Shown: one piece after another, positions 1 to 49,099 of the stretch
How the letters are laid out: every line of letters starts with the position of its first letter
How positions within the stretch are numbered: the stretch's first letter is position 1
NCBI GenBank assembly: GCA_011052985.1
Contig: DRHY01000082.1
Location: 1-49,099 of the forward strand
From: Methylophaga thalassica
GTDB taxonomy: Bacteria > Pseudomonadota > Gammaproteobacteria > Nitrosococcales > Methylophagaceae
Direction of reading: 5' to 3'
Length of the DNA: 49,099 bases
Translations under genes and position numbers: made by a program
The notes under the pieces: model-generated
Told to the model about the DNA's origin: nothing
The model's input: only the letters and a program-made list of their open reading frames with translations
Databases searched by the model: none

Positions 1-471
1 ACAGCCCTAGATAATGGTGAGATTTGGGCTTCTTTTTTCTTAAGTGATCAAACCTTAGAGCAGTTTGCTAATAATGAGCTTATCGTGCTGCAAATCGATG
101 AACACAAACCTCATAGACTCGAACATGGCCTGCGTTCATGCGCCATGCCGGCATCTAAGCCACAACAAGTCGCCTACCATTATGAACAAGATGGCTCGAC
201 AAACTCATGGCTGTTTAAAGGCAAAAAACCATTCACAGCTTCTGCGAGTAACCCATTACCGTGGGATCAGAGCCCCTATATTTCATTAGTTGCTGACAGG
301 CGTCCTGAAGTTGTCGACTTCCCAATAACGAGAAATACCGCGCTATATCAGCAATTTAAGACCGGCTCAGCAGTACGCTTACGTTATTTCACAACCACTG
401 GTCATAACCACGAACATGTTTTTGCTTTAACACCACAGCAAGCTTATATCGATAGAATATTAGTCGATTAG
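1..471 (+). CDS. Hypothetical protein, 5' end outside the window
   Basis: The frame is open from the first base of the window to a TAG at 469-471, so this is the C-terminal 156 residues of a longer protein. No domain is recognised. The visible part is soluble, rich in His, Gln and Pro, with no membrane segment. It lies on the opposite strand to the TonB receptor, whose 3' end it faces with only about 20 bases between them. It belongs to the host flank, not to the inserted element. A role in metal uptake beside the receptor would be a guess. Confidence 0.6.
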   Translation, partial: TALDNGEIWASFFLSDQTLEQFANNELIVLQIDEHKPHRLEHGLRSCAMPASKPQQVAYHYEQDGSTNSWLFKGKKPFTASASNPLPWDQSPYISLVADRRPEVVDFPITRNTALYQQFKTGSAVRLRYFTTTGHNHEHVFALTPQQAYIDRILVD

Positions 472-490
472 CTTGATGTGGTGAATGTCT

Positions 491-2515
491 TTACCAGTCG
501 ACGTTAAGCCCAATATAGAGACTGCGGCCAAGACCGGGTAAGCGTTCTCCAACAGCGATATCTTCATTACCACTGACACGGTTATAGCCGGCTAAGTGAT
601 CTCTATAAAAACGATCAAATAGATTATCAACGCCTGCACTGAGACTAAAGGAATCGTTGATTTTGTATTCAGAGCTCAGATTAAAAATAGCGTATCCACT
701 GGTTTTTTGTTCATCATTCTCTGCTGAGACTTTATTTTGCGAGGCAACGGTTTCTGCTTCAATACCAACCCGCCATTGTGGTTGAACATATGACAGTTTT
801 GTCGATGCACTTAATGGAGCAATACGATAGAGATTATCACTGGTATCGCGGCGTTCTCCATGAACATAGCTGACGGTTCCATCTAGCTGCCATTCATTCG
901 TAAGGCTAACGTACCAGTTAGCATCGAGGCCAAACAATTCGGCATCAACGTTAGCAAATTGAAGTGCTCCACTAGGTGCACTACTACTCGCTACACCTTG
1001 GATGTAATCATTAACACGATGGTAAAAAATGCGTGGAGATACACCAGCTTTGGCAGAATGCCAATCCAGTCCTAATTCCAACTGATAGGCTGTTTCTGGA
1101 TCTAAGTTAATATCACCCACATAGGTTCTTCCATCAGCTAGACCAGACGTTGATTGCAAGGGTGCCCATAGGTAACGCTCTTGATAGCTAGGGGCGCGTT
1201 GTTTCTTGGCTGCACCCATTTCAAGATCCAAACTCGAATTAAGACGTCGAGTAAATTTCACAACAATGTCAGCTAAAGTATCTGTTTTACTGCGGTCCGC
1301 TTCATTAAAGTTACGTGCCAAGTTCTGCATCATCGCCATAGGCGCAGTGGTACTGACTTGATCCGCATCCATTTCTATATGGCTTATACGAATCCCACTT
1401 TCCATTTTCCAATTCTCATTCAAACGTGGATTCCACTCGAGAAATACACTTAGACGATCACGTTCAGCATTATTGAAATTCTTTACTTTAAAAGACGCAT
1501 TAGTGGGATCAAAAATATCCGCATTGTAGGTGGCTTGATCGGCATCAAATCCGACATTCCAATCTTGCATTTGATAACTTAGATTAATGCCTTGAGAGAT
1601 CACATCGCTATCGCTGTAACGAAATGGAGAACCACTGGGGACAGCACGGAAGCGGTTATTACTCATTCGGTGGTCGGCATCTTGATAAAATAATTTAGCG
1701 TTTAAGACATCGCCATTTTCAAAACTATGTTTTATGGCTGCTTTTGCTGTATTTCCGCGAGCCCATAGAATATCCATTGGCAAAGCTGGTGTACCCGTGT
1801 CTTCAGTGTCATGGTGATCATAGTCGAGAGCGAATTCGGTATTGTTCTGTTTAAAACCATAGCTTATGCCAGCGGTATCACGTTCAGCCTGGGTACCATC
1901 AATCGTTCCACCATCAAATTCTTGGTCATGACTACGGTCCAAGCTGCCACTTATTTGAACACGGTGCTGTGATGTTGCAATGCTTGTCGTGATGCCTGAT
2001 GAGCGAACATCGCCGTTGCTTGCATAAGAGCTGTTCAGATTGCCGTGAATTTCTGGCTCATCTGATAAAGCAAAATCTGCTTTTTTAGACTCGGCTTTGA
2101 CCGTACCACCAATTGTTTCAATACCACTGCTGACTGGAGCGAGTCCACGATAAATACTGATGTTTTGTAGTCGCGAGCTTGGCAGGTAACTTAATGGAGA
2201 GTCCATTCGGTTTGGACCTGCTGAACTGAGACGCACACCGTCAACCATTACATTTACGCGGTCACTATACATGCCCCTGTATTGAACAATGCTGGTGAGA
2301 GGTCCATTTCGATTGATGGAGGCGCCCGGTAGCGTTTTAAATAACTCACCGCTATCTGGACTAGCTGTGTTGATGCTATTAACTGGATAAGGTGACATTT
2401 CACCGGCAATACCAGTCACTGACATTTCAGGCAAGGTGACGTGTTCGGCATGTGCTACGCCGCCAATAGCTAATGAGATAAATAAGCTAAGACAAAGAAT
2501 AGGGGACTTGTGCAT
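491..2515 (-). CDS. TonB-dependent outer-membrane receptor, probably copper-type
   Basis: This is an outer-membrane beta-barrel for TonB-powered uptake. It has a signal peptide (MHKSPILCLSLFISLAIGG, cut near AHA-E), a TonB-box-like start (EMSVTG), a plug domain with LPGASINRNG and QYRGMYSDRVNVMVDGVR, and a barrel ending in aromatic W as usual. The plug motif GPNRMDSPLSYLP resembles the OprC/NosA copper-receptor group, which suggests copper as the substrate, but that is inference. An upstream in-frame Met at 2527 exists. The start at 2515 is chosen because GGAGAG sits just before it and the signal peptide then begins cleanly. The SafE-like membrane protein is transcribed divergently from the other side of a 150-base gap. 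Confidence 0.85.
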   Translation of the reverse strand: MHKSPILCLSLFISLAIGGVAHAEHVTLPEMSVTGIAGEMSPYPVNSINTASPDSGELFKTLPGASINRNGPLTSIVQYRGMYSDRVNVMVDGVRLSSAGPNRMDSPLSYLPSSRLQNISIYRGLAPVSSGIETIGGTVKAESKKADFALSDEPEIHGNLNSSYASNGDVRSSGITTSIATSQHRVQISGSLDRSHDQEFDGGTIDGTQAERDTAGISYGFKQNNTEFALDYDHHDTEDTGTPALPMDILWARGNTAKAAIKHSFENGDVLNAKLFYQDADHRMSNNRFRAVPSGSPFRYSDSDVISQGINLSYQMQDWNVGFDADQATYNADIFDPTNASFKVKNFNNAERDRLSVFLEWNPRLNENWKMESGIRISHIEMDADQVSTTAPMAMMQNLARNFNEADRSKTDTLADIVVKFTRRLNSSLDLEMGAAKKQRAPSYQERYLWAPLQSTSGLADGRTYVGDINLDPETAYQLELGLDWHSAKAGVSPRIFYHRVNDYIQGVASSSAPSGALQFANVDAELFGLDANWYVSLTNEWQLDGTVSYVHGERRDTSDNLYRIAPLSASTKLSYVQPQWRVGIEAETVASQNKVSAENDEQKTSGYAIFNLSSEYKINDSFSLSAGVDNLFDRFYRDHLAGYNRVSGNEDIAVGERLPGLGRSLYIGLNVDW

Positions 2516-2665
2516 GTTTCTCTCCATACGATATTAACCTGATAGGTTATTATCTTGAGGCAGAACGAAAGTAGGTTTTTTGCTGATCTTGTGTGGCAAA
2601 TCACCTATTTTTTAGAAGAATTGACGTGTTAATCTGATTTTTTTAGCCAAGACTAAAGGGTAATT

Positions 2666-3403
2666 GTGGCTGCCATAACAAGTTCATACATAACGGCCTT
2701 TTTATTAGGATTGTTCAGTACGGTGCATTGTATTGCGATGTGCGGTTCGGTGATCGGCGCACTAACCTTGAGTTTGCCTGCCGAAGTCAGAGAAAGTCAG
2801 CGTAAGATGTTTCCTTATGTCCTTAACTACAACCTTGGCCGCATTTTGAGTTATGGTGTGGCGGGCTTAATAGTGGGATTATTGAGTTCACCTCTCACCC
2901 AGCTTAATGCCCACTGGGTATTACAGATACTGTCGGTCATTGTCATGGTTTCAATGGGGTTATATTTAGCTGGCTGGTTCCCAAAATTTGCACGTGCCGA
3001 GCGTATTGGCGCTCCTATCTGGAAGTTTTTACAACCCTTTGGTCAAAAATTATTACCGGTTAAGAAAATTCGCCAGGCCTTTTTTCTGGGGATTGTCTGG
3101 GGTTGGTTACCTTGTGGATTGGTCTATGCCGCATTGGCTGTCGCGGCGACAGCGGGCGATCCTGTTAAAGGAGGCTTAGTAATGTTGTCATTTGGTGCCG
3201 GCACCTTACCTGCCGTGATGGGAGCGGGTTTATTTACCGGATTATTAGCCTCATTTGCTCGAAATAAGCGTTTGCGTCAGGTTGCGGGCCTATCCATTAT
3301 CTTAGTCGCATTGGCAACCTTAGTCTGGCCTGCTGATCACACATTACATCATGCACAGCAACAGCAACATGATCACGCAAGTCATGTAGTTGGAGCATCG
3401 TAA
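2666..3403 (+). CDS. Sulfite exporter TauE/SafE-like (UreH-domain) membrane protein
   Basis: A 245-aa polytopic inner-membrane protein of the COG2836/UreH-domain group. The N-terminus shows the family signature GLFSTVHCIAMCG (His-Cys-x3-Cys in the first helix), followed by about six hydrophobic segments and a second conserved patch WGWLPCGLVYAAL. The tail is His/Gln-rich (DHTLHHAQQQQHDH), suggesting metal contact. Members of this group often sit beside cytochrome oxidase or copper genes, so a role in copper supply is plausible alongside the divergent copper-type receptor. The start is GTG at 2666 with AAGGG 6 bases upstream. Its stop codon touches the ATG of the next gene, so the two are co-translated. 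Confidence 0.75.
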   Translation: MAAITSSYITAFLLGLFSTVHCIAMCGSVIGALTLSLPAEVRESQRKMFPYVLNYNLGRILSYGVAGLIVGLLSSPLTQLNAHWVLQILSVIVMVSMGLYLAGWFPKFARAERIGAPIWKFLQPFGQKLLPVKKIRQAFFLGIVWGWLPCGLVYAALAVAATAGDPVKGGLVMLSFGAGTLPAVMGAGLFTGLLASFARNKRLRQVAGLSIILVALATLVWPADHTLHHAQQQQHDHASHVVGAS

Positions 3404-4351
3404 ATGACGCTCTCACAAACTGGACCGAAACCTATTTTAGGCCAATCAGCCGAACTGACGCATATTCTGAGAACACTTCCGATGATCGCCATGAGTGATG
3501 CTAGCGTGATGATTACCGGAGAGACCGGTACAGGAAAAGAGCTTATCGCTTTGTCATTACATCAGCAGAGTCGGCGTGGAACCAATGAATTAGTCACCAT
3601 TAATTGTGCAGCCTTACCTAATGAAGATGTTGAAGTAGATTTATTTGGACGCTGTGATCAGGAAGGTAATGTCACCTTTCGAGGTCGCTTGCTGGCAGCA
3701 GAAGGCAGTACCGTTTTTCTTGATGAAGTAGACGCACTTCCTCTATCCGTTCAGGCTAAAGTATTGCGATTTTTAGAAGCAGGTGAGTGTCAGCTTCAAG
3801 GCAGTCACCGTTTACATGTCGCAGATGTGCGTATTTTGGCGGCATCAAGTGCTGATTTAGCGGCTGAAGTAAAACAAGGTCGGTTTCGTGCCGATTTGTT
3901 TTATCGTCTGCAAGTGGTGCCCGTTGAATTACCCCCTCTTCGAGAACGAAAAGAAGATATTCCTCTTTTATTAAAACATTATCTGCGTGAGTTTTCTGGC
4001 AGTAATGCCGTGGTTAGACTGAGTCGCGAGGCAGAAAATTGTCTAGTGACATACACCTGGCCGGGGAATGTCCGCGAGTTAGAAAATTTCTGCCAGCGTT
4101 TAGCTTTATTAAATGCAGGCCAGTTATTACAGGTGGGGGATCTGCCAAAAGAGATTCGTCCTGAGCAAAGTTCTGCACAACATCAATTTACTTTACCCGC
4201 GAATGGTATTGATTTGGCTGGTGTTGAGCTCGATCTTATCGAACAGGCACTGGACATGGCCGCAGGCAATCGATCAAAGGCAGCAAGGTTATTAGGAATC
4301 AGTCGAGATACCTTGTTGTACAGAATGCAGAAATACAATCTCACTCCATAA
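3404..4351 (+). CDS. Sigma-54-activator-like AAA+ protein with Fis-type HTH, no GAFTGA loop
   Basis: 315 aa. It is an NtrC-family AAA+ ATPase with Walker A GETGTGKE (about residue 40), Walker B TVFLDEVD (about 105), a conserved RADLFYRL segment, and a C-terminal Fis-type helix-turn-helix (GNRSKAARLLGISRDTLLYRM). There is no receiver or other sensor domain. At the place of the sigma-54-contacting GAFTGA loop the sequence reads DQEGNVTFRGRLLAAEG, so the canonical loop is absent. It may regulate without activating sigma-54, as TyrR-like relatives do. The ATG follows directly on the stop of the SafE-like gene, so both are probably one operon. It ends 68 bases before thyA. Confidence 0.8.
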   Translation: MTLSQTGPKPILGQSAELTHILRTLPMIAMSDASVMITGETGTGKELIALSLHQQSRRGTNELVTINCAALPNEDVEVDLFGRCDQEGNVTFRGRLLAAEGSTVFLDEVDALPLSVQAKVLRFLEAGECQLQGSHRLHVADVRILAASSADLAAEVKQGRFRADLFYRLQVVPVELPPLRERKEDIPLLLKHYLREFSGSNAVVRLSREAENCLVTYTWPGNVRELENFCQRLALLNAGQLLQVGDLPKEIRPEQSSAQHQFTLPANGIDLAGVELDLIEQALDMAAGNRSKAARLLGISRDTLLYRMQKYNLTP

Positions 4352-4419
4352 AAGTTGTTTCCCATCGCCAGCGATGCCAAAATCAACCGCAATTTTGATC
4401 CATTAATGGAGTTTGCTCG

Positions 4420-4974
4420 GTGAGACAGTACTTAGATTTATGTCAGCGCATTATTGATGAAGGCCAATGGGTCGCCAATGAGCGAACTGGCAAACGATGC
4501 CTGACCGTGATTAATGCTGATCTTGAGTACGACGTCGCCAATAATCAATTTCCTCTCATTACCACCCGCAAAAGTTACTGGAAAGCGGCTATCGCCGAAA
4601 TGCTGGGCTATATTCGTGGTTACGATAATGCCGCGCAGTTTCGTGCAATTGGTTGCCGGACCTGGGATGCGAACGCGAATGAAAATCCCGCTTGGTTAAA
4701 TAACCCACACCGCAAAGGCGACGATGATATGGGCCGTGTCTACGGAGTGCAGGGGCGGCGCTGGCAGCAGGCAGACGGGTCAACCTTAGATCAGTTGCAA
4801 AAGATTGCCGATGATTTAAAGCGTGGCATTGATGACCGAGGCGAGATCCTGACGTTTTATAATCCCGGTGAGTTTGATTTAGGTTGTCTTCGCCCATGCA
4901 TGCACACGCATACCTTTTCGGTGCTGGCGGATACGCTTTATCTGACCTCCTACCAGCGCTCATGTGATGTTCCG
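4420..4974 (+). pseudogene. thyA: Host thymidylate synthase, 5' part, interrupted by the element
   Basis: N-terminal two thirds of the chromosomal thymidylate synthase (dUMP to dTMP). It starts at GTG ([14 protein letters not shown]) and runs through the catalytic-Cys region ([12 protein letters not shown]) to SYQRSCDVP, which includes the Arg and Asp equivalent to E. coli R166 and D169. After CCG at 4972-4974 homology stops: five element-encoded residues (FLYPL) and a TGA at 4990-4992 follow. The missing part, from GLNFN onward and including the N177 equivalent, lies at 46886-47179. A product lacking that part would have no complete dUMP-binding site, so this copy should be inactive. Together the parts would give about 285 aa. 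Confidence 0.92.
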
Positions 4975-5003
4975 TTTTTATACCCCCTATGAAATGTTGC
5001 ACA
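4975..5003 (+). repeat. Left terminal inverted repeat of the element
   Basis: It begins TTTTTATACCCCCTA directly after the interrupted thyA codon and reaches TTGCACA at 4997-5003. The reverse complement of the right end reads CTTTTATAACCCCTA and also reaches TTGCACA, with a 2-3 base length difference between the two blocks. Further TGCAC motifs at about 5059 and 5102 may be extra recombinase-binding sites. Confidence 0.75.
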
Positions 5004-5108
5004 TTACATAAACAACAAAAAATTTCCTTCCGCTGCTATTTATTTTCCCTATTTACATTTGCACTTTATGCGGTTAACAATGGTGTATGTTTAAGGTGAG
5101 TGCACAAT

Positions 5109-6344
5109 GTGAAAGTTATAGTTGAATATGGGACAGAAATCGACTTACGAGAGTCAGTAGTTAGTCAGGTCACCAAGATACCATTGAAGGGTACTGATAA
5201 GGTCTTCGGTGCAGCTGTCTTTGATGACAACGGAAGATTGTTACCTCTAATAAGTGAATACCTGTCGTGGGCTACCAAAACACAAGATCTATCTACCAAC
5301 TCAGCTTTAACATATGGGAGAAATCTAGCTTATTTTCTGGGTTATCTTCAAAGCCGAAGAGGTTTTTCAGAAAATGAAAGCGATGAAGCTTTCTTAACGG
5401 TACAAAAACATGTCATACAAGAGTATTTTTCTCACCTAGAAAAAGAGCAAGAATTATCGTCAAAAACAATTAGAAACAGAGATGCTTGCCTAAGAGCATT
5501 TGTTAGTGATTATCTCTGTCAGCCTCAGGGGGACAAATTAGCTCTGCGGGAAGATGACCCTTGGTTAGGAAAATTCTTATCGAAAAGTCCCAAAAACTCG
5601 AAAATAGAATCCTGTTCATTTGAAGAGCTTGAGGCCCTAATTAGGAGTTCATATTCTGAGAGGGAACGTACGCTCATACAGTTCCTTTTTGATAGTGGCT
5701 TAAGACGATCAGAACTACCAAGAGTTACGCTTGCAGATATTAACGCTGCAATTAAATTCAATTCAGAAGAGTTTGTCGCATCTGAGCACGCTAACCCTGT
5801 TACACCTCAGTACTCTCCTCTTTTTGTCAAAGGTAGTAAGGGAAGGGCAAATCAAATCAAGCCTCGTTGGACGCTAGTCAGTAAACCGACATTGATGAGA
5901 ATTAGAAAGTATCACTCATCACCTCTATACAAGCGACATTCTCGGAAATATACAGACCCAGATAGCACTCCAGCCTTCTTCAATGCTCAGGGGCTCCCAT
6001 TTTCAGCGAAAAGCATCAGCAAATTGGTTGAAAGACTATCAAAAAGGGCAATCACCAATGGTGCATTATCAAAGTCTATTTCACCCCATAAATTAAGGCA
6101 CGGAAATGCTTATGCCATTCTCCAATCCGAAGATTTAGGTGTCGACTTCTTGGATCGTTTGGTTATTGTTCAAAAAAATTTCGGGCACAACCAGCTTAGT
6201 ACGACAGAAATGTACACCAGCATACCGCAGGACTTATACAACAAGATGTGTGATGAGCATGGTCAGATTATGACTCGAGCACAGAAAATGTCATACCTGC
6301 TAGCAAATACCCAACTTAAAATTAGATTAACGCAGGATAGATAA
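5109..6344 (+). CDS. Tyrosine recombinase 1 of the element (Tn554 TnpA-like)
   Basis: About 410 aa. It has an N-terminal SAM-like core-binding domain and a C-terminal catalytic domain with a full set of tyrosine-recombinase residues: Arg I in DSGLRRSEL (about residue 200), HKLRHG (His-x-x-Arg, about 329), FGHNQLST (His) and the nucleophile Tyr in TTEMYTSIP (about 371). It should cut and rejoin DNA at the att sites. A GTG at 5100 is in frame, but the GTG at 5109 has AAGGTGAG 8 bases upstream and is preferred. Its stop overlaps the next start by one base. It is the first gene inside the left end, in the expected place for an integrase. Confidence 0.9.
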   Translation: MKVIVEYGTEIDLRESVVSQVTKIPLKGTDKVFGAAVFDDNGRLLPLISEYLSWATKTQDLSTNSALTYGRNLAYFLGYLQSRRGFSENESDEAFLTVQKHVIQEYFSHLEKEQELSSKTIRNRDACLRAFVSDYLCQPQGDKLALREDDPWLGKFLSKSPKNSKIESCSFEELEALIRSSYSERERTLIQFLFDSGLRRSELPRVTLADINAAIKFNSEEFVASEHANPVTPQYSPLFVKGSKGRANQIKPRWTLVSKPTLMRIRKYHSSPLYKRHSRKYTDPDSTPAFFNAQGLPFSAKSISKLVERLSKRAITNGALSKSISPHKLRHGNAYAILQSEDLGVDFLDRLVIVQKNFGHNQLSTTEMYTSIPQDLYNKMCDEHGQIMTRAQKMSYLLANTQLKIRLTQDR

Positions 6345-8692
6345 TGAGTGACAAAAACAAAGAACTAGTCGGGGAGTGGGTAGACTCCGTAGTCAATAAC
6401 AGGCGAGAGCTTTTGTCAGCAGAAATTACGCATGCTAAGAGAGCTAAGTATGGTTACTTGGTCTCTGCGAATTATTTGAGTCAAACACTTAGTTTGGACT
6501 TGGGGATCATTAGAAGAAATAACTATCGCCAGCTGACAGATCAGGTTATTGAGGAGATGGTAAGAGAAAAAATTATCATCCCAGGGCATGCTCCAGCCGC
6601 CAACAATTTGAGAAGACTCCTGCTAGAGTGGTTTGAAGGGCTTACTCCACAAGAAAAAGCTGACTTGCCCATTTTCGGCAACAAAATAAACATAAAGAAG
6701 GTGCTTAGAGGTGAGCTAAGCTCTATTATTGCTGGAATTCGGCGTTACAAATTAGTTTCTGATACTTGGTCAGAAATCCATGCTGAGTTGATGAATGAAG
6801 GCATCCTGGATGCCAATTATCTTCCAGTAAAGAGCAGGACTCCTAAAAAAAGCACCACAAAGGGGACATTGATAGATAGGTATATGTCTCTGGCTGAGGA
6901 GTATATGAAATCTGAGAAGTTTGATCTGCCAGATGAAGAACAACCCTATATTCAACTGGAACAGCTTTTTGCCATCAGTGCTTCAGGGGTTGCTTCCCGT
7001 TCAGGTAAATCTAATTTCTACAATGCTTGTGAGGATTTGAAGTCTCATTACAAAGAGACTGGGAATAAAACTTCATATCAGCTTAAAGAGCTACTAAACG
7101 AATTCACTTTGACTAGGTATAAACAATACCTGGATGAAAAAATAAACGCAGGCAGTATTTCTCCAAATCACGCTTCAAGTCTTTTAAGTGCTGTTAGAAA
7201 AACGCTTAACTTAGCCACGGAGTTAAAAGAACTCAACTATGGAGGATTCCTGGACGTTAGTGGCTATGACCCAAAGCGTGTAACAGACCAAAATAAACCT
7301 TATTCAAGCTTTGAGCGAAAACAAATTAGTCATGCAATTAATGCTGGTATAGAAAAAGTTACGAAACTGATAAGACCAGATATTTATTCCGGATCTGGAC
7401 AGAACCCTCTCAATGATGACTTCAAAATTAGACCAGGCATGGGAACTATAGAAAATGCTAGATGGTTATTTGAAAATAAGCTGGACTGCATTCCAGTTCA
7501 TTATCCTATTTCAAAAGACAAAAATATTTATCAGAGGAAATTTCTTTCAATAATAAACTCAAGCGATCGAGGCTTGCAGGAAACATATGAGGAATGGGGT
7601 GTTATTCCAGCTATTGATTTGACGTTTATAGTTCCATTCTTACTTAAGCTTGCAATGGTTACTGGGTTGAATGTGGAGTCATTACTTTTTCTGGATATTG
7701 ATGACTATCTATCAAGCCATCCAGCCACAGGAAGGCCTTGTCTTAGATATTGGAAAGAGAGATCAGATGGTCAAAAAGAGTATCACCTAGATCTTTTCAA
7801 TGCTGAGCTGACTTGGTTGACCACCGTTCAGAGTAGAGAAGTGAAAAAGATATTTGATGCTGTCGTAGATCTCACCTCAGAAATAAGAGTCAAGGCGAGT
7901 GATGTTTACAAATCAAGACTTTTTATCTACGAATCATCAGGGGTCAGGACACACAAAGTAGTTTTGCCGTTAATTGAAACAAGTGGTGAAAAAGCGTTCA
8001 GGATTTATCGTGCACTTAAAGCATTTGTCAAAGAATATGACCTCGTAGATGATACTGGAAAGCCACTGATACTTAACATCAGTAGATTTCGACCTACCTT
8101 CGTCAGTGAAATGCTAGAGAACGGTGCAGCTCTTCGAGATATACAACTCATGCTTGGACACTCCAATATTGAGACCACGATTGGATACCTTGATAGTCTA
8201 GATTTCAATACTTTTGCAAGAAAGAAGGTTAACGAGAAGCTTATAGAGATACATCAAGGAACTTTTGTTCAAAAGTCTGAAGATAATGCCCGAGCGGTTA
8301 TTCCTGGAAATAAAGATGAGGTAATCTTTAAAACACCACTCTCGTCGTGTAGAAATATTTTTGACCCGCCTGACTTTATAAAAAAACTAAAAAACTTCGT
8401 TCCAGGAAAACCATGCTCTCAATATAACAAGTGTTTGAGCTGTGAAAATGTGATTATCACAAAGGCCAACCTACCAGAACTCTTCGCAATGCAGAGAGAT
8501 TACCTTCTGTTACTTGAAAGAAACCGAGTTATGGATACTCCATATGGCCACGTTATTAAAGAAAACTTAGAACTTATAGAGCAAATTATCAATCCTGATA
8601 ATTCAGACTTCTCCGTGGAAGAATTGAGTTTCGCTGAACGTGCCTCAGCCCATCTTGATAGCTCAATCCTCGTGGATGGGGTCATAGCATGA
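6344..8692 (+). CDS. Tyrosine recombinase-like protein 2 (TnpB-like), degenerate active site
   Basis: 782 aa. The C-terminal half aligns to the tyrosine-recombinase fold. ENGAALRDIQLMLGHSNIET is typical and is followed by the Tyr in IGYLDS (about residue 614). Two catalytic positions are changed: Arg I is Asn in TGLNVESLL (about 440), and the His of the HxxR box is Ser in ISRFRPTF (about 578). After the catalytic domain comes a Cys cluster, CSQYNKCLSCENVIITK (about 690-706), that looks metal-binding and recurs in recombinase 3. It may act as a structural or partner subunit. It starts at ATG 6344 (TAATG overlap with gene 1) and ends in an ATGA overlap with gene 3. Confidence 0.82.
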   Translation: MSDKNKELVGEWVDSVVNNRRELLSAEITHAKRAKYGYLVSANYLSQTLSLDLGIIRRNNYRQLTDQVIEEMVREKIIIPGHAPAANNLRRLLLEWFEGLTPQEKADLPIFGNKINIKKVLRGELSSIIAGIRRYKLVSDTWSEIHAELMNEGILDANYLPVKSRTPKKSTTKGTLIDRYMSLAEEYMKSEKFDLPDEEQPYIQLEQLFAISASGVASRSGKSNFYNACEDLKSHYKETGNKTSYQLKELLNEFTLTRYKQYLDEKINAGSISPNHASSLLSAVRKTLNLATELKELNYGGFLDVSGYDPKRVTDQNKPYSSFERKQISHAINAGIEKVTKLIRPDIYSGSGQNPLNDDFKIRPGMGTIENARWLFENKLDCIPVHYPISKDKNIYQRKFLSIINSSDRGLQETYEEWGVIPAIDLTFIVPFLLKLAMVTGLNVESLLFLDIDDYLSSHPATGRPCLRYWKERSDGQKEYHLDLFNAELTWLTTVQSREVKKIFDAVVDLTSEIRVKASDVYKSRLFIYESSGVRTHKVVLPLIETSGEKAFRIYRALKAFVKEYDLVDDTGKPLILNISRFRPTFVSEMLENGAALRDIQLMLGHSNIETTIGYLDSLDFNTFARKKVNEKLIEIHQGTFVQKSEDNARAVIPGNKDEVIFKTPLSSCRNIFDPPDFIKKLKNFVPGKPCSQYNKCLSCENVIITKANLPELFAMQRDYLLLLERNRVMDTPYGHVIKENLELIEQIINPDNSDFSVEELSFAERASAHLDSSILVDGVIA

Positions 8693-10758
8693 ATACTGAA
8701 AAGCAAATTGAGAATATTCAAAATTTTACCTTACACCGACCTTATATTCTCACGATCGTAAATCATGGAAAACCACAGAAAAGTGAAACTAGTAGTGAAG
8801 AATATCTAGTCCAACTCATGAATATGCCTGTTTCCAAAGCTTCCATTTTTGGAGATGACGTCTGGGATTTCAATGCAGATCAGCCTCAAGCAGCCAGAAA
8901 TGTCAGAGGTTCAAAGTTAAAAGTTAACTTCAACCTATATGACAATATCCCTAAATTCGTTCAGACTGAGTTGAAGACACTTTTCTTTTACATCCTATTA
9001 AGTCCGCTGTCATTTCGGAATGAGAAAAAAACAAAACGTCTGGCAAAAGGCAAGTTAAAACCCAATACCCTGATTGGAGTTTTCAAATCGGGAATGAGGT
9101 TCATTGATAAGGTTTTTGATGTTGCCATCCTTGAGTATGGGAGGGAATATGTTCACCAGGAAATAAAATCTCTGGCCGAAATTTCTACTTATGAATTTGA
9201 GGTTGCTGCAAGATCATACACATACAATTTTGATTCCACGCTGCTTAACTTTTTCACTTATTTACGCCACCCTCTAAGTTCCAAGGAGGTACTAGATGGA
9301 GCTATTTCGAATTTCGATTTGAAGTCCCGGATTAAACCAAAAGGTCAGGTCGTTAATGCAGAGTCAAAAATAATTCCCAATAGTATTTTTGAAAAATTAT
9401 CAGCACTATCTTCCTTACTCATAGTAGATTTTCTTCAGGAGTTGGAAGAGGAAGTACAAGACCAAAACTCACTAAAACAACTAAAATATCGGGGTAGTAT
9501 TTGGTCTCGGGAATGTGGTGTCAATCAGTCTTCATTCAATGAATATCGAGTACTGAGACTTAGGTACAAAAATTATTCAGAAAGCTATATTAGAGAAAAT
9601 TATCCTGTACCTGATTGGATTTTCGAGTACGGTGATAACACAGAGAAAAGCTTTATGGCTTTCAACAAAATGGAACTACTCTGCAGGGCACGTTTCATGC
9701 GCGAGCCCCTAAGAAAGCACATTAACTTAGTTTACCAAGCATGCTTATATATTGTTGGCCAATTCACGGGAATGAGGCCTTCAGAAATGTCTGAAATAGT
9801 TGTTAAAGATGAACAGTGCCTTAAGAAAGAAGATGGTCATTGGCTAATTTGCAGCCAAGTCAAAAAACACCGTGAATCATACAATGGACTATTTGACGAG
9901 AAGTGGCTAGCTATACCCATCATACGTGATGCTATTAGAGCAGCCAGTATCATTAACACGTTAAAAAACAACCCTTATTTATGCGCCAATGCAGATACAG
10001 TAGCCAGTTGTGAAACTCCCCAGGCAATGGGAAGTTCTGGCATAAAACATCAGATCAATAATCTGATTGATTTCTTTTTTGGTAGCGAGAAGGTTAAGTC
10101 GCTGGCGTTCTATCCATACATGATGAGGCACACCCTGGCCTATCAGCTATTTAGAGCTGAATTGGGTCTCCCATTTATTTCATTTCAACTAAAACATTTC
10201 ATCACTGGGATAGATAGGTATACATCAAAGGGAGGGGTGTCAGAAGACACTCTCGGTTACGGTGATATTGCACAACAGCTTAGTAAAAATGGCCGATATT
10301 CAAAAAACATCAGACATCAAGCTGAACTTGAGTCTATAAAAGCGACCATGGACCCTGATGGAAATTACGCCGGTGTTAAAGCTGCTGAGCATAAGCAACA
10401 CATGAGCTCTCTCTTCAATGGCTATATGGCATCAGGATACACAAAGGAAGAAGTGTTCGAGGCGATGGTTCACCAGGGGATCGCTATAGTAAATGTTGGC
10501 CAAGGATATTGCTATGGTGGTCAGGTTGAAGATTTTAATGATAGTTTGCCCTGTATTGGGGGGCTTAGGTGTAATCCCGTTAGATGTGGAAATGCAATCG
10601 TTACAAAGCAAAATGCTCCACATTGGAGGGGCATATACAGCCAAAACATGGCTAACTTAAATAACCCTGCTTATAGTCATGTCCAAGAAGAAATCAAAGC
10701 AGCTATTGAAGAAGCGAAGCTGGTGCTAACTCACTTAGGTGAGGATGTTGAGCTATGA
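8689..10758 (+). CDS. Tyrosine recombinase-like protein 3 of the element
   Basis: 689 aa. The long N-terminal region is not recognised. The catalytic half shows Arg I in FTGMRPSEM (about residue 361), YPYMMRHTLAYQ where the usual His of HxxR is Tyr (about 477), LKHF for the LGH box, and a likely nucleophile Tyr in GIDRYTSKGG (about 508). The C-terminus carries a Cys-rich motif (CIGGLRCNPVRCGNAIVTK, about 621) shared in pattern with recombinase 2. Start ATG overlaps the previous stop (ATGA), and its own stop overlaps the next start in the same way. A trio of recombinases resembles Tn554 and RIT elements, but the sizes are larger than in Tn554. Confidence 0.82.
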   Translation: MNTEKQIENIQNFTLHRPYILTIVNHGKPQKSETSSEEYLVQLMNMPVSKASIFGDDVWDFNADQPQAARNVRGSKLKVNFNLYDNIPKFVQTELKTLFFYILLSPLSFRNEKKTKRLAKGKLKPNTLIGVFKSGMRFIDKVFDVAILEYGREYVHQEIKSLAEISTYEFEVAARSYTYNFDSTLLNFFTYLRHPLSSKEVLDGAISNFDLKSRIKPKGQVVNAESKIIPNSIFEKLSALSSLLIVDFLQELEEEVQDQNSLKQLKYRGSIWSRECGVNQSSFNEYRVLRLRYKNYSESYIRENYPVPDWIFEYGDNTEKSFMAFNKMELLCRARFMREPLRKHINLVYQACLYIVGQFTGMRPSEMSEIVVKDEQCLKKEDGHWLICSQVKKHRESYNGLFDEKWLAIPIIRDAIRAASIINTLKNNPYLCANADTVASCETPQAMGSSGIKHQINNLIDFFFGSEKVKSLAFYPYMMRHTLAYQLFRAELGLPFISFQLKHFITGIDRYTSKGGVSEDTLGYGDIAQQLSKNGRYSKNIRHQAELESIKATMDPDGNYAGVKAAEHKQHMSSLFNGYMASGYTKEEVFEAMVHQGIAIVNVGQGYCYGGQVEDFNDSLPCIGGLRCNPVRCGNAIVTKQNAPHWRGIYSQNMANLNNPAYSHVQEEIKAAIEEAKLVLTHLGEDVEL

Positions 10759-11249
10759 GCGAAGCTTACGATAAAAAAAATCAGCTTGATTATGACAACA
10801 ATACACAAAAAATAAATGAAGCTTTGATTCAAATTAGAAATAATAAAGAGTTGAAGCCCACTATATCGCAACTCACAAAGTTAACTGGTATTCATCGAAA
10901 CACCATTTCGAATAGGGTGGAACCTGTTCAAGAGCTTCGCAAAATAAAACAACATCGAGAAGAAGAGGCACAGAAAAGTAAAGAAAAAAAACTGACAAAG
11001 GAAGACCCTCTGTCACTGCTGGAAAGAGAAATAAAAGCAGTAAGGATTGAAGCGCTTTATTGGTTCAACAAATTTCTTTCTATGGAAAAAGATTTTGAGC
11101 AAGTAAATAAGCGATTTGATGCAATGACAAAATCAAGAGACCACTACAAAGAGCTCTACGAGAGCGAGATCTCAAACAAACATGACCTTGAAAGCCGCAT
11201 AAAAAATTTCACCCAAATTATGAATGATTTAGATAAGGAAAAACCATGA
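10755..11249 (+). CDS. Small HTH/coiled-coil protein, TnpC-like transposition accessory
   Basis: 164 aa and strongly charged. The N-terminal 55 residues look like a helix-turn-helix ([21 protein letters not shown]). The rest is Lys/Glu-rich helix with likely coiled coil (residues about 65-160). Tn554 TnpC and the DUF6262 group are likewise small, helical and encoded after the recombinases, so an orientation or efficiency factor for transposition is the likely role; this is by analogy. It is coupled by ATGA overlaps to recombinase 3 upstream and to the truncated thyA downstream. No membrane segment or signal peptide is seen. Confidence 0.7.
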
Positions 11250-11818
11250 AGCAATATTTAGATTTGTTGCGGGACGTAAGACAAAACGGTATTCAAAAGG
11301 GTGACAGGACAGGGACAGGTACCTTATCTGTTTTTGGTCGACAAATGAGATTCGACCTAAATGAAGGCTTCCCATTAGTAACAACAAAGAAAGTTCATTT
11401 CCCCTCTATTTTCCATGAGTGGAAATGGTTTGTGTCTGGGAGCACGAATAAAAACGAACTCAAGGCTTCCATCTGGGATGAATGGGCAACAGAAGAAGGT
11501 GAACTCGGCCCTATTTATGGGAAGCAATGGACCGCCTGGCCAACAAAAGATGGTGGCACCATAAACCAAATTGATTATGTGGTGAATACTCTGAAGACTA
11601 ATCCAAATAGTCGCCGGATTTTATTTCATGGATGGAATGTTGAGTATCTTCCTGATGAAAAAGTAAGTCCTCAAGAAAACGCAAAAAACGGGAGAATGGC
11701 TCTTCCACCATGTCATCTCCTTTATCAGTTTTATGTGGCTGATAACAAGCTAAGCTTGATGATGACTATCAGATCCAATGATCTCTTTTTGGGCTGTAAT
11801 TTTCTTTATTCTATATAA
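11246..11818 (+). pseudogene. Element-borne thyA, truncated in the same active-site region
   Basis: 190 aa of an E. coli-type thymidylate synthase: [26 protein letters not shown], the catalytic Cys region [14 protein letters not shown], then [12 protein letters not shown]. Homology ends there. The expected PFNIAS block and the whole C-terminal third are missing and were not found elsewhere in the window. The tail NFLYSI-stop resembles FLYPL-stop, the tail the element gives to host thyA. Its start overlaps the TnpC-like gene (ATGA), so it was once the fifth gene of the recombinase operon. The simplest reading is that it was an earlier replacement thyA, itself cut by a related element. It should be inactive, because the N177 equivalent is absent. 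Confidence 0.85.
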
Positions 11819-12140
11819 AACACTACAGACAACGATTATTTTCTATATTTTATTGAAATGTATGGCTTTATGGCCTGGTGTTGGTTGTTTTTTTTGAGAA
11901 TAGCGCTACACGTTATAGTTGTGTCTGGCTGTGAGTTTTATCATGGAGAATTACAGGAATGTTTATCCTTATTAAGCCGAGTTTTTACAATCAAAAATCA
12001 GCGCGCCTGTTATTCTGGAATCTTATGAAGATTGCTCGGCTAATTAATAGAATTTGATAGAACAGTGTGTCTAACCCCTGGGCAAACAGCCGAAATGCTA
12101 GGGACTGAAATGAAGATTTTATACAAGTAATAGGTAAACC
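11819..12140. other. 322-base gap between truncated and complete thyA
   Basis: No gene is seen in any frame, and no residual thyA C-terminal coding could be read. It is AT-rich. The first bases after the truncated gene may be a diverged element end. TAACCCCT at 12072-12079 matches the core of the right terminal repeat read in the same orientation, but eight bases is weak evidence. The promoter and leader of the complete thyA must lie here. No clear -35/-10 pair is claimed. Confidence 0.4.
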
Positions 12141-13064
12141 ATGACGAATACACATCCTGAGTACCAATATCTAAACCTACTTGAAAAAATAGTAAGCAAC
12201 GGAAGCGAGCGAATAGATCGCACTGGAGTTGGCACAAAGGCGTTGTTTGGCGAAACACTTCGTTTCGATTTATCAGAAGGCTTCCCCGCATTCACGACTA
12301 AACGTGTCTACTGGAAAACTGCATTCAAAGAGATGCTGTGGATGCTTAAAGGTAAATCAAAATGGGGTACGGGTAACCCAAACATAAGAGACTTACTTGA
12401 GCAAAATGTCCATATCTGGAGCGAATGGCCACATAAAAAATATGTTGATGAAACAGGCGATGACATCACTCTCAAATCATTTGAGGAACGTGTTTTGACT
12501 GATGACGAGTTCGCCTCCCAGTGGGGAGACCTTGGGCCTGTATATGGTAAACAATGGAGAGCATGGAAAACCGAAGATGGTAGAGAGATTGACCAAGTTT
12601 CAGAGGTATTAGAGCAGATCAAGAACAACCCAACCTCAAGAAGAATTATTTTTGAAGGCTGGAATGTTGGCGAGCTTGATCAAATGGCCCTACCACCATG
12701 CCACAAGCACTATCAATTCTTTGTTGATCCAGTTAAAGGAACAGTAAGTGGCTCACTAGTACAACGCAGTGCTGATACCTTTTTGGGTGTGGCGTTCAAT
12801 GTTTGTAATCTGGCCTTAATCACAACGTTAATTGCAGAGCATACAGGGTATATGCCTGGTGAAATTGTTTGGTATGGCCTAGATGTTCATGTTTACTTAA
12901 ATCATTTAGATCAAGTTAGAGAACAGCTTTCTCGTGAACCAAAGGCATTTCCCAAACTTGTCATTAAATCGAAGAAAAAGTCACTTTTCGATTATACGAT
13001 TGATGATTTAGATCTGGAAGGCTATGACCCGCACCCACCTATTAAGGCACCTGTAGCGATTTAA
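12141..13064 (+). CDS. thyA: Thymidylate synthase, complete, element-borne
   Basis: 307 aa. It methylates dUMP to dTMP using 5,10-methylenetetrahydrofolate. The family landmarks are all present: IDRTGVGTKALFG, GPVYGKQWRAW, the catalytic Cys in MALPPCHKHYQFF (about residue 187), QRSADTFLGVAFN (Arg, Ser, Asp and Asn of the active site), HVYLNHLDQ, and the terminal GYDPHPPIKAPVAI. It is longer than E. coli ThyA because of an insert around residues 70-125, as in several phage and Firmicutes/Bacteroidetes enzymes. It is not an allele of the split host gene and looks horizontally acquired. As the only intact thymidylate synthase in the window, it probably covers the loss caused by insertion. Confidence 0.93.
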   Translation: MTNTHPEYQYLNLLEKIVSNGSERIDRTGVGTKALFGETLRFDLSEGFPAFTTKRVYWKTAFKEMLWMLKGKSKWGTGNPNIRDLLEQNVHIWSEWPHKKYVDETGDDITLKSFEERVLTDDEFASQWGDLGPVYGKQWRAWKTEDGREIDQVSEVLEQIKNNPTSRRIIFEGWNVGELDQMALPPCHKHYQFFVDPVKGTVSGSLVQRSADTFLGVAFNVCNLALITTLIAEHTGYMPGEIVWYGLDVHVYLNHLDQVREQLSREPKAFPKLVIKSKKKSLFDYTIDDLDLEGYDPHPPIKAPVAI

Positions 13065-13076
13065 GGAAGATGTTAA

Positions 13077-13229
13077 GTGACTCCATCAAAAAATCCAAAA
13101 ATTAAAACACCTAATGATTTGAAGGAAGTCATTCAACAGATGGCTGACGATGCCATTTTAGTTGCTACTGGAGGCCTAATTTCTAGAGGGCTGCTAGAGA
13201 AGAGACTTAAATTTGTTCATGGTTTGTAG
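13077..13229 (+). pseudogene. Unknown ORF truncated by the IS3 element
   Basis: A GTG 12 bases after the thyA stop, with a GGAAG motif ahead of it, opens about 50 codons (beginning TPSKNPKIKTPNDLKEVIQQ, ending EKRLKFVHGL). The stop TAG is supplied by the first bases of the IS, so the original gene was longer. No family is recognised. The close spacing suggests it was co-transcribed with the complete thyA. The rest of the gene is not found on the other side of the IS. Confidence 0.45.
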
Positions 13230-13232
13230 TGG

Positions 13233-14395
<1,163 letters not shown>

Positions 14396-14459
14396 TGAAC
14401 ACCTCTGTGGAGGTCATAGTACCTACTAAAATGGTGTCCGGGATCAGTAAACCACTACA

Positions 14460-14589
14460 GGATTTGGTCATACCAGCCAGAACCACAGTCAAACCCGAAG
14501 CACATTAAATTTTTATCTGGGCCCTGGTGCCTTCCTCGGTAAATGATCGGGCATTGCTGATAAATGTTTTCTGCTAGTTATCGACGCAT
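14460..14589 (-). pseudogene. Broken left copy of the 135-aa unknown gene
   Basis: Read on the minus strand from ATG at 14589, it matches the start of the intact gene at 44840 (AEKIYQRCPIIYRG, then KNLMCFGF and a SGW motif). Codon 4 is TAA, so translation stops at once, and the IS3 element removes everything after about residue 43. It follows the 100-aa gene by 3 bases, the same order and spacing as in the right-hand copy. It is doubly inactivated. Confidence 0.8.
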
Positions 14590-14592
14590 GGC

Positions 14593-14895
14593 TTAACCCT
14601 GATATTTCAGTCGAACGCGAATACCTTCATTCCTACTGAAATGGGCTAAATAGATTTGCGCCAAGGGGTACAGAGGCCCGGGTCGATCCAGAAAGAAATA
14701 TTTTGACCCCGACCATGTCTTACCCGTATTTGACTGTGGGTCATACTCAATAACCTGTGAACTAAACCTGATGTGTTGGAGTTCATAGTAATACCCAAGA
14801 AATTTTTCGACCACGTGCCCCTGATATTCGACGATCACAAAATTCCAGTCACTCATCGTCACCGGACCCGGCGGAATTTTCTGAATCATACGCAC
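14593..14895 (-). CDS. Unknown 100-aa protein, left copy
   Basis: A paralogue of the 101-aa protein at 44527. Shared stretches include IPPG.VTMS/ITMS, VIVEYQG/LVIEYQG, EKFLGY, FSSQVIEYDP/LSSQVLEYDP, and GSKYFF. No known domain, signal or membrane segment is recognised. The first possible start is GTG at 14895, in line with the ATG of the other copy; ATG at 14889 is an alternative. A run of ten G (minus strand, 14904 to 14895) abuts the start and occupies the ribosome-binding position, which could make expression slip-prone. Its partner gene downstream is broken. Confidence 0.65.
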   Translation of the reverse strand: MRMIQKIPPGPVTMSDWNFVIVEYQGHVVEKFLGYYYELQHIRFSSQVIEYDPQSNTGKTWSGSKYFFLDRPGPLYPLAQIYLAHFSRNEGIRVRLKYQG

Positions 14896-15312
14896 CCCCC
14901 CCCCATAAAAACTACCAACGTTGTCGCACAGTTCTTTTCATATTTCCATTTAATTTCATAATGTTATCTGGATACACAATTGGGCTAATTGTAAACTATT
15001 GTTTTCAGTAAGATTTACAAAAATTTGATGCGATGACTTTTTTAAAGCCAAAAAAATTTGCGCAAAGTAATTCCATGAATTGGCTTTACGCTGCAGTAGC
15101 TACTAGGGGATGAAGTTATTAATGGATGAATAGCCACCGATTTGCTAGACACTTTTTAGCCACCATTGGATTGCCCTGACTATCCTAGACAACTTTCGGC
15201 AAAAAATCTCAGTATCAGTGAGTTAATATAATAAACATCTTTTGCTGATATAGATCATTGCTTCAAATTTCCTGTTGGATGATCATGGTTCTGTATAGAC
15301 ACAGTCATAGGA
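14896..15312. promoter_or_regulatory. Gap with promoter region homologous to that of the right-hand gene pair
   Basis: No gene is seen. On the minus strand, going upstream from the 100-aa gene, the blocks TAACATTATGAAATTA, GAAAACAATAGTTTACA and GCGCAAA appear in the same order as upstream of the 44527 copy, so promoter and genes were duplicated together. GTAAACTATTGT at 14991-15002 differs by one base from the XRE-linked half-site at 46365. TTTGCGCAAA at 15057-15066 is a palindrome related to the one at 46706. The right part must hold the promoter for the DUF5676 gene on the plus strand. Confidence 0.55.
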
Positions 15313-15324
15313 GTGAAAATCAAA

Positions 15325-15567
15325 ATGAAACTTAACAGTGCAAACTTCGCTCTAGCTGCTAGCTTGACAACTGCTATTGTTTGGGTCGCGTGTAGCTTTT
15401 TAGTAGTTATGTTACCCCAAGCGACCATGATAGCTTCAGGCGATATGATCCATATGGATATTCAGAACATGATGTGGTCATTAACATTATCAGGGTTCAT
15501 TAAAGGTCTTATCCTTTGGTCTTTGTCTGTCGGACTGAGTGCTTGGATTTTTTGCGGTAATATATAA
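15325..15567 (+). CDS. DUF5676-type small membrane protein
   Basis: About 80 aa with two hydrophobic helices (LAASLTTAIVWVACSFLVVM and SGFIKGLILWSLSVGLSAWI). The layout, two helices with a short charged linker and WI/WL near the C-terminus, fits the DUF5676 membrane proteins often found in heavy-metal clusters; their function is unknown. An in-frame GTG at 15313 overlaps the GGAG that serves as ribosome-binding site for ATG 15325, so the ATG is chosen. It precedes the YHS/HMA-like gene by 37 bases and is probably co-transcribed with it. Confidence 0.7.
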   Translation: MKLNSANFALAASLTTAIVWVACSFLVVMLPQATMIASGDMIHMDIQNMMWSLTLSGFIKGLILWSLSVGLSAWIFCGNI

Positions 15568-15604
15568 TCGCTTTCAGTCATGATGTATTCGAAAAGGTAG
15601 TGAA

Positions 15605-16084
15605 ATGACACAAACAAAAAATTGTCCCGTATGCGAAATGACAGTATCTGAAGACAGCTATACAGTCACACACAGAGGTATCATTTTTTGGTTATGCTCT
15701 GAACAATGCCGAGATAGATTCAATCTAAGACCAAGCTTGTACATCGGTGATCCCAAGCAAGGTAAGTCAGCCAAACAACATGGGATAAAAGTGCATAAAA
15801 AACGCAACCTCAATCTAGAGTTGCCAAATAACAATGAGTCAGCAAGTCTGCTGGTTCAAGCCCTAAACTCTCTGATGGGAGTCACTGAAGCCAAGATAAA
15901 TCAAGGCCAACTCGAGATTGAGTACGATCTGGTTGAGGTGTCTTTAGAAGAAATAGAAGCTTTCATTAAATCTACGGGCATCCACATCGAGCAGTCATGG
16001 CTCGACAAAATCCACGATAGTTTTATCCATTACAACGAAGAAGGACAACTGGATAATTTGGGCCATCCATATAAAGACAATTAA
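15605..16084 (+). CDS. YHS-domain protein with an HMA-like C-terminal domain
   Basis: 159 aa. The N-terminus is a YHS/TRASH-type metal site: CPVCEM at residues 8-13, then WLCSEQC about 25 residues later (Cys-x2-Cys and Cys-x3-Cys). The C-terminal 80 residues (ASLLVQALNSLMGVTEAKIN, then EIEAFIKSTGIHIEQSW) have the beta-alpha-beta pattern of a heavy-metal-associated fold but no CxxC. It is soluble, with no signal peptide. It probably binds or senses copper or another soft metal in the cytoplasm; this is inferred from domain and context. It shares the C-terminal fold with the protein at 28321. Confidence 0.7.
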   Translation: MTQTKNCPVCEMTVSEDSYTVTHRGIIFWLCSEQCRDRFNLRPSLYIGDPKQGKSAKQHGIKVHKKRNLNLELPNNNESASLLVQALNSLMGVTEAKINQGQLEIEYDLVEVSLEEIEAFIKSTGIHIEQSWLDKIHDSFIHYNEEGQLDNLGHPYKDN

Positions 16085-16087
16085 CCG

Positions 16088-16780
16088 TTATCTCTGTGTT
16101 TGTTTCCAGGTTAAGTGCTCGTAAAGGCCAGTCCAGTAATAACCAAAACTAGCTGCAAAGAGAAGTTCCTCAATAGGAATACGAAGAATGAACAGTCCAC
16201 TGAGCGCGTCCAGATTCCACACACGTTCAATGTACCCAGGCGCTATGCTTTCAAGCCCAAGAACATATAGAGAATAATAAACAAGAAAACACACACTCCC
16301 CCAAAAACTCTTAATAGCGAGGTCTGGTCGACATAGGCTATTTGCTATGCCCCCTGCAATCATCGACATGATAGCTGGATAAATCGGATTCCAATCCCAA
16401 AGCATCAAAATTGGGAACAAGAGAAAAGGCGTAATCACTGCCAGTGTGTGGTGTTTATGCCGCTTTGTTAAACGAACTTGAAAAGAGATAGCTTGAAGCT
16501 TTTGGCGAGTGACAACGTTATAAGCTATCGCACCGATTCCACCGATACCGAAACAAAAAATCAAACTCTCAACATCAAACCCAGTTTCCAAAGCCAAATT
16601 GAATAAACTTGGCGGACTCCAATATTCTGGCACAAACAACGGCTCAGTAAATCCAAAGAGCATGGTAATCAAGCTTGCTTTCAACATTATGGAACGATAG
16701 GCCGGTGTAGCGATGTATACAATCAGCCACGGAATAAGAAATGCCAGAGACCAAACTAACCAAACGTACTGCACATTCAT
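16088..16780 (-). CDS. Lycopene-cyclase-domain-like membrane protein
   Basis: 230 aa, about six to seven hydrophobic helices. Two patches resemble the heterodimeric-type lycopene cyclase domain: W-PP-LFNLALETGFDVES, with FGIGGIGAI behind it, and ILRIPIEELLFAASFGYYW (the P-x-E-E-x-x-F signature). No carotenoid genes are nearby, so a cyclase reaction is doubtful. Similar proteins of unknown role turn up in metal-resistance islands. It is convergent with the YHS gene (3 bases apart) and divergent from the 16997 gene, sharing the 216-base region that contains a CopR-like box. Confidence 0.6.
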   Translation of the reverse strand: MNVQYVWLVWSLAFLIPWLIVYIATPAYRSIMLKASLITMLFGFTEPLFVPEYWSPPSLFNLALETGFDVESLIFCFGIGGIGAIAYNVVTRQKLQAISFQVRLTKRHKHHTLAVITPFLLFPILMLWDWNPIYPAIMSMIAGGIANSLCRPDLAIKSFWGSVCFLVYYSLYVLGLESIAPGYIERVWNLDALSGLFILRIPIEELLFAASFGYYWTGLYEHLTWKQTQR

Positions 16781-16880
16781 TTAGACGTCTTCCCTAAAAT
16801 TAATTACCAGCCACATATGAACTTTAATGATAATTGTTGATTAAAAAGTACAAATACTAATAGATAAAATGCTGTAATTC

Positions 16881-16895
16881 ATTACATCTTTGTCA
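16881..16895 (-). promoter_or_regulatory. Putative CopR/CusR box
   Basis: On the minus strand it reads TGACAAAGATGTAAT, 13 of 15 identical to TGACAAAATTGTAAT at 41483, next to the copRS pair, and similar to the E. coli CusR box (TGACAnnnTGTCA-type). A further CATTACA pair lies at about 16910-16928. The position between the divergent 16780 and 16997 genes suggests copper-dependent control of one or both. Confidence 0.5.
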
Positions 16896-16996
16896 CATTT
16901 GATTTAGATCATTACAAGTTCATTACATATATTCTTTTTTGTTAGAGCAGGAGTTATTATAGAATTCAAAGATGTTACCTGAAGGCGTATGAAAGG

Positions 16997-17383
16997 ATGC
17001 TCAGTTTTTCCAAACTATTTTTGCAGGTGGTTGTAGTGATGGCTTTTTTAGGTCAGCCACTAATTGCTATATCTGCGCCATGCAAAGATATGACCATGCA
17101 TGCGTCTGGCTCTCATATTTTGGAATCGAGTGACAAACGTGATTCTGAGCAAACCCATCATGTCAAACATGGTAAAGAGCTGGCTTTAGATTGCTGTGAC
17201 ACCTCAACTTGTAATACTAGTTATTGTTTGTCCCTCAGTCAGATAGCTCATACATCTTCCATCCCCTCTCAACTGTTTTCAGTCAAAATTTCAAACTACC
17301 TTCGCCCTGTTGTTGGGGTAAGCTATTTAGACTTTGATTCGAACTCATTTTTCCGTCCTCCCATTTCCCTAATCACAGGATAA
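16997..17383 (+). CDS. Small exported Cys/His-rich protein of the copper cluster
   Basis: 128 aa. A signal peptide (FSKLFLQVVVVMAFLGQPLI, then AISA) is followed by a short mature protein with His and Met residues (KDMTMHASGSH, QTHHVKHGKE) and a cluster of Cys (LDCCDTSTCNTSYC). That composition fits a periplasmic or lipid-side metal binder like the leader proteins that precede cus/cop efflux operons. No defined family is recognised. It lies upstream of the cusCBA genes on the same strand, behind a CopR-like box, and so is probably the first metal-induced gene of that operon. Confidence 0.6.
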   Translation: MLSFSKLFLQVVVVMAFLGQPLIAISAPCKDMTMHASGSHILESSDKRDSEQTHHVKHGKELALDCCDTSTCNTSYCLSLSQIAHTSSIPSQLFSVKISNYLRPVVGVSYLDFDSNSFFRPPISLITG

Positions 17384-17601
17384 ATCCGCCTGTTTAGACG
17401 ACTGTAGAGCTCAAATGGTGTCAATAATTTTGCACCATAAGCTCAAGTTTCACGGGACGAACAGCATATTTGTATTTTTGCTTGCGGTTAAATTATCCAC
17501 ATCAACACAGAGTTGAGTGTCTTCTGACTCCAAGTCTTCAAAAGACAAACAAAAATCAGTGCAGACACTACGTTCATCAAGCTCAAACCGGAACAGTACC
17601 A

Positions 17602-18966
17602 ATGCGTAATATCAAATATTTACGGTTTAAAATTTTTAGCACTGAGTCACTTAAAGCTTTTGTTTTTATGGCTCTAGCTCTCAATATTTTGCCTCTGTCA
17701 GCTCAAGAGCTGTCTCTTGAAAAAGCTATCGAGATGGCTCAGAAAAATGATCCCTGGATAGAAGGAAGTTATCTGAAAGAACAGGCCAATATTGCTCAGA
17801 GCATAGCTGCTGGTCAGTTACCTGATCCTGTCATATCACTTGGATTCGCGAATATGCCTCTGGACAGTTTCGACTTTAATCAAGAGCCAATGACACAATT
17901 TAAAGCGGGTGTCTCCCAAGTTTTTCCTCGGGGTGAAACGCTCGAGTTGCAAAGACAAAAGTTGGAAGAAATGAGTCGCCGGCACCCTTTTTTGCGTCAA
18001 GACAGATACGCGAAAGTGCAATTGACAGTTACTCAATTATGGCTCGACTTATATCAGAGCCAAGAGACTATTCGACTGATTGAAAAGGACAGATCATTGT
18101 TTGAGTATCTTGTCGAAGTGGCTGAAGTAAGTTACAGCAGTACATTTGGAAGAAGCCGCCAACAGGATCTTGTTCGAGCCCAGCTCGAGCTGACACGAAT
18201 TGAAGACCGACTAACAGTACTTGATAGAAAAAGAAGTGAGACTCAGGAAAAACTTGCCGAATGGCTTTATGGCACGGGAACAAATTGGCAGGAAGCGGGA
18301 GTTTCACAAACACTGCCGGAATTAGAATTAAAGCTTAAAACTGACCACGAAGAAACTGTCAACCTAGCTAAGTATGAAACCCCAGATTTTATTAACCATC
18401 CAATAATCAGGAGCCTAGAGCAACAAATCACGGCTTCAGAGACCAATGTTGATCTGACAAGACAAAAATACAAATCACAATGGGGAGTTAATGCAAGCTA
18501 TGGCTACAGAGATGACGCCCCCGGTGGTCAAGACCGCAGTGATTTCTTTTCATTAGGTATAAGCTTTGATTTACCCATTTTCACGGAAAAACGACAAGAC
18601 AAGGAAGTAGAAGCAGCGGTAAGCAGTAAGGAAGCGTTAAAAACTGATAAAACCCTCGCATTACGTACTATCAAGGCTCGTTTTCATCAAGCCAAAGAGA
18701 GACTAATCTGGCTAGAGAAGCGCCGCGAACTGTACAGTGAGCGCCTGTTAAAAGAGATGAATGATCAGGCTGAAGCTTCTTTAAACGCTTATACCAATGA
18801 TGATGGCGACTTTGCCGAAGTTGTTCGTGCTCGTATTGCTGAGCTCAATGCCAACATCGACTACCTGTCTATCAACATAGACCGGCTAAAAACAATTGCT
18901 GAACTGAACTATTTCTCAAGTTCATCTGAATACAAGACATCCATTAACGGGAATCAAAATGACTAG
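17602..18966 (+). CDS. cusC: CusC-like outer-membrane efflux protein (TolC family)
   Basis: About 454 aa from the chosen start. It is the outer-membrane channel of a tripartite Cu(I)/Ag(I) efflux pump. The signal peptide (hydrophobic AFVFMALALNILPLSAQE) is followed by the periplasmic alpha-barrel repeats of OEP proteins (ELSLEKAIEMAQKNDPWI, QLPDPVISLGFANMPLDSF, RLKTIAELNYFS at the end). The frame is open from 17470, but residues before MRNIKYLRF do not look like a signal, so ATG 17602 is preferred; its ribosome site is weak. Its last 8 bases overlap the start of cusB. It is shorter than the NodT-type CusC and has no lipobox. Confidence 0.85.
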   Translation: MRNIKYLRFKIFSTESLKAFVFMALALNILPLSAQELSLEKAIEMAQKNDPWIEGSYLKEQANIAQSIAAGQLPDPVISLGFANMPLDSFDFNQEPMTQFKAGVSQVFPRGETLELQRQKLEEMSRRHPFLRQDRYAKVQLTVTQLWLDLYQSQETIRLIEKDRSLFEYLVEVAEVSYSSTFGRSRQQDLVRAQLELTRIEDRLTVLDRKRSETQEKLAEWLYGTGTNWQEAGVSQTLPELELKLKTDHEETVNLAKYETPDFINHPIIRSLEQQITASETNVDLTRQKYKSQWGVNASYGYRDDAPGGQDRSDFFSLGISFDLPIFTEKRQDKEVEAAVSSKEALKTDKTLALRTIKARFHQAKERLIWLEKRRELYSERLLKEMNDQAEASLNAYTNDDGDFAEVVRARIAELNANIDYLSINIDRLKTIAELNYFSSSSEYKTSINGNQND

Positions 18967-20587
18967 TCCACACAAGACTATATTACTGATGCTGATTGCA
19001 ATAATGCTAACGGCAGTAATCACATATGGTATGACGCGGAAGTACTTTGAAGATAACACGGCTCATGATAATGACTCCGTAGAAAAGCAACCGTTATATT
19101 GGGTTGCACCTATGGACCCCAATTATCGCCGAGACCAACCGGGTAAATCACCAATGGGTATGGATCTGATTCCTGTGTATGAAGAAAACGAAACCTCCAT
19201 GGACTCGGGCCCAGGAACAATCACCATCTCTCCAGATGTTGTCAATAATATCGGGGTGAGGACTGTTAAGGCTGAATACCTGCCCATTCATTCAGAAATA
19301 AAAACGGTTGGTTATGTTCAGTACGATGAAGACAAACTAGTTCATATCCATCCACGGGTTGAGGGCTGGGTAGAAAAGCTTTATGTCAAAGCTGCCGGTG
19401 ACCCAATTAAAAGAGGACAACCACTCTATAAGCTTTACTCACCTGAACTTGTAAACGCCCAAGAAGAGCTTGTCTTGGCGCTTAATCGAGACAATGTACG
19501 CTTAATTAAAGCATCTGAAGATCGCTTGAAGGCATTACAAATAGCTGGCTCAGTTATTAACCAAATCAAACAAACACGCAAGGTCCAGCAAGCCATAACG
19601 TTCTATGCTCCGCAGACTGGGGTCGTCGATAACCTTAATGTGCGTGAGGGGTTCTATGTCAAGCCGGGCATGAATTTGATGTCGGTGGGTGACCTCAGCA
19701 CAGTCTGGGTTGAAGCTGAAATCTTTGAACGTCAGGCAGAGCTGGTCGAGGCAGGGCAAGCTGTCACCATGACTCTAGATTATATGCCCGGAAGAGAGTG
19801 GCTTGGAAAAGTCGACTATGTTTACCCCACATTAAATGACGAGACGAGAACAGTTCGAGTCCGGCTTCGCTTTGATAACGAAGATTATGTCCTCAAACCG
19901 AATATGTTTGCTCAAGTGACGATAGCGACTGCTGAAGGGGAAGAAAAACTGATGCTCCCAACTGAAGCGCTTATCCGAACAGGCGATCAGGATCGTGTTG
20001 TGCTGGCTCTTGGAGAGGGCAAGTTTAAGTCTATTGCAGTTATCGCCGGCAACATTGGTGAAAATCATGTAGAAATCATCAGTGGTCTTGAACCGGGTGA
20101 GGAAGTGGTCAGTTCTGCACAGTTTCTTCTTGACTCAGAATCCAGCAAGACTTCAGATTTCAAGCGCATGCATCATGAAGACTCCAAGCCTCAATCTGTA
20201 TGGGTTGAGGCAAAGATTGAGTCAGTTATGGCGGAACATCGAATGGTCACAGCTACCCATTCAGCAATCAGTGAGTGGGATTGGCCGGCGATGACTATGG
20301 ATTTCATTGTCAGTGAAAATATTGATCTGAGCGCTCTCTCAAAAGGTACACAACTGCACATGGAAATCACTAAATCAGGTACTGATCGCTACGAAATCAC
20401 CGAGATACATATCAAAGATGCTGATGGCACTACAAACCAAAGCTCTGCAACTCAAACTAACAGGCCAATGAGTTCGATACGTGATGATGTTCAGTCTGAC
20501 CGTATAGCGCTTAATCAGGCAACAAGTACTCAAAAGGCGGATGCTGAAGACCCTGAGCATTCATACCAGCAACACTCAGGCATGTAG
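18959..20587 (+). CDS. cusB: CusB-type periplasmic adaptor with fused CusF domain
   Basis: 542 aa. An N-terminal membrane anchor is followed by a heavy-metal-binding motif (YWVAPMDPN, KSPMGMDLIPVYEE), then the hairpin/lipoyl/beta-barrel of RND adaptors (HPRVEGWVEKLYVKAAGDPI, LMSVGDLSTVWVEAEIFERQ). After residue about 415 comes a CusF-like OB-fold (VWVEAKIESVMAEHRMVTAT, WDWPAMTMDF), in which the His, the Trp and the two Met of the Cu(I)/Ag(I) site are visible. In E. coli CusF is a separate chaperone. Here the chaperone is built into the adaptor. It overlaps cusC and is followed 12 bases later by cusA. Confidence 0.92.
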   Translation: MTSPHKTILLMLIAIMLTAVITYGMTRKYFEDNTAHDNDSVEKQPLYWVAPMDPNYRRDQPGKSPMGMDLIPVYEENETSMDSGPGTITISPDVVNNIGVRTVKAEYLPIHSEIKTVGYVQYDEDKLVHIHPRVEGWVEKLYVKAAGDPIKRGQPLYKLYSPELVNAQEELVLALNRDNVRLIKASEDRLKALQIAGSVINQIKQTRKVQQAITFYAPQTGVVDNLNVREGFYVKPGMNLMSVGDLSTVWVEAEIFERQAELVEAGQAVTMTLDYMPGREWLGKVDYVYPTLNDETRTVRVRLRFDNEDYVLKPNMFAQVTIATAEGEEKLMLPTEALIRTGDQDRVVLALGEGKFKSIAVIAGNIGENHVEIISGLEPGEEVVSSAQFLLDSESSKTSDFKRMHHEDSKPQSVWVEAKIESVMAEHRMVTATHSAISEWDWPAMTMDFIVSENIDLSALSKGTQLHMEITKSGTDRYEITEIHIKDADGTTNQSSATQTNRPMSSIRDDVQSDRIALNQATSTQKADAEDPEHSYQQHSGM

Positions 20588-20599
20588 GAGGGAACAACA

Positions 20600-23500
20600 A
20601 TGGTTGAGTCAATCATTCGCTGGTCAATCAGTAATCGCTTTTTTGTCTTGCTTGCCACTTTGATTTTGGTTGGTGTTGGGGTGTTCTCTTTAAAAAACAC
20701 ACCGGTAGACGCGATCCCTGATCTTTCTGATGTTCAAGTCATTATCAAGACTAGCTATCCGGGACAGGCTCCCCAGGTTGTTGAGGATCAGGTGACCTAC
20801 CCTCTGACCACAGCAATGTTATCAGTGCCGGGTGCGGTCACTGTAAGAGGATATTCATTTTTTGGTGACTCTTATGTCTATGTAATTTTTGATGAGGACA
20901 CAGACCTATACTGGGCGCGGAGCAGAGTATTGGAATACTTGAGTCAAGTGGCACCGTCACTACCCGAAAATGCCAGACCTCAATTGGGTCCTGATGCTAC
21001 GGGTGTTGGATGGGTTTACCTATATGCGCTCATAGACAGAACCGGTAAACAAGACATCAGCGAATTACGTTCATTGCAGGACTGGTTCCTGAAATATGAA
21101 TTACAGACAGTGCCAGGGGTATCAGAAGTTGCTGCTGTTGGCGGCATGGTCAAGCAGTATCAGGTAAATGTGAATCCTGAAAAAATTCGAGCTTTTGGTA
21201 TCCCTCTGTCACACATTCAGACAGCCATCAAGCGTGGCAATCAGGAGGTGGGTGCTTCTGTAGTAGAAATGGCCGAAGCCGAATATATGGTGAGAGCGAC
21301 CGGCTATATTCAGTCCCAAACCGACCTCGCCCAAGTTCCCTTGGGCGTCAATAGCCAGGGTACCCCCCTTACACTTGGTGATGTTGCAGAAATCAAGCTT
21401 GGTCCACAAATGCGTAGAGGTATCGCAGAATTGAATGGCCTCGGTGAAACTGTAGGTGGTGTTGTCGTCATGCGCTTTGGCGAGAATGCACAAAAAACCA
21501 TTGAGGGTGTCAAGGATAAATTGCAGGAACTTAAACAAGGTCTACCAGAAGGTGTTGAGATTGTGACGGTTTACGATCGCTCGGGACTTATTGAGCGTGC
21601 TGTAGACAACCTTTGGCACAAATTACTGGAAGAGTTTGCCGTTGTTGCACTGGTATGTATGCTCTTCTTATTCCATGTTCGGTCATCACTTGTTGCTATT
21701 GTTAGTCTTCCTGTCGGTATTCTCACTGCATTTACCGTCATGCATATCCAGGGTATCAATGCCAATATCATGTCATTGGGCGGTATCGCTATCGCCATCG
21801 GCGCCATGATCGATGGCGCTATAGTGATGATTGAAAATATGCATAAGCATATGGAAAAAACGTCTCTTACCAAGGAAAATCGATGGCAAGTAGTGGCTGA
21901 CTCTGCTTCTGAGGTTGGACCAGCATTATTCTTCAGCCTACTGATAATCACTGTCAGTTTTGTGCCGGTATTTACACTGGAAGCACAAGAGGGACGTATG
22001 TTTTCACCGCTCGCCTTCACTAAAACCTATGCGATGGCGGCATCTGCAGCGTTGGCGATTACGCTGGTTCCTGTCTTGATGGGCTACTTCATCCGAGGGA
22101 AAGTATTACCGGAACACAAAAATCCCATCAACCGGTTGTTGGTCGCCGCTTATATGCCGGTTTTGAAAATGGTTTTAGCGTTTCCCAAAACAGCCATTTT
22201 CATTGCGCTACTTGGCTTGGCTTCAACCTACTGGCCTTTACAGAAAATTGGCAGTGAGTTTATCCCTCCACTTGATGAAGGCGATCTCATGTATATGCCC
22301 ACCACTTATCCTGGCATTTCCATTGGTAAAGCCCGAGAGATTCTTCAGCAAACGGATAAGTTAATTATGACCGTACCTGAGGTGAAAACGGTATTTGGCA
22401 AGATTGGCCGAGCTGAAACAGCGACCGACCCAGCTCCATTGACCATGATCGAAACTTTCATCCAGTTAAAAGAGCGAAGTGAATGGCGTGAAGGTGTGAC
22501 AACAGAGTCATTGAAAAAAGAGCTTGATAATTTGGTTAAATTGCCCGGTCTGACCAATGCTTGGGTCATGCCGATAAAAACACGGATTGACATGTTGGCA
22601 ACGGGGATTAAAACCCCGGTGGGGATAAAAGTTGCTGGCGCAGAACTCCCTGTAATTCAGCAGATAGGCCAACAACTTGAAACAATATTGGCAGATGTGC
22701 CTGGTACCGCCTCAGTCTATTCCGAGCGTGTTGCCGGTGGGCGTTATATCAAGGTGGATATTGATCGAGAAAAAGCTTCACGCTTTGGTCTTAATATTGC
22801 CGACGTACAACAAGTCGTTGCATCTGCAATTGGCGGGGTAAATGTCACCCAAACTGTAGAGGGGCTTGAGCGTTATCCCGTGAATATAAGATACCCACAG
22901 TCCTATCGGGATTCACCAGAGCAGATGGCATTACTTCCGATTGTCACGGCTAAAGGACAAAGGATCGCTCTGGGTGATGTAGCTGACATAAAAATTGAAA
23001 GTGGCCCCCCAGCAATCAAAAGTGAAAACTCCCGTATCAACGGCTGGACATTCGTTGATATAGAAGGTGTTGATATTGGCTCTTATGTTGAAACAGCTAT
23101 GGAGTCCGTCCGTAAAGAACTGGAACTCCCTACCGGCTACTCAATCCATTGGTCAGGTCAATATGAATACATGCTTCGAGCCAAAGAAAAGCTCACTTAT
23201 GTAGTACCACTGACACTAGCGATTATAGCCATACTCCTATTCATGAATTTCAGAAACTTTACGGAAGTTGTCCTACTGATGGGTACATTGCCTTTTGCCT
23301 TGATTGGGAGTATCTGGTTGCTCTACTTGATGGGCTTTAACTTTTCTATTGCTGTTGGTGTGGGATTCATCGCACTGGCTGGGGTGGCTGTTGAAATCAG
23401 CGTGATCATGCTGGTTTACCTCAATCAAGCCTGGCGAGAAAAGCTCACTAAGAATTCAACTAATTCAATCGGGAACTCACTAACCAAGACTCAATTGATG

Positions 23501-23722
23501 CAAGCGGTTATCACTGGAGCGGGATTGCGTGTTCGTCCGGTGATGATGACTGCAGCAGCGGTCATCGCAGGCTTGATACCCATACTACTTGGTACAGGAA
23601 CTGGCTCTGAGGTAATGAGCCGAATTGCTGCTCCGATGGTAGGAGGAATGGTAAGTGCGGTCATTTTAACCTTATTAGTACTGCCCGCTTTCTATTACCT
23701 ATGGAAGCTGAAATCAAAGTAG
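20600..23722 (+). CDS. cusA: CusA-type heavy-metal RND efflux transporter
   Basis: 1040 aa, the usual length for HME-RND pumps. It takes Cu(I)/Ag(I) from the periplasm or cytoplasm and drives export by proton flow. Twelve membrane helices and two large periplasmic loops are evident. Family marks are DAIPDLSDVQVIIKT near the N-terminus, MDAI-like GAMIDGAIVMIENMHKH in helix 4 with the proton-relay Asp and Glu, and GSEFIPPLDEGDLMYMP at the start of the second porter loop. Met residues in the second half (MPIKTRIDMLATGIKTP) match the metal-relay Met positions of CusA. It is the last gene of the cusCBA operon. A 288-base gap follows before merR. Confidence 0.94.
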   Translation: MVESIIRWSISNRFFVLLATLILVGVGVFSLKNTPVDAIPDLSDVQVIIKTSYPGQAPQVVEDQVTYPLTTAMLSVPGAVTVRGYSFFGDSYVYVIFDEDTDLYWARSRVLEYLSQVAPSLPENARPQLGPDATGVGWVYLYALIDRTGKQDISELRSLQDWFLKYELQTVPGVSEVAAVGGMVKQYQVNVNPEKIRAFGIPLSHIQTAIKRGNQEVGASVVEMAEAEYMVRATGYIQSQTDLAQVPLGVNSQGTPLTLGDVAEIKLGPQMRRGIAELNGLGETVGGVVVMRFGENAQKTIEGVKDKLQELKQGLPEGVEIVTVYDRSGLIERAVDNLWHKLLEEFAVVALVCMLFLFHVRSSLVAIVSLPVGILTAFTVMHIQGINANIMSLGGIAIAIGAMIDGAIVMIENMHKHMEKTSLTKENRWQVVADSASEVGPALFFSLLIITVSFVPVFTLEAQEGRMFSPLAFTKTYAMAASAALAITLVPVLMGYFIRGKVLPEHKNPINRLLVAAYMPVLKMVLAFPKTAIFIALLGLASTYWPLQKIGSEFIPPLDEGDLMYMPTTYPGISIGKAREILQQTDKLIMTVPEVKTVFGKIGRAETATDPAPLTMIETFIQLKERSEWREGVTTESLKKELDNLVKLPGLTNAWVMPIKTRIDMLATGIKTPVGIKVAGAELPVIQQIGQQLETILADVPGTASVYSERVAGGRYIKVDIDREKASRFGLNIADVQQVVASAIGGVNVTQTVEGLERYPVNIRYPQSYRDSPEQMALLPIVTAKGQRIALGDVADIKIESGPPAIKSENSRINGWTFVDIEGVDIGSYVETAMESVRKELELPTGYSIHWSGQYEYMLRAKEKLTYVVPLTLAIIAILLFMNFRNFTEVVLLMGTLPFALIGSIWLLYLMGFNFSIAVGVGFIALAGVAVEISVIMLVYLNQAWREKLTKNSTNSIGNSLTKTQLMQAVITGAGLRVRPVMMTAAAVIAGLIPILLGTGTGSEVMSRIAAPMVGGMVSAVILTLLVLPAFYYLWKLKSK

Positions 23723-23904
23723 AAACCTATTATTCAGCTTTGTAATGCTTATACGTATATCCAATAGACGGAGCTATTTAATCCCTTCTGGGATAGACGC
23801 TCCTTGCAGAGGCACATGCCCTTCAGGGAGATAAAAATATAAGAAGTGAATAAATGATTGGTAAAGGCATTGGGTTACATTTTAAATAATTAATTACAAC
23901 CGTA

Positions 23905-23935
23905 TTGACCTATGTCAAGGACACAGGTTTAAGGT
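23905..23935 (+). promoter_or_regulatory. MerR-type promoter/operator with 19-bp spacer
   Basis: TTGACC at 23905-23910 and TAAGGT at 23930-23935 are separated by 19 bases, the over-long spacing typical of MerR-family promoters. Inside lies a dyad, ACCTATGT / ACACAGGT (one mismatch, 5-base centre). It is upstream of the merR gene on the same strand, so autoregulation with the HMA and ATPase genes is likely. Confidence 0.65.
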
Positions 23936-24010
23936 TGAACTAACCTGTTAGTCAAACCAAAGTTTAAAACGCAGCTTTGGCGTCAAAAGTCTGACAAAGG
24001 GAGTGAGCGA

Positions 24011-24436
24011 ATGCTTGTTAATGAGGTTGCGAAACTACTGAAGATAGGCCCTGATACAGTTAGGTTTTATACTCGTGCCAAGTTGATTAATCCTGAAAAA
24101 AACCGATTCAATGGCTATCGAGAATACCGCCAAAAAGATGTAAGGCGTTTGAAGTTTGTATTAACAGCCAGACAACTGGGTTTTTCGATTGATGATATTC
24201 AGCGGATATTGGCCGACGCTGACAAGAAGAGGTCACCTTGCCCTCAGGTAAGGCACTTGCTTGAAAAGCGTTTGCAAGAAACTGAAGAGCGTTTCCAGGA
24301 AATGCAGCAACTGAGAGAAAGGATGCAAAAGGCCTTGGCAGTATGGCAGCGAATGCCGGATATGGAGCCCACAGGCGAGATGATTTGCCATTTGATAGAA
24401 GAATTTACGATCCCATTAAAACTGGAAGAAAAATGA
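24011..24436 (+). CDS. MerR-family metal-responsive regulator
   Basis: 141 aa. The N-terminal MerR winged helix (EVAKLLKIGPDTVRFYTRAK, FNGYREYRQKDVRRLKFVLT) is followed by the dimerisation coiled coil. Possible metal-binding Cys are in RSPCPQVRHLL (about residue 77) and EMICHLIEEF near the C-terminus. The two-Cys pattern differs from the C-x7-C loop of CueR, so the metal cannot be named from sequence; the genes it precedes point to Cu(I)/Ag(I). The MerR-type promoter lies 76 bases upstream. Its stop overlaps the HMA gene start (ATGA), so the regulator, HMA protein and ATPase form one operon. Confidence 0.88.
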   Translation: MLVNEVAKLLKIGPDTVRFYTRAKLINPEKNRFNGYREYRQKDVRRLKFVLTARQLGFSIDDIQRILADADKKRSPCPQVRHLLEKRLQETEERFQEMQQLRERMQKALAVWQRMPDMEPTGEMICHLIEEFTIPLKLEEK

Positions 24437-24750
24437 GTATAAAACATTTAACAGTTCAAACTGGAACAGCCAAGCTAGGTTGCTGTTGTGCCAAAAAAAC
24501 CTCCACTACAGCCAGTGTAGCTATTAAGTCCGTTGTCAGTGAATCTCCAGTCAAGCAGTTCAAGGCTGAAGGCGCCTCATGTGGAGGCTTTGTAAAGAGT
24601 ATTGAGAATGCGCTTAGGGCCGTGACTGGCTTTAGCGATGTCAGTATGGATCTGGCCAGTCGTGTCTTATCAGTGGCGAGAACAGTACAAACTGACGAAT
24701 CGATTGAGACACTCGAAAATGTGGGATACCCAGCCACTGCTGTCAACTAA
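24433..24750 (+). CDS. HMA-domain protein with an altered metal site
   Basis: 105 aa. The C-terminal 65 residues form a heavy-metal-associated fold ([20 protein letters not shown], then [11 protein letters not shown] and [10 protein letters not shown]). The usual GMxCxxC loop reads GASCGGF, so the second Cys is Phe. An N-terminal LGCCCAKK adds three Cys that could complete the site. It may pass copper to the ATPase next to it. Start ATG 24433 overlaps the merR stop; an earlier in-frame start at 24343 lies inside merR and is rejected. The ATPase begins 14 bases after its stop. Confidence 0.8.
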
Positions 24751-24764
24751 GTCCGGAGTTAGCC

Positions 24765-27212
24765 ATGGATATTGAGAATACAGAATCGTCAAATAAGCAC
24801 AGCCAGCAAGGTGCAGAAAAAAATACTATCTACGTATGTCCAATGCACCCAGAAGTGAGGTCCGAGCAACCAGGTGACTGCCCGAAATGCGGCATGCACC
24901 TTGTGCCAGAAGGTGAACTCAAATCTCATAATGAAGACGTCCACCATGCTGAATCAAAAAGCGATGGCGAAGCGGGCTGTTGTGCTAGTCATGGCGGTTC
25001 TTCCCACGCGCACCATGAACATAGCTCGCCCAACAAAAGCAAAAGTATGGCAGGTAGTAAATACGATAGCGTTCCTGAGGGCTGGAGCGGATCTGTCTAC
25101 ACCTGTCCAATGCATCCGGAAGTTCGCCAGACAGAACCGGGCTCATGTCCATTGTGCGGCATGGGACTAGAGCTAGAATCAGCTGCGATGGCTGGAGATG
25201 AGCCTAACCCCGAACTAGTGGACTTTAGCAGACGTTTCTGGGTTGGGGCAGCACTGACGATTCCTTTACTGATCCTGACAATGAGTCCATTTATAGGGAT
25301 TACGCAAATTCGTGAATTTTTAGGTGAGACGACATCGCTCTGGCTTGAAGCGGTGCTCGCTACGCCTGTCATTCTTTGGTCAGGGTGGCCCTTCTTCGTA
25401 CGCGGCTGGAACTCGTTCCGCACCATGAACCTCAACATGTTTTCACTAATCGGCATGGGGGTTTCGGCGGCCTATCTCTTCTCAATGATCGCGATAATTG
25501 CACCAAGTATCTTCCCTCCTGGCTTTCGTGATCCGGAAACCGGTCATGTCGGTGTGTATTTTGAGGCAGCAGCAGTCATTGTCACATTAGTCCTGCTTGG
25601 CCAAGTTATGGAGCTACGTGCCCGAGAAGGCACGGGTAAGGCCATACGTGCACTGCTTGATCTTGCCGCAAAGACAGCCCGAGTGATACGTCCGGATGGC
25701 AGTGAGGAAGAAGTTCCGCTTGAAGATGTGCAGGTTGGTGATCGGCTTCGGGTAAGACCCGGCGATAAGGTACCCGTTGATGGTGTAGTGGTCGATGGAC
25801 GCTCTTCAGTTGACGAAAGCATGATTTCAGGTGAACCCGTCCCCGTGGAAAAGACTGAGGGAGATAAGCTGACAGGGGCGACAATCAATGGAACAGGTAG
25901 TCTGGTTATGGAAGCAACGCGTGTCGGTTCTGACACGATGCTCGCCCAAATCGTGGAAATGGTGGCAGCGGCACAGCGCTCACGAGCACCCATTCAGAAA
26001 TGGGCTGACATGGTTGCCGGCAAATTTGTGCCTACTGTAATCGGTGTTGCAATTGTCTCTTTTTTTGCCTGGTCTATTTGGGGGCCAGCGCCAGCCTTGT
26101 CGTATGCACTGGTATCAGCTGTGGCTGTTTTGATTATTGCTTGCCCCTGTGCTCTGGGCTTGGCTACTCCAATGTCGATCATGACGGCGACTGGACGAGG
26201 TGCACAAGCTGGTGTGTTGATTAAAAACGCTGAAGCTCTGGAGCGTTTTGAGAAAGTCGATACGCTGATCGTGGATAAGACCGGGACGTTGACGGTAGGT
26301 AAACCGAAGCTGGTTGCCGTTTTGCCTGAAGCTGGGCACGACGAGGCTGAGGTTCTCCGATTGGCGGCCTCGCTTGAACGTGGCTCAGAACACCCGCTAG
26401 CTGAGGCTATCGTTCGTGGTGCTGAGGAGCGTAACGTAGCCTTTGCTGATGCTAAAGACTTCGAGGCAATTACAGGTAAAGGTGTTAAAGGCACTGTAGG
26501 CGGTAAAGCGGTGGCGTTGGGTAATCTTGCCCTGATTACTGATATGGGATTGCAAAGCGGAGACTTGACCGCTAAGGCCAATGCGCGCCGTGATGAAGGT
26601 GAAACAGTGATGTTTATCGTGCTTGATGGCACGATTGCCGGATTGGTCAGCGTTGCTGATCCTGTCAAGGAGACCACACCCTCTGCTTTAAAGACACTAC
26701 ATGAGCTGGGACTTCATATCATTATGGCAACCGGTGATAACGAACGAACAGCCCAGGCCGTAGCGGCACGACTTGGCATCGATGAAATTCGTGCTGATGT
26801 TCTGCCTGCTGACAAGGCTCGTATTATTAGAGAATTACAGCAACAGGGACGTAAAGTGGCTATGGCGGGCGATGGTGTTAACGATGCACCAGCGCTGGCA
26901 CAGGCTGATGTTGGGATCGCGATGGGAACAGGCGCTGATGTAGCGATTGAAAGTGCAGGATTCACTCTAGTAAAAGGTGACTTGGACGGGATAGTCCGCG
27001 CACGCCGCCTTGCACATGCAACCATGCATAATATCCGTCAGAACCTCTTCTTTGCGCTGATTTACAACGCTTTAGGGGTCCCTATCGCAGCAGGCATTCT
27101 CTATCCGTTCCTTGGGATATTGATTGGGCCCATTTTTGCTGCTTTTGCCATGAGTGCTTCGTCGCTCTCTGTTGTTCTCAATTCTCTGAGGCTGCGCCGG
27201 GCACGGATCTGA
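24765..27212 (+). CDS. copA: Cu(I)/Ag(I) P1B-type ATPase with two N-terminal CPMHPE domains
   Basis: 815 aa inner-membrane exporter of monovalent copper or silver. The N-terminus has two heavy-metal-binding (HMBD) repeats, [20 protein letters not shown] (about residue 24) and [20 protein letters not shown] (about 109), with a His-rich linker ([14 protein letters not shown]). There is no CxxC HMA domain. Then come the membrane helices, the actuator SGEPVP, the metal-site CPC in [12 protein letters not shown] (about 459), phosphorylation DKTGTLT (about 504), [10 protein letters not shown], and [10 protein letters not shown]. All catalytic motifs are intact. It is related to SilP and CopF. It is third in the merR-HMA-ATPase operon. 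Confidence 0.95.
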
Positions 27213-27329
27213 ATCAGCTTGTCTCAGTGGATTCAGGTTGGATGTTTTTTAAGAATGGGTGAACACTCCTAGCGCTACGATAAGCGGAGTTTAACAAACG
27301 CTAATTTTTACTCACACGTGAGGTGCATT

Positions 27330-27605
27330 ATGGACACACAAAAGCCATCATTTTGGAAAACCCCTGCTGGTTTCGCTGCACTGGTTTTGATAGGTGTCGT
27401 TAGTTACTTTCTTTTGATGGAACATCGCCAGCATGTCTGGCAGTTTTTGCCTTACTTGATCCTATTGGCTTGCCCTTTGTTGCATCTGTTTATGCATGGT
27501 AGTCATGGAGGACATGCTGGCCATGGCCAACACGGAAGTGAACAGAATTCGAATCAACGAGAGGTCGAGGGTGACCCTCGGGAACATGAGCACCATCATC
27601 ATTAA
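27330..27605 (+). CDS. DUF2933 small membrane protein with His-rich tail
   Basis: About 91 aa. After the DTQKPSFWKTPAGFAALVLI start come two hydrophobic helices (to LILLACPLLHLFMHG) and a tail of His-Gly repeats ending EHEHHHH. This is the pattern of DUF2933 proteins, which are common in copper and silver islands; their role is unknown but the tail should bind metal. A frame-matched start at 27318 is possible, but GTGAGG ahead of ATG 27330 gives the better initiation site. It precedes the methyltransferase-like gene by 35 bases. Confidence 0.8.
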   Translation: MDTQKPSFWKTPAGFAALVLIGVVSYFLLMEHRQHVWQFLPYLILLACPLLHLFMHGSHGGHAGHGQHGSEQNSNQREVEGDPREHEHHHH

Positions 27606-27640
27606 GGCTCAGGATAAGACAACATTATAGGAGAAATAGC

Positions 27641-28267
27641 ATGCATGGTGAATCAGCTTATGGTCTCTGGACGCTGGTATTGATTAATTCAGCGATATTT
27701 ATCTTTTTTGCTTTCAGCTTTACCAAGCCTCAGACAAAAACAGACTGGCGTAGTCTAGGTGCCTTTTCTGCATTCATTATTGCGTTGTTTACAGAAATGT
27801 ATGGTTTTCCTCTAACCATCTATTTTTTATCTGGTTGGTTGGCGGAGCAATATCCCAATATCAATTTTATGGCGCATGAAAATGGACATTTATTGCATAC
27901 GATACTGGGTTTTGAAGGTAACCCGCATTTTGACCCGCTGCATATTGCAAGCAATGTTGTCATTATTCTTGGTTTCTTTTTACTGGCTTCGGCCTGGAGC
28001 GTATTGCACCGTGCCCAACAAAACAGGCAGTTAGCAACAACAGGGTGGTATGCACGGCTTCGTCACCCACAATACATCGCATTTATCATGATTATGTTTG
28101 GTTTTCTGTTGCAATGGCCAACTATCCCCACCTTGGTAATGTTTCCAATTCTGGTCTTTGTCTATATCCGGTTAGCCAAACGAGAAGAGCGCATGGCGCT
28201 TGATGAGTTTGGAGATGAGTACAGACGTTATATGCAGACGACTCCAGCATGGATTCCTAAACTCTAA
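27641..28267 (+). CDS. Isoprenylcysteine-methyltransferase-like membrane protein
   Basis: 208 aa with four to five membrane helices. The C-terminal third carries the ICMT/PEMT-type signature: TTGWYARLRHPQYIAFIMIM, later RLAKREERMALDEFGDEYRR (the conserved RHPxY and E-E motifs that bind S-adenosylmethionine). Proteins of this group accompany copper ATPases in many islands, often after DUF2933. The true substrate is unknown. It has a good AGGAG site 9 bases before ATG 27641. It is probably the end of the operon that starts at merR or at 27330. Confidence 0.78.
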   Translation: MHGESAYGLWTLVLINSAIFIFFAFSFTKPQTKTDWRSLGAFSAFIIALFTEMYGFPLTIYFLSGWLAEQYPNINFMAHENGHLLHTILGFEGNPHFDPLHIASNVVIILGFFLLASAWSVLHRAQQNRQLATTGWYARLRHPQYIAFIMIMFGFLLQWPTIPTLVMFPILVFVYIRLAKREERMALDEFGDEYRRYMQTTPAWIPKL

Positions 28268-28320
28268 ATTGGTGAGGAAACGTCAACAACATAGCCTAAT
28301 GTGGAAGTGGAGATGATGAA

Positions 28321-28680
28321 ATGACTGAGCACAGGTTGGGTATTAATCCCGGATTTTTGACAAAACATCAGTTAGGACTTGTCGGGCTTGAGCAGTCCAA
28401 TAGTAAGAAGTTGCTCACTGAGATTGACGCACTATCATGGGTTGACCGTGTCTGGCTAACTGCCGAGAAACAAACGATAAAAATTTCATACGAGGCATCT
28501 CACCATAGTATCGATGAATTGATTGCAATTGTTGAAAAACATGGCGCATCAATTAAGGACAGTTGGTGGAGTCAAACTAAGCTGGGCTGGCAACGACAAA
28601 CTGACGAAAACATAAAAAATAACGCCAAACATGAGCCTCATTGCTGCAATAAGGTACTTTCGGGTAACAAAAATAGGTAG
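28321..28680 (+). CDS. HMA-like cation-binding protein without CxxC
   Basis: 119 aa. The middle part (EIDALSWVDRVWLTAEKQTI, then HHSIDELIAIVEKHGASIKD) has the ferredoxin-like spacing of a heavy-metal-associated domain, but the usual Cys pair is missing. A CC pair occurs late, in HEPHCCNKV. The WW/SW motif after the helix is like the one in the 15605 protein (IEQSWLDKI), suggesting the two share a family. No signal or membrane segment is seen. It has a GGAGATGATG leader. Function is unassigned beyond probable metal handling. Confidence 0.6.
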   Translation: MTEHRLGINPGFLTKHQLGLVGLEQSNSKKLLTEIDALSWVDRVWLTAEKQTIKISYEASHHSIDELIAIVEKHGASIKDSWWSQTKLGWQRQTDENIKNNAKHEPHCCNKVLSGNKNR

Positions 28681-28813
28681 TCAGGAATGTCACATCAAGC
28701 TTTTCGCCACCTTGGCAAAGAGATAAACGAATGCCCTTCAAGTGTTCTATCAGGGTGCCTCTCCTCATTATTTCCAGGTTATTAGTTAACGAGTTTTGAA
28801 CAAATCTTTATCC

Positions 28814-30322
28814 ATGACTACATCACACCAATTATCTATTGTTGATATGGGCATAGACACCCATCAAGAGCCTGTGGTGTATATGCGTAGCGATTGTCAT
28901 ATCTGTCGCTCGGAGGGGTTCACCGCAAATAACAGAGTCACACTCCGTTATGGTGAAAACTGCGTAATTGCAACCTTGAACGTAGTAGAGGGACAGCTAT
29001 TGGCGCCGGATACAGCCGGGTTATCCAAAATAGCCATGCATCGCCTTGGCGCTATTGAGGGCCAGAAGCTCACTGTTAGCCATGCTCCCGTTGTTACCTC
29101 ACTTAGCAGTGTTCGAAAAAAAGTATTTGGCAACAAGCTCAGTGACATTGAGATTGCAGTCATCATCAAAGACATCAGTACGCACCGTTATTCGGATATT
29201 GAAATCGCCAGTTTTCTCAGTGTTTGTGCGGGAGGACGTTTAGATGTAGACGAGATCATCGGCCTCACACAAGCCATGGTAGCCTGCGGCCAGCGATTAA
29301 GTTGGCCTGGCCAGGTAATGATTCTCGACAAGCATTGTATCGGCGGATTACCGGGTAATCGCACTACACCGTTGGTCGTGTCCATTATCAGTGCAGCAGG
29401 CTTGGTCATTCCCAAAACATCGTCACGGGCGATCACCTCTCCTGCCGGCACGGCAGACACCATGGAAGCACTGACGACAGTCAATCTCGATCTTGCTGAT
29501 ATTCGGCGCGTGGTGGAAAAGACCAACGCTTGTTTGGCCTGGGGCGGAGCGATGAACCTTAGCCCTGCAGATGATATGTTGATTCGAATTGAACGCGCAC
29601 TTGATCTGGATGGCGAAGGGCAGTTGATAGCGTCCGTGCTGTCGAAAAAAATCGCCGCAGGCTCTACCCACGCGGTGATTGATATTCCTGTTGGTCCTAC
29701 CGCTAAAGTGCGCTCAAGTAAAGAGGCCGAACGACTGGCCTCTCTTTTCACCCATGTGGGCGCAGCCTGCGGTATTCATATTCGCTGTCTTATCACCGAT
29801 GGTAGTCAACCGGTTGGGCTGGGCATCGGCCCGGTGCAAGAGGCGAGGGATGTGTTATCGGTGTTGCAGGGTGACGCTAACGCGCCGCAAGATCTGCGCG
29901 AGCGTGCATTATTTTTGGCTGCACACTTGTTCTCGCTGTCTTTTCAGGAAAGTTATGAGCAAGGCATCGAGAGAGCTACAGCGATTCTGGATGAAGGAAA
30001 AGCCTGGCAACAGTTCCAGCATATCGTCAAGGCACAGGGAGGTATCAAACCGCTGCCCGAGGCCCGGTATCAGCATACTGAAGTCGTACCTGGTACCTGC
30101 AGGCTCACGAGCATAGACAACCGTAAGTTGGCGCGCCTGGCAAAACTGGCAGGTGCTCCGGCTTCACTTGCTGCTGGCTTGCGATTGCATGTCAAAGTTG
30201 GCGATGTGCTAACCGAAGGCGCACCCCTATTCACATTGTTCAGTGACAGTGAAGGGGAGCGTGATTATGCCCTGGCATATTATCGCGAGCAGGTCACGCT
30301 CTTTATGTTCAATCAGCAATGA
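28814..30322 (+). CDS. Thymidine phosphorylase family protein (DeoA/AMP-phosphorylase-like)
   Basis: About 502 aa. It is a pyrimidine nucleoside phosphorylase-like enzyme: nucleoside (or NMP) plus phosphate gives base plus sugar phosphate. An N-terminal extension of about 100 residues precedes the glycosyl-transferase domain (SDIEIASFLSVCA, DKHCIGGLPGNRTTP for phosphate binding, KTSSRAITSPAGTADTMEAL). This long form matches archaeal AMP phosphorylases and bacterial 'putative thymidine phosphorylases'. An in-frame TTG at 28796 exists; ATG 28814 is preferred. It lies 10 bases from the PRPP-synthetase-like gene and probably works with it to recycle nucleotides. The true substrate, thymidine or AMP, cannot be decided here. 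Confidence 0.85.
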   Translation: MTTSHQLSIVDMGIDTHQEPVVYMRSDCHICRSEGFTANNRVTLRYGENCVIATLNVVEGQLLAPDTAGLSKIAMHRLGAIEGQKLTVSHAPVVTSLSSVRKKVFGNKLSDIEIAVIIKDISTHRYSDIEIASFLSVCAGGRLDVDEIIGLTQAMVACGQRLSWPGQVMILDKHCIGGLPGNRTTPLVVSIISAAGLVIPKTSSRAITSPAGTADTMEALTTVNLDLADIRRVVEKTNACLAWGGAMNLSPADDMLIRIERALDLDGEGQLIASVLSKKIAAGSTHAVIDIPVGPTAKVRSSKEAERLASLFTHVGAACGIHIRCLITDGSQPVGLGIGPVQEARDVLSVLQGDANAPQDLRERALFLAAHLFSLSFQESYEQGIERATAILDEGKAWQQFQHIVKAQGGIKPLPEARYQHTEVVPGTCRLTSIDNRKLARLAKLAGAPASLAAGLRLHVKVGDVLTEGAPLFTLFSDSEGERDYALAYYREQVTLFMFNQQ

Positions 30323-30332
30323 CGGGACAATT

Positions 30333-31298
30333 ATGCAACGCTCACGGCCCATAAATTCAATTCGGAAGATTCATTCAGAGAATACTCAAGGGCAGGGCAA
30401 GCCCCTTGTGTTCGCCCTTGAATGGCATCCATTGCAAACATCGCTTACCGAGCAATTACAGGCAGAGTGCGGTAAATTGGATATACGACAATTTCCCGAC
30501 GGCGAATCCTATCTTCGTATTATTACACCGATAACTGGGCGATCATGCATCGTTGTCGCGGACCTTTCTCACCCGAATACTAAATATTTACCTTTGATCT
30601 TTCTCTTGAGCACCTTGCGAGAACTGGGAGCTTCCAGTGTTGGTTTGGTAGCCCCCTACTTGAGCTATATGCGCCAGGATCGCCGTTTTGTAGAGGGTGA
30701 GGCGATAACGTCAAAAATCTTTGCTCGGGATCTGTCTCAACATATAGATTGGTTGGTAACGGTTGACCCGCATCTGCACCGTTATCATTCCCTCAATGAA
30801 ATATACAGCGTGCCATCCAAAGTGGTTCAGGGAGCCCCTGCTTTATCTCAATGGTTAAAAACCAAATCGGATGTGTTGCTGATTGGGCCCGATGCTGAAA
30901 GCGAGCAGTGGGTGTCTGACATTGCACATCAAAGTGGCCATCCGTTTGTGATTGGAGAAAAACAGCGTTTTGGTGACCGTGACGTTCAAATCACACTACC
31001 TGAGCTGGATGTGTACCATTCACTTGCGGCGGTAATTATCGATGATGTTATCTCCAGCGGGCACACTATTTTGGAATGTATTAAAGCGTTAAAAGAAAAA
31101 AGTATCACACATATACACTGTGCAGCGGTTCATGGGATTTTCGCTGATGGTGTTGACGCGGATTTATTGTCAACGGGCTTGGAATCGCTGGTGACCACAA
31201 ACACAATTGCCCACCAATCGAATGCGATTGATATAACGTCGCTGTTGATTACGCCAGTGAATATCATGTTAAGAGAAGTTAATAAAGGGAAACAGTGA
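30333..31298 (+). CDS. prs: Ribose-phosphate pyrophosphokinase-like protein
   Basis: About 321 aa. It makes PRPP from ribose 5-phosphate and ATP, or works in reverse. It has the N-terminal prs domain (DIRQFPDGESYLRII), the ATP loop in VGLVAPYLSYMRQDRRFVEG, TVDPHLHRYH (metal-binding His), and the PRPP-binding loop AVIIDDVISSGHTILECIKA. The frame is open upstream into the phosphorylase gene, but ATG 30333, 10 bases after the phosphorylase stop and with GGGA ahead, is the sensible start. It is divergent from housekeeping Prs, like the accessory copies linked to thymidine-phosphorylase-like genes. Its stop overlaps the MBL gene start by one base. Confidence 0.88.
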   Translation: MQRSRPINSIRKIHSENTQGQGKPLVFALEWHPLQTSLTEQLQAECGKLDIRQFPDGESYLRIITPITGRSCIVVADLSHPNTKYLPLIFLLSTLRELGASSVGLVAPYLSYMRQDRRFVEGEAITSKIFARDLSQHIDWLVTVDPHLHRYHSLNEIYSVPSKVVQGAPALSQWLKTKSDVLLIGPDAESEQWVSDIAHQSGHPFVIGEKQRFGDRDVQITLPELDVYHSLAAVIIDDVISSGHTILECIKALKEKSITHIHCAAVHGIFADGVDADLLSTGLESLVTTNTIAHQSNAIDITSLLITPVNIMLREVNKGKQ

Positions 31299-32653
31299 TG
31301 AAAGTGACCTTTCTTGGTGGGGCCGAGACTGTGACTGGCTCCAAGTTCCTCGTGGAAACCGATCATAGTCGCATATTAATCGACTGTGGCCTGTTTCAAG
31401 GATACAAATGGCTGCGAGAACGGAATTGGCAACCATTTCCTGTTGATGTTGACAAGCTGGATGCAGTTATATTGACGCATGCGCATTTAGATCACTCCGG
31501 CTATATTCCAGTACTTTACAAACGCGGCTTCCGTGGTCCGGTGTATACGCATCATGCGACCAGAAAACTTTGTCAGATCTTACTGACTGACAGTGGCCAT
31601 ATACAGGAAGAAGATGCCAGGTATTACAGTAAGCACAAATTAGGCAAGCATGCTCACCCGGAACCACTCTATGACAGGCGGACAGCTGAAAACAGTATGG
31701 AACTGTTCCATGCCATCGATTTTGATGAGCCCGTTGAAATTGGGGATATTCGCTTCTATCTGCAACCGGCCGGGCACATCTTAGGGGCCTCGAGCATCAT
31801 ATTGGAGGCAGAAAATAAACGAATAGGTTTTTCTGGCGATGTAGGCAGGTTCGATGATGTGCTGATGAATGCGCCTCGGCCCCTACCAGAACTTGATCAT
31901 TTGTTGATGGAATCAACTTATGGTAACCGCCAACATGACACTATCGATCCAGCCAAACAGTTAGCAGATGTAGTCTGCAAAGTGGCTAAAAATGGTGGGG
32001 CGCTATTAATCCCGGCCTTTTCAGTCGGCCGTGCCCAGGCATTGCAGCATTTACTTGTCAAAGCGATGGCTGAAGGAAGGGTGCCTAAAATGCCCATTTA
32101 TCTCGATAGTCCGATGGCGATCAAAGTCTCGGACGTTTTTTGCGAGTTTAGTGACCAGCATCGGCTCAATGCCGAGCAGTGTGATCGTATGTGCAATGAA
32201 GTAACTTATACTAGGACAGTTGAAGAATCCAAGGCCCTTGCCGGACAAACATACCCTCATATCATCATAGCGGGTAGTGGTATGGCTACGGGTGGACGTA
32301 TTCTGCACCATTTCAAAAGGTTGTTAGGTAATAGTAAGACCACGGTACTTTTCACTGGCTATCAAGCCGGCGGAACCCGTGGCGCAAAGATGCTCGAAGG
32401 GGTTAATGCCATAAAAATTCATGGTGACTGGATACCTGTACGCGCCAAAATTGAGACCCTATCCGGTTTGTCGGGGCATAGTGATTATCTGAAGCTGTCG
32501 CAGTGGTTAAAGGACTCAGACTTAAAGACTTCAACTCAGATTCATTTGGTTCATGGTGATGCCGAAGCGCTTGAAGGTTTTCGTGTTCATCTTCAAGAAA
32601 ACACCCCATTTCCAGTCAATGTGGCTGAATATGGAAGTATTTTACAAGTATGA
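31298..32653 (+). CDS. MBL-fold/beta-CASP ribonuclease
   Basis: 451 aa. A metallo-beta-lactamase nuclease with TVTGSKFLVET, the zinc motif THAHLDHSG (about residue 55), PAGHILGASS, FSGDVGR, then a beta-CASP domain (STYGNR, PAFSVGRAQALQHLL) and the RMMBL end (GSGMATGGRILHH, SGHSDY, HGDAEALEGF). Such enzymes degrade or process RNA. GTG at 31295 is in frame, but ATG 31298, overlapping the prs stop (TGATG), is likelier. With the phosphorylase and the PRPP enzyme it forms a three-gene operon that could turn RNA into bases, sugar phosphate and PRPP. Confidence 0.88.
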   Translation: MKVTFLGGAETVTGSKFLVETDHSRILIDCGLFQGYKWLRERNWQPFPVDVDKLDAVILTHAHLDHSGYIPVLYKRGFRGPVYTHHATRKLCQILLTDSGHIQEEDARYYSKHKLGKHAHPEPLYDRRTAENSMELFHAIDFDEPVEIGDIRFYLQPAGHILGASSIILEAENKRIGFSGDVGRFDDVLMNAPRPLPELDHLLMESTYGNRQHDTIDPAKQLADVVCKVAKNGGALLIPAFSVGRAQALQHLLVKAMAEGRVPKMPIYLDSPMAIKVSDVFCEFSDQHRLNAEQCDRMCNEVTYTRTVEESKALAGQTYPHIIIAGSGMATGGRILHHFKRLLGNSKTTVLFTGYQAGGTRGAKMLEGVNAIKIHGDWIPVRAKIETLSGLSGHSDYLKLSQWLKDSDLKTSTQIHLVHGDAEALEGFRVHLQENTPFPVNVAEYGSILQV

Positions 32654-32703
32654 GTAATAAGCTTAGCCAATAACAAAACCAAACAAAAAGACAGGAGACT
32701 ATT

Positions 32704-33162
32704 ATGCAGGTTGAAACGTTAAGAGATGTCCTTCATTGGACAAACGAGTTCCATCAACACCTTACTGAGTGTTTGAAACATTGTGCCGACAAGAATGAGA
32801 ATGCTCGAGCACAAATGCTTCTCAAGTATTTATCAGAACATGAAGAAAAGCTTGGACATGTTGTTCACCAGTTTGAAGTCACAGGTAATGAACACGCGTT
32901 AAATACCTGGTGTTATGAGTATTTGAATAAACATCCAATTGTTCAACATCATGATTGTGATGCACCATTTTCTCAGTTGTCGACTAGAGAAATCATGCAG
33001 GTAGTTATTGAACAGCATAAGCAGGTCATTGACCTGTATCGTTATCTACATGAGCGAGCGGATATACCCTCGGCGGAAGAGCTAATGGAAACACTCAAAT
33101 CCTTTGAAGAGCATGAAATAATGCAGATGGTGCAGTCAGCCAACCGTTTAGAAGATATGTGA
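32704..33162 (+). CDS. Ferritin-like or hemerythrin-like helical protein
   Basis: 152 aa, all helical, rich in His and Glu at helix spacing (WTNEFHQHLTECLKHCADKN, YLSEHEEKLGHVVHQFE, VIEQHKQVIDLYRYLHERAD, KSFEEHEIMQMVQS). The repeated E-x-x-H and H-x-x-E pairs suggest a di-iron four-helix bundle of ferritin or rubrerythrin type. No exact family is recognised. It starts at ATG 32704 with AGGAG 9 bases upstream. It follows the MBL gene by 50 bases and may be the fourth gene of that operon. Confidence 0.6.
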   Translation: MQVETLRDVLHWTNEFHQHLTECLKHCADKNENARAQMLLKYLSEHEEKLGHVVHQFEVTGNEHALNTWCYEYLNKHPIVQHHDCDAPFSQLSTREIMQVVIEQHKQVIDLYRYLHERADIPSAEELMETLKSFEEHEIMQMVQSANRLEDM

Positions 33163-33291
33163 TGAAGCAACTTTTACTCGTAAGCACCCTTAGTGTTGTA
33201 AGAGGTATTCGGAGAAATGATATACGCTCTTTTCTGCCACATGCATGAAAGCCTGAAATATTATTAAGGTGGTAATCGGTGGAGAATAATC

Positions 33292-33372
33292 ATGAATGGT
33301 TGCGACTCATCTATCGCTCTTCCTGAAGAGCCTGAAGACGATTGTCCAAATATCAAACATTTGGGATTATAA
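33292..33372 (+). CDS. Possible 26-aa acidic Cys-containing peptide
   Basis: ATG 33292 has GGAGAATAATC directly ahead, a good ribosome-binding distance. It encodes 26 residues with an acidic middle (LPEEPEDDCPNIKHLGL) and two Cys. It is the only coding candidate in the 319 bases between the ferritin-like and channel genes. Evidence is limited to start context and composition. Otherwise nothing is seen in this gap. Confidence 0.35.
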   Translation: MNGCDSSIALPEEPEDDCPNIKHLGL

Positions 33373-33481
33373 ATTAAACCAAGCAGATGATGACATAAGG
33401 GGACGCGGATGAAAGTAATTAAATAATATTCAAAAGCACTACTAGGCTGAAACGTTTAATCAATGAGAAATAAAGGATGAG

Positions 33482-33919
33482 ATGATTATACTAATTATGT
33501 TCCCTTTTCTATTCGTATTCACGGTTATCGTTCATTACCTGTTCCTTAGTCGTATGGCACTGGTTTTTGAGACTAAATGGTCTCAATCAGTTAAGTTGGT
33601 GTTCATTATTAGTGGACTATTCGCTGCTCATATTGTGGAGATACTTGTTTACACTATGGTTTACTATTTTTCTGATTATTTGCTTGGTATAGATGCGATG
33701 AAAGGGAATTTTCAACAGTGGCTTGATTCTCTGCATTTCTCATTCGTAGCCTATAGCTCTCTCGGTGCAGGTGAACTCTCTTTACCTCAACCATTGAAGA
33801 TCCTTTATGGCCTGGAAGCGATTAATGGCTTACTTTTGATTGCTTGGTCTGCATCATTTTCTTTATTGGCAATGAACAGGCTGAATTTTTGTGGGCTATG
33901 TAAAACGAATGAAAATTGA
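33482..33919 (+). CDS. Two-TM ion-channel-like protein
   Basis: 145 aa. There are three to four hydrophobic stretches, with a pore-loop-like segment (LHFSFVAYSSLGAGELSLP) between the last two, in the manner of Ion_trans_2 potassium channels. The selectivity signature TxGYGD is replaced by SLGAGE, so ion selectivity is unclear. No regulatory RCK or cyclic-nucleotide domain is present. It starts at ATG 33482 after AAGGATGAG. It may be co-transcribed with the upstream gene, though 319 bases separate them. Confidence 0.65.
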   Translation: MIILIMFPFLFVFTVIVHYLFLSRMALVFETKWSQSVKLVFIISGLFAAHIVEILVYTMVYYFSDYLLGIDAMKGNFQQWLDSLHFSFVAYSSLGAGELSLPQPLKILYGLEAINGLLLIAWSASFSLLAMNRLNFCGLCKTNEN

Positions 33920-33991
33920 AATGCCAGCATATAAACATTGGATTAACAGGCTCGATTATTGTCTTTATCAACTATAAAACCTGAACCTATG

Positions 33992-34894
33992 TTAATGATC
34001 AGGTTTTGTCTTTCCACTTATCACTGTGACCAAGAAAATTGCAATAATAATTAATGTTGCTCCAAGCCACTGAATAATGGTTAATGACTCTGAAAAGTAA
34101 GTATGACCTAGGTATATACCAAATAGAGGGGTTAGGAAGTTATATACGTTTAGCTTGAAAAGTGGTGCCTGTTGCATTAACCAGAACCACAAAATAAATG
34201 GCAGTGCGGTTCCAAATAATGCCAATGCAAGGAGAATTAAGGTGTAATCCGTTTTCCAGTTTATGCTGTCTAGGCTAGTAGTGTAATAAGCCAAAACACC
34301 AAGCGGTAGTGCTCCAATGAGTAACTGGAAGCCCATTGCAAAAAGTACGTCGACTTGACCTGCAATTTTCTTGAGCAACACATTGCTAATAGCAACGCCA
34401 AACGAAGCCACTAGCACGAAGACTATTCCCAATAGAATTTGCTTCTCACTCTGGGCTGAACTGTTCAAAGAAATGATGACTATTCCTATAAATCCGATAA
34501 CAGTACCAATGAATGGTACTGTGGTCATTCGTTCCTTCAGGAAAAACCAGCCTAAAATACCGGCAATCAATGGTTGCGTATTAGTGATGACAGTTGCAAG
34601 CCCGGGATCAATCAAACTGCCGGCATAAAACATGCCCCATAAACCCAGACTTGTCGCGGTGAGGCCTATTGTTGTTATATAGGCCCAGAGTCGACAACCC
34701 TTAGGAAAAGCGCGGTTCGTAAGGTGAGCAATAAGTACGATCACACAGCCAGCAAGTATGGCACGTAAAAAAGCTGTCAACATAACGGGAGCAAAAGGCA
34801 GGCTGAGCTTAATAAGTGGGTAGCACAATGCCCACATCATCATCACGATGATTGCAGCAGGGCTGACGAGCTTTAAATGAGTATTCAATGACAT
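33992..34894 (-). CDS. EamA/DMT-superfamily transporter
   Basis: About 300 aa with ten hydrophobic helices in two EamA repeats (FAPVMLTAFLRAILAGCVIV, then LLGIVFVLVASFGVAISNVL in the second). DMT proteins export metabolites or amino acids; no substrate can be named. The frame stays open to 35026, but the first 44 residues there are polar, and the first helix follows MSLNTHLKLVSPAAII, so ATG 34894 is chosen. It converges with the channel gene. The 274 bases up to the ATP-grasp gene hold nothing recognised. Confidence 0.8.
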   Translation of the reverse strand: MSLNTHLKLVSPAAIIVMMMWALCYPLIKLSLPFAPVMLTAFLRAILAGCVIVLIAHLTNRAFPKGCRLWAYITTIGLTATSLGLWGMFYAGSLIDPGLATVITNTQPLIAGILGWFFLKERMTTVPFIGTVIGFIGIVIISLNSSAQSEKQILLGIVFVLVASFGVAISNVLLKKIAGQVDVLFAMGFQLLIGALPLGVLAYYTTSLDSINWKTDYTLILLALALFGTALPFILWFWLMQQAPLFKLNVYNFLTPLFGIYLGHTYFSESLTIIQWLGATLIIIAIFLVTVISGKTKPDH

Positions 34895-35168
34895 GACGTT
34901 AACCGTTTGATTACAGATAGGATGCAGGTAATGGATTGATGTGACGATGATCCATTCCCCCCATGATGTATGATTTTCAGTACGTGCTAACCGATAAAAC
35001 AGAGGGGCTAGTCTGAAAGGCTGCAAATATCCTCGTAAACTATGGGGTGCGGATTGTTTATATCAGAAAATGAGGCATGAAGCATGGACAGCGTTATTTA
35101 GCATTAAGGCTCGTATAGCATCAAGAAAATTTAGGCTTCGTCCAAATTTGGTGACAATCATTTTAAGG

Positions 35169-36446
35169 TTAATTGTTTTGTGTGAGTATGGGCGCGAACC
35201 CACCACCTGGGGTTCGTAAGTTAGTGGTTTGACCTTGATAGAGTCTTGCCGCCGCTAAGATTAGAGATCCTCCATAGGTATATAAACGTACGTCGACTTT
35301 TAGCATTTTTCGCTCACCGTCAACCATAACCATGCGCTCTGAAGGCGGTACAAAAGCTTGAGCAACATAATCACCTTCAAGAATTCGGGCAAATGTGCTT
35401 TTGGTGAGTTTGCTTCCTCGGTAGACGCCTTTGCTGCCATGGCCTGCTACCGGTTTAAAAAACCACTGTCGACGATGCTGCCAGAGCGACTCCTCATCGC
35501 ATGCTGTCACCCTCACTGTGTGTGGAATACCATTTTGAAGTAATTCAGCATGTCCAGGGCTTAAGCCCCAATCCATCAGAAGCTGCTGATCTGACATCAC
35601 CGCCAGATTACGCTTATCTGCGAACATAGCGTGCGTATGCGGGTTTGGAGTGATCACCACCCCTCCCTCTAACCAGGCTGAGCGCAGAGCATCATGTTCA
35701 GGAGTCTCTAGCCCGAAGTCGACCAAACGGTTATAAACCATGTCAATTCGTTGATTACCAGTATACAAGCCCCCCGCTTCATATCTGAGATCAGATGGGG
35801 AAAGGATAACGGTATTAATGCCATACGTACTTAAGAGCTGTTGCGCCAGTATGAACTCGGGATACAGGTGTTGTTCTGTGGGGACATCGTCGATGATGGC
35901 TATTATTTCCGGTTGTCCGCTCCCACGTTGGACACGCCATTCGCTTATGAACTGGGCTATTACTGCTTCATCGAAATTTTCAGTCCAAGCCCCGTGTACT
36001 TGGCCACCACAGCATTTTGACTGAGCACGTGCCAAGATTGAATTTAGGAAAGCGCCACCTGCATTAGTATTAATTTCTATAATACGCGGACCGTCCTTGC
36101 TGAGGTGAAAATCAAAGCCCATGAAAGCACCAGCTTGTCCTGGATTGTATTTCGCACTCGCTGGCGCCCATGATAGGACTTGTCGCTGATAGTCAGGCAG
36201 TGCTGCTGTGGACTCAATGGCTTGAACAATTGCCAGCATCTGGTTCAGGTCAGAGTCGGGAACAAATACAGCGACATTTGAGAAGAATTGTCGCATGATA
36301 GAGTCGGACAAGGCATTGTCAGCATCATCACCTAACAACTGAAGAAGTTGAAGCTTGACTGTCGGCCAATCGAGTGTCACACAAACACAGTGCTGATTGA
36401 GCCTTTCTATTTTCGACTGTTGTGAATAATTATCACTTTGTTTCAA
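35169..36446 (-). CDS. ATP-grasp-like protein of unknown substrate
   Basis: 425 aa, soluble. Motifs include PRIIEINTNAGGAFLNSILA (acidic metal/ATP-binding stretch), PHTHAMFADKRNLAVMSD, and QWFFKPVAGHGSKGVYRG (a glycine-rich ATP-grasp loop). The last part reads RMVMVDGERKMLKVDVRLYT. It resembles ATP-dependent ligases of the glutathione-synthetase/RimK fold, possibly in permuted order. It is 89 bases downstream of the cytochrome c gene on the same strand, so it may end the long minus-strand operon that begins with the copper genes. A role in peptide or thiol ligation is only inference. Confidence 0.65.
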   Translation of the reverse strand: MKQSDNYSQQSKIERLNQHCVCVTLDWPTVKLQLLQLLGDDADNALSDSIMRQFFSNVAVFVPDSDLNQMLAIVQAIESTAALPDYQRQVLSWAPASAKYNPGQAGAFMGFDFHLSKDGPRIIEINTNAGGAFLNSILARAQSKCCGGQVHGAWTENFDEAVIAQFISEWRVQRGSGQPEIIAIIDDVPTEQHLYPEFILAQQLLSTYGINTVILSPSDLRYEAGGLYTGNQRIDMVYNRLVDFGLETPEHDALRSAWLEGGVVITPNPHTHAMFADKRNLAVMSDQQLLMDWGLSPGHAELLQNGIPHTVRVTACDEESLWQHRRQWFFKPVAGHGSKGVYRGSKLTKSTFARILEGDYVAQAFVPPSERMVMVDGERKMLKVDVRLYTYGGSLILAAARLYQGQTTNLRTPGGGFAPILTQNN

Positions 36447-36535
36447 GGACGGGCCTCTTTATCCGTTAAGGGAAATCACAATGTCGAGCTAGCTACTCCA
36501 TTAAGTGAGTATGATTAATACTTTCCAAACTGAAA

Positions 36536-37084
36536 TTAATGCGCATGACCTCTTTTCCCCTCACCCCTTGAGGTTAAGATTTGGTACTGCTCAGGTGAAA
36601 GCTCGGGGAGTTGTTTTAAAAAAGCAACCATATCCCAAATCCTTTGATCATCATGACCGGGAGCCCATGAGGGCATGCCTGAAGCTTTGATACCATGTTT
36701 GATTATCCAGAAACGACGCTGGTCATGTTGTGCTTCGGTCAATGTTCCTTCAGGTATTTCGGTTAGATTGGGCGGTGAAGGATACAGACCTTTAGTGAAA
36801 TCCGTGCTGGATTTACCTGGTGCCAAATGACAGGACACACACATCTCGTTGTAATCGGGGCCGCCACGTAGTAAGCGTGCTGATGAGTCTAAATCTGCTG
36901 GTATCTGTATTTCAGAAGCAGCACGAGCGACAGAGTTATCTCTTAATGTTTCTAATGCCCAATAGGTCAGTTTGTTATGTCGTGTATCGGCGCCTATGTC
37001 GTACCAGCCAGAATAGATAAACACCATAAAAGCGATACCTACTGCTATGAGCAACAATGTCAGATTTTTTATATATGATTTCAT
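36536..37084 (-). CDS. Membrane-anchored c-type cytochrome
   Basis: 182 aa. An N-terminal hydrophobic anchor (LTLLLIAVGIAFMVFIYSGW) is followed by one haem-binding CVSCH (about residue 80) in NEMCVSCHLAPGKSS. A likely distal Met is in GIKASGMPSWAPGHDDQRIW, and the end VAFLKQLPELSPEQY is typical of single-haem cytochrome c domains. It should sit on the periplasmic side and pass electrons. Its placement 21 bases after the APC permease and downstream of copA-copB puts it in the copper operon, perhaps serving Cu(I) oxidation. It ends in a His-containing tail (GKRGHAH). Confidence 0.82.
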   Translation of the reverse strand: MKSYIKNLTLLLIAVGIAFMVFIYSGWYDIGADTRHNKLTYWALETLRDNSVARAASEIQIPADLDSSARLLRGGPDYNEMCVSCHLAPGKSSTDFTKGLYPSPPNLTEIPEGTLTEAQHDQRRFWIIKHGIKASGMPSWAPGHDDQRIWDMVAFLKQLPELSPEQYQILTSRGEGKRGHAH

Positions 37085-37105
37085 ATTACCTGCAAGTTAA
37101 AGTAG

Positions 37106-38455
37106 TTAGTGATGACTATGAGTAGCTTCTGTCTGCTCAACTTTTTTTAGGAAAAAATACTCCACAAGCCAGATCACTGCCATCACTGCAAGAGCAACCC
37201 ATATTACTAACGGGTCGCTCTGCCATTTACTTGCTCCAAACCCAGCAAGCAACAGCATATTCAGACAGATAGCGAGAGAAGGGATAACTGGATTCGCCTG
37301 AATATCATTGCGTAAATGTTTTAAGACGCCCCAATGAATGGCGGTATCCATAACGAGATAAAAGATAATGCCAAGCGAGGCAATACGGCTCAGGTCAAAG
37401 AACACTGTCAAGACTAGCCCCAGTAAAACGGTATAGACAAGCGTATGTTTTTGGATACTGCCTGGCATACCAAAATGGCTATGAGGCACTAATCTCATTT
37501 CAGTCAACATTGCCAGCATACGAGACACTGCAAACACACTCGCCATTAAACCACCTGCTGTGGCGACAATAGCGATTATTACTGTAAACCAGACACCAAC
37601 ATTGCCGGCTGCCGGTCTGGCTGCCGCAGCGAGAGAATAGTCTCTTGCCTCGATAATTTCACTAATAGAGAGGTTTCCGGCCACAGACCAGCCAACGAGT
37701 GCATAGATGACGATACAGGACGCAATTGAAATAATGATGGCTCGGCTTATATTCAATCGAGGGTTGATCACCTCTGAGCCACTATTGGTAATAGTAGTAA
37801 AACCCTTGAATGCCAATACACCTAGAGCGGTTGCAGCAATAAAAGCGGTCCAGTCGTTTTCTGCTGCAACAAGACTGATTTCAGATTCCAGTGTCTGACC
37901 TGAGCTCACCATCAAATAAATGCCTAATACACCAAACACCAGGATGCCAGCTATCTTGACTAAGCCTAGAAAATAGGCTGTACCTTGTATATAACGGTTG
38001 CTGGTCAGGTTGACCGCAAATATGCCAGCTATCAGGAAGGCTCCCAAAGTTGGCACCCAGAATGCTGTTTGCTCAACATCAAATAACTGCATTGTATAAC
38101 TGCCGAAAGTTCTTGCCAGAAAGCTTTGAGCAATGACCATGGAAACATACATCAACAAAGCATGAAATGCGGTCGATAATGAGTGACCATACATTTTATG
38201 AAGATACATGCCGATCCCCCCAGCCGAGGGATATTTATTGGAGACTTTAATGTAAGAGTAAGCACTGAAACTGACTACAATGGCCGCCGCCAAAAATGCG
38301 AACGGAAAAGCAGACCCGACGAGTTCTGCCATTTGTCCCGTTAAAGAGAAAATACCGGCACCAATCATAACGCCGGTTCCTAATGCTATTGTGCCTAGTA
38401 GTGAAAGACTGTTCTTTTGATAATGCGTTGTATGATCTTCTTGCTGCTCTTGCAT
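37106..38455 (-). CDS. APC-family amino-acid permease-like transporter
   Basis: About 449 aa and twelve membrane helices. The first helix carries the APC signature TIALGTGVMIGAGIFSLTGQ, with helix 6 GVLAFKGFTTITNSGSEV. The tail is His-containing (ATHSHH). APC proteins of this type follow copAB in several copper islands; the substrate is unknown. TTG at 38458 is in frame, but ATG 38455, with AGGAG 6 bases before it, is preferred. It lies 44 bases behind copB and is followed closely by the cytochrome c gene. Confidence 0.82.
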   Translation of the reverse strand: MQEQQEDHTTHYQKNSLSLLGTIALGTGVMIGAGIFSLTGQMAELVGSAFPFAFLAAAIVVSFSAYSYIKVSNKYPSAGGIGMYLHKMYGHSLSTAFHALLMYVSMVIAQSFLARTFGSYTMQLFDVEQTAFWVPTLGAFLIAGIFAVNLTSNRYIQGTAYFLGLVKIAGILVFGVLGIYLMVSSGQTLESEISLVAAENDWTAFIAATALGVLAFKGFTTITNSGSEVINPRLNISRAIIISIASCIVIYALVGWSVAGNLSISEIIEARDYSLAAAARPAAGNVGVWFTVIIAIVATAGGLMASVFAVSRMLAMLTEMRLVPHSHFGMPGSIQKHTLVYTVLLGLVLTVFFDLSRIASLGIIFYLVMDTAIHWGVLKHLRNDIQANPVIPSLAICLNMLLLAGFGASKWQSDPLVIWVALAVMAVIWLVEYFFLKKVEQTEATHSHH

Positions 38456-38499
38456 CAACTACTCCTTTTCAATCTTCAACGTAACTCGTGAGCCACGAT

Positions 38500-39249
38500 T
38501 TAAAACCACATACGTACCCCAATCACCATGCCAAATTCAGAATCGTCTTTACCTCGTGCCGCTTCTAAATCCGCCGTCTTTGCAAAAGACTGCCGCCAAT
38601 AGGCTCCTATATAGGGAGCAAATTCGCGGCTGAGTTCATAACGGTAACGAAGCCCCAACGTCATACTATTGAACCCTCGTGGCCGGTCATAGTCGAGTGC
38701 ATCTGTCAAAGCGGCTGCAACTTCCAACCTGGGCTGCAGATAGGAAACCTGAGTGAGGCGTAAATCATATTCAGCCTCCAAGCTCGCTGCTATATCGCCA
38801 TCTTCATTAACCGTTAAGGACTGATCTATTTCAAAGCGATAGGGGGCTAAACCGAATAAACTAAATACAGCGTAATGCTCACGGTTCACATCCGAGTCTA
38901 GAGATCCCCGAAGACCAAGCCCTGCTTGAAATTCCCAGAAAGGGGCTATCAAATGACTGGCGAGCACTTCAGCACTTTCTAGCTCACTAGGCTCACCATC
39001 ATTTAACTGGTTTTCTCCTTCGGTTTTGATATAGAGGCGTTTTTCATCCCCCCCATACCAGCCGATGGCATCCCAGGTGACAACATTGTCGCCATTGTCA
39101 GTTTGACTGATTTCCAATCTATCGATCATGAGCTGCCCTGTCAGCGATGTTTTCATCGGCTCGGGCCAATCATCCTCAGCATGTTGAGCAGAAACTACAG
39201 AGGCAAAGCCCAGTAATAATAATCCGGTGAGTGTTTTTACTCGTTTCAT
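38500..39249 (-). CDS. copB: Copper resistance outer-membrane protein CopB
   Basis: 249 aa. Signal peptide (TGLLLLGFASVVSAQ) and a beta-barrel of CopB/PcoB type, with WDAIGWYGGDEKRLYIKTEG, LIAPFWEFQAGLG, YDRPRGFNSMTLGLRYRYEL and the terminal VIGVRMWF. It lacks the Met/His-rich N-terminal repeat of plasmid PcoB, so it is a short form. It is an outer-membrane partner of the multicopper oxidase. It starts 12 bases after the copA stop, which is normal copAB coupling. Confidence 0.93.
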   Translation of the reverse strand: MKRVKTLTGLLLLGFASVVSAQHAEDDWPEPMKTSLTGQLMIDRLEISQTDNGDNVVTWDAIGWYGGDEKRLYIKTEGENQLNDGEPSELESAEVLASHLIAPFWEFQAGLGLRGSLDSDVNREHYAVFSLFGLAPYRFEIDQSLTVNEDGDIAASLEAEYDLRLTQVSYLQPRLEVAAALTDALDYDRPRGFNSMTLGLRYRYELSREFAPYIGAYWRQSFAKTADLEAARGKDDSEFGMVIGVRMWF

Positions 39250-39261
39250 TTAAACACCTAT

Positions 39262-41055
39262 TCAAACAACTGATACAACACGGAACATACCGGCTTTCAT
39301 GTGGTAAAGCAGGTGACAATGAAATGCCCAGCTTCCCGGGGCATCAGCACTTATCTGTAAAGAGACTACTTCGCTTGGCTTGAGACTAATCGTATGTTTC
39401 CGTGGCCGAGGATATTGCCCATTTTCAAGCTCCATCCACATACCATGTAAGTGAATAGGGTGATCCATCATCGTATCGTTAACTAAAACTAGCCTGAGTC
39501 GTTCACCATGATGAAATTCAACAGGGCCATCGACTTCACTGAACTTCACACCATCAAAGGACCACATATACCTTTCCATATTGCCGGTAAGGTGTAGTTC
39601 TATTTGGCGTTCTGGCTCTCTTTCATCAGGCCATGGGTGAGCACCAATCAAATCCCCGTAGACCAAAACACGATGATTCACATTTTCAAGACCAATTCCC
39701 GGCTCGTTTAGGCGGCTTGTGGGGTTTTCTGCCAGCATGGCTGCACCAGGACCATGGCCTGCTTTTGTGTGTTTAATGTCTATCACCGGGGCAATGGGCC
39801 GGGTTGCACTGATAGCGTGTTCTTGGTGCTGCATACCGTCCATAGAACCAGACGCCATCTCATGGCCTTTATGGCTCATCGCCATGCTATCCATATTTGT
39901 CGATCCCATACTCCCCATATCATGGTCCATACCCATTCCCATGGCATCCATGCCTCGCTCCGGTGTTGGCCTTAATTCAGGAACGGCAGCTTGCTGTCCC
40001 ATTTCTGTGGCGAGTGTGCCTCGAACATAACCACTACGGTCGATACTCTCAGCAAAAAAGGTATAGGGTTGACTGTCTTTAGGTTGAACGATGACATCGT
40101 AGGTTTCGGCAACGCCAATCCGGAACTCATCAACAGTGACTGGTTTCACTGGTTGTCCATCAGCCGCTACCACGACCATTTCAAGTCCAGGGATTCTGAA
40201 GTCGAAAAAGCTCATGGCAGATCCATTTATGATTCTTAAACGGATCTTTTCCCCGGGCCGGTAAAGTGCTGTCCAATTGGTTTCACTGTCTCTGCCATTC
40301 ATTAGATAGGTATAGAACGAGCCAGTGACATCCAGAATATCTCGCGAACTCATTCGCATTCTGTTCCACATCGAGCGTTGCTTCCAGGTATCAGCTAAAC
40401 CCTGTTTTTTAATATCATCGAACGTATCTGAAAGGGTCCGCTGTTGATAGTTGTAATAGCCTTCTGCAACTTTTAAATTGCGGTATACCGCGTGAGGATC
40501 TTCAAACGTCCAGTCACTCAGTAAAATCACATGTTCACGATCGGCGCCTATATCACCATCAGCGGGCTCGATAACAAGTGGACCAAGGTGACCAACTTGT
40601 TCTTGTAAGCCTGAGTGGCTGTGATACCAATAAGTCCCATTTTGGGTGACATCAAACTCGTAATGAAAGGTTTCTCCGGGCTTAATGCCCGGAAAACTTA
40701 CACCTGGCACACCGTCCATATTTTCAGGGAGAATGATCCCGTGCCAATGAATCGAAGTATCCGTTTTCAGTGCATTCGTGACATTGAGTTGTGCACGCTG
40801 CCCCTCTCGAAGTCGGATAAGTGGACCTGGCATTGAGCCATTAAGCGTGATGGGGAAAGCAGACTTACCCGCCACATTCATCGGTGACTGTTCAATCAAT
40901 AAATCGATGGGGCCGTCACTATGTATAAGCTCACCATAGCTACGCCCTAATGGTGAGGCCCATACAGGTGCTAATCTTGCCAACACTAGTGCAGAGCTCA
41001 GCCCTAAGGCTGATTTTATAAATTTACGACGACTTGACGGTAGAGTCTTCGCCAT
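39262..41055 (-). CDS. copA: Multicopper oxidase CopA/PcoA (TAT-exported)
   Basis: About 597 aa. It oxidises Cu(I) to Cu(II) in the periplasm. A twin-arginine signal (SSRRKFIKSALGLSSALVLA) is followed by cupredoxin domains with the copper sites SIHWHGIILP, YWYHSHSG, HPIHLHGMWM and HCHLLYHMKAGM. A Met-rich stretch, GMDAMGMGMDHDMGSMG and SMAMSHKGHEMA (residues about 365-405), should collect Cu(I). TTG at 41070 is in frame, but ATG 41055 with GGAGA upstream is preferred. The gene follows the small periplasmic protein and precedes copB. It lies divergent from copRS, with a CopR-like box between. Confidence 0.95.
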   Translation of the reverse strand: MAKTLPSSRRKFIKSALGLSSALVLARLAPVWASPLGRSYGELIHSDGPIDLLIEQSPMNVAGKSAFPITLNGSMPGPLIRLREGQRAQLNVTNALKTDTSIHWHGIILPENMDGVPGVSFPGIKPGETFHYEFDVTQNGTYWYHSHSGLQEQVGHLGPLVIEPADGDIGADREHVILLSDWTFEDPHAVYRNLKVAEGYYNYQQRTLSDTFDDIKKQGLADTWKQRSMWNRMRMSSRDILDVTGSFYTYLMNGRDSETNWTALYRPGEKIRLRIINGSAMSFFDFRIPGLEMVVVAADGQPVKPVTVDEFRIGVAETYDVIVQPKDSQPYTFFAESIDRSGYVRGTLATEMGQQAAVPELRPTPERGMDAMGMGMDHDMGSMGSTNMDSMAMSHKGHEMASGSMDGMQHQEHAISATRPIAPVIDIKHTKAGHGPGAAMLAENPTSRLNEPGIGLENVNHRVLVYGDLIGAHPWPDEREPERQIELHLTGNMERYMWSFDGVKFSEVDGPVEFHHGERLRLVLVNDTMMDHPIHLHGMWMELENGQYPRPRKHTISLKPSEVVSLQISADAPGSWAFHCHLLYHMKAGMFRVVSVV

Positions 41056-41096
41056 AGTGGCTATCTCCAAAAAGTTATATACAGTTAAAACGGCGT

Positions 41097-41363
41097 TTAG
41101 TGTTGCTTTGCCTCGGCTTTATTTTCTTGGTGAGGATCAAGTCCCGGCTTTTTATCAGCGTTTTCTTTTGGCAAAGACTGACATTTTTTCAGCATGGCCA
41201 AGGCGACAGGATCATCCATATCCATGTCTGTATGATTCCTATCTAACATCGCATCACAACTGGATTGAGATGACGGGGCATTATGCTTCTCTTGTTCATG
41301 GGCAAGACTATTGAATGATAGAAATAATAAGGCCATGCAGATGGGCGTTGCTTTGTTTATCAC
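41097..41363 (-). CDS. Small exported His/Met-containing protein of the cop operon
   Basis: 88 aa. The signal peptide (PICMALLFLSFNSLAHE) is followed by a short hydrophilic chain with NHTDMDMDDP, two Cys and a tail of charged residues (ENKAEAKQH). It should bind metal in the periplasm. Small proteins of this kind precede copA in several copper operons; no formal family is recognised. It is the first gene of the minus-strand cop operon, 41 bases ahead of copA and downstream of the divergent CopR-like box. Confidence 0.62.
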   Translation of the reverse strand: MINKATPICMALLFLSFNSLAHEQEKHNAPSSQSSCDAMLDRNHTDMDMDDPVALAMLKKCQSLPKENADKKPGLDPHQENKAEAKQH

Positions 41364-41482
41364 CGGCTCATTCCTCGTTCAGATAAGTTTTTCAGTATGT
41401 TTCTACCTCAACCTAGATTGAGGCCTCCATGTTACTACTCGAATGTTAGTGATACCTGTCTGACGTAGACATGACCTGTTGA

Positions 41483-41497
41483 TGACAAAATTGTAAT
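41483..41497 (+). promoter_or_regulatory. Putative CopR/CusR box in the cop/copRS divergent promoter
   Basis: TGACAAAATTGTAAT is an imperfect inverted repeat similar to CusR/CopR boxes. It lies between the divergent copA operon (first gene starts at 41363) and copR (41564), the expected place for autoregulation. A 13/15 match occurs at 16881-16895. Confidence 0.6.
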
Positions 41498-41563
41498 GTG
41501 CATTGAGTCTTGAGCCAGTATGCTGTTTTAGAACAGTCAATAGATTGAAATGGAGTGTGTCCA

Positions 41564-42244
41564 ATGCGTCTACTCGTTGTTGAGGACGAGCGCAAAGCTG
41601 GGGAGTTCATCAGACAAGGCCTGACCGAGGCGGGATTTTTGGTGACCTGGATGTCGAATGGCCTTGATGGTTATCACCAAGCAATGACGGAAACATTTGA
41701 TGTCATCATTCTTGACGTCATGCTGCCAGATATTGATGGCTGGAGAATACTGAAATCACTTCGCGAGGCTGGAAATCAAACACCTGTTATATTTCTAACT
41801 GCTAGAGATAGCGTTACTGACAGGGTGAAGGGCTTAGAATTAGGGGCTGACGACTACCTTGTGAAACCTTTCGCCTTTGTTGAGCTGTTAGCGAGAATAA
41901 GAAGCCTCCTAAGACGTGGTAACAGCACCGCAATTATTGAGGAGCTTAAGGTTGCAGATCTCGTATTAGATATACCTTCAAGGAAAGTGACCCGTGCAGG
42001 TAAAAAAATCACGTTGTCACAAAAGGAGTTTCTGCTATTGGAGCTTTTTATTCGTCGACAGGGTGAAGTGTTGCCTCGCTCAATCATTGCTTCAGAAGTT
42101 TGGGATATGAATTTTGACAGCGATACAAATGTGATAGATGTAGCTGTGAGAAGACTGCGCGCAAAAATTGATGATGAATTTGAGCAGAAGCTGATACACA
42201 CTGTTCGAGGTATGGGCTACAAGCTGGAAGACGAAAGTGAATAA
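41564..42244 (+). CDS. cusR: CopR/CusR-type response regulator
   Basis: 226 aa. The OmpR-family regulator has a receiver domain with the acidic pair in VVEDERKAG, phospho-acceptor Asp in [15 protein letters not shown] (about residue 51), and Lys in [10 protein letters not shown]. The winged-helix output domain contains [38 protein letters not shown] and [11 protein letters not shown]. It should activate the copper genes at the CopR-like boxes. ATG 41564 has GGAG 8 bases before it; the in-frame GTG at 41555 overlaps that site and is rejected. It overlaps copS by 8 bases. Confidence 0.93.
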
Positions 42245-43637
42245 ACAAAAAAAAGGTATGCCCATTTCTCTAACACTACGCGTAATGAGTTTCGCTGGCT
42301 TTGCTATCCTGGCTTGCTTATTACTGAGCGGTTTCTTTGTCATCAAATCCGTTGAGCAGCACTTTATTGAGCAGGACTACGATGAACTCAAAATTATTAT
42401 AGAAACTGTTGAGCAGAGGCTTGACAGTATTAATGGCAATTTAAGTCAGGCACCCGACGTCTTATCTCAAGCTATATCGGGTCATCACGGTGTTTATTTT
42501 CAAGTAGAAACACCGCCTGGCACGCACCTTTTTCACTCGAAAGGTGCTGAGTTTTTTTCGGAAATAACACATCCCCAACCAGCTAATCGTATAGATAAAT
42601 CAAACCTAGTCAGTTGGAAAATTGATAGTGAGATTTACCGAGGACTTGTTGTCGACTTCACTATAGAGGGCATCCCGTATCGTGTTATGGCTGCCATGGA
42701 TATGTCATTTCACTTAAGTTTTATCGAGAAGTTTAGAGAAAAAATGTGGTTAATCATGCTTGTCATTAGTGTAGCGACTTTGACTGCGACGTGGTTTGGC
42801 ATTTATCAAGGCCACCGGCCATTAATCCAACTCAGTAGACGAATTAGAAATATACAAACAAACCAGCTGGATGAAAGGATAGCTCCAAACTCATTGCCTA
42901 TTGAATTACGAGAATTAGCTCTATCATTTAATCAAATGTTGCAGCATTTAGAGGATGGGTTTGAACGACTCTCAAACTTCTCTGCCGACATTGCACATGA
43001 ATTGCGAACACCATTGACTAACCTCATCACACAGACGCAAGTAGGGCTCACGCAAGCGCGCCCGATAGATCAATACAAAGAACTGCTTTATTCAAATCTT
43101 GAGGAACAAGAGCGATTAGCTAAAATGGTCAGTGACATGCTCTGGTTAGCGCAAAGCGATAATAAACTTATTCAACCGGCCTCTACGCTTATTGATTTAA
43201 GTTCTGAAATAAAAGACTTGTTTGAATTTTTTGATGCCTTAGCTGCAGAGAGCCAGGTTACGCTTACCTTGGAAGGAGAAGCACCCGCCATACCTGCTGA
43301 TCGAGAACTTCTTAAACGAGCCTTATCAAACCTACTATCAAATGCCATCAGGCATACTCCTTGTGGAGAGAAGATTACAGTCAAGATAGGTCAACATAAA
43401 AACCACAATGTGTACATTGAAATAATCAATCCGGGGGAATACATACCCACTGAACAGCTTTCAAAAATTTTCGATAGGTTTTATCGGGTTGACCCTTCAA
43501 GAAACCGCATTTCTGAAGGGACTGGGTTAGGGTTAGCTATTACCAAGTCTATTATCGAAACTCATGGTGGGCGAATAGCCGTCAAGTCGAACACTGCTCG
43601 CACCACATTTACTGTGTACCTTCCTCTAGCATTGTAG
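42237..43637 (+). CDS. cusS: CopS/CusS-type sensor histidine kinase
   Basis: 466 aa, inner membrane. Helices at about residues 15-35 and 170-190 enclose a periplasmic sensor loop of CusS type. A HAMP linker follows, then the H-box [20 protein letters not shown] (phospho-His), and ATP-binding N-box [12 protein letters not shown] and G-box [20 protein letters not shown]. It senses periplasmic Cu(I)/Ag(I) and phosphorylates the regulator upstream. It starts at GTG 42237 inside the regulator's last codons. It is the last recognisable metal gene of the cargo; the next 160 bases hold only a small remnant. Confidence 0.93.
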
Positions 43638-43721
43638 TTACATTTTGTATAATAAGAAAATGTCTACTGTTGTCAGGCCTTACCAAAGTTGCTATTGGGG
43701 TGCCGGTATTTCAATTGGGAA

Positions 43722-43805
43722 ATGGGAGAGGCGTCTGAAAAATTATTCTATGAAACACCAGAGGAATTAGTTGAAGCATATAAACCCGACGATTACTCAA
43801 ACTGA
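43722..43805 (+). other. Short ORF or gene remnant after copS
   Basis: 27 codons from ATG 43722 (MGEASEKLFYETPEELVEAY, then KPDDYSN and TGA). The upstream residues in the same frame (RYFNWE) suggest it may be the end of a longer, now broken gene. Its last 9 bases overlap the 3' end of the HAD-like gene on the other strand. No family is recognised. Confidence 0.3.
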
Positions 43806-44258
43806 AAGAAACCTTTTTAATTCCTCAATCAGTCTCTCAAATTCTCTATCACTCATATCAGGCATTGCATGAGTGTAAGGGTCTAAATACTGATTGACTT
43901 GAATAAGTCGATGTTTTTGCGTCTGCTTAATGTATGGCGGATAGTCATCCAAAATAATGACATTATCGATGTCGTCATCGACGAAGCGTAAATCTTTATG
44001 TTCTCCTACCCATTCGATGTAACGGATTTCTGTAAACCATTTCGGGGCCAATTCGTCTGAGACCAGTTTTCTTGCTATGTCCCTGAACCTTTTTTCATTG
44101 ACGGTCGTAAAAATACAAATGTGTTCATGGCCGAACAGGATTTCACACTCATTCAAAAATGACATTAAGCCAGGTCTTGGAAGCTGGCTTATGGCATTGG
44201 TAATCAATACACCCTCCAAGTCTAAAGCAAGTGTCATGTGGCTCATTACAATTCCCAT
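43797..44258 (-). CDS. HAD-like phosphatase-fold protein
   Basis: 153 aa. The N-terminal motif LALDLEGVLI has the first Asp of HAD enzymes, but the second acidic residue is Glu (DLEG instead of DxDG). Other HAD landmarks are visible: IFTTVNEKRFRD (motif II-like Thr), then FVDDDIDNVIILDDYPPY (acidic motif IV-like). It could be an unusual phosphatase or a non-catalytic relative. ATG 44258 has an AGGAAG leader; Met at 44246 is an alternative. It lies between the metal cargo and the right-hand unknown genes, on the opposite strand to both. Confidence 0.65.
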   Translation of the reverse strand: MGIVMSHMTLALDLEGVLITNAISQLPRPGLMSFLNECEILFGHEHICIFTTVNEKRFRDIARKLVSDELAPKWFTEIRYIEWVGEHKDLRFVDDDIDNVIILDDYPPYIKQTQKHRLIQVNQYLDPYTHAMPDMSDREFERLIEELKRFLSV

Positions 44259-44422
44259 CGCTATTAATCTTCCTGAATCTGTGTAGGAAATAACCCACGT
44301 CAGTTCTAAGAAAACCTTAGTAGCAACTCATTAGGAAAGCTACTCCTCTGCACAAATCGTGCGCAAAATTTTCAGAGTGTAAAAACATGAAAGAACACCT
44401 GTATCGGGGATTTGCAATGAAA

Positions 44423-44434
44423 ACAATAGTTTAC
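44423..44434 (+). promoter_or_regulatory. Half-site like the XRE-linked operator
   Basis: ACAATAGTTTAC, one base different from ACTATAGTTTAC at 46384-46395. It lies 93 bases upstream of the 101-aa gene. The left copy of that gene has the same 12 bases upstream (minus strand, 15002 to 14991). No second arm is seen here. Confidence 0.45.
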
Positions 44435-44526
44435 ATTTTTTAGTTTTGTGTAACTTATAACGTTATGAAATTACATAGAAAAATATAAATTTATGTGTAA
44501 CAACATTACTCTTTGATTAAAAGAGG

Positions 44527-44832
44527 ATGTTGCGCATGATTGATAATCTTCCACCAGGTTCTATCACGATGAGTGGCTGGAATATTTTAGTTATTGAGTA
44601 TCAAGGCAAATTGATAGAGAAATTTCTCGGATATAGCCATGAGGACAACCACTTCAGGCTCAGCTCTCAAGTACTTGAGTATGATCCAGAGACTAACACT
44701 GGCAAGACAGAGTCTGGTTCTAAATATTTTTTCCGCGATAAACCTGGCAGTCTCCATCCTTTAGCTCTGAGCTATTTTGAGCAGATCAGCACCTATGATG
44801 AAGTTAGCGTTCATCTTAAATTTGAGGGATGA
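44527..44832 (+). CDS. Unknown 101-aa protein, right copy
   Basis: Intact paralogue of the protein at 14593. Conserved residues include the start MIDNLPPGSITMSGWN, LVIEYQGKLIEKFLGY, LSSQVLEYDPETNTGKT and GSKYFFRDKPGS. It looks like a small soluble beta-rich domain; no family is recognised. ATG 44527 has AGAGG just ahead. It is followed 7 bases later by the 135-aa gene, the same partner and order as in the left copy, so the two products probably act together. Confidence 0.7.
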   Translation: MLRMIDNLPPGSITMSGWNILVIEYQGKLIEKFLGYSHEDNHFRLSSQVLEYDPETNTGKTESGSKYFFRDKPGSLHPLALSYFEQISTYDEVSVHLKFEG

Positions 44833-44839
44833 ATAAGTA

Positions 44840-45247
44840 ATGCGTAAAGAGCTTGCAGAAAAGATTTATCAGAGGTGCCCGATTATTTATCGCGGTGTTA
44901 ATGATGGTCCGAAAAAAAACTTAATGTGCTTTGGGTTTGAATGCAGTTCAGGTTGGTTTGAAATGATTTTCATGCTATCTGAAGCCGTTGAAAAGTTAGC
45001 CAGAGAAAAACAGCGTCAGGGAATAGATGAAGAAGAGTTACCTATCGTAATTCAGGTTAAAGAAAAATTTGGAGGGTTACGTTTTTACGTTCAAAACTCG
45101 AGTGAAGAAGTCAACGATTTAATAGCTATGGCAGAGCAATCTTCATATGGTATCTGCGAGATATGTGGGGCTGCGGGCGGACTTATGAAAGCAGGACCGG
45201 TAATGATGACGAGATGCCAAAAACATATGAGATCTTTCCAAGATTGA
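44840..45247 (+). CDS. Unknown 135-aa protein with Cys motif
   Basis: Soluble protein, intact counterpart of the broken gene at 14460. It shows KIYQRCPIIYRG, KNLMCFGFECSSGWFEM, a helix rich in Glu and Lys, then VKEKFGGLRFYVQNSS, and a C-terminal Cys set, GICEICGAAGGLMKAG and MTRCQKHM (C-x2-C, later C-x3-H), probably a zinc site. The type is widespread as a hypothetical protein on phages and islands. Function is unknown. It is co-transcribed with the 101-aa gene. Confidence 0.7.
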   Translation: MRKELAEKIYQRCPIIYRGVNDGPKKNLMCFGFECSSGWFEMIFMLSEAVEKLAREKQRQGIDEEELPIVIQVKEKFGGLRFYVQNSSEEVNDLIAMAEQSSYGICEICGAAGGLMKAGPVMMTRCQKHMRSFQD

Positions 45248-45284
45248 TTCCCCCGAAGTCAATACTAGTCTGAGAGTAAGATAA

Positions 45285-45950
45285 ATGAAAAAACAATCGT
45301 ACAAGGAATTTGTTGAAAACAATAAATGGTTCAGAGAGCGGCCACATGACCGTAAAAATTTTCAGACGAAAATATCTCGCGTCGCGAACTCTATTCAATG
45401 TGATGTGGTTCAGGGACCTGCTTTTGATCTATTGAACAGTGATGAGCAAAACCTCATTAGAGAGGCATCTAAGGTTTTAAAGGAATTAAAAGAAAAAATT
45501 CAGCATGCTAATAAGCATGTAGCTTGGCTTGAAGAAAGTAGTAAATATCGGGTGGTTACAGTTCATAGAGAAAAATACAGACAGCTGATTAGTGAGCAAC
45601 TTTTGATTGATGAGGAAACCTACGATGGTTTGCTCAAGGCAACTGTGTTGATTCTTCACCTGAACAGCTTTGACAGCACCGACTCAGTGAAATATGTCAT
45701 GTTATTGGAGGCCAGAATGCGGCCGGGTAAATATAATCGTTCCCCTGAAGAACTGGCGAATTATATACATGACAGATATATCTATGAGATAGATCAGTTC
45801 GCCTATAAGGCATATGACAAAGAGCTGGATGAACTGGATTATGAGCTACTGCACAAACGGCTTGTAATTTCAGATATAACAAAGACTGATGTGTTAAAGC
45901 TATATGAGTCCTTTTTTACTAAAATCTCCAGATACATCAATAGTGGATGA
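45285..45950 (+). CDS. Unknown 221-aa protein
   Basis: Soluble, mostly helical, highly charged. It starts MKKQSYKEFVENNKWFRERP. A helical region follows (LIREASKVLKELKEKIQHAN), then VTVHREKYRQLISEQLLID. No known motif, membrane segment or signal is recognised. It follows the 135-aa gene by 37 bases on the same strand and has AGATAAATG in front, without a strong ribosome site. It may be the third gene of that unit, but the left copy at 14 kb shows no counterpart. Confidence 0.6.
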   Translation: MKKQSYKEFVENNKWFRERPHDRKNFQTKISRVANSIQCDVVQGPAFDLLNSDEQNLIREASKVLKELKEKIQHANKHVAWLEESSKYRVVTVHREKYRQLISEQLLIDEETYDGLLKATVLILHLNSFDSTDSVKYVMLLEARMRPGKYNRSPEELANYIHDRYIYEIDQFAYKAYDKELDELDYELLHKRLVISDITKTDVLKLYESFFTKISRYINSG

Positions 45951-45969
45951 TAGCGACAAGAAAATAACA

Positions 45970-46338
45970 TCAACGGAATCGTTTTTTAGTAATTTCCACA
46001 TCTCTGTCTGAAAAAATACTCTCTACAGTTGCCGCAGACACACTGAATTCGGTATTGCGATGAACAGCCTCTAACTGAAGTTCAGTGCAATATTGAGAAG
46101 CGTATTTCTGAAGCTCTTCATCAGATATTTTGATTTTTGTTAACCCTGTTTTTGCTTGAAGAATCAAAATTACTGCACCTAGGATTGATGTAAGGTCTGC
46201 ATCATCTTGGTTGTTCTCTAATTTATTCGCTTGCTCAAGTAGATACCCAAGCCAATAGTCTCTGAGGTTGCGAGGTAGAGCAGCATCTACGCCCCGCGAA
46301 AGCACGCTTTCTGCGAAATTTTCAAACTGTTTTACCAT
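45970..46338 (-). CDS. Unknown 122-aa protein, divergent from the XRE regulator
   Basis: Soluble helical protein (FENFAESVLSRGVDAALPRN, LRDYWLGYLLEQANKLENNQ, then LGAVILILQAKTGLTKIKIS). No family is recognised. It shares a 93-base divergent promoter with the XRE gene, and a perfect inverted repeat lies between them, so both are probably controlled by that regulator. The arrangement recalls toxin-antitoxin or controller-protein pairs, but the 122-aa sequence does not look like a known toxin. Confidence 0.6.
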   Translation of the reverse strand: MVKQFENFAESVLSRGVDAALPRNLRDYWLGYLLEQANKLENNQDDADLTSILGAVILILQAKTGLTKIKISDEELQKYASQYCTELQLEAVHRNTEFSVSAATVESIFSDRDVEITKKRFR

Positions 46339-46364
46339 TGAAAATCCATCGGTATTGAATGAAT

Positions 46365-46395
46365 GTAAACTATAGTATGTAGAACTATAGTTTAC
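46365..46395. promoter_or_regulatory. Operator-like 12-bp perfect inverted repeat
   Basis: GTAAACTATAGT at 46365-46376 and ACTATAGTTTAC at 46384-46395 are exact complements, separated by 7 bases. It lies midway between the divergent 122-aa and XRE genes, with TATAGT stretches that could also serve as -10 boxes. A single arm with one mismatch occurs upstream of both copies of the 100-aa gene. Confidence 0.7.
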
Positions 46396-46431
46396 AACAT
46401 GGCTATATGATGTCTTTTGTGGAGCTTAACA

Positions 46432-46707
46432 ATGGACATCAATCAGGCGTTTGGGATCGCTCTTAGAGAGCTGAGAGAGTCTAGAGGTCTAACTCAGGAG
46501 AAATTGTCTGGTACTGTGACAAGGCCGTATATAAGTGTCCTGGAGAGGGGCTTGAAAAGCCCAACTCTAAGCTTGATTGAAAAGTTAGCTCACGAGATGG
46601 ATACACATCCTGTAATACTCTTATTAAGTGCTTATACAAAATTAGAGGGGGATGAGCTAGAAAGCCTGAAAAAGTTGATTCAAAATTATGTCAAAGGTAT
46701 GAAGTAA
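46432..46707 (+). CDS. XRE-family HTH regulator
   Basis: 91 aa. Cro/CI-type helix-turn-helix covers most of the chain (FGIALRELRESRGLTQEKLS, RPYISVLERGLKSPTLSLIE, LAHEMDTHPVILLL), followed by a short helical tail. It resembles small controller regulators of mobile elements. ATG 46432 with GGAG 7 bases upstream is preferred to an upstream TTG at 46417. It probably binds the inverted repeat 37 bases upstream and controls itself, the 122-aa gene and perhaps the duplicated gene pair. It is the last gene before the element's right end. Confidence 0.85.
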   Translation: MDINQAFGIALRELRESRGLTQEKLSGTVTRPYISVLERGLKSPTLSLIEKLAHEMDTHPVILLLSAYTKLEGDELESLKKLIQNYVKGMK

Positions 46708-46721
46708 TTTTGCGCAAAATT
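46706..46721. repeat. 16-bp perfect palindrome near the right end
   Basis: AATTTTGCGCAAAATT begins within the XRE stop codon. Related cores TTTGCGCAAA (15057-15066) and GCGCAAAATT (44361-44370) lie upstream of the duplicated gene pair. No T-run follows, so it is not an obvious terminator. It could be a protein-binding or recombination site. Confidence 0.5.
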
Positions 46722-46854
46722 ATGCAATAAAGACGTCAACGTCGACGGGGCCTTAAAAAAAATTTAAGAGATCATAAAAAATTTTTACGTACTGTTTAAT
46801 CATAAATATGCACATTATGGTAATTGGGTTGATTGCTCAGATTTTTCCACGGTT

Positions 46855-46880
46855 TGTGCAAGTTTTAGGGGTTATAAAAG
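46855..46880 (-). repeat. Right terminal inverted repeat of the element
   Basis: Reading inward on the minus strand: CTTTTATAACCCCTA, then AAAC and TTGCACA. It mirrors the left end, with gaps of 2-3 bases. Five bases (CAATA) separate it from the resumed thyA sequence, which may belong to the crossover core. Confidence 0.75.
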
Positions 46881-46885
46881 CAATA

Positions 46886-47179
46886 GGCTTGAACTTCAAT
46901 CAAGTTCAGGTGTTTTTCCTATTAAAAATCATGGCACAGATTTCCGGCTTAAAAGCAGGTAAGGCCTATCATAAAATCGTTAATGCTCACATTTATGAAG
47001 ATCAACTGGCATTAATGCGCGATGTGCAATTAACACGTGAGCCGTTTCCTTCACCGTCACTGCATATCAATCCAGAGATTAAATCTTTACGCGATTTAGA
47101 AACTTGGGTGACCTTAGATGACTTTGAAGTAAGGGATTATCAATTCCATGAGGCCATCGCTTATCCCTTTTCCGTGTAA
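46886..47179 (+). pseudogene. thyA: Host thymidylate synthase, 3' part
   Basis: 97 codons that complete the host enzyme cut at 4974. They start [20 protein letters not shown] (the Asn is the N177 equivalent), then [16 protein letters not shown] (His and Tyr of the dUMP site), and end [14 protein letters not shown]. The frame happens to stay open upstream into the element as far as an ATG at 46808, which could give a fused 123-aa product. That product would lack the catalytic Cys. The strand and register fit the 5' part exactly, which shows that nothing of host thyA was lost beyond the crossover point. Confidence 0.92.
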
Positions 47180-47263
47180 CTATTAAGGTCCCTTTAATAT
47201 AAAGCGAGTAGCTTGCTTTAATAACGACCGATACTTGGTTTTAGTTTGACAAGGAGAGAGTAG

Positions 47264-48013
47264 ATGAGCAGCAATAGCACACTAAGAGAATATCCTGTTT
47301 GGGATCGTATGGTTCGCTGGTTTCACTGGATTAATGTGCTTTCGGTGTTGGCCTTAATCGCGATAGGCGTTGCCATCATGAATAGTAAAGCCTTAGGGGT
47401 GAGCACGGATGGCAAGATTCTACTCAAAACATGGCATGTTTATGTTGGTTATGTGTTTGTTATCAATTTAGCGATTCGTTTATTTTGGACGTTTATCGGC
47501 AACCGCTTTAGCCGATGGTCGGCCATTTTACCGCTAGGACGACGATTCAAAGCTCAAAAGACGGCCTATGTCGCAGGTTTAAAAGAAGGTAAGCCAGTGG
47601 GTATTGCAGGCCATAGTCCGCTAGCGCGTTATATGGTGACGGTGTTGTTTTTATTATTAAGCACACAAGCCGTGACAGGATTAGTTTTAGCTGGAACGGA
47701 TGTGTATATGCCGCCGTTTGGTGATAGCTTTAAAGCCTGGATAGCCGATAGTCCAGAGTCAGAAGCATTGATTAAGCCTTATTCTAAAGAAGGGGTGAAT
47801 GAAGCCAGTTATCAGCAAATGCGAGACCTTCGCTCACCTTATAAAGAGGTGCATGAAATTGTTTTCTGGATACTTGTCGCGGCGATTATTTTGCACTTGC
47901 TCGGTGTTATTTACAGCGAACTACGTGAGCGTAATGGTCTGGTTTCGGCGATGTTTACGGGTAAAAAGGTATTCAAAGATAAACCGGTTGATTGGGATGA
48001 TGAATCACGATAG
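47264..48013 (+). CDS. Cytochrome b561-type membrane protein
   Basis: 249 aa with four to five helices. It is a di-haem b-type cytochrome (Ni/Fe-hydrogenase b-subunit/b561 group), with WDRMVRWFHWINVLSVLALI (haem His), KTWHVYVGYVFVINLAIRLF, and VHEIVFWILVAAIILHLLGV (two more His at helix positions). It moves electrons across or along the inner membrane. GGAGAG precedes ATG 47264. It belongs to the host flank downstream of thyA. Its 3' end overlaps that of the PepSY gene by 9 bases, convergently. Confidence 0.85.
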   Translation: MSSNSTLREYPVWDRMVRWFHWINVLSVLALIAIGVAIMNSKALGVSTDGKILLKTWHVYVGYVFVINLAIRLFWTFIGNRFSRWSAILPLGRRFKAQKTAYVAGLKEGKPVGIAGHSPLARYMVTVLFLLLSTQAVTGLVLAGTDVYMPPFGDSFKAWIADSPESEALIKPYSKEGVNEASYQQMRDLRSPYKEVHEIVFWILVAAIILHLLGVIYSELRERNGLVSAMFTGKKVFKDKPVDWDDESR

Positions 48014-49099
48014 ATGACGTAAAGCGCTGCGCTGTTTAGCGCGGCGTTTTTGTTGCCAACGCATCACACCGGTAATAAACAAGATTAGCGGTAATAAGCC
48101 GGTGATAAAGACAATGATTCGGCCCGGCAGTCCAAATACCTCGCCATTATGCAGTGGGTGCAGCCAGTTTAATAAGGTGTCACCAGCGGTTTCATTCAGA
48201 CCATCACGTACGGCCATAATTTGCTTCGACTGTGCATTAATCCAAACCTGTGTACGTGGAAAACGTCGACTGGGTTCACCTTGCTGATAAAGTATTATTC
48301 GCCAGCTATTTTTATACTTTCCGGGTGATTCGACCCATCTTAACTCCGCCTCTGGAAACTGTTTTAATGCCATTCTTACTGCATCATCAGCGTCCAACAG
48401 GTTTGTTTGATTGTTGCTAGCAGGGGTGTGCATAAAAACATCGGGACTTTTGTAAATACTGGAAAACGGTTTAATGAAAATTCTCGTCTCATCGGGCAAG
48501 GCTAGGGCAGCTCCTGTGAGGCTTAGCATGAGTAAAACAACTAAGCCGTAGCTGCCAGAAAGTGCATGAATATCAAAGACTTTTTTCGCAACCCCTTGAC
48601 GTAATTGTAACCGCAGTGCTTTACCCAGTCGTCGCCAGCCGGGCCACCAAATCATCAAGCCGGAAATGAGCGAGATCAGGCTGACTAAACCAAATATACC
48701 TATGATAGTTAAGCCTGTTTTATCCAGTAAAAGTGTGAAATGCAGATTATAAATCCACGTCATGGCAAATTCGCCCCAAAAACGATCGCTGGTGACGCGT
48801 AATGTCTCTGGATCAAGAGTGACCATCAGTGGTGCAAACAGTTTGTTTTTCGATTCTATTGGCGTGTAATAGCGAACCATGATTGGCCAGCCATCATGTA
48901 GCGGCTGTTCAATACGCCAAGATCCCAGCCGTTCAGGAAAATGCTCATGCAACACATTCAACACTGCTTGTTGTTCATTAACTGTGCTGGAGGACTGAGT
49001 ATCGATCTCTGGGTTAAGCCAGAGATCGAGTTGTAAATAAAAAACGAGAATGCTGCCGGTCAAGCCAAGTAAAACCCAGACCAGTCCAATGCTAAGCCC
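48005..49099 (-). CDS. PepSY-associated TM protein, 5' end outside the window
   Basis: At least 365 residues; the frame stays open to the window edge (GLSIGLVWVLLGLTGSILVF), which is the first helix of the family. Further marks are TWIYNLHFTLLLDKTGLTII, WWPGWRRLGKALRL, DIHALSGSYGLVVLLMLSLT and NWLHPLHNGEVFGLPGRIIV. PepSY_TM proteins act in periplasmic iron/siderophore reduction or handling, often with TonB receptors. A TTG at 49063 is start-like, but the sequence before it is still family-like. No stop or clear start lies in the window. Confidence 0.85.
   Translation of the reverse strand, partial: GLSIGLVWVLLGLTGSILVFYLQLDLWLNPEIDTQSSSTVNEQQAVLNVLHEHFPERLGSWRIEQPLHDGWPIMVRYYTPIESKNKLFAPLMVTLDPETLRVTSDRFWGEFAMTWIYNLHFTLLLDKTGLTIIGIFGLVSLISLISGLMIWWPGWRRLGKALRLQLRQGVAKKVFDIHALSGSYGLVVLLMLSLTGAALALPDETRIFIKPFSSIYKSPDVFMHTPASNNQTNLLDADDAVRMALKQFPEAELRWVESPGKYKNSWRIILYQQGEPSRRFPRTQVWINAQSKQIMAVRDGLNETAGDTLLNWLHPLHNGEVFGLPGRIIVFITGLLPLILFITGVMRWQQKRRAKQRSALRHLS

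Follow-up and report, generated by a model that had tools for sequence, protein, structure and literature searches.

The analysed window, a stretch of 49,099 nucleotides from Methylophaga thalassica (assembly GCA_011052985.1, contig DRHY01000082.1), displayed a host thymidylate synthase gene, thyA, whose two parts lay on either side of inserted DNA (Table 1). The original prediction held that the insertion had destroyed this gene and that exact excision would restore it. The split bore out the first claim. The second agreed with a rejoining test, in which flanks joined across 4974/46883 gave an open 283-aa ThyA; 258 to 261 of its 283 residues were identical to those of three genus relatives with an intact gene. 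The locus of the 5' part was syntenic with intact thyA of genus relatives. Among relatives of the genus (L075-L084, L090-L093), species differed in the ThyA encoded at the locus syntenic to window positions 2666-4351 and 47264-48013: some had the host type of the window, others a Pseudomonas-like type that is very different. These two types at one locus are possibly the scar of a past replacement.

Table 1. Features of the thyA region. L006 is a GInt locus on a plasmid of Pseudomonas putida; G055 is a genome from another species of the genus.
Feature	Position	Strand	Remarks
Host thyA, 5' part	4420..4974	+	Cut after codon 185 (after QRSCDVP); PF00303 positions 1-173
GInt left end	4975..5020		TTTTTATACCCCCTA...GCACATTAC; inverted match to right end
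ginA, tyrosine recombinase, 414 aa	5100..6344	+	PF00589, E 1.5e-12; 48 % identical to L006 GinA
ginB, large tyrosine recombinase, 782 aa	6344..8692	+	PF00589, E 7.5e-8; 39 % identical to L006
ginC, recombinase-fold protein, 689 aa	8689..10758	+	Weak PF00589, below cutoff
ginD, small protein, 164 aa	10755..11249	+	Kept behind ginC in nearly all relatives
thyA1, replacement of the GInt itself, 5' fragment only	11246..11818	+	PF00303 positions 1-178
Element B left end, inside thyA1	11805..12140		CTTTATTCTATATAAAACACTACAG...; identical left end in G055
thyA2, intact thymidylate synthase of element B, 307 aa	12141..13064	+	Only complete one in the assembly
Remnant of first gene of B's recombination module (981 aa in G055), cut by IS	13077..13222	+	Matches the start of that gene
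IS3-family insertion sequence	13223..14460	-	ORFs 13233-14078 and 14087-14395; IS3 assigned by sequence inspection
Metal-resistance cargo	14461..43685		Mostly common with G055 element B: 97.9 % over 14.3 kb, 98.7 % over 9.7 kb
GInt right end	46863..46882		TTTTAGGGGTTATAAAAGC; adjoins host thyA 3' part; junction from rejoining test
Host thyA, 3' part	46883..47179	+	PF00303 positions 174-266; rejoins in frame with 4420-4974

The island interrupting host thyA was assigned to the GInt type according to its gene plan. Its ginABCD genes (5100-11249) were tightly packed, overlapping ORFs arranged in the same order as in relatives, the first three recombinase-like and the last one small; ginD matched no Pfam or NCBIfam family. 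A left-end operon of four genes, three of them recombinase-like and the fourth small, is also typical of published GInts (Bardaji et al. 2017, PMC5385486), which likewise carry their cargo from the ginD end, insert site-specifically into a conserved gene and include copper and other resistance genes. In the window the cargo began at the end of ginD, the start of thyA1 overlapping the ginD stop by 4 bp (11246/11249). The left-end motif was common to thyA-inserted relatives and to the plasmid GInt L006. The ends matched here were inverted, whereas the GInt criterion is short imperfect direct repeats of 10-17 nt.

The inserted DNA appeared to consist of two elements, with thyA replaced twice in series, a nesting supported by one junction together with G055. 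The GInt's own replacement, thyA1, shared 76 % identity with the complete thyA that follows ginD in L006, and thyA2 started about 320 bp beyond it. Its homology stopped at about 11793-11804, where element B starts, leaving it cut at codon ~184. Window positions 11791-13222 were 98 % identical to G055, in which the same end sits in native thyA, cut by element B at nearly the same codon. No gin genes were found at that locus, and its flanks, when rejoined without element B, restored a 283-aa host ThyA. Because element B, with thyA2, sits alone in native thyA of G055, it was placed as nested in thyA1 of the GInt. A reading with two elements inserted in tandem at a single att site was dropped once G055 had shown this nesting; a GInt left end inside thyA1 was also considered and dropped, the junction near 11800 being unlike GInt left ends.

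In G055, element B displayed thyA2 at its left end, followed by a four-gene module encoding proteins of 981, 698, 198 and 436 aa, with PF00589 in the 698-aa protein and a weak XerC match in the 436-aa protein. In the window, about 10 kb of element B were missing at the IS3 copy and homology resumed at 14458, corresponding to G055 position 50594. Neither the right end of element B nor the 3' half of thyA1 was found in the window. Profiles built from two or three sequences, which provide weak evidence, yielded no match between the 981-aa protein and GinC or between the 436-aa protein and GinA. The 698-aa recombinase had weak matches only, in plasmids and class genomes. In number and kinds of genes, element B resembles SE (intA-tfp-intB-srap), whose four core genes encode a pair of tyrosine recombinases, a protein with the recombinase fold and a small auxiliary protein; the gene order of element B (981, 698, 198, 436 aa) is different, however, and the likeness is judged by gene plan. 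The SE paper makes no mention of thyA. In G055, element B ends on the right (L089, C19, 100439-104896) in what gene order and the start of the sequence suggest to be a CBASS-like set of anti-phage defence genes. Near the GInt right end of the window, genes at 44418-46568 matched element-B genes of G055 at 67-73 %, in reverse orientation, and may belong to either element.

The presence of an intact 307-aa thyA in the inserted DNA, on which the original prediction was founded, was confirmed. The ORF of thyA2 starts with ATG, is free of internal stops and covers PF00303 profile positions 2-266 of 266 (E 1.6e-102); it scored 355 bits against NCBIfam thym_sym TIGR03284 (cutoff 108). Aligned to solved thymidylate synthases, it keeps the DRTG, PPCH, QRSAD, FN and DVHVYLNH motifs. 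Its description as a type unrelated to the host gene agreed with identities of ~29 % to the host halves and 40 % to the thyA1 fragment. What needed amending was the view of a single element with its own thyA: the replacement does come with the inserted DNA, but the intact copy belongs to the second, nested element. No sigma-70-like promoter was found upstream of thyA2. The thyA2 protein was 99.3 % identical to the G055 copy; at the DNA level, codons 1-282 were identical while nine codons differed between 283 and 306 (12989-13064), as if a recombination patch began there.

The rest of the genome was searched for thyX or another intact thyA, either of which would have refuted the prediction, and none was found in the draft assembly (2.86 Mb, 353 contigs, 93 % complete). 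Of the four PF00303 pieces that it contained, only thyA2 was complete. The thyA2 gene is probably expressed and sufficient.

Relatives were collected by scanning genome contigs with a GinC alignment, which yielded 52 loci. GinC searches of 63 genomes of the order and 369 of the class recovered the window only, and no GinC relatives were found in viral contigs. Hosts of thyA-inserted GInts included Pseudomonas, Stutzerimonas, Acinetobacter, Psychrobacter, Idiomarina, Shewanella, Marinobacter and Aeromonas, and the host gene was cut at the same codon throughout. The prediction had proposed that other islands inserted in thyA be searched for a synthase among their cargo. None lacked one: whole-genome searches found one intact thyA together with 5' and 3' fragments in all 38 thyA-GInt genomes, and ThyX in none of them (0/38). 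The intact gene adjoined ginD in 36 of the 36 loci long enough to tell, and lay between the host halves in all genomes with both halves on one contig (23/23), the inserts of which measured 8.9 to 52.9 kb (median 30.5 kb). Since any living prototroph needs to retain a synthase at some place in its genome, finding one proves little by itself; what counts is its constant position in the island. With a draft genome in 353 contigs, two unrelated thyA regions might have been joined in assembly; this explanation was judged extremely improbable, given that the architecture recurs in dozens of assemblies, some labelled complete chromosomes, and that element B occurs separately in G055.

The replacements were of several kinds. 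In Pseudomonas, Idiomarina and Aeromonas they were of one type, on the plus strand. Acinetobacter and Psychrobacter had a type resembling the window's host gene, on the minus strand; Shewanella and Marinobacter had it on the plus strand. With at least three thyA types in both orientations, they must have been acquired or swapped repeatedly. Median dN/dS values within three replacement groups were 0.023, 0.029 and 0.039, low values that point to their use as proteins. A possible self-immunity through a recoded att site (PYN in Pseudomonas-type replacements, PFN in most ThyA) was considered and dropped, as intact thyA of that type in genus relatives also displayed PYN. Pseudomonas helleri (L028) carried two thyA 5' fragments in tandem upstream of ginA (4933-5517 and 5639-6202), perhaps from an older insertion round. 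Inside the island of Pseudomonas tremae (L023), a further scrap of thyA 3' sequence at 13872-14036 covered residues 227-277 and shared 80 % identity with the island type; it was perhaps left over from an earlier replacement.

Other relatives were inserted in bcp or nadE, target names which were read from the sequences and, for nadE, also rested on Pfam PF02540. An interrupted bcp was found in seven relatives from Pseudoalteromonas, Rheinheimera, Alteromonas and Alishewanella. All seven genomes (7/7) displayed the broken 5' half of bcp. Each also had an intact bcp, belonging to one related family and matching the query at 83-100 % identity, which was located directly behind ginD in three loci and deeper in the island in others. 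The nadE gene was interrupted in five Pseudomonas relatives, in which an intact nadE-type frame of 552-581 codons lay ~1.2-1.3 kb from the 3' host fragment. No thyA was found inside bcp- or nadE-GInts, and their genomes had a single thyA, except G450, which also has a thyA-GInt. In this genome (Pseudomonas ceruminis), the thyA-GInt and the nadE-GInt occur together as loci L034 and L047. In the GinC tree, the bcp, nadE and minus-strand thyA groups each formed one clade and the nadE group was nested within the thyA-GInts (100/99); long branches made it unsure where the rows of the window, Idiomarina, Shewanella and bcp belong. The replacement strategy that had been proposed for thyA is well supported for that gene and extends to bcp islands, which carry bcp, and nadE islands, which carry nadE, with the qualification that the intact copy of the window belongs to nested element B.

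This joint switch of cargo and target is a stronger argument than the contrast between 36/36 thyA-GInts and 0/12 others, which is not phylogenetically independent and comes from survivor-biased data. It bears on the idea that thyA is carried for another benefit regardless of target, such as more dTMP for DNA synthesis or antifolate tolerance. Many phages possess thyA, and L006 (11190-18331) is a thyA-carrying GInt inserted in a gene other than thyA, on a plasmid where its synthase is not needed, which also speaks against the replacement reading. The relatives with other targets, however, lack thyA and instead carry a copy of their own target gene, and such a benefit was considered very unlikely as the explanation. 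The gin genes of L006 were identical to those of a chromosomal thyA-inserted copy.

The favoured interpretation is target-matched gene replacement by a site-specific island, to which we attribute a probability of roughly 0.85. By means of ginABCD, the GInt would recombine at a single codon of the conserved host thyA core, splitting the gene. The cell would survive on a complete, divergent thymidylate synthase supplied by the island, at first thyA1 directly behind ginD. Later, the differently built recombinase element B, using nearly the same thyA codon, would have entered thyA1 and supplied thyA2. Element B would then have lost its recombination module, with IS3 in its place, as well as its right end, leaving thyA2 as the sole intact synthase. 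Insertion without a replacement would presumably be lethal in the absence of thymidine, and losing the island would carry a cost unless excision were exact.

An addiction-like stabilisation, also put forward in the original prediction, would go further: the island would hold the sole copy of an essential activity, selected because island loss is punished. Across the thyA group the replacement was never absent and was the sole synthase in every case. For the insertion to be survivable at all, a universal replacement is already required, however, and the data, which do not separate the two, fit equally a replacement that merely makes the insertion survivable. A killing effect would also be weakened by the bcp target, a gene which to our knowledge is not generally essential. 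Stabilisation was regarded as possible but rather doubtful. That the cargo is permissive only, making insertion survivable while the island excises exactly and has no addiction-like effect, was given about even chances. The flanks rejoin to a full-length host ThyA in both the window and G055, host thyA halves were mostly open and without stops, and GInts excised as circles in published tests (PMC5385486). Circular excision dependent on all four gin genes is one of the GInt criteria. On the other hand, several GInts had no detectable empty site (PMC5385486), and if the island were deleted inexactly, the only synthase found would still be lost with it.

Both GInts and a target-replacing island for tmk in P. 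putida were already known. The GInt paper notes a duplicated ribonucleotide reductase gene with islands at its end and makes no mention of thyA or thymidylate synthase; it suggests that targets are not fully inactivated, unlike the mid-gene split and full replacement described here (PMC5385486). The 65-kb island in tmk of Pseudomonas putida KT2440 carries dNMPK, which genome engineering showed to be the needed gene (Wirth et al. 2023, PMC10653934). As in the window, a gene of nucleotide synthesis is split and an island gene supplies the activity beside conserved recombinase genes; in contrast, the target is tmk, the kinase is non-homologous, the recombinase genes are others and it was reported as a first case, not as a rule (PMC10653934). 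In the window and 38 genomes, plus the bcp and nadE groups, the target was cut mid-gene and a homologous activity is predicted to be encoded inside. Replacement of thyA, bcp or nadE by GInts, or serial replacement, was not found reported in the open-licence literature.

Some phages and islands integrate at the end of a gene and make the target whole again with a terminal fragment that they bring. Element-borne DNA there also makes insertion in a conserved gene tolerable, but it rebuilds the host gene at the att site, whereas in the present case the host gene is left broken and the element contributes an entire, divergent gene.

As a general proposition, four-gene tyrosine-recombinase islands may carry a complete, divergent copy of the conserved gene that they cut, cargo and target changing together; we regard this as a statement with even odds. 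If true, such islands would be natural vehicles by which a foreign version takes over the locus of a core gene, and two ThyA types at the genus locus would be expected where an island's replacement outlived the island. Target-matched replacement itself would explain how site-specific islands can land, without death of the host, in genes that are well conserved and often indispensable and that provide the most dependable addresses from species to species. The single published case (tmk, P. putida) would become a testable rule with three further targets, and the window would add an example of a replacement gene itself overtaken by a second element. In annotation, it should be borne in mind that an island copy may stand in for a thyA, bcp or nadE that looks broken. 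The islands would also provide a concrete path for the exchange, in situ, of core genes for foreign ones.

Follow-up and report, generated by a model that had tools for sequence, protein, structure and literature searches.

Introduction

Integrative elements of the GInt type have an operon in which a small fourth gene accompanies three tyrosine-recombinase-type genes; they carry their cargo behind this operon and insert in a fixed target gene (PMC5385486). The gene thyA is not named in that description, nor in one of strand-biased circularizing elements. HAD_SAK_2 (PF18143) is the "Swiss Army Knife" RNA repair HAD domain, and the proteins of the DksA/TraR type carry a characteristic zinc finger.

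To our knowledge the SANTA domain (PF09133), found in M18BP1/KNL2, is known only from eukaryotic chromosome-segregation proteins. It is presented as a module of Eukaryota in the title of a paper cited in PMC2628886, and binding of both DNA and protein has been reported for the SANTA-containing KNL2 (PMC13294675).

In this study we analysed a stretch of 49,099 nucleotides from Methylophaga thalassica (contig DRHY01000082.1), referred to as the window, which contains a metal cargo and two copies of a pair of small genes, here called A and B. The original prediction described an unknown two-gene pair duplicated in inverted orientation at both borders of this cargo. We compared the pairs with their relatives in Methylophagaceae, Burkholderiaceae, plasmids and phages, and the proteins with described folds and families.

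Results

The thyA insertion site

The chromosomal thyA gene is split at 4974/46808 by inserted elements, the main parts of which are as follows.

4420..4974 (+): 5' part of chromosomal thyA, left junction
5100..11249 (+): GInt-like operon, three tyrosine-recombinase-type genes and a 164-aa gene
13225..14460 (no overall strand assigned): IS3-family insertion sequence, both open reading frames on the minus strand
15313..43685 (no strand assigned): metal cargo, collinear with M. thiooxydans (contig G055:C19), 98–99% identical
46808..47179 (+): 3' part of chromosomal thyA, right junction

The products of the recombinase operon are 414, 782, 689 and 164 aa long, and PF00589 scored above the cut-off in the first two genes and weakly in the third. 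The operon shares with GInt elements the three recombinase-type genes with a small fourth gene, the cargo that comes after them and the insertion in a fixed target gene, a likeness in layout. The window differs in that the target is thyA and extra thyA pieces are aboard.

Related elements sit in the same thyA site in M. thiooxydans. In strain DMS010 (G055:C19) nothing lies between this chromosomal flank and the homologue of window position 11791; a 66-kb element comes next, and then the thyA 3' end at C19:105107. Since this junction lacks the 5100-11249 block, the block is a separate insertion. Judged from the two sequences, a GInt-like operon and a second, cargo-bearing element are stacked in one thyA site. 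Positions 11791-13222 and 14458-43685 of the window are 98–99% identical to DMS010, collinear and in the same orientation relative to thyA. Approx. 4 kb of cargo (28707-32570) is missing in this otherwise 98–99% identical element and thus marks a variable cargo segment.

Pieces of thyA were found at 4420-4974, 11246-11818, 12141-13064 and 46808-47179. Directly where the recombinase operon ends, a 5' thyA fragment begins, and a complete, though diverged, thyA adjoins the junction. The thyA pieces carried by the elements might restore the function of the target after insertion.

The two A-B pairs

Both pairs and the genes that surround the right one are listed below.

14458..14589 (−): gene B, left copy, a stump of 44 codons with TAA at codon 4, cut by the insertion sequence
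14593..14895 (−): gene A, left copy, 100 aa, open, GTG start
14990..15007 (−): 18-bp block upstream of left A, exact match to the right block
43797..44258 (−): HAD/NIF-type phosphatase, divergent neighbour of A
44418..44435 (+): 18-bp block upstream of right A, exact match to the left block
44527..44832 (+): right A, encoding a beta-rich, SANTA-like protein of 101 aa
44840..45247 (+): gene B, right copy, 135 aa, intact, zinc-ribbon-like C-terminus
45285..45950 (+): 221-aa protein, with a 44% identical homologue beside the M. thiooxydans array
45970..46338 (−): 122-aa protein, homologue in M. thiooxydans
46417..46707 (+): 96-aa HTH regulator, homologue in M. thiooxydans

BLASTP aligned the left and right A proteins over 100 aa with 57% identity (E 6e-46). 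At the DNA level, including the upstream region and the start of B, identity is 68% over 545 bp (E 1e-53), and the 44-codon remnant of left B is 68% identical to right B. By these alignments the resemblance is far beyond chance, and with the A copies at 57% identity the duplication in the window is not recent. The predicted arrangement was thus confirmed, with the left pair on the minus and the right pair on the plus strand, in the same gene order and with matching upstream blocks. The upstream block TGAAAACAATAGTTTACA, perfect in both copies, lies approx. 110 bp before A. When up to one mismatch was allowed, its sites in 24 Methylophaga genomes were located only upstream of A genes, and because of this distribution the block may be a promoter or operator of the module.

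The right pair was correctly described as intact. It is part of a longer unit at 43797-46707, in the order HAD phosphatase (−), A, B, 221-aa, 122-aa and HTH gene, and lies 1.5–2.3 kb from the thyA junction. The HAD phosphatase scored 40.3 bits with PF03031, above the gathering score of 21.8. The G+C content of the unit is 38.6%, as compared to 45.0% for the cargo. A calcineurin-like metallophosphoesterase (MPE) gene, found with A and B elsewhere in the genus, is absent beside either pair.

The left pair had been considered dead downstream. For B this is true, as its reading frame stops at codon 4 and the insertion sequence truncates it. Left A is open and its product is identical to an A protein of M. 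thiooxydans (G055:C19), and therefore only left B is dead. At the position of the insertion sequence M. thiooxydans carries 10.3 kb that are absent from the window, comprising recombinase genes, a 436-aa gene, homologues of the window genes at 46417, 45970 and 45285, an MPE gene and an A-B-A-B array, in which one B copy also has a stop. This A-B-A-B-MPE array is located on the left of the cargo only; on the right, M. thiooxydans has nothing at the corresponding position that matches the HAD-A-B-221-122-HTH unit of the window. The cargo is consequently flanked on both sides only in the window genome.

We infer that the left pair is what remains of an array beside a deletion associated with the insertion sequence. 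The IS3-type element now sits where approx. 10 kb are missing, namely the end of left B, one more A-B pair, the MPE gene and the recombinases of that element. The right pair is an intact module near the thyA junction. The 10.3 kb could in principle have been gained in M. thiooxydans rather than lost in the window genome, but the cut of left B at the insertion sequence favours loss. Genome G036, also of Methylophaga, has a 99% copy of this insertion sequence next to an A-B array (L039 7706-8941).

A, B, MPE and HAD genes in Methylophaga

Genes for A were found in 18 of 57 genomes of Methylophagaceae. In four loci (L036-L039) MPE comes after direct tandem A-B-A-B arrays, and a divergently oriented HAD gene precedes them. 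Among 24 Methylophaga genomes, all strong B matches (17/17), 14 of the 18 strong MPE matches and nine of the ten HAD matches lie within 5 kb of A (0.6% expected in each case), the HAD count being the same within 3 kb; these genomes are related to each other, so that p-values calculated from the counts overstate the linkage. The A/B/MPE/HAD cluster is carried by elements integrated in thyA in the present case and has integrases as neighbours elsewhere in the genus. What had been described as an unknown two-gene pair is really a four-gene neighbourhood. Searches of Pfam, NCBIfam and PADLOC gave no match above cut-off for A or B. Not every A gene has all of the partners, and in several cases one or more of them is missing.

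Further frequent neighbours of A are genes for Y-family polymerase, endonuclease I and tyrosine integrases. The Y-family DNA polymerase recurs beside the HAD-A unit at L036 (6249-8674), L042, L043 and L044, together with a small protein with a SRAP-like start (MCGG, identified by eye only) and, in some of these loci, endonuclease I. Two 314-aa proteins (L040 7501-8445 and L041 7247-8191) have an N-terminal A-type domain, and their genes adjoin one for an AAA ATPase as well as a set of A, B and MPE. In one genome that consists of a single contig, the same A-B region occurs near both ends (G036:C1, 45071 and 3098232), which probably reflects an unclosed circle with overlapping ends.

A and B outside the genus

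Homologues of A were detected in 18 of 120 Burkholderiaceae genomes, and one is located on plasmid NZ_CP071130 of Caballeronia sp. M1242. Their neighbours in Burkholderiaceae include TniQ, TniB and TnsA/TnsB-like (Tn7-like) genes, DUF6471 and HAD_SAK_2 genes. MPE adjoins A in two loci outside the genus (L212 and L224) and lies within 2 kb of it in a third (L217). B was sought in the Burkholderiaceae A loci and not found. On the Polaromonas plasmid pPNAP03, A overlaps a HAD gene by 4 bp.

In one Burkholderiaceae locus (L206:5054-6289) a single protein consists of A, an HTH domain and HAD_SAK_2, and in another locus HAD_SAK_2 is encoded near A. The HAD gene of the window differs from these in that it is of the NIF type (PF03031) and stands as a gene of its own, with none of its neighbours recognised as an RNA ligase gene.

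B is far more widespread than A and occurs on plasmids of several phyla. On a Chitinibacter plasmid it overlaps a HAD gene by 4 bp, with another HAD gene and a 3'-5' exonuclease gene downstream. More than 580 matches to B were found in viral contigs. In the phage loci L083-L162 B stands in a conserved same-strand series of genes, which besides uncharacterised ones includes those for DNA ligase, 3'-5' exonuclease and DNA polymerase B; these neighbours stem largely from one related group of phages. A phage origin of A was considered and rejected, as A had no sequence match in phages or IMG/VR and only B is phage-rich.

Protein A and the SANTA domain

The AlphaFold model of A (pLDDT 91.8) is a beta-rich domain with one helix, and its top match in the PDB was the SANTA domain of M18BP1 (9r6h; Foldseek prob 1.00, E 0.04). 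In VIA the two structures aligned with Z 6.2 and 3.9 Å over 76 residues at 18% identity, which is below Z 8, the level that excludes a common arrangement, so that this score alone is no proof of a SANTA fold. The next-best VIA match was the RFTS domain of DNMT1 with Z 4.4.

At the sequence level PF09133 gave no SANTA match at E 10 against 24 A members and seven further proteins, and a search of the Methylophaga genomes with PF09133 returned no A gene and nothing over the cut-off. The weak PF09133 matches in Methylophaga were unrelated open reading frames that did not match the A profile and were discarded. Using the true 9r6h sequence, SANTA ranked approx. 1250 of 20,001 against the profile built from Methylophaga A only, which is not significant, and seventh of 20,001 (SANTA and 20,000 shuffles) against the profile of the Burkholderiaceae A homologues, which is suggestive. 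The invariant residues of A recur in SANTA in matching order and spacing as W-x(13,18)-G-x(9,14)-S-x(12,17)-T-x-S-G-x2-Y. This pattern was present in 23 of 32 A members (Methylophagaceae set), in none of 8,632 other open reading frames and in none of 300,000 shuffles, with spacing windows that were set after both A and SANTA had been seen and are thus somewhat post hoc.

As the Pfam SANTA model does not score, we file A as SANTA-like and not as a member of that family. A differs from the described SANTA proteins in being a stand-alone bacterial protein of approx. 100 aa on mobile elements; it is not part of a centromere protein, has no SANT domain and comes without a CENP-A system. Whether A is a true prokaryotic SANTA homologue that bacterial mobile elements employ along with phosphoesterases acting on nucleic acids is in our judgement evenly balanced.

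Protein B

The AlphaFold model of B is likewise confident (pLDDT 91.7), and searches of the PDB with Foldseek and VIA gave no match above noise. The best VIA rows, with Z up to 3.7, were mostly histidine-kinase ATPase domains and were dismissed as noise. Invariant in B are C106-x2-C109 and C126-x2-C/H, with H in the right copy of the window. This C-terminal arrangement, together with weak NCBIfam echoes of yteA and DksA, suggests that B carries a zinc site like that of DksA/TraR proteins. B differs from these in remaining below all cut-offs and in having a model without the coiled-coil arm.

Discussion

In our assessment the A-B pairs are very likely part of a cargo module of mobile elements. 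A function of the module in processing nucleic-acid ends is read from neighbours only and is put forward tentatively; we consider it because of the fusion of A to HAD_SAK_2, the exonuclease and ligase genes among the neighbours, and the DNA and protein binding reported for KNL2. The folds of MPE and HAD also act on nucleotides, proteins and small molecules, which weakens this reading. Taken as a whole, the explanation that we favour, with somewhat better than even confidence, is that both pairs are diverged paralogues of a recurrent mobile-element passenger module (A, B, MPE and HAD) that processes nucleic-acid ends. A would then be a small adaptor that binds nucleic acid or protein as SANTA domains do, and B would be a zinc protein. 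MPE and HAD may remove terminal or cyclic phosphates, with A and B supplying the binding, and such end processing could benefit the element through repair or by countering nucleases. Against the explanation as a whole speak the A genes that stand without partners, the absence of MPE beside both window pairs, the lack of family matches above cut-off for A and B and of a fold match for B, and the origin of the phage neighbours largely in one group.

The linkage and the fusion to phosphoesterases also argue against A and B being a toxin-antitoxin or immunity pair, with the arrays as immunity repertoires against variable toxins that stabilise the element. The small size of the two genes, their close spacing or overlap and their location on mobile elements would fit such a pair, as would the tandem, rapidly diverging arrays with truncated copies. 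Among the genes scanned beside the arrays no toxin domain or gene was recognised, however, and each of the two is also seen without the other, A in Burkholderiaceae and B in phages, so that we regard this function as unlikely. A little more credible, yet still improbable, is a role in anti-phage defence or anti-defence, in which A and B sense a ligand and MPE and HAD destroy the nucleotides or nucleic acids of a rival. The module is placed next to TniQ in Tn7-like elements, within integrated elements and on plasmids, spots that often house defence genes, and B is common in phages. Against this role, PADLOC assigned no family to A, B or their neighbours, and no abortive-infection effector was recognised.

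The inverted pairs could also be border markers, or a device of an invertible segment that flips the approx. 29 kb of metal cargo. Two inverted copies do enclose the cargo in the window and the 18-bp block is perfect, but in M. thiooxydans the orientation is the same and the array one-sided. Overall identity between the copies is 68% and the longest identical stretch 18 bp. As 18 identical bases in a row are too short for efficient homologous inversion, inversion of the cargo by this route is not expected. The search for the pair on other elements, which had been proposed as a check, returned many other settings, with no cargo between the copies and often with direct tandem repeats instead of inverted ones around a cargo. 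We therefore consider a border or inversion function highly improbable. The same holds for the idea that the pair was simply duplicated not long ago and that the insertion sequence moved one copy: gene order is the same in both copies and an insertion sequence lies beside one of them, but the A proteins are only 57% identical, left A has a far closer relative elsewhere (100% in M. thiooxydans, G055), and the insertion sequence does not contain A-B. Of the original prediction, nested insertion of similar elements stood in so far as the pairs reside on mobile elements and insertions are stacked, as seen from the split thyA and the related elements at the M. thiooxydans site. The pairs as markers of both cargo borders and as a means of cargo inversion did not hold; this structural part of the prediction is ordinary once the relatives are compared.

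The interest of the locus consequently shifts from borders and inversion to an undescribed module and its SANTA-like protein. An unannotated cargo module recurs on several unrelated classes of mobile elements, in Methylophaga as well as in Burkholderiaceae including Cupriavidus metallidurans CH34, and the fusion of A to a HAD "RNA repair" phosphatase gives this module a testable function. If the link to SANTA is true, a eukaryotic domain of CENP-A loading would have bacterial relatives on mobile elements, and the centromere domain would gain a bacterial relative in an easily studied protein of 100 residues.
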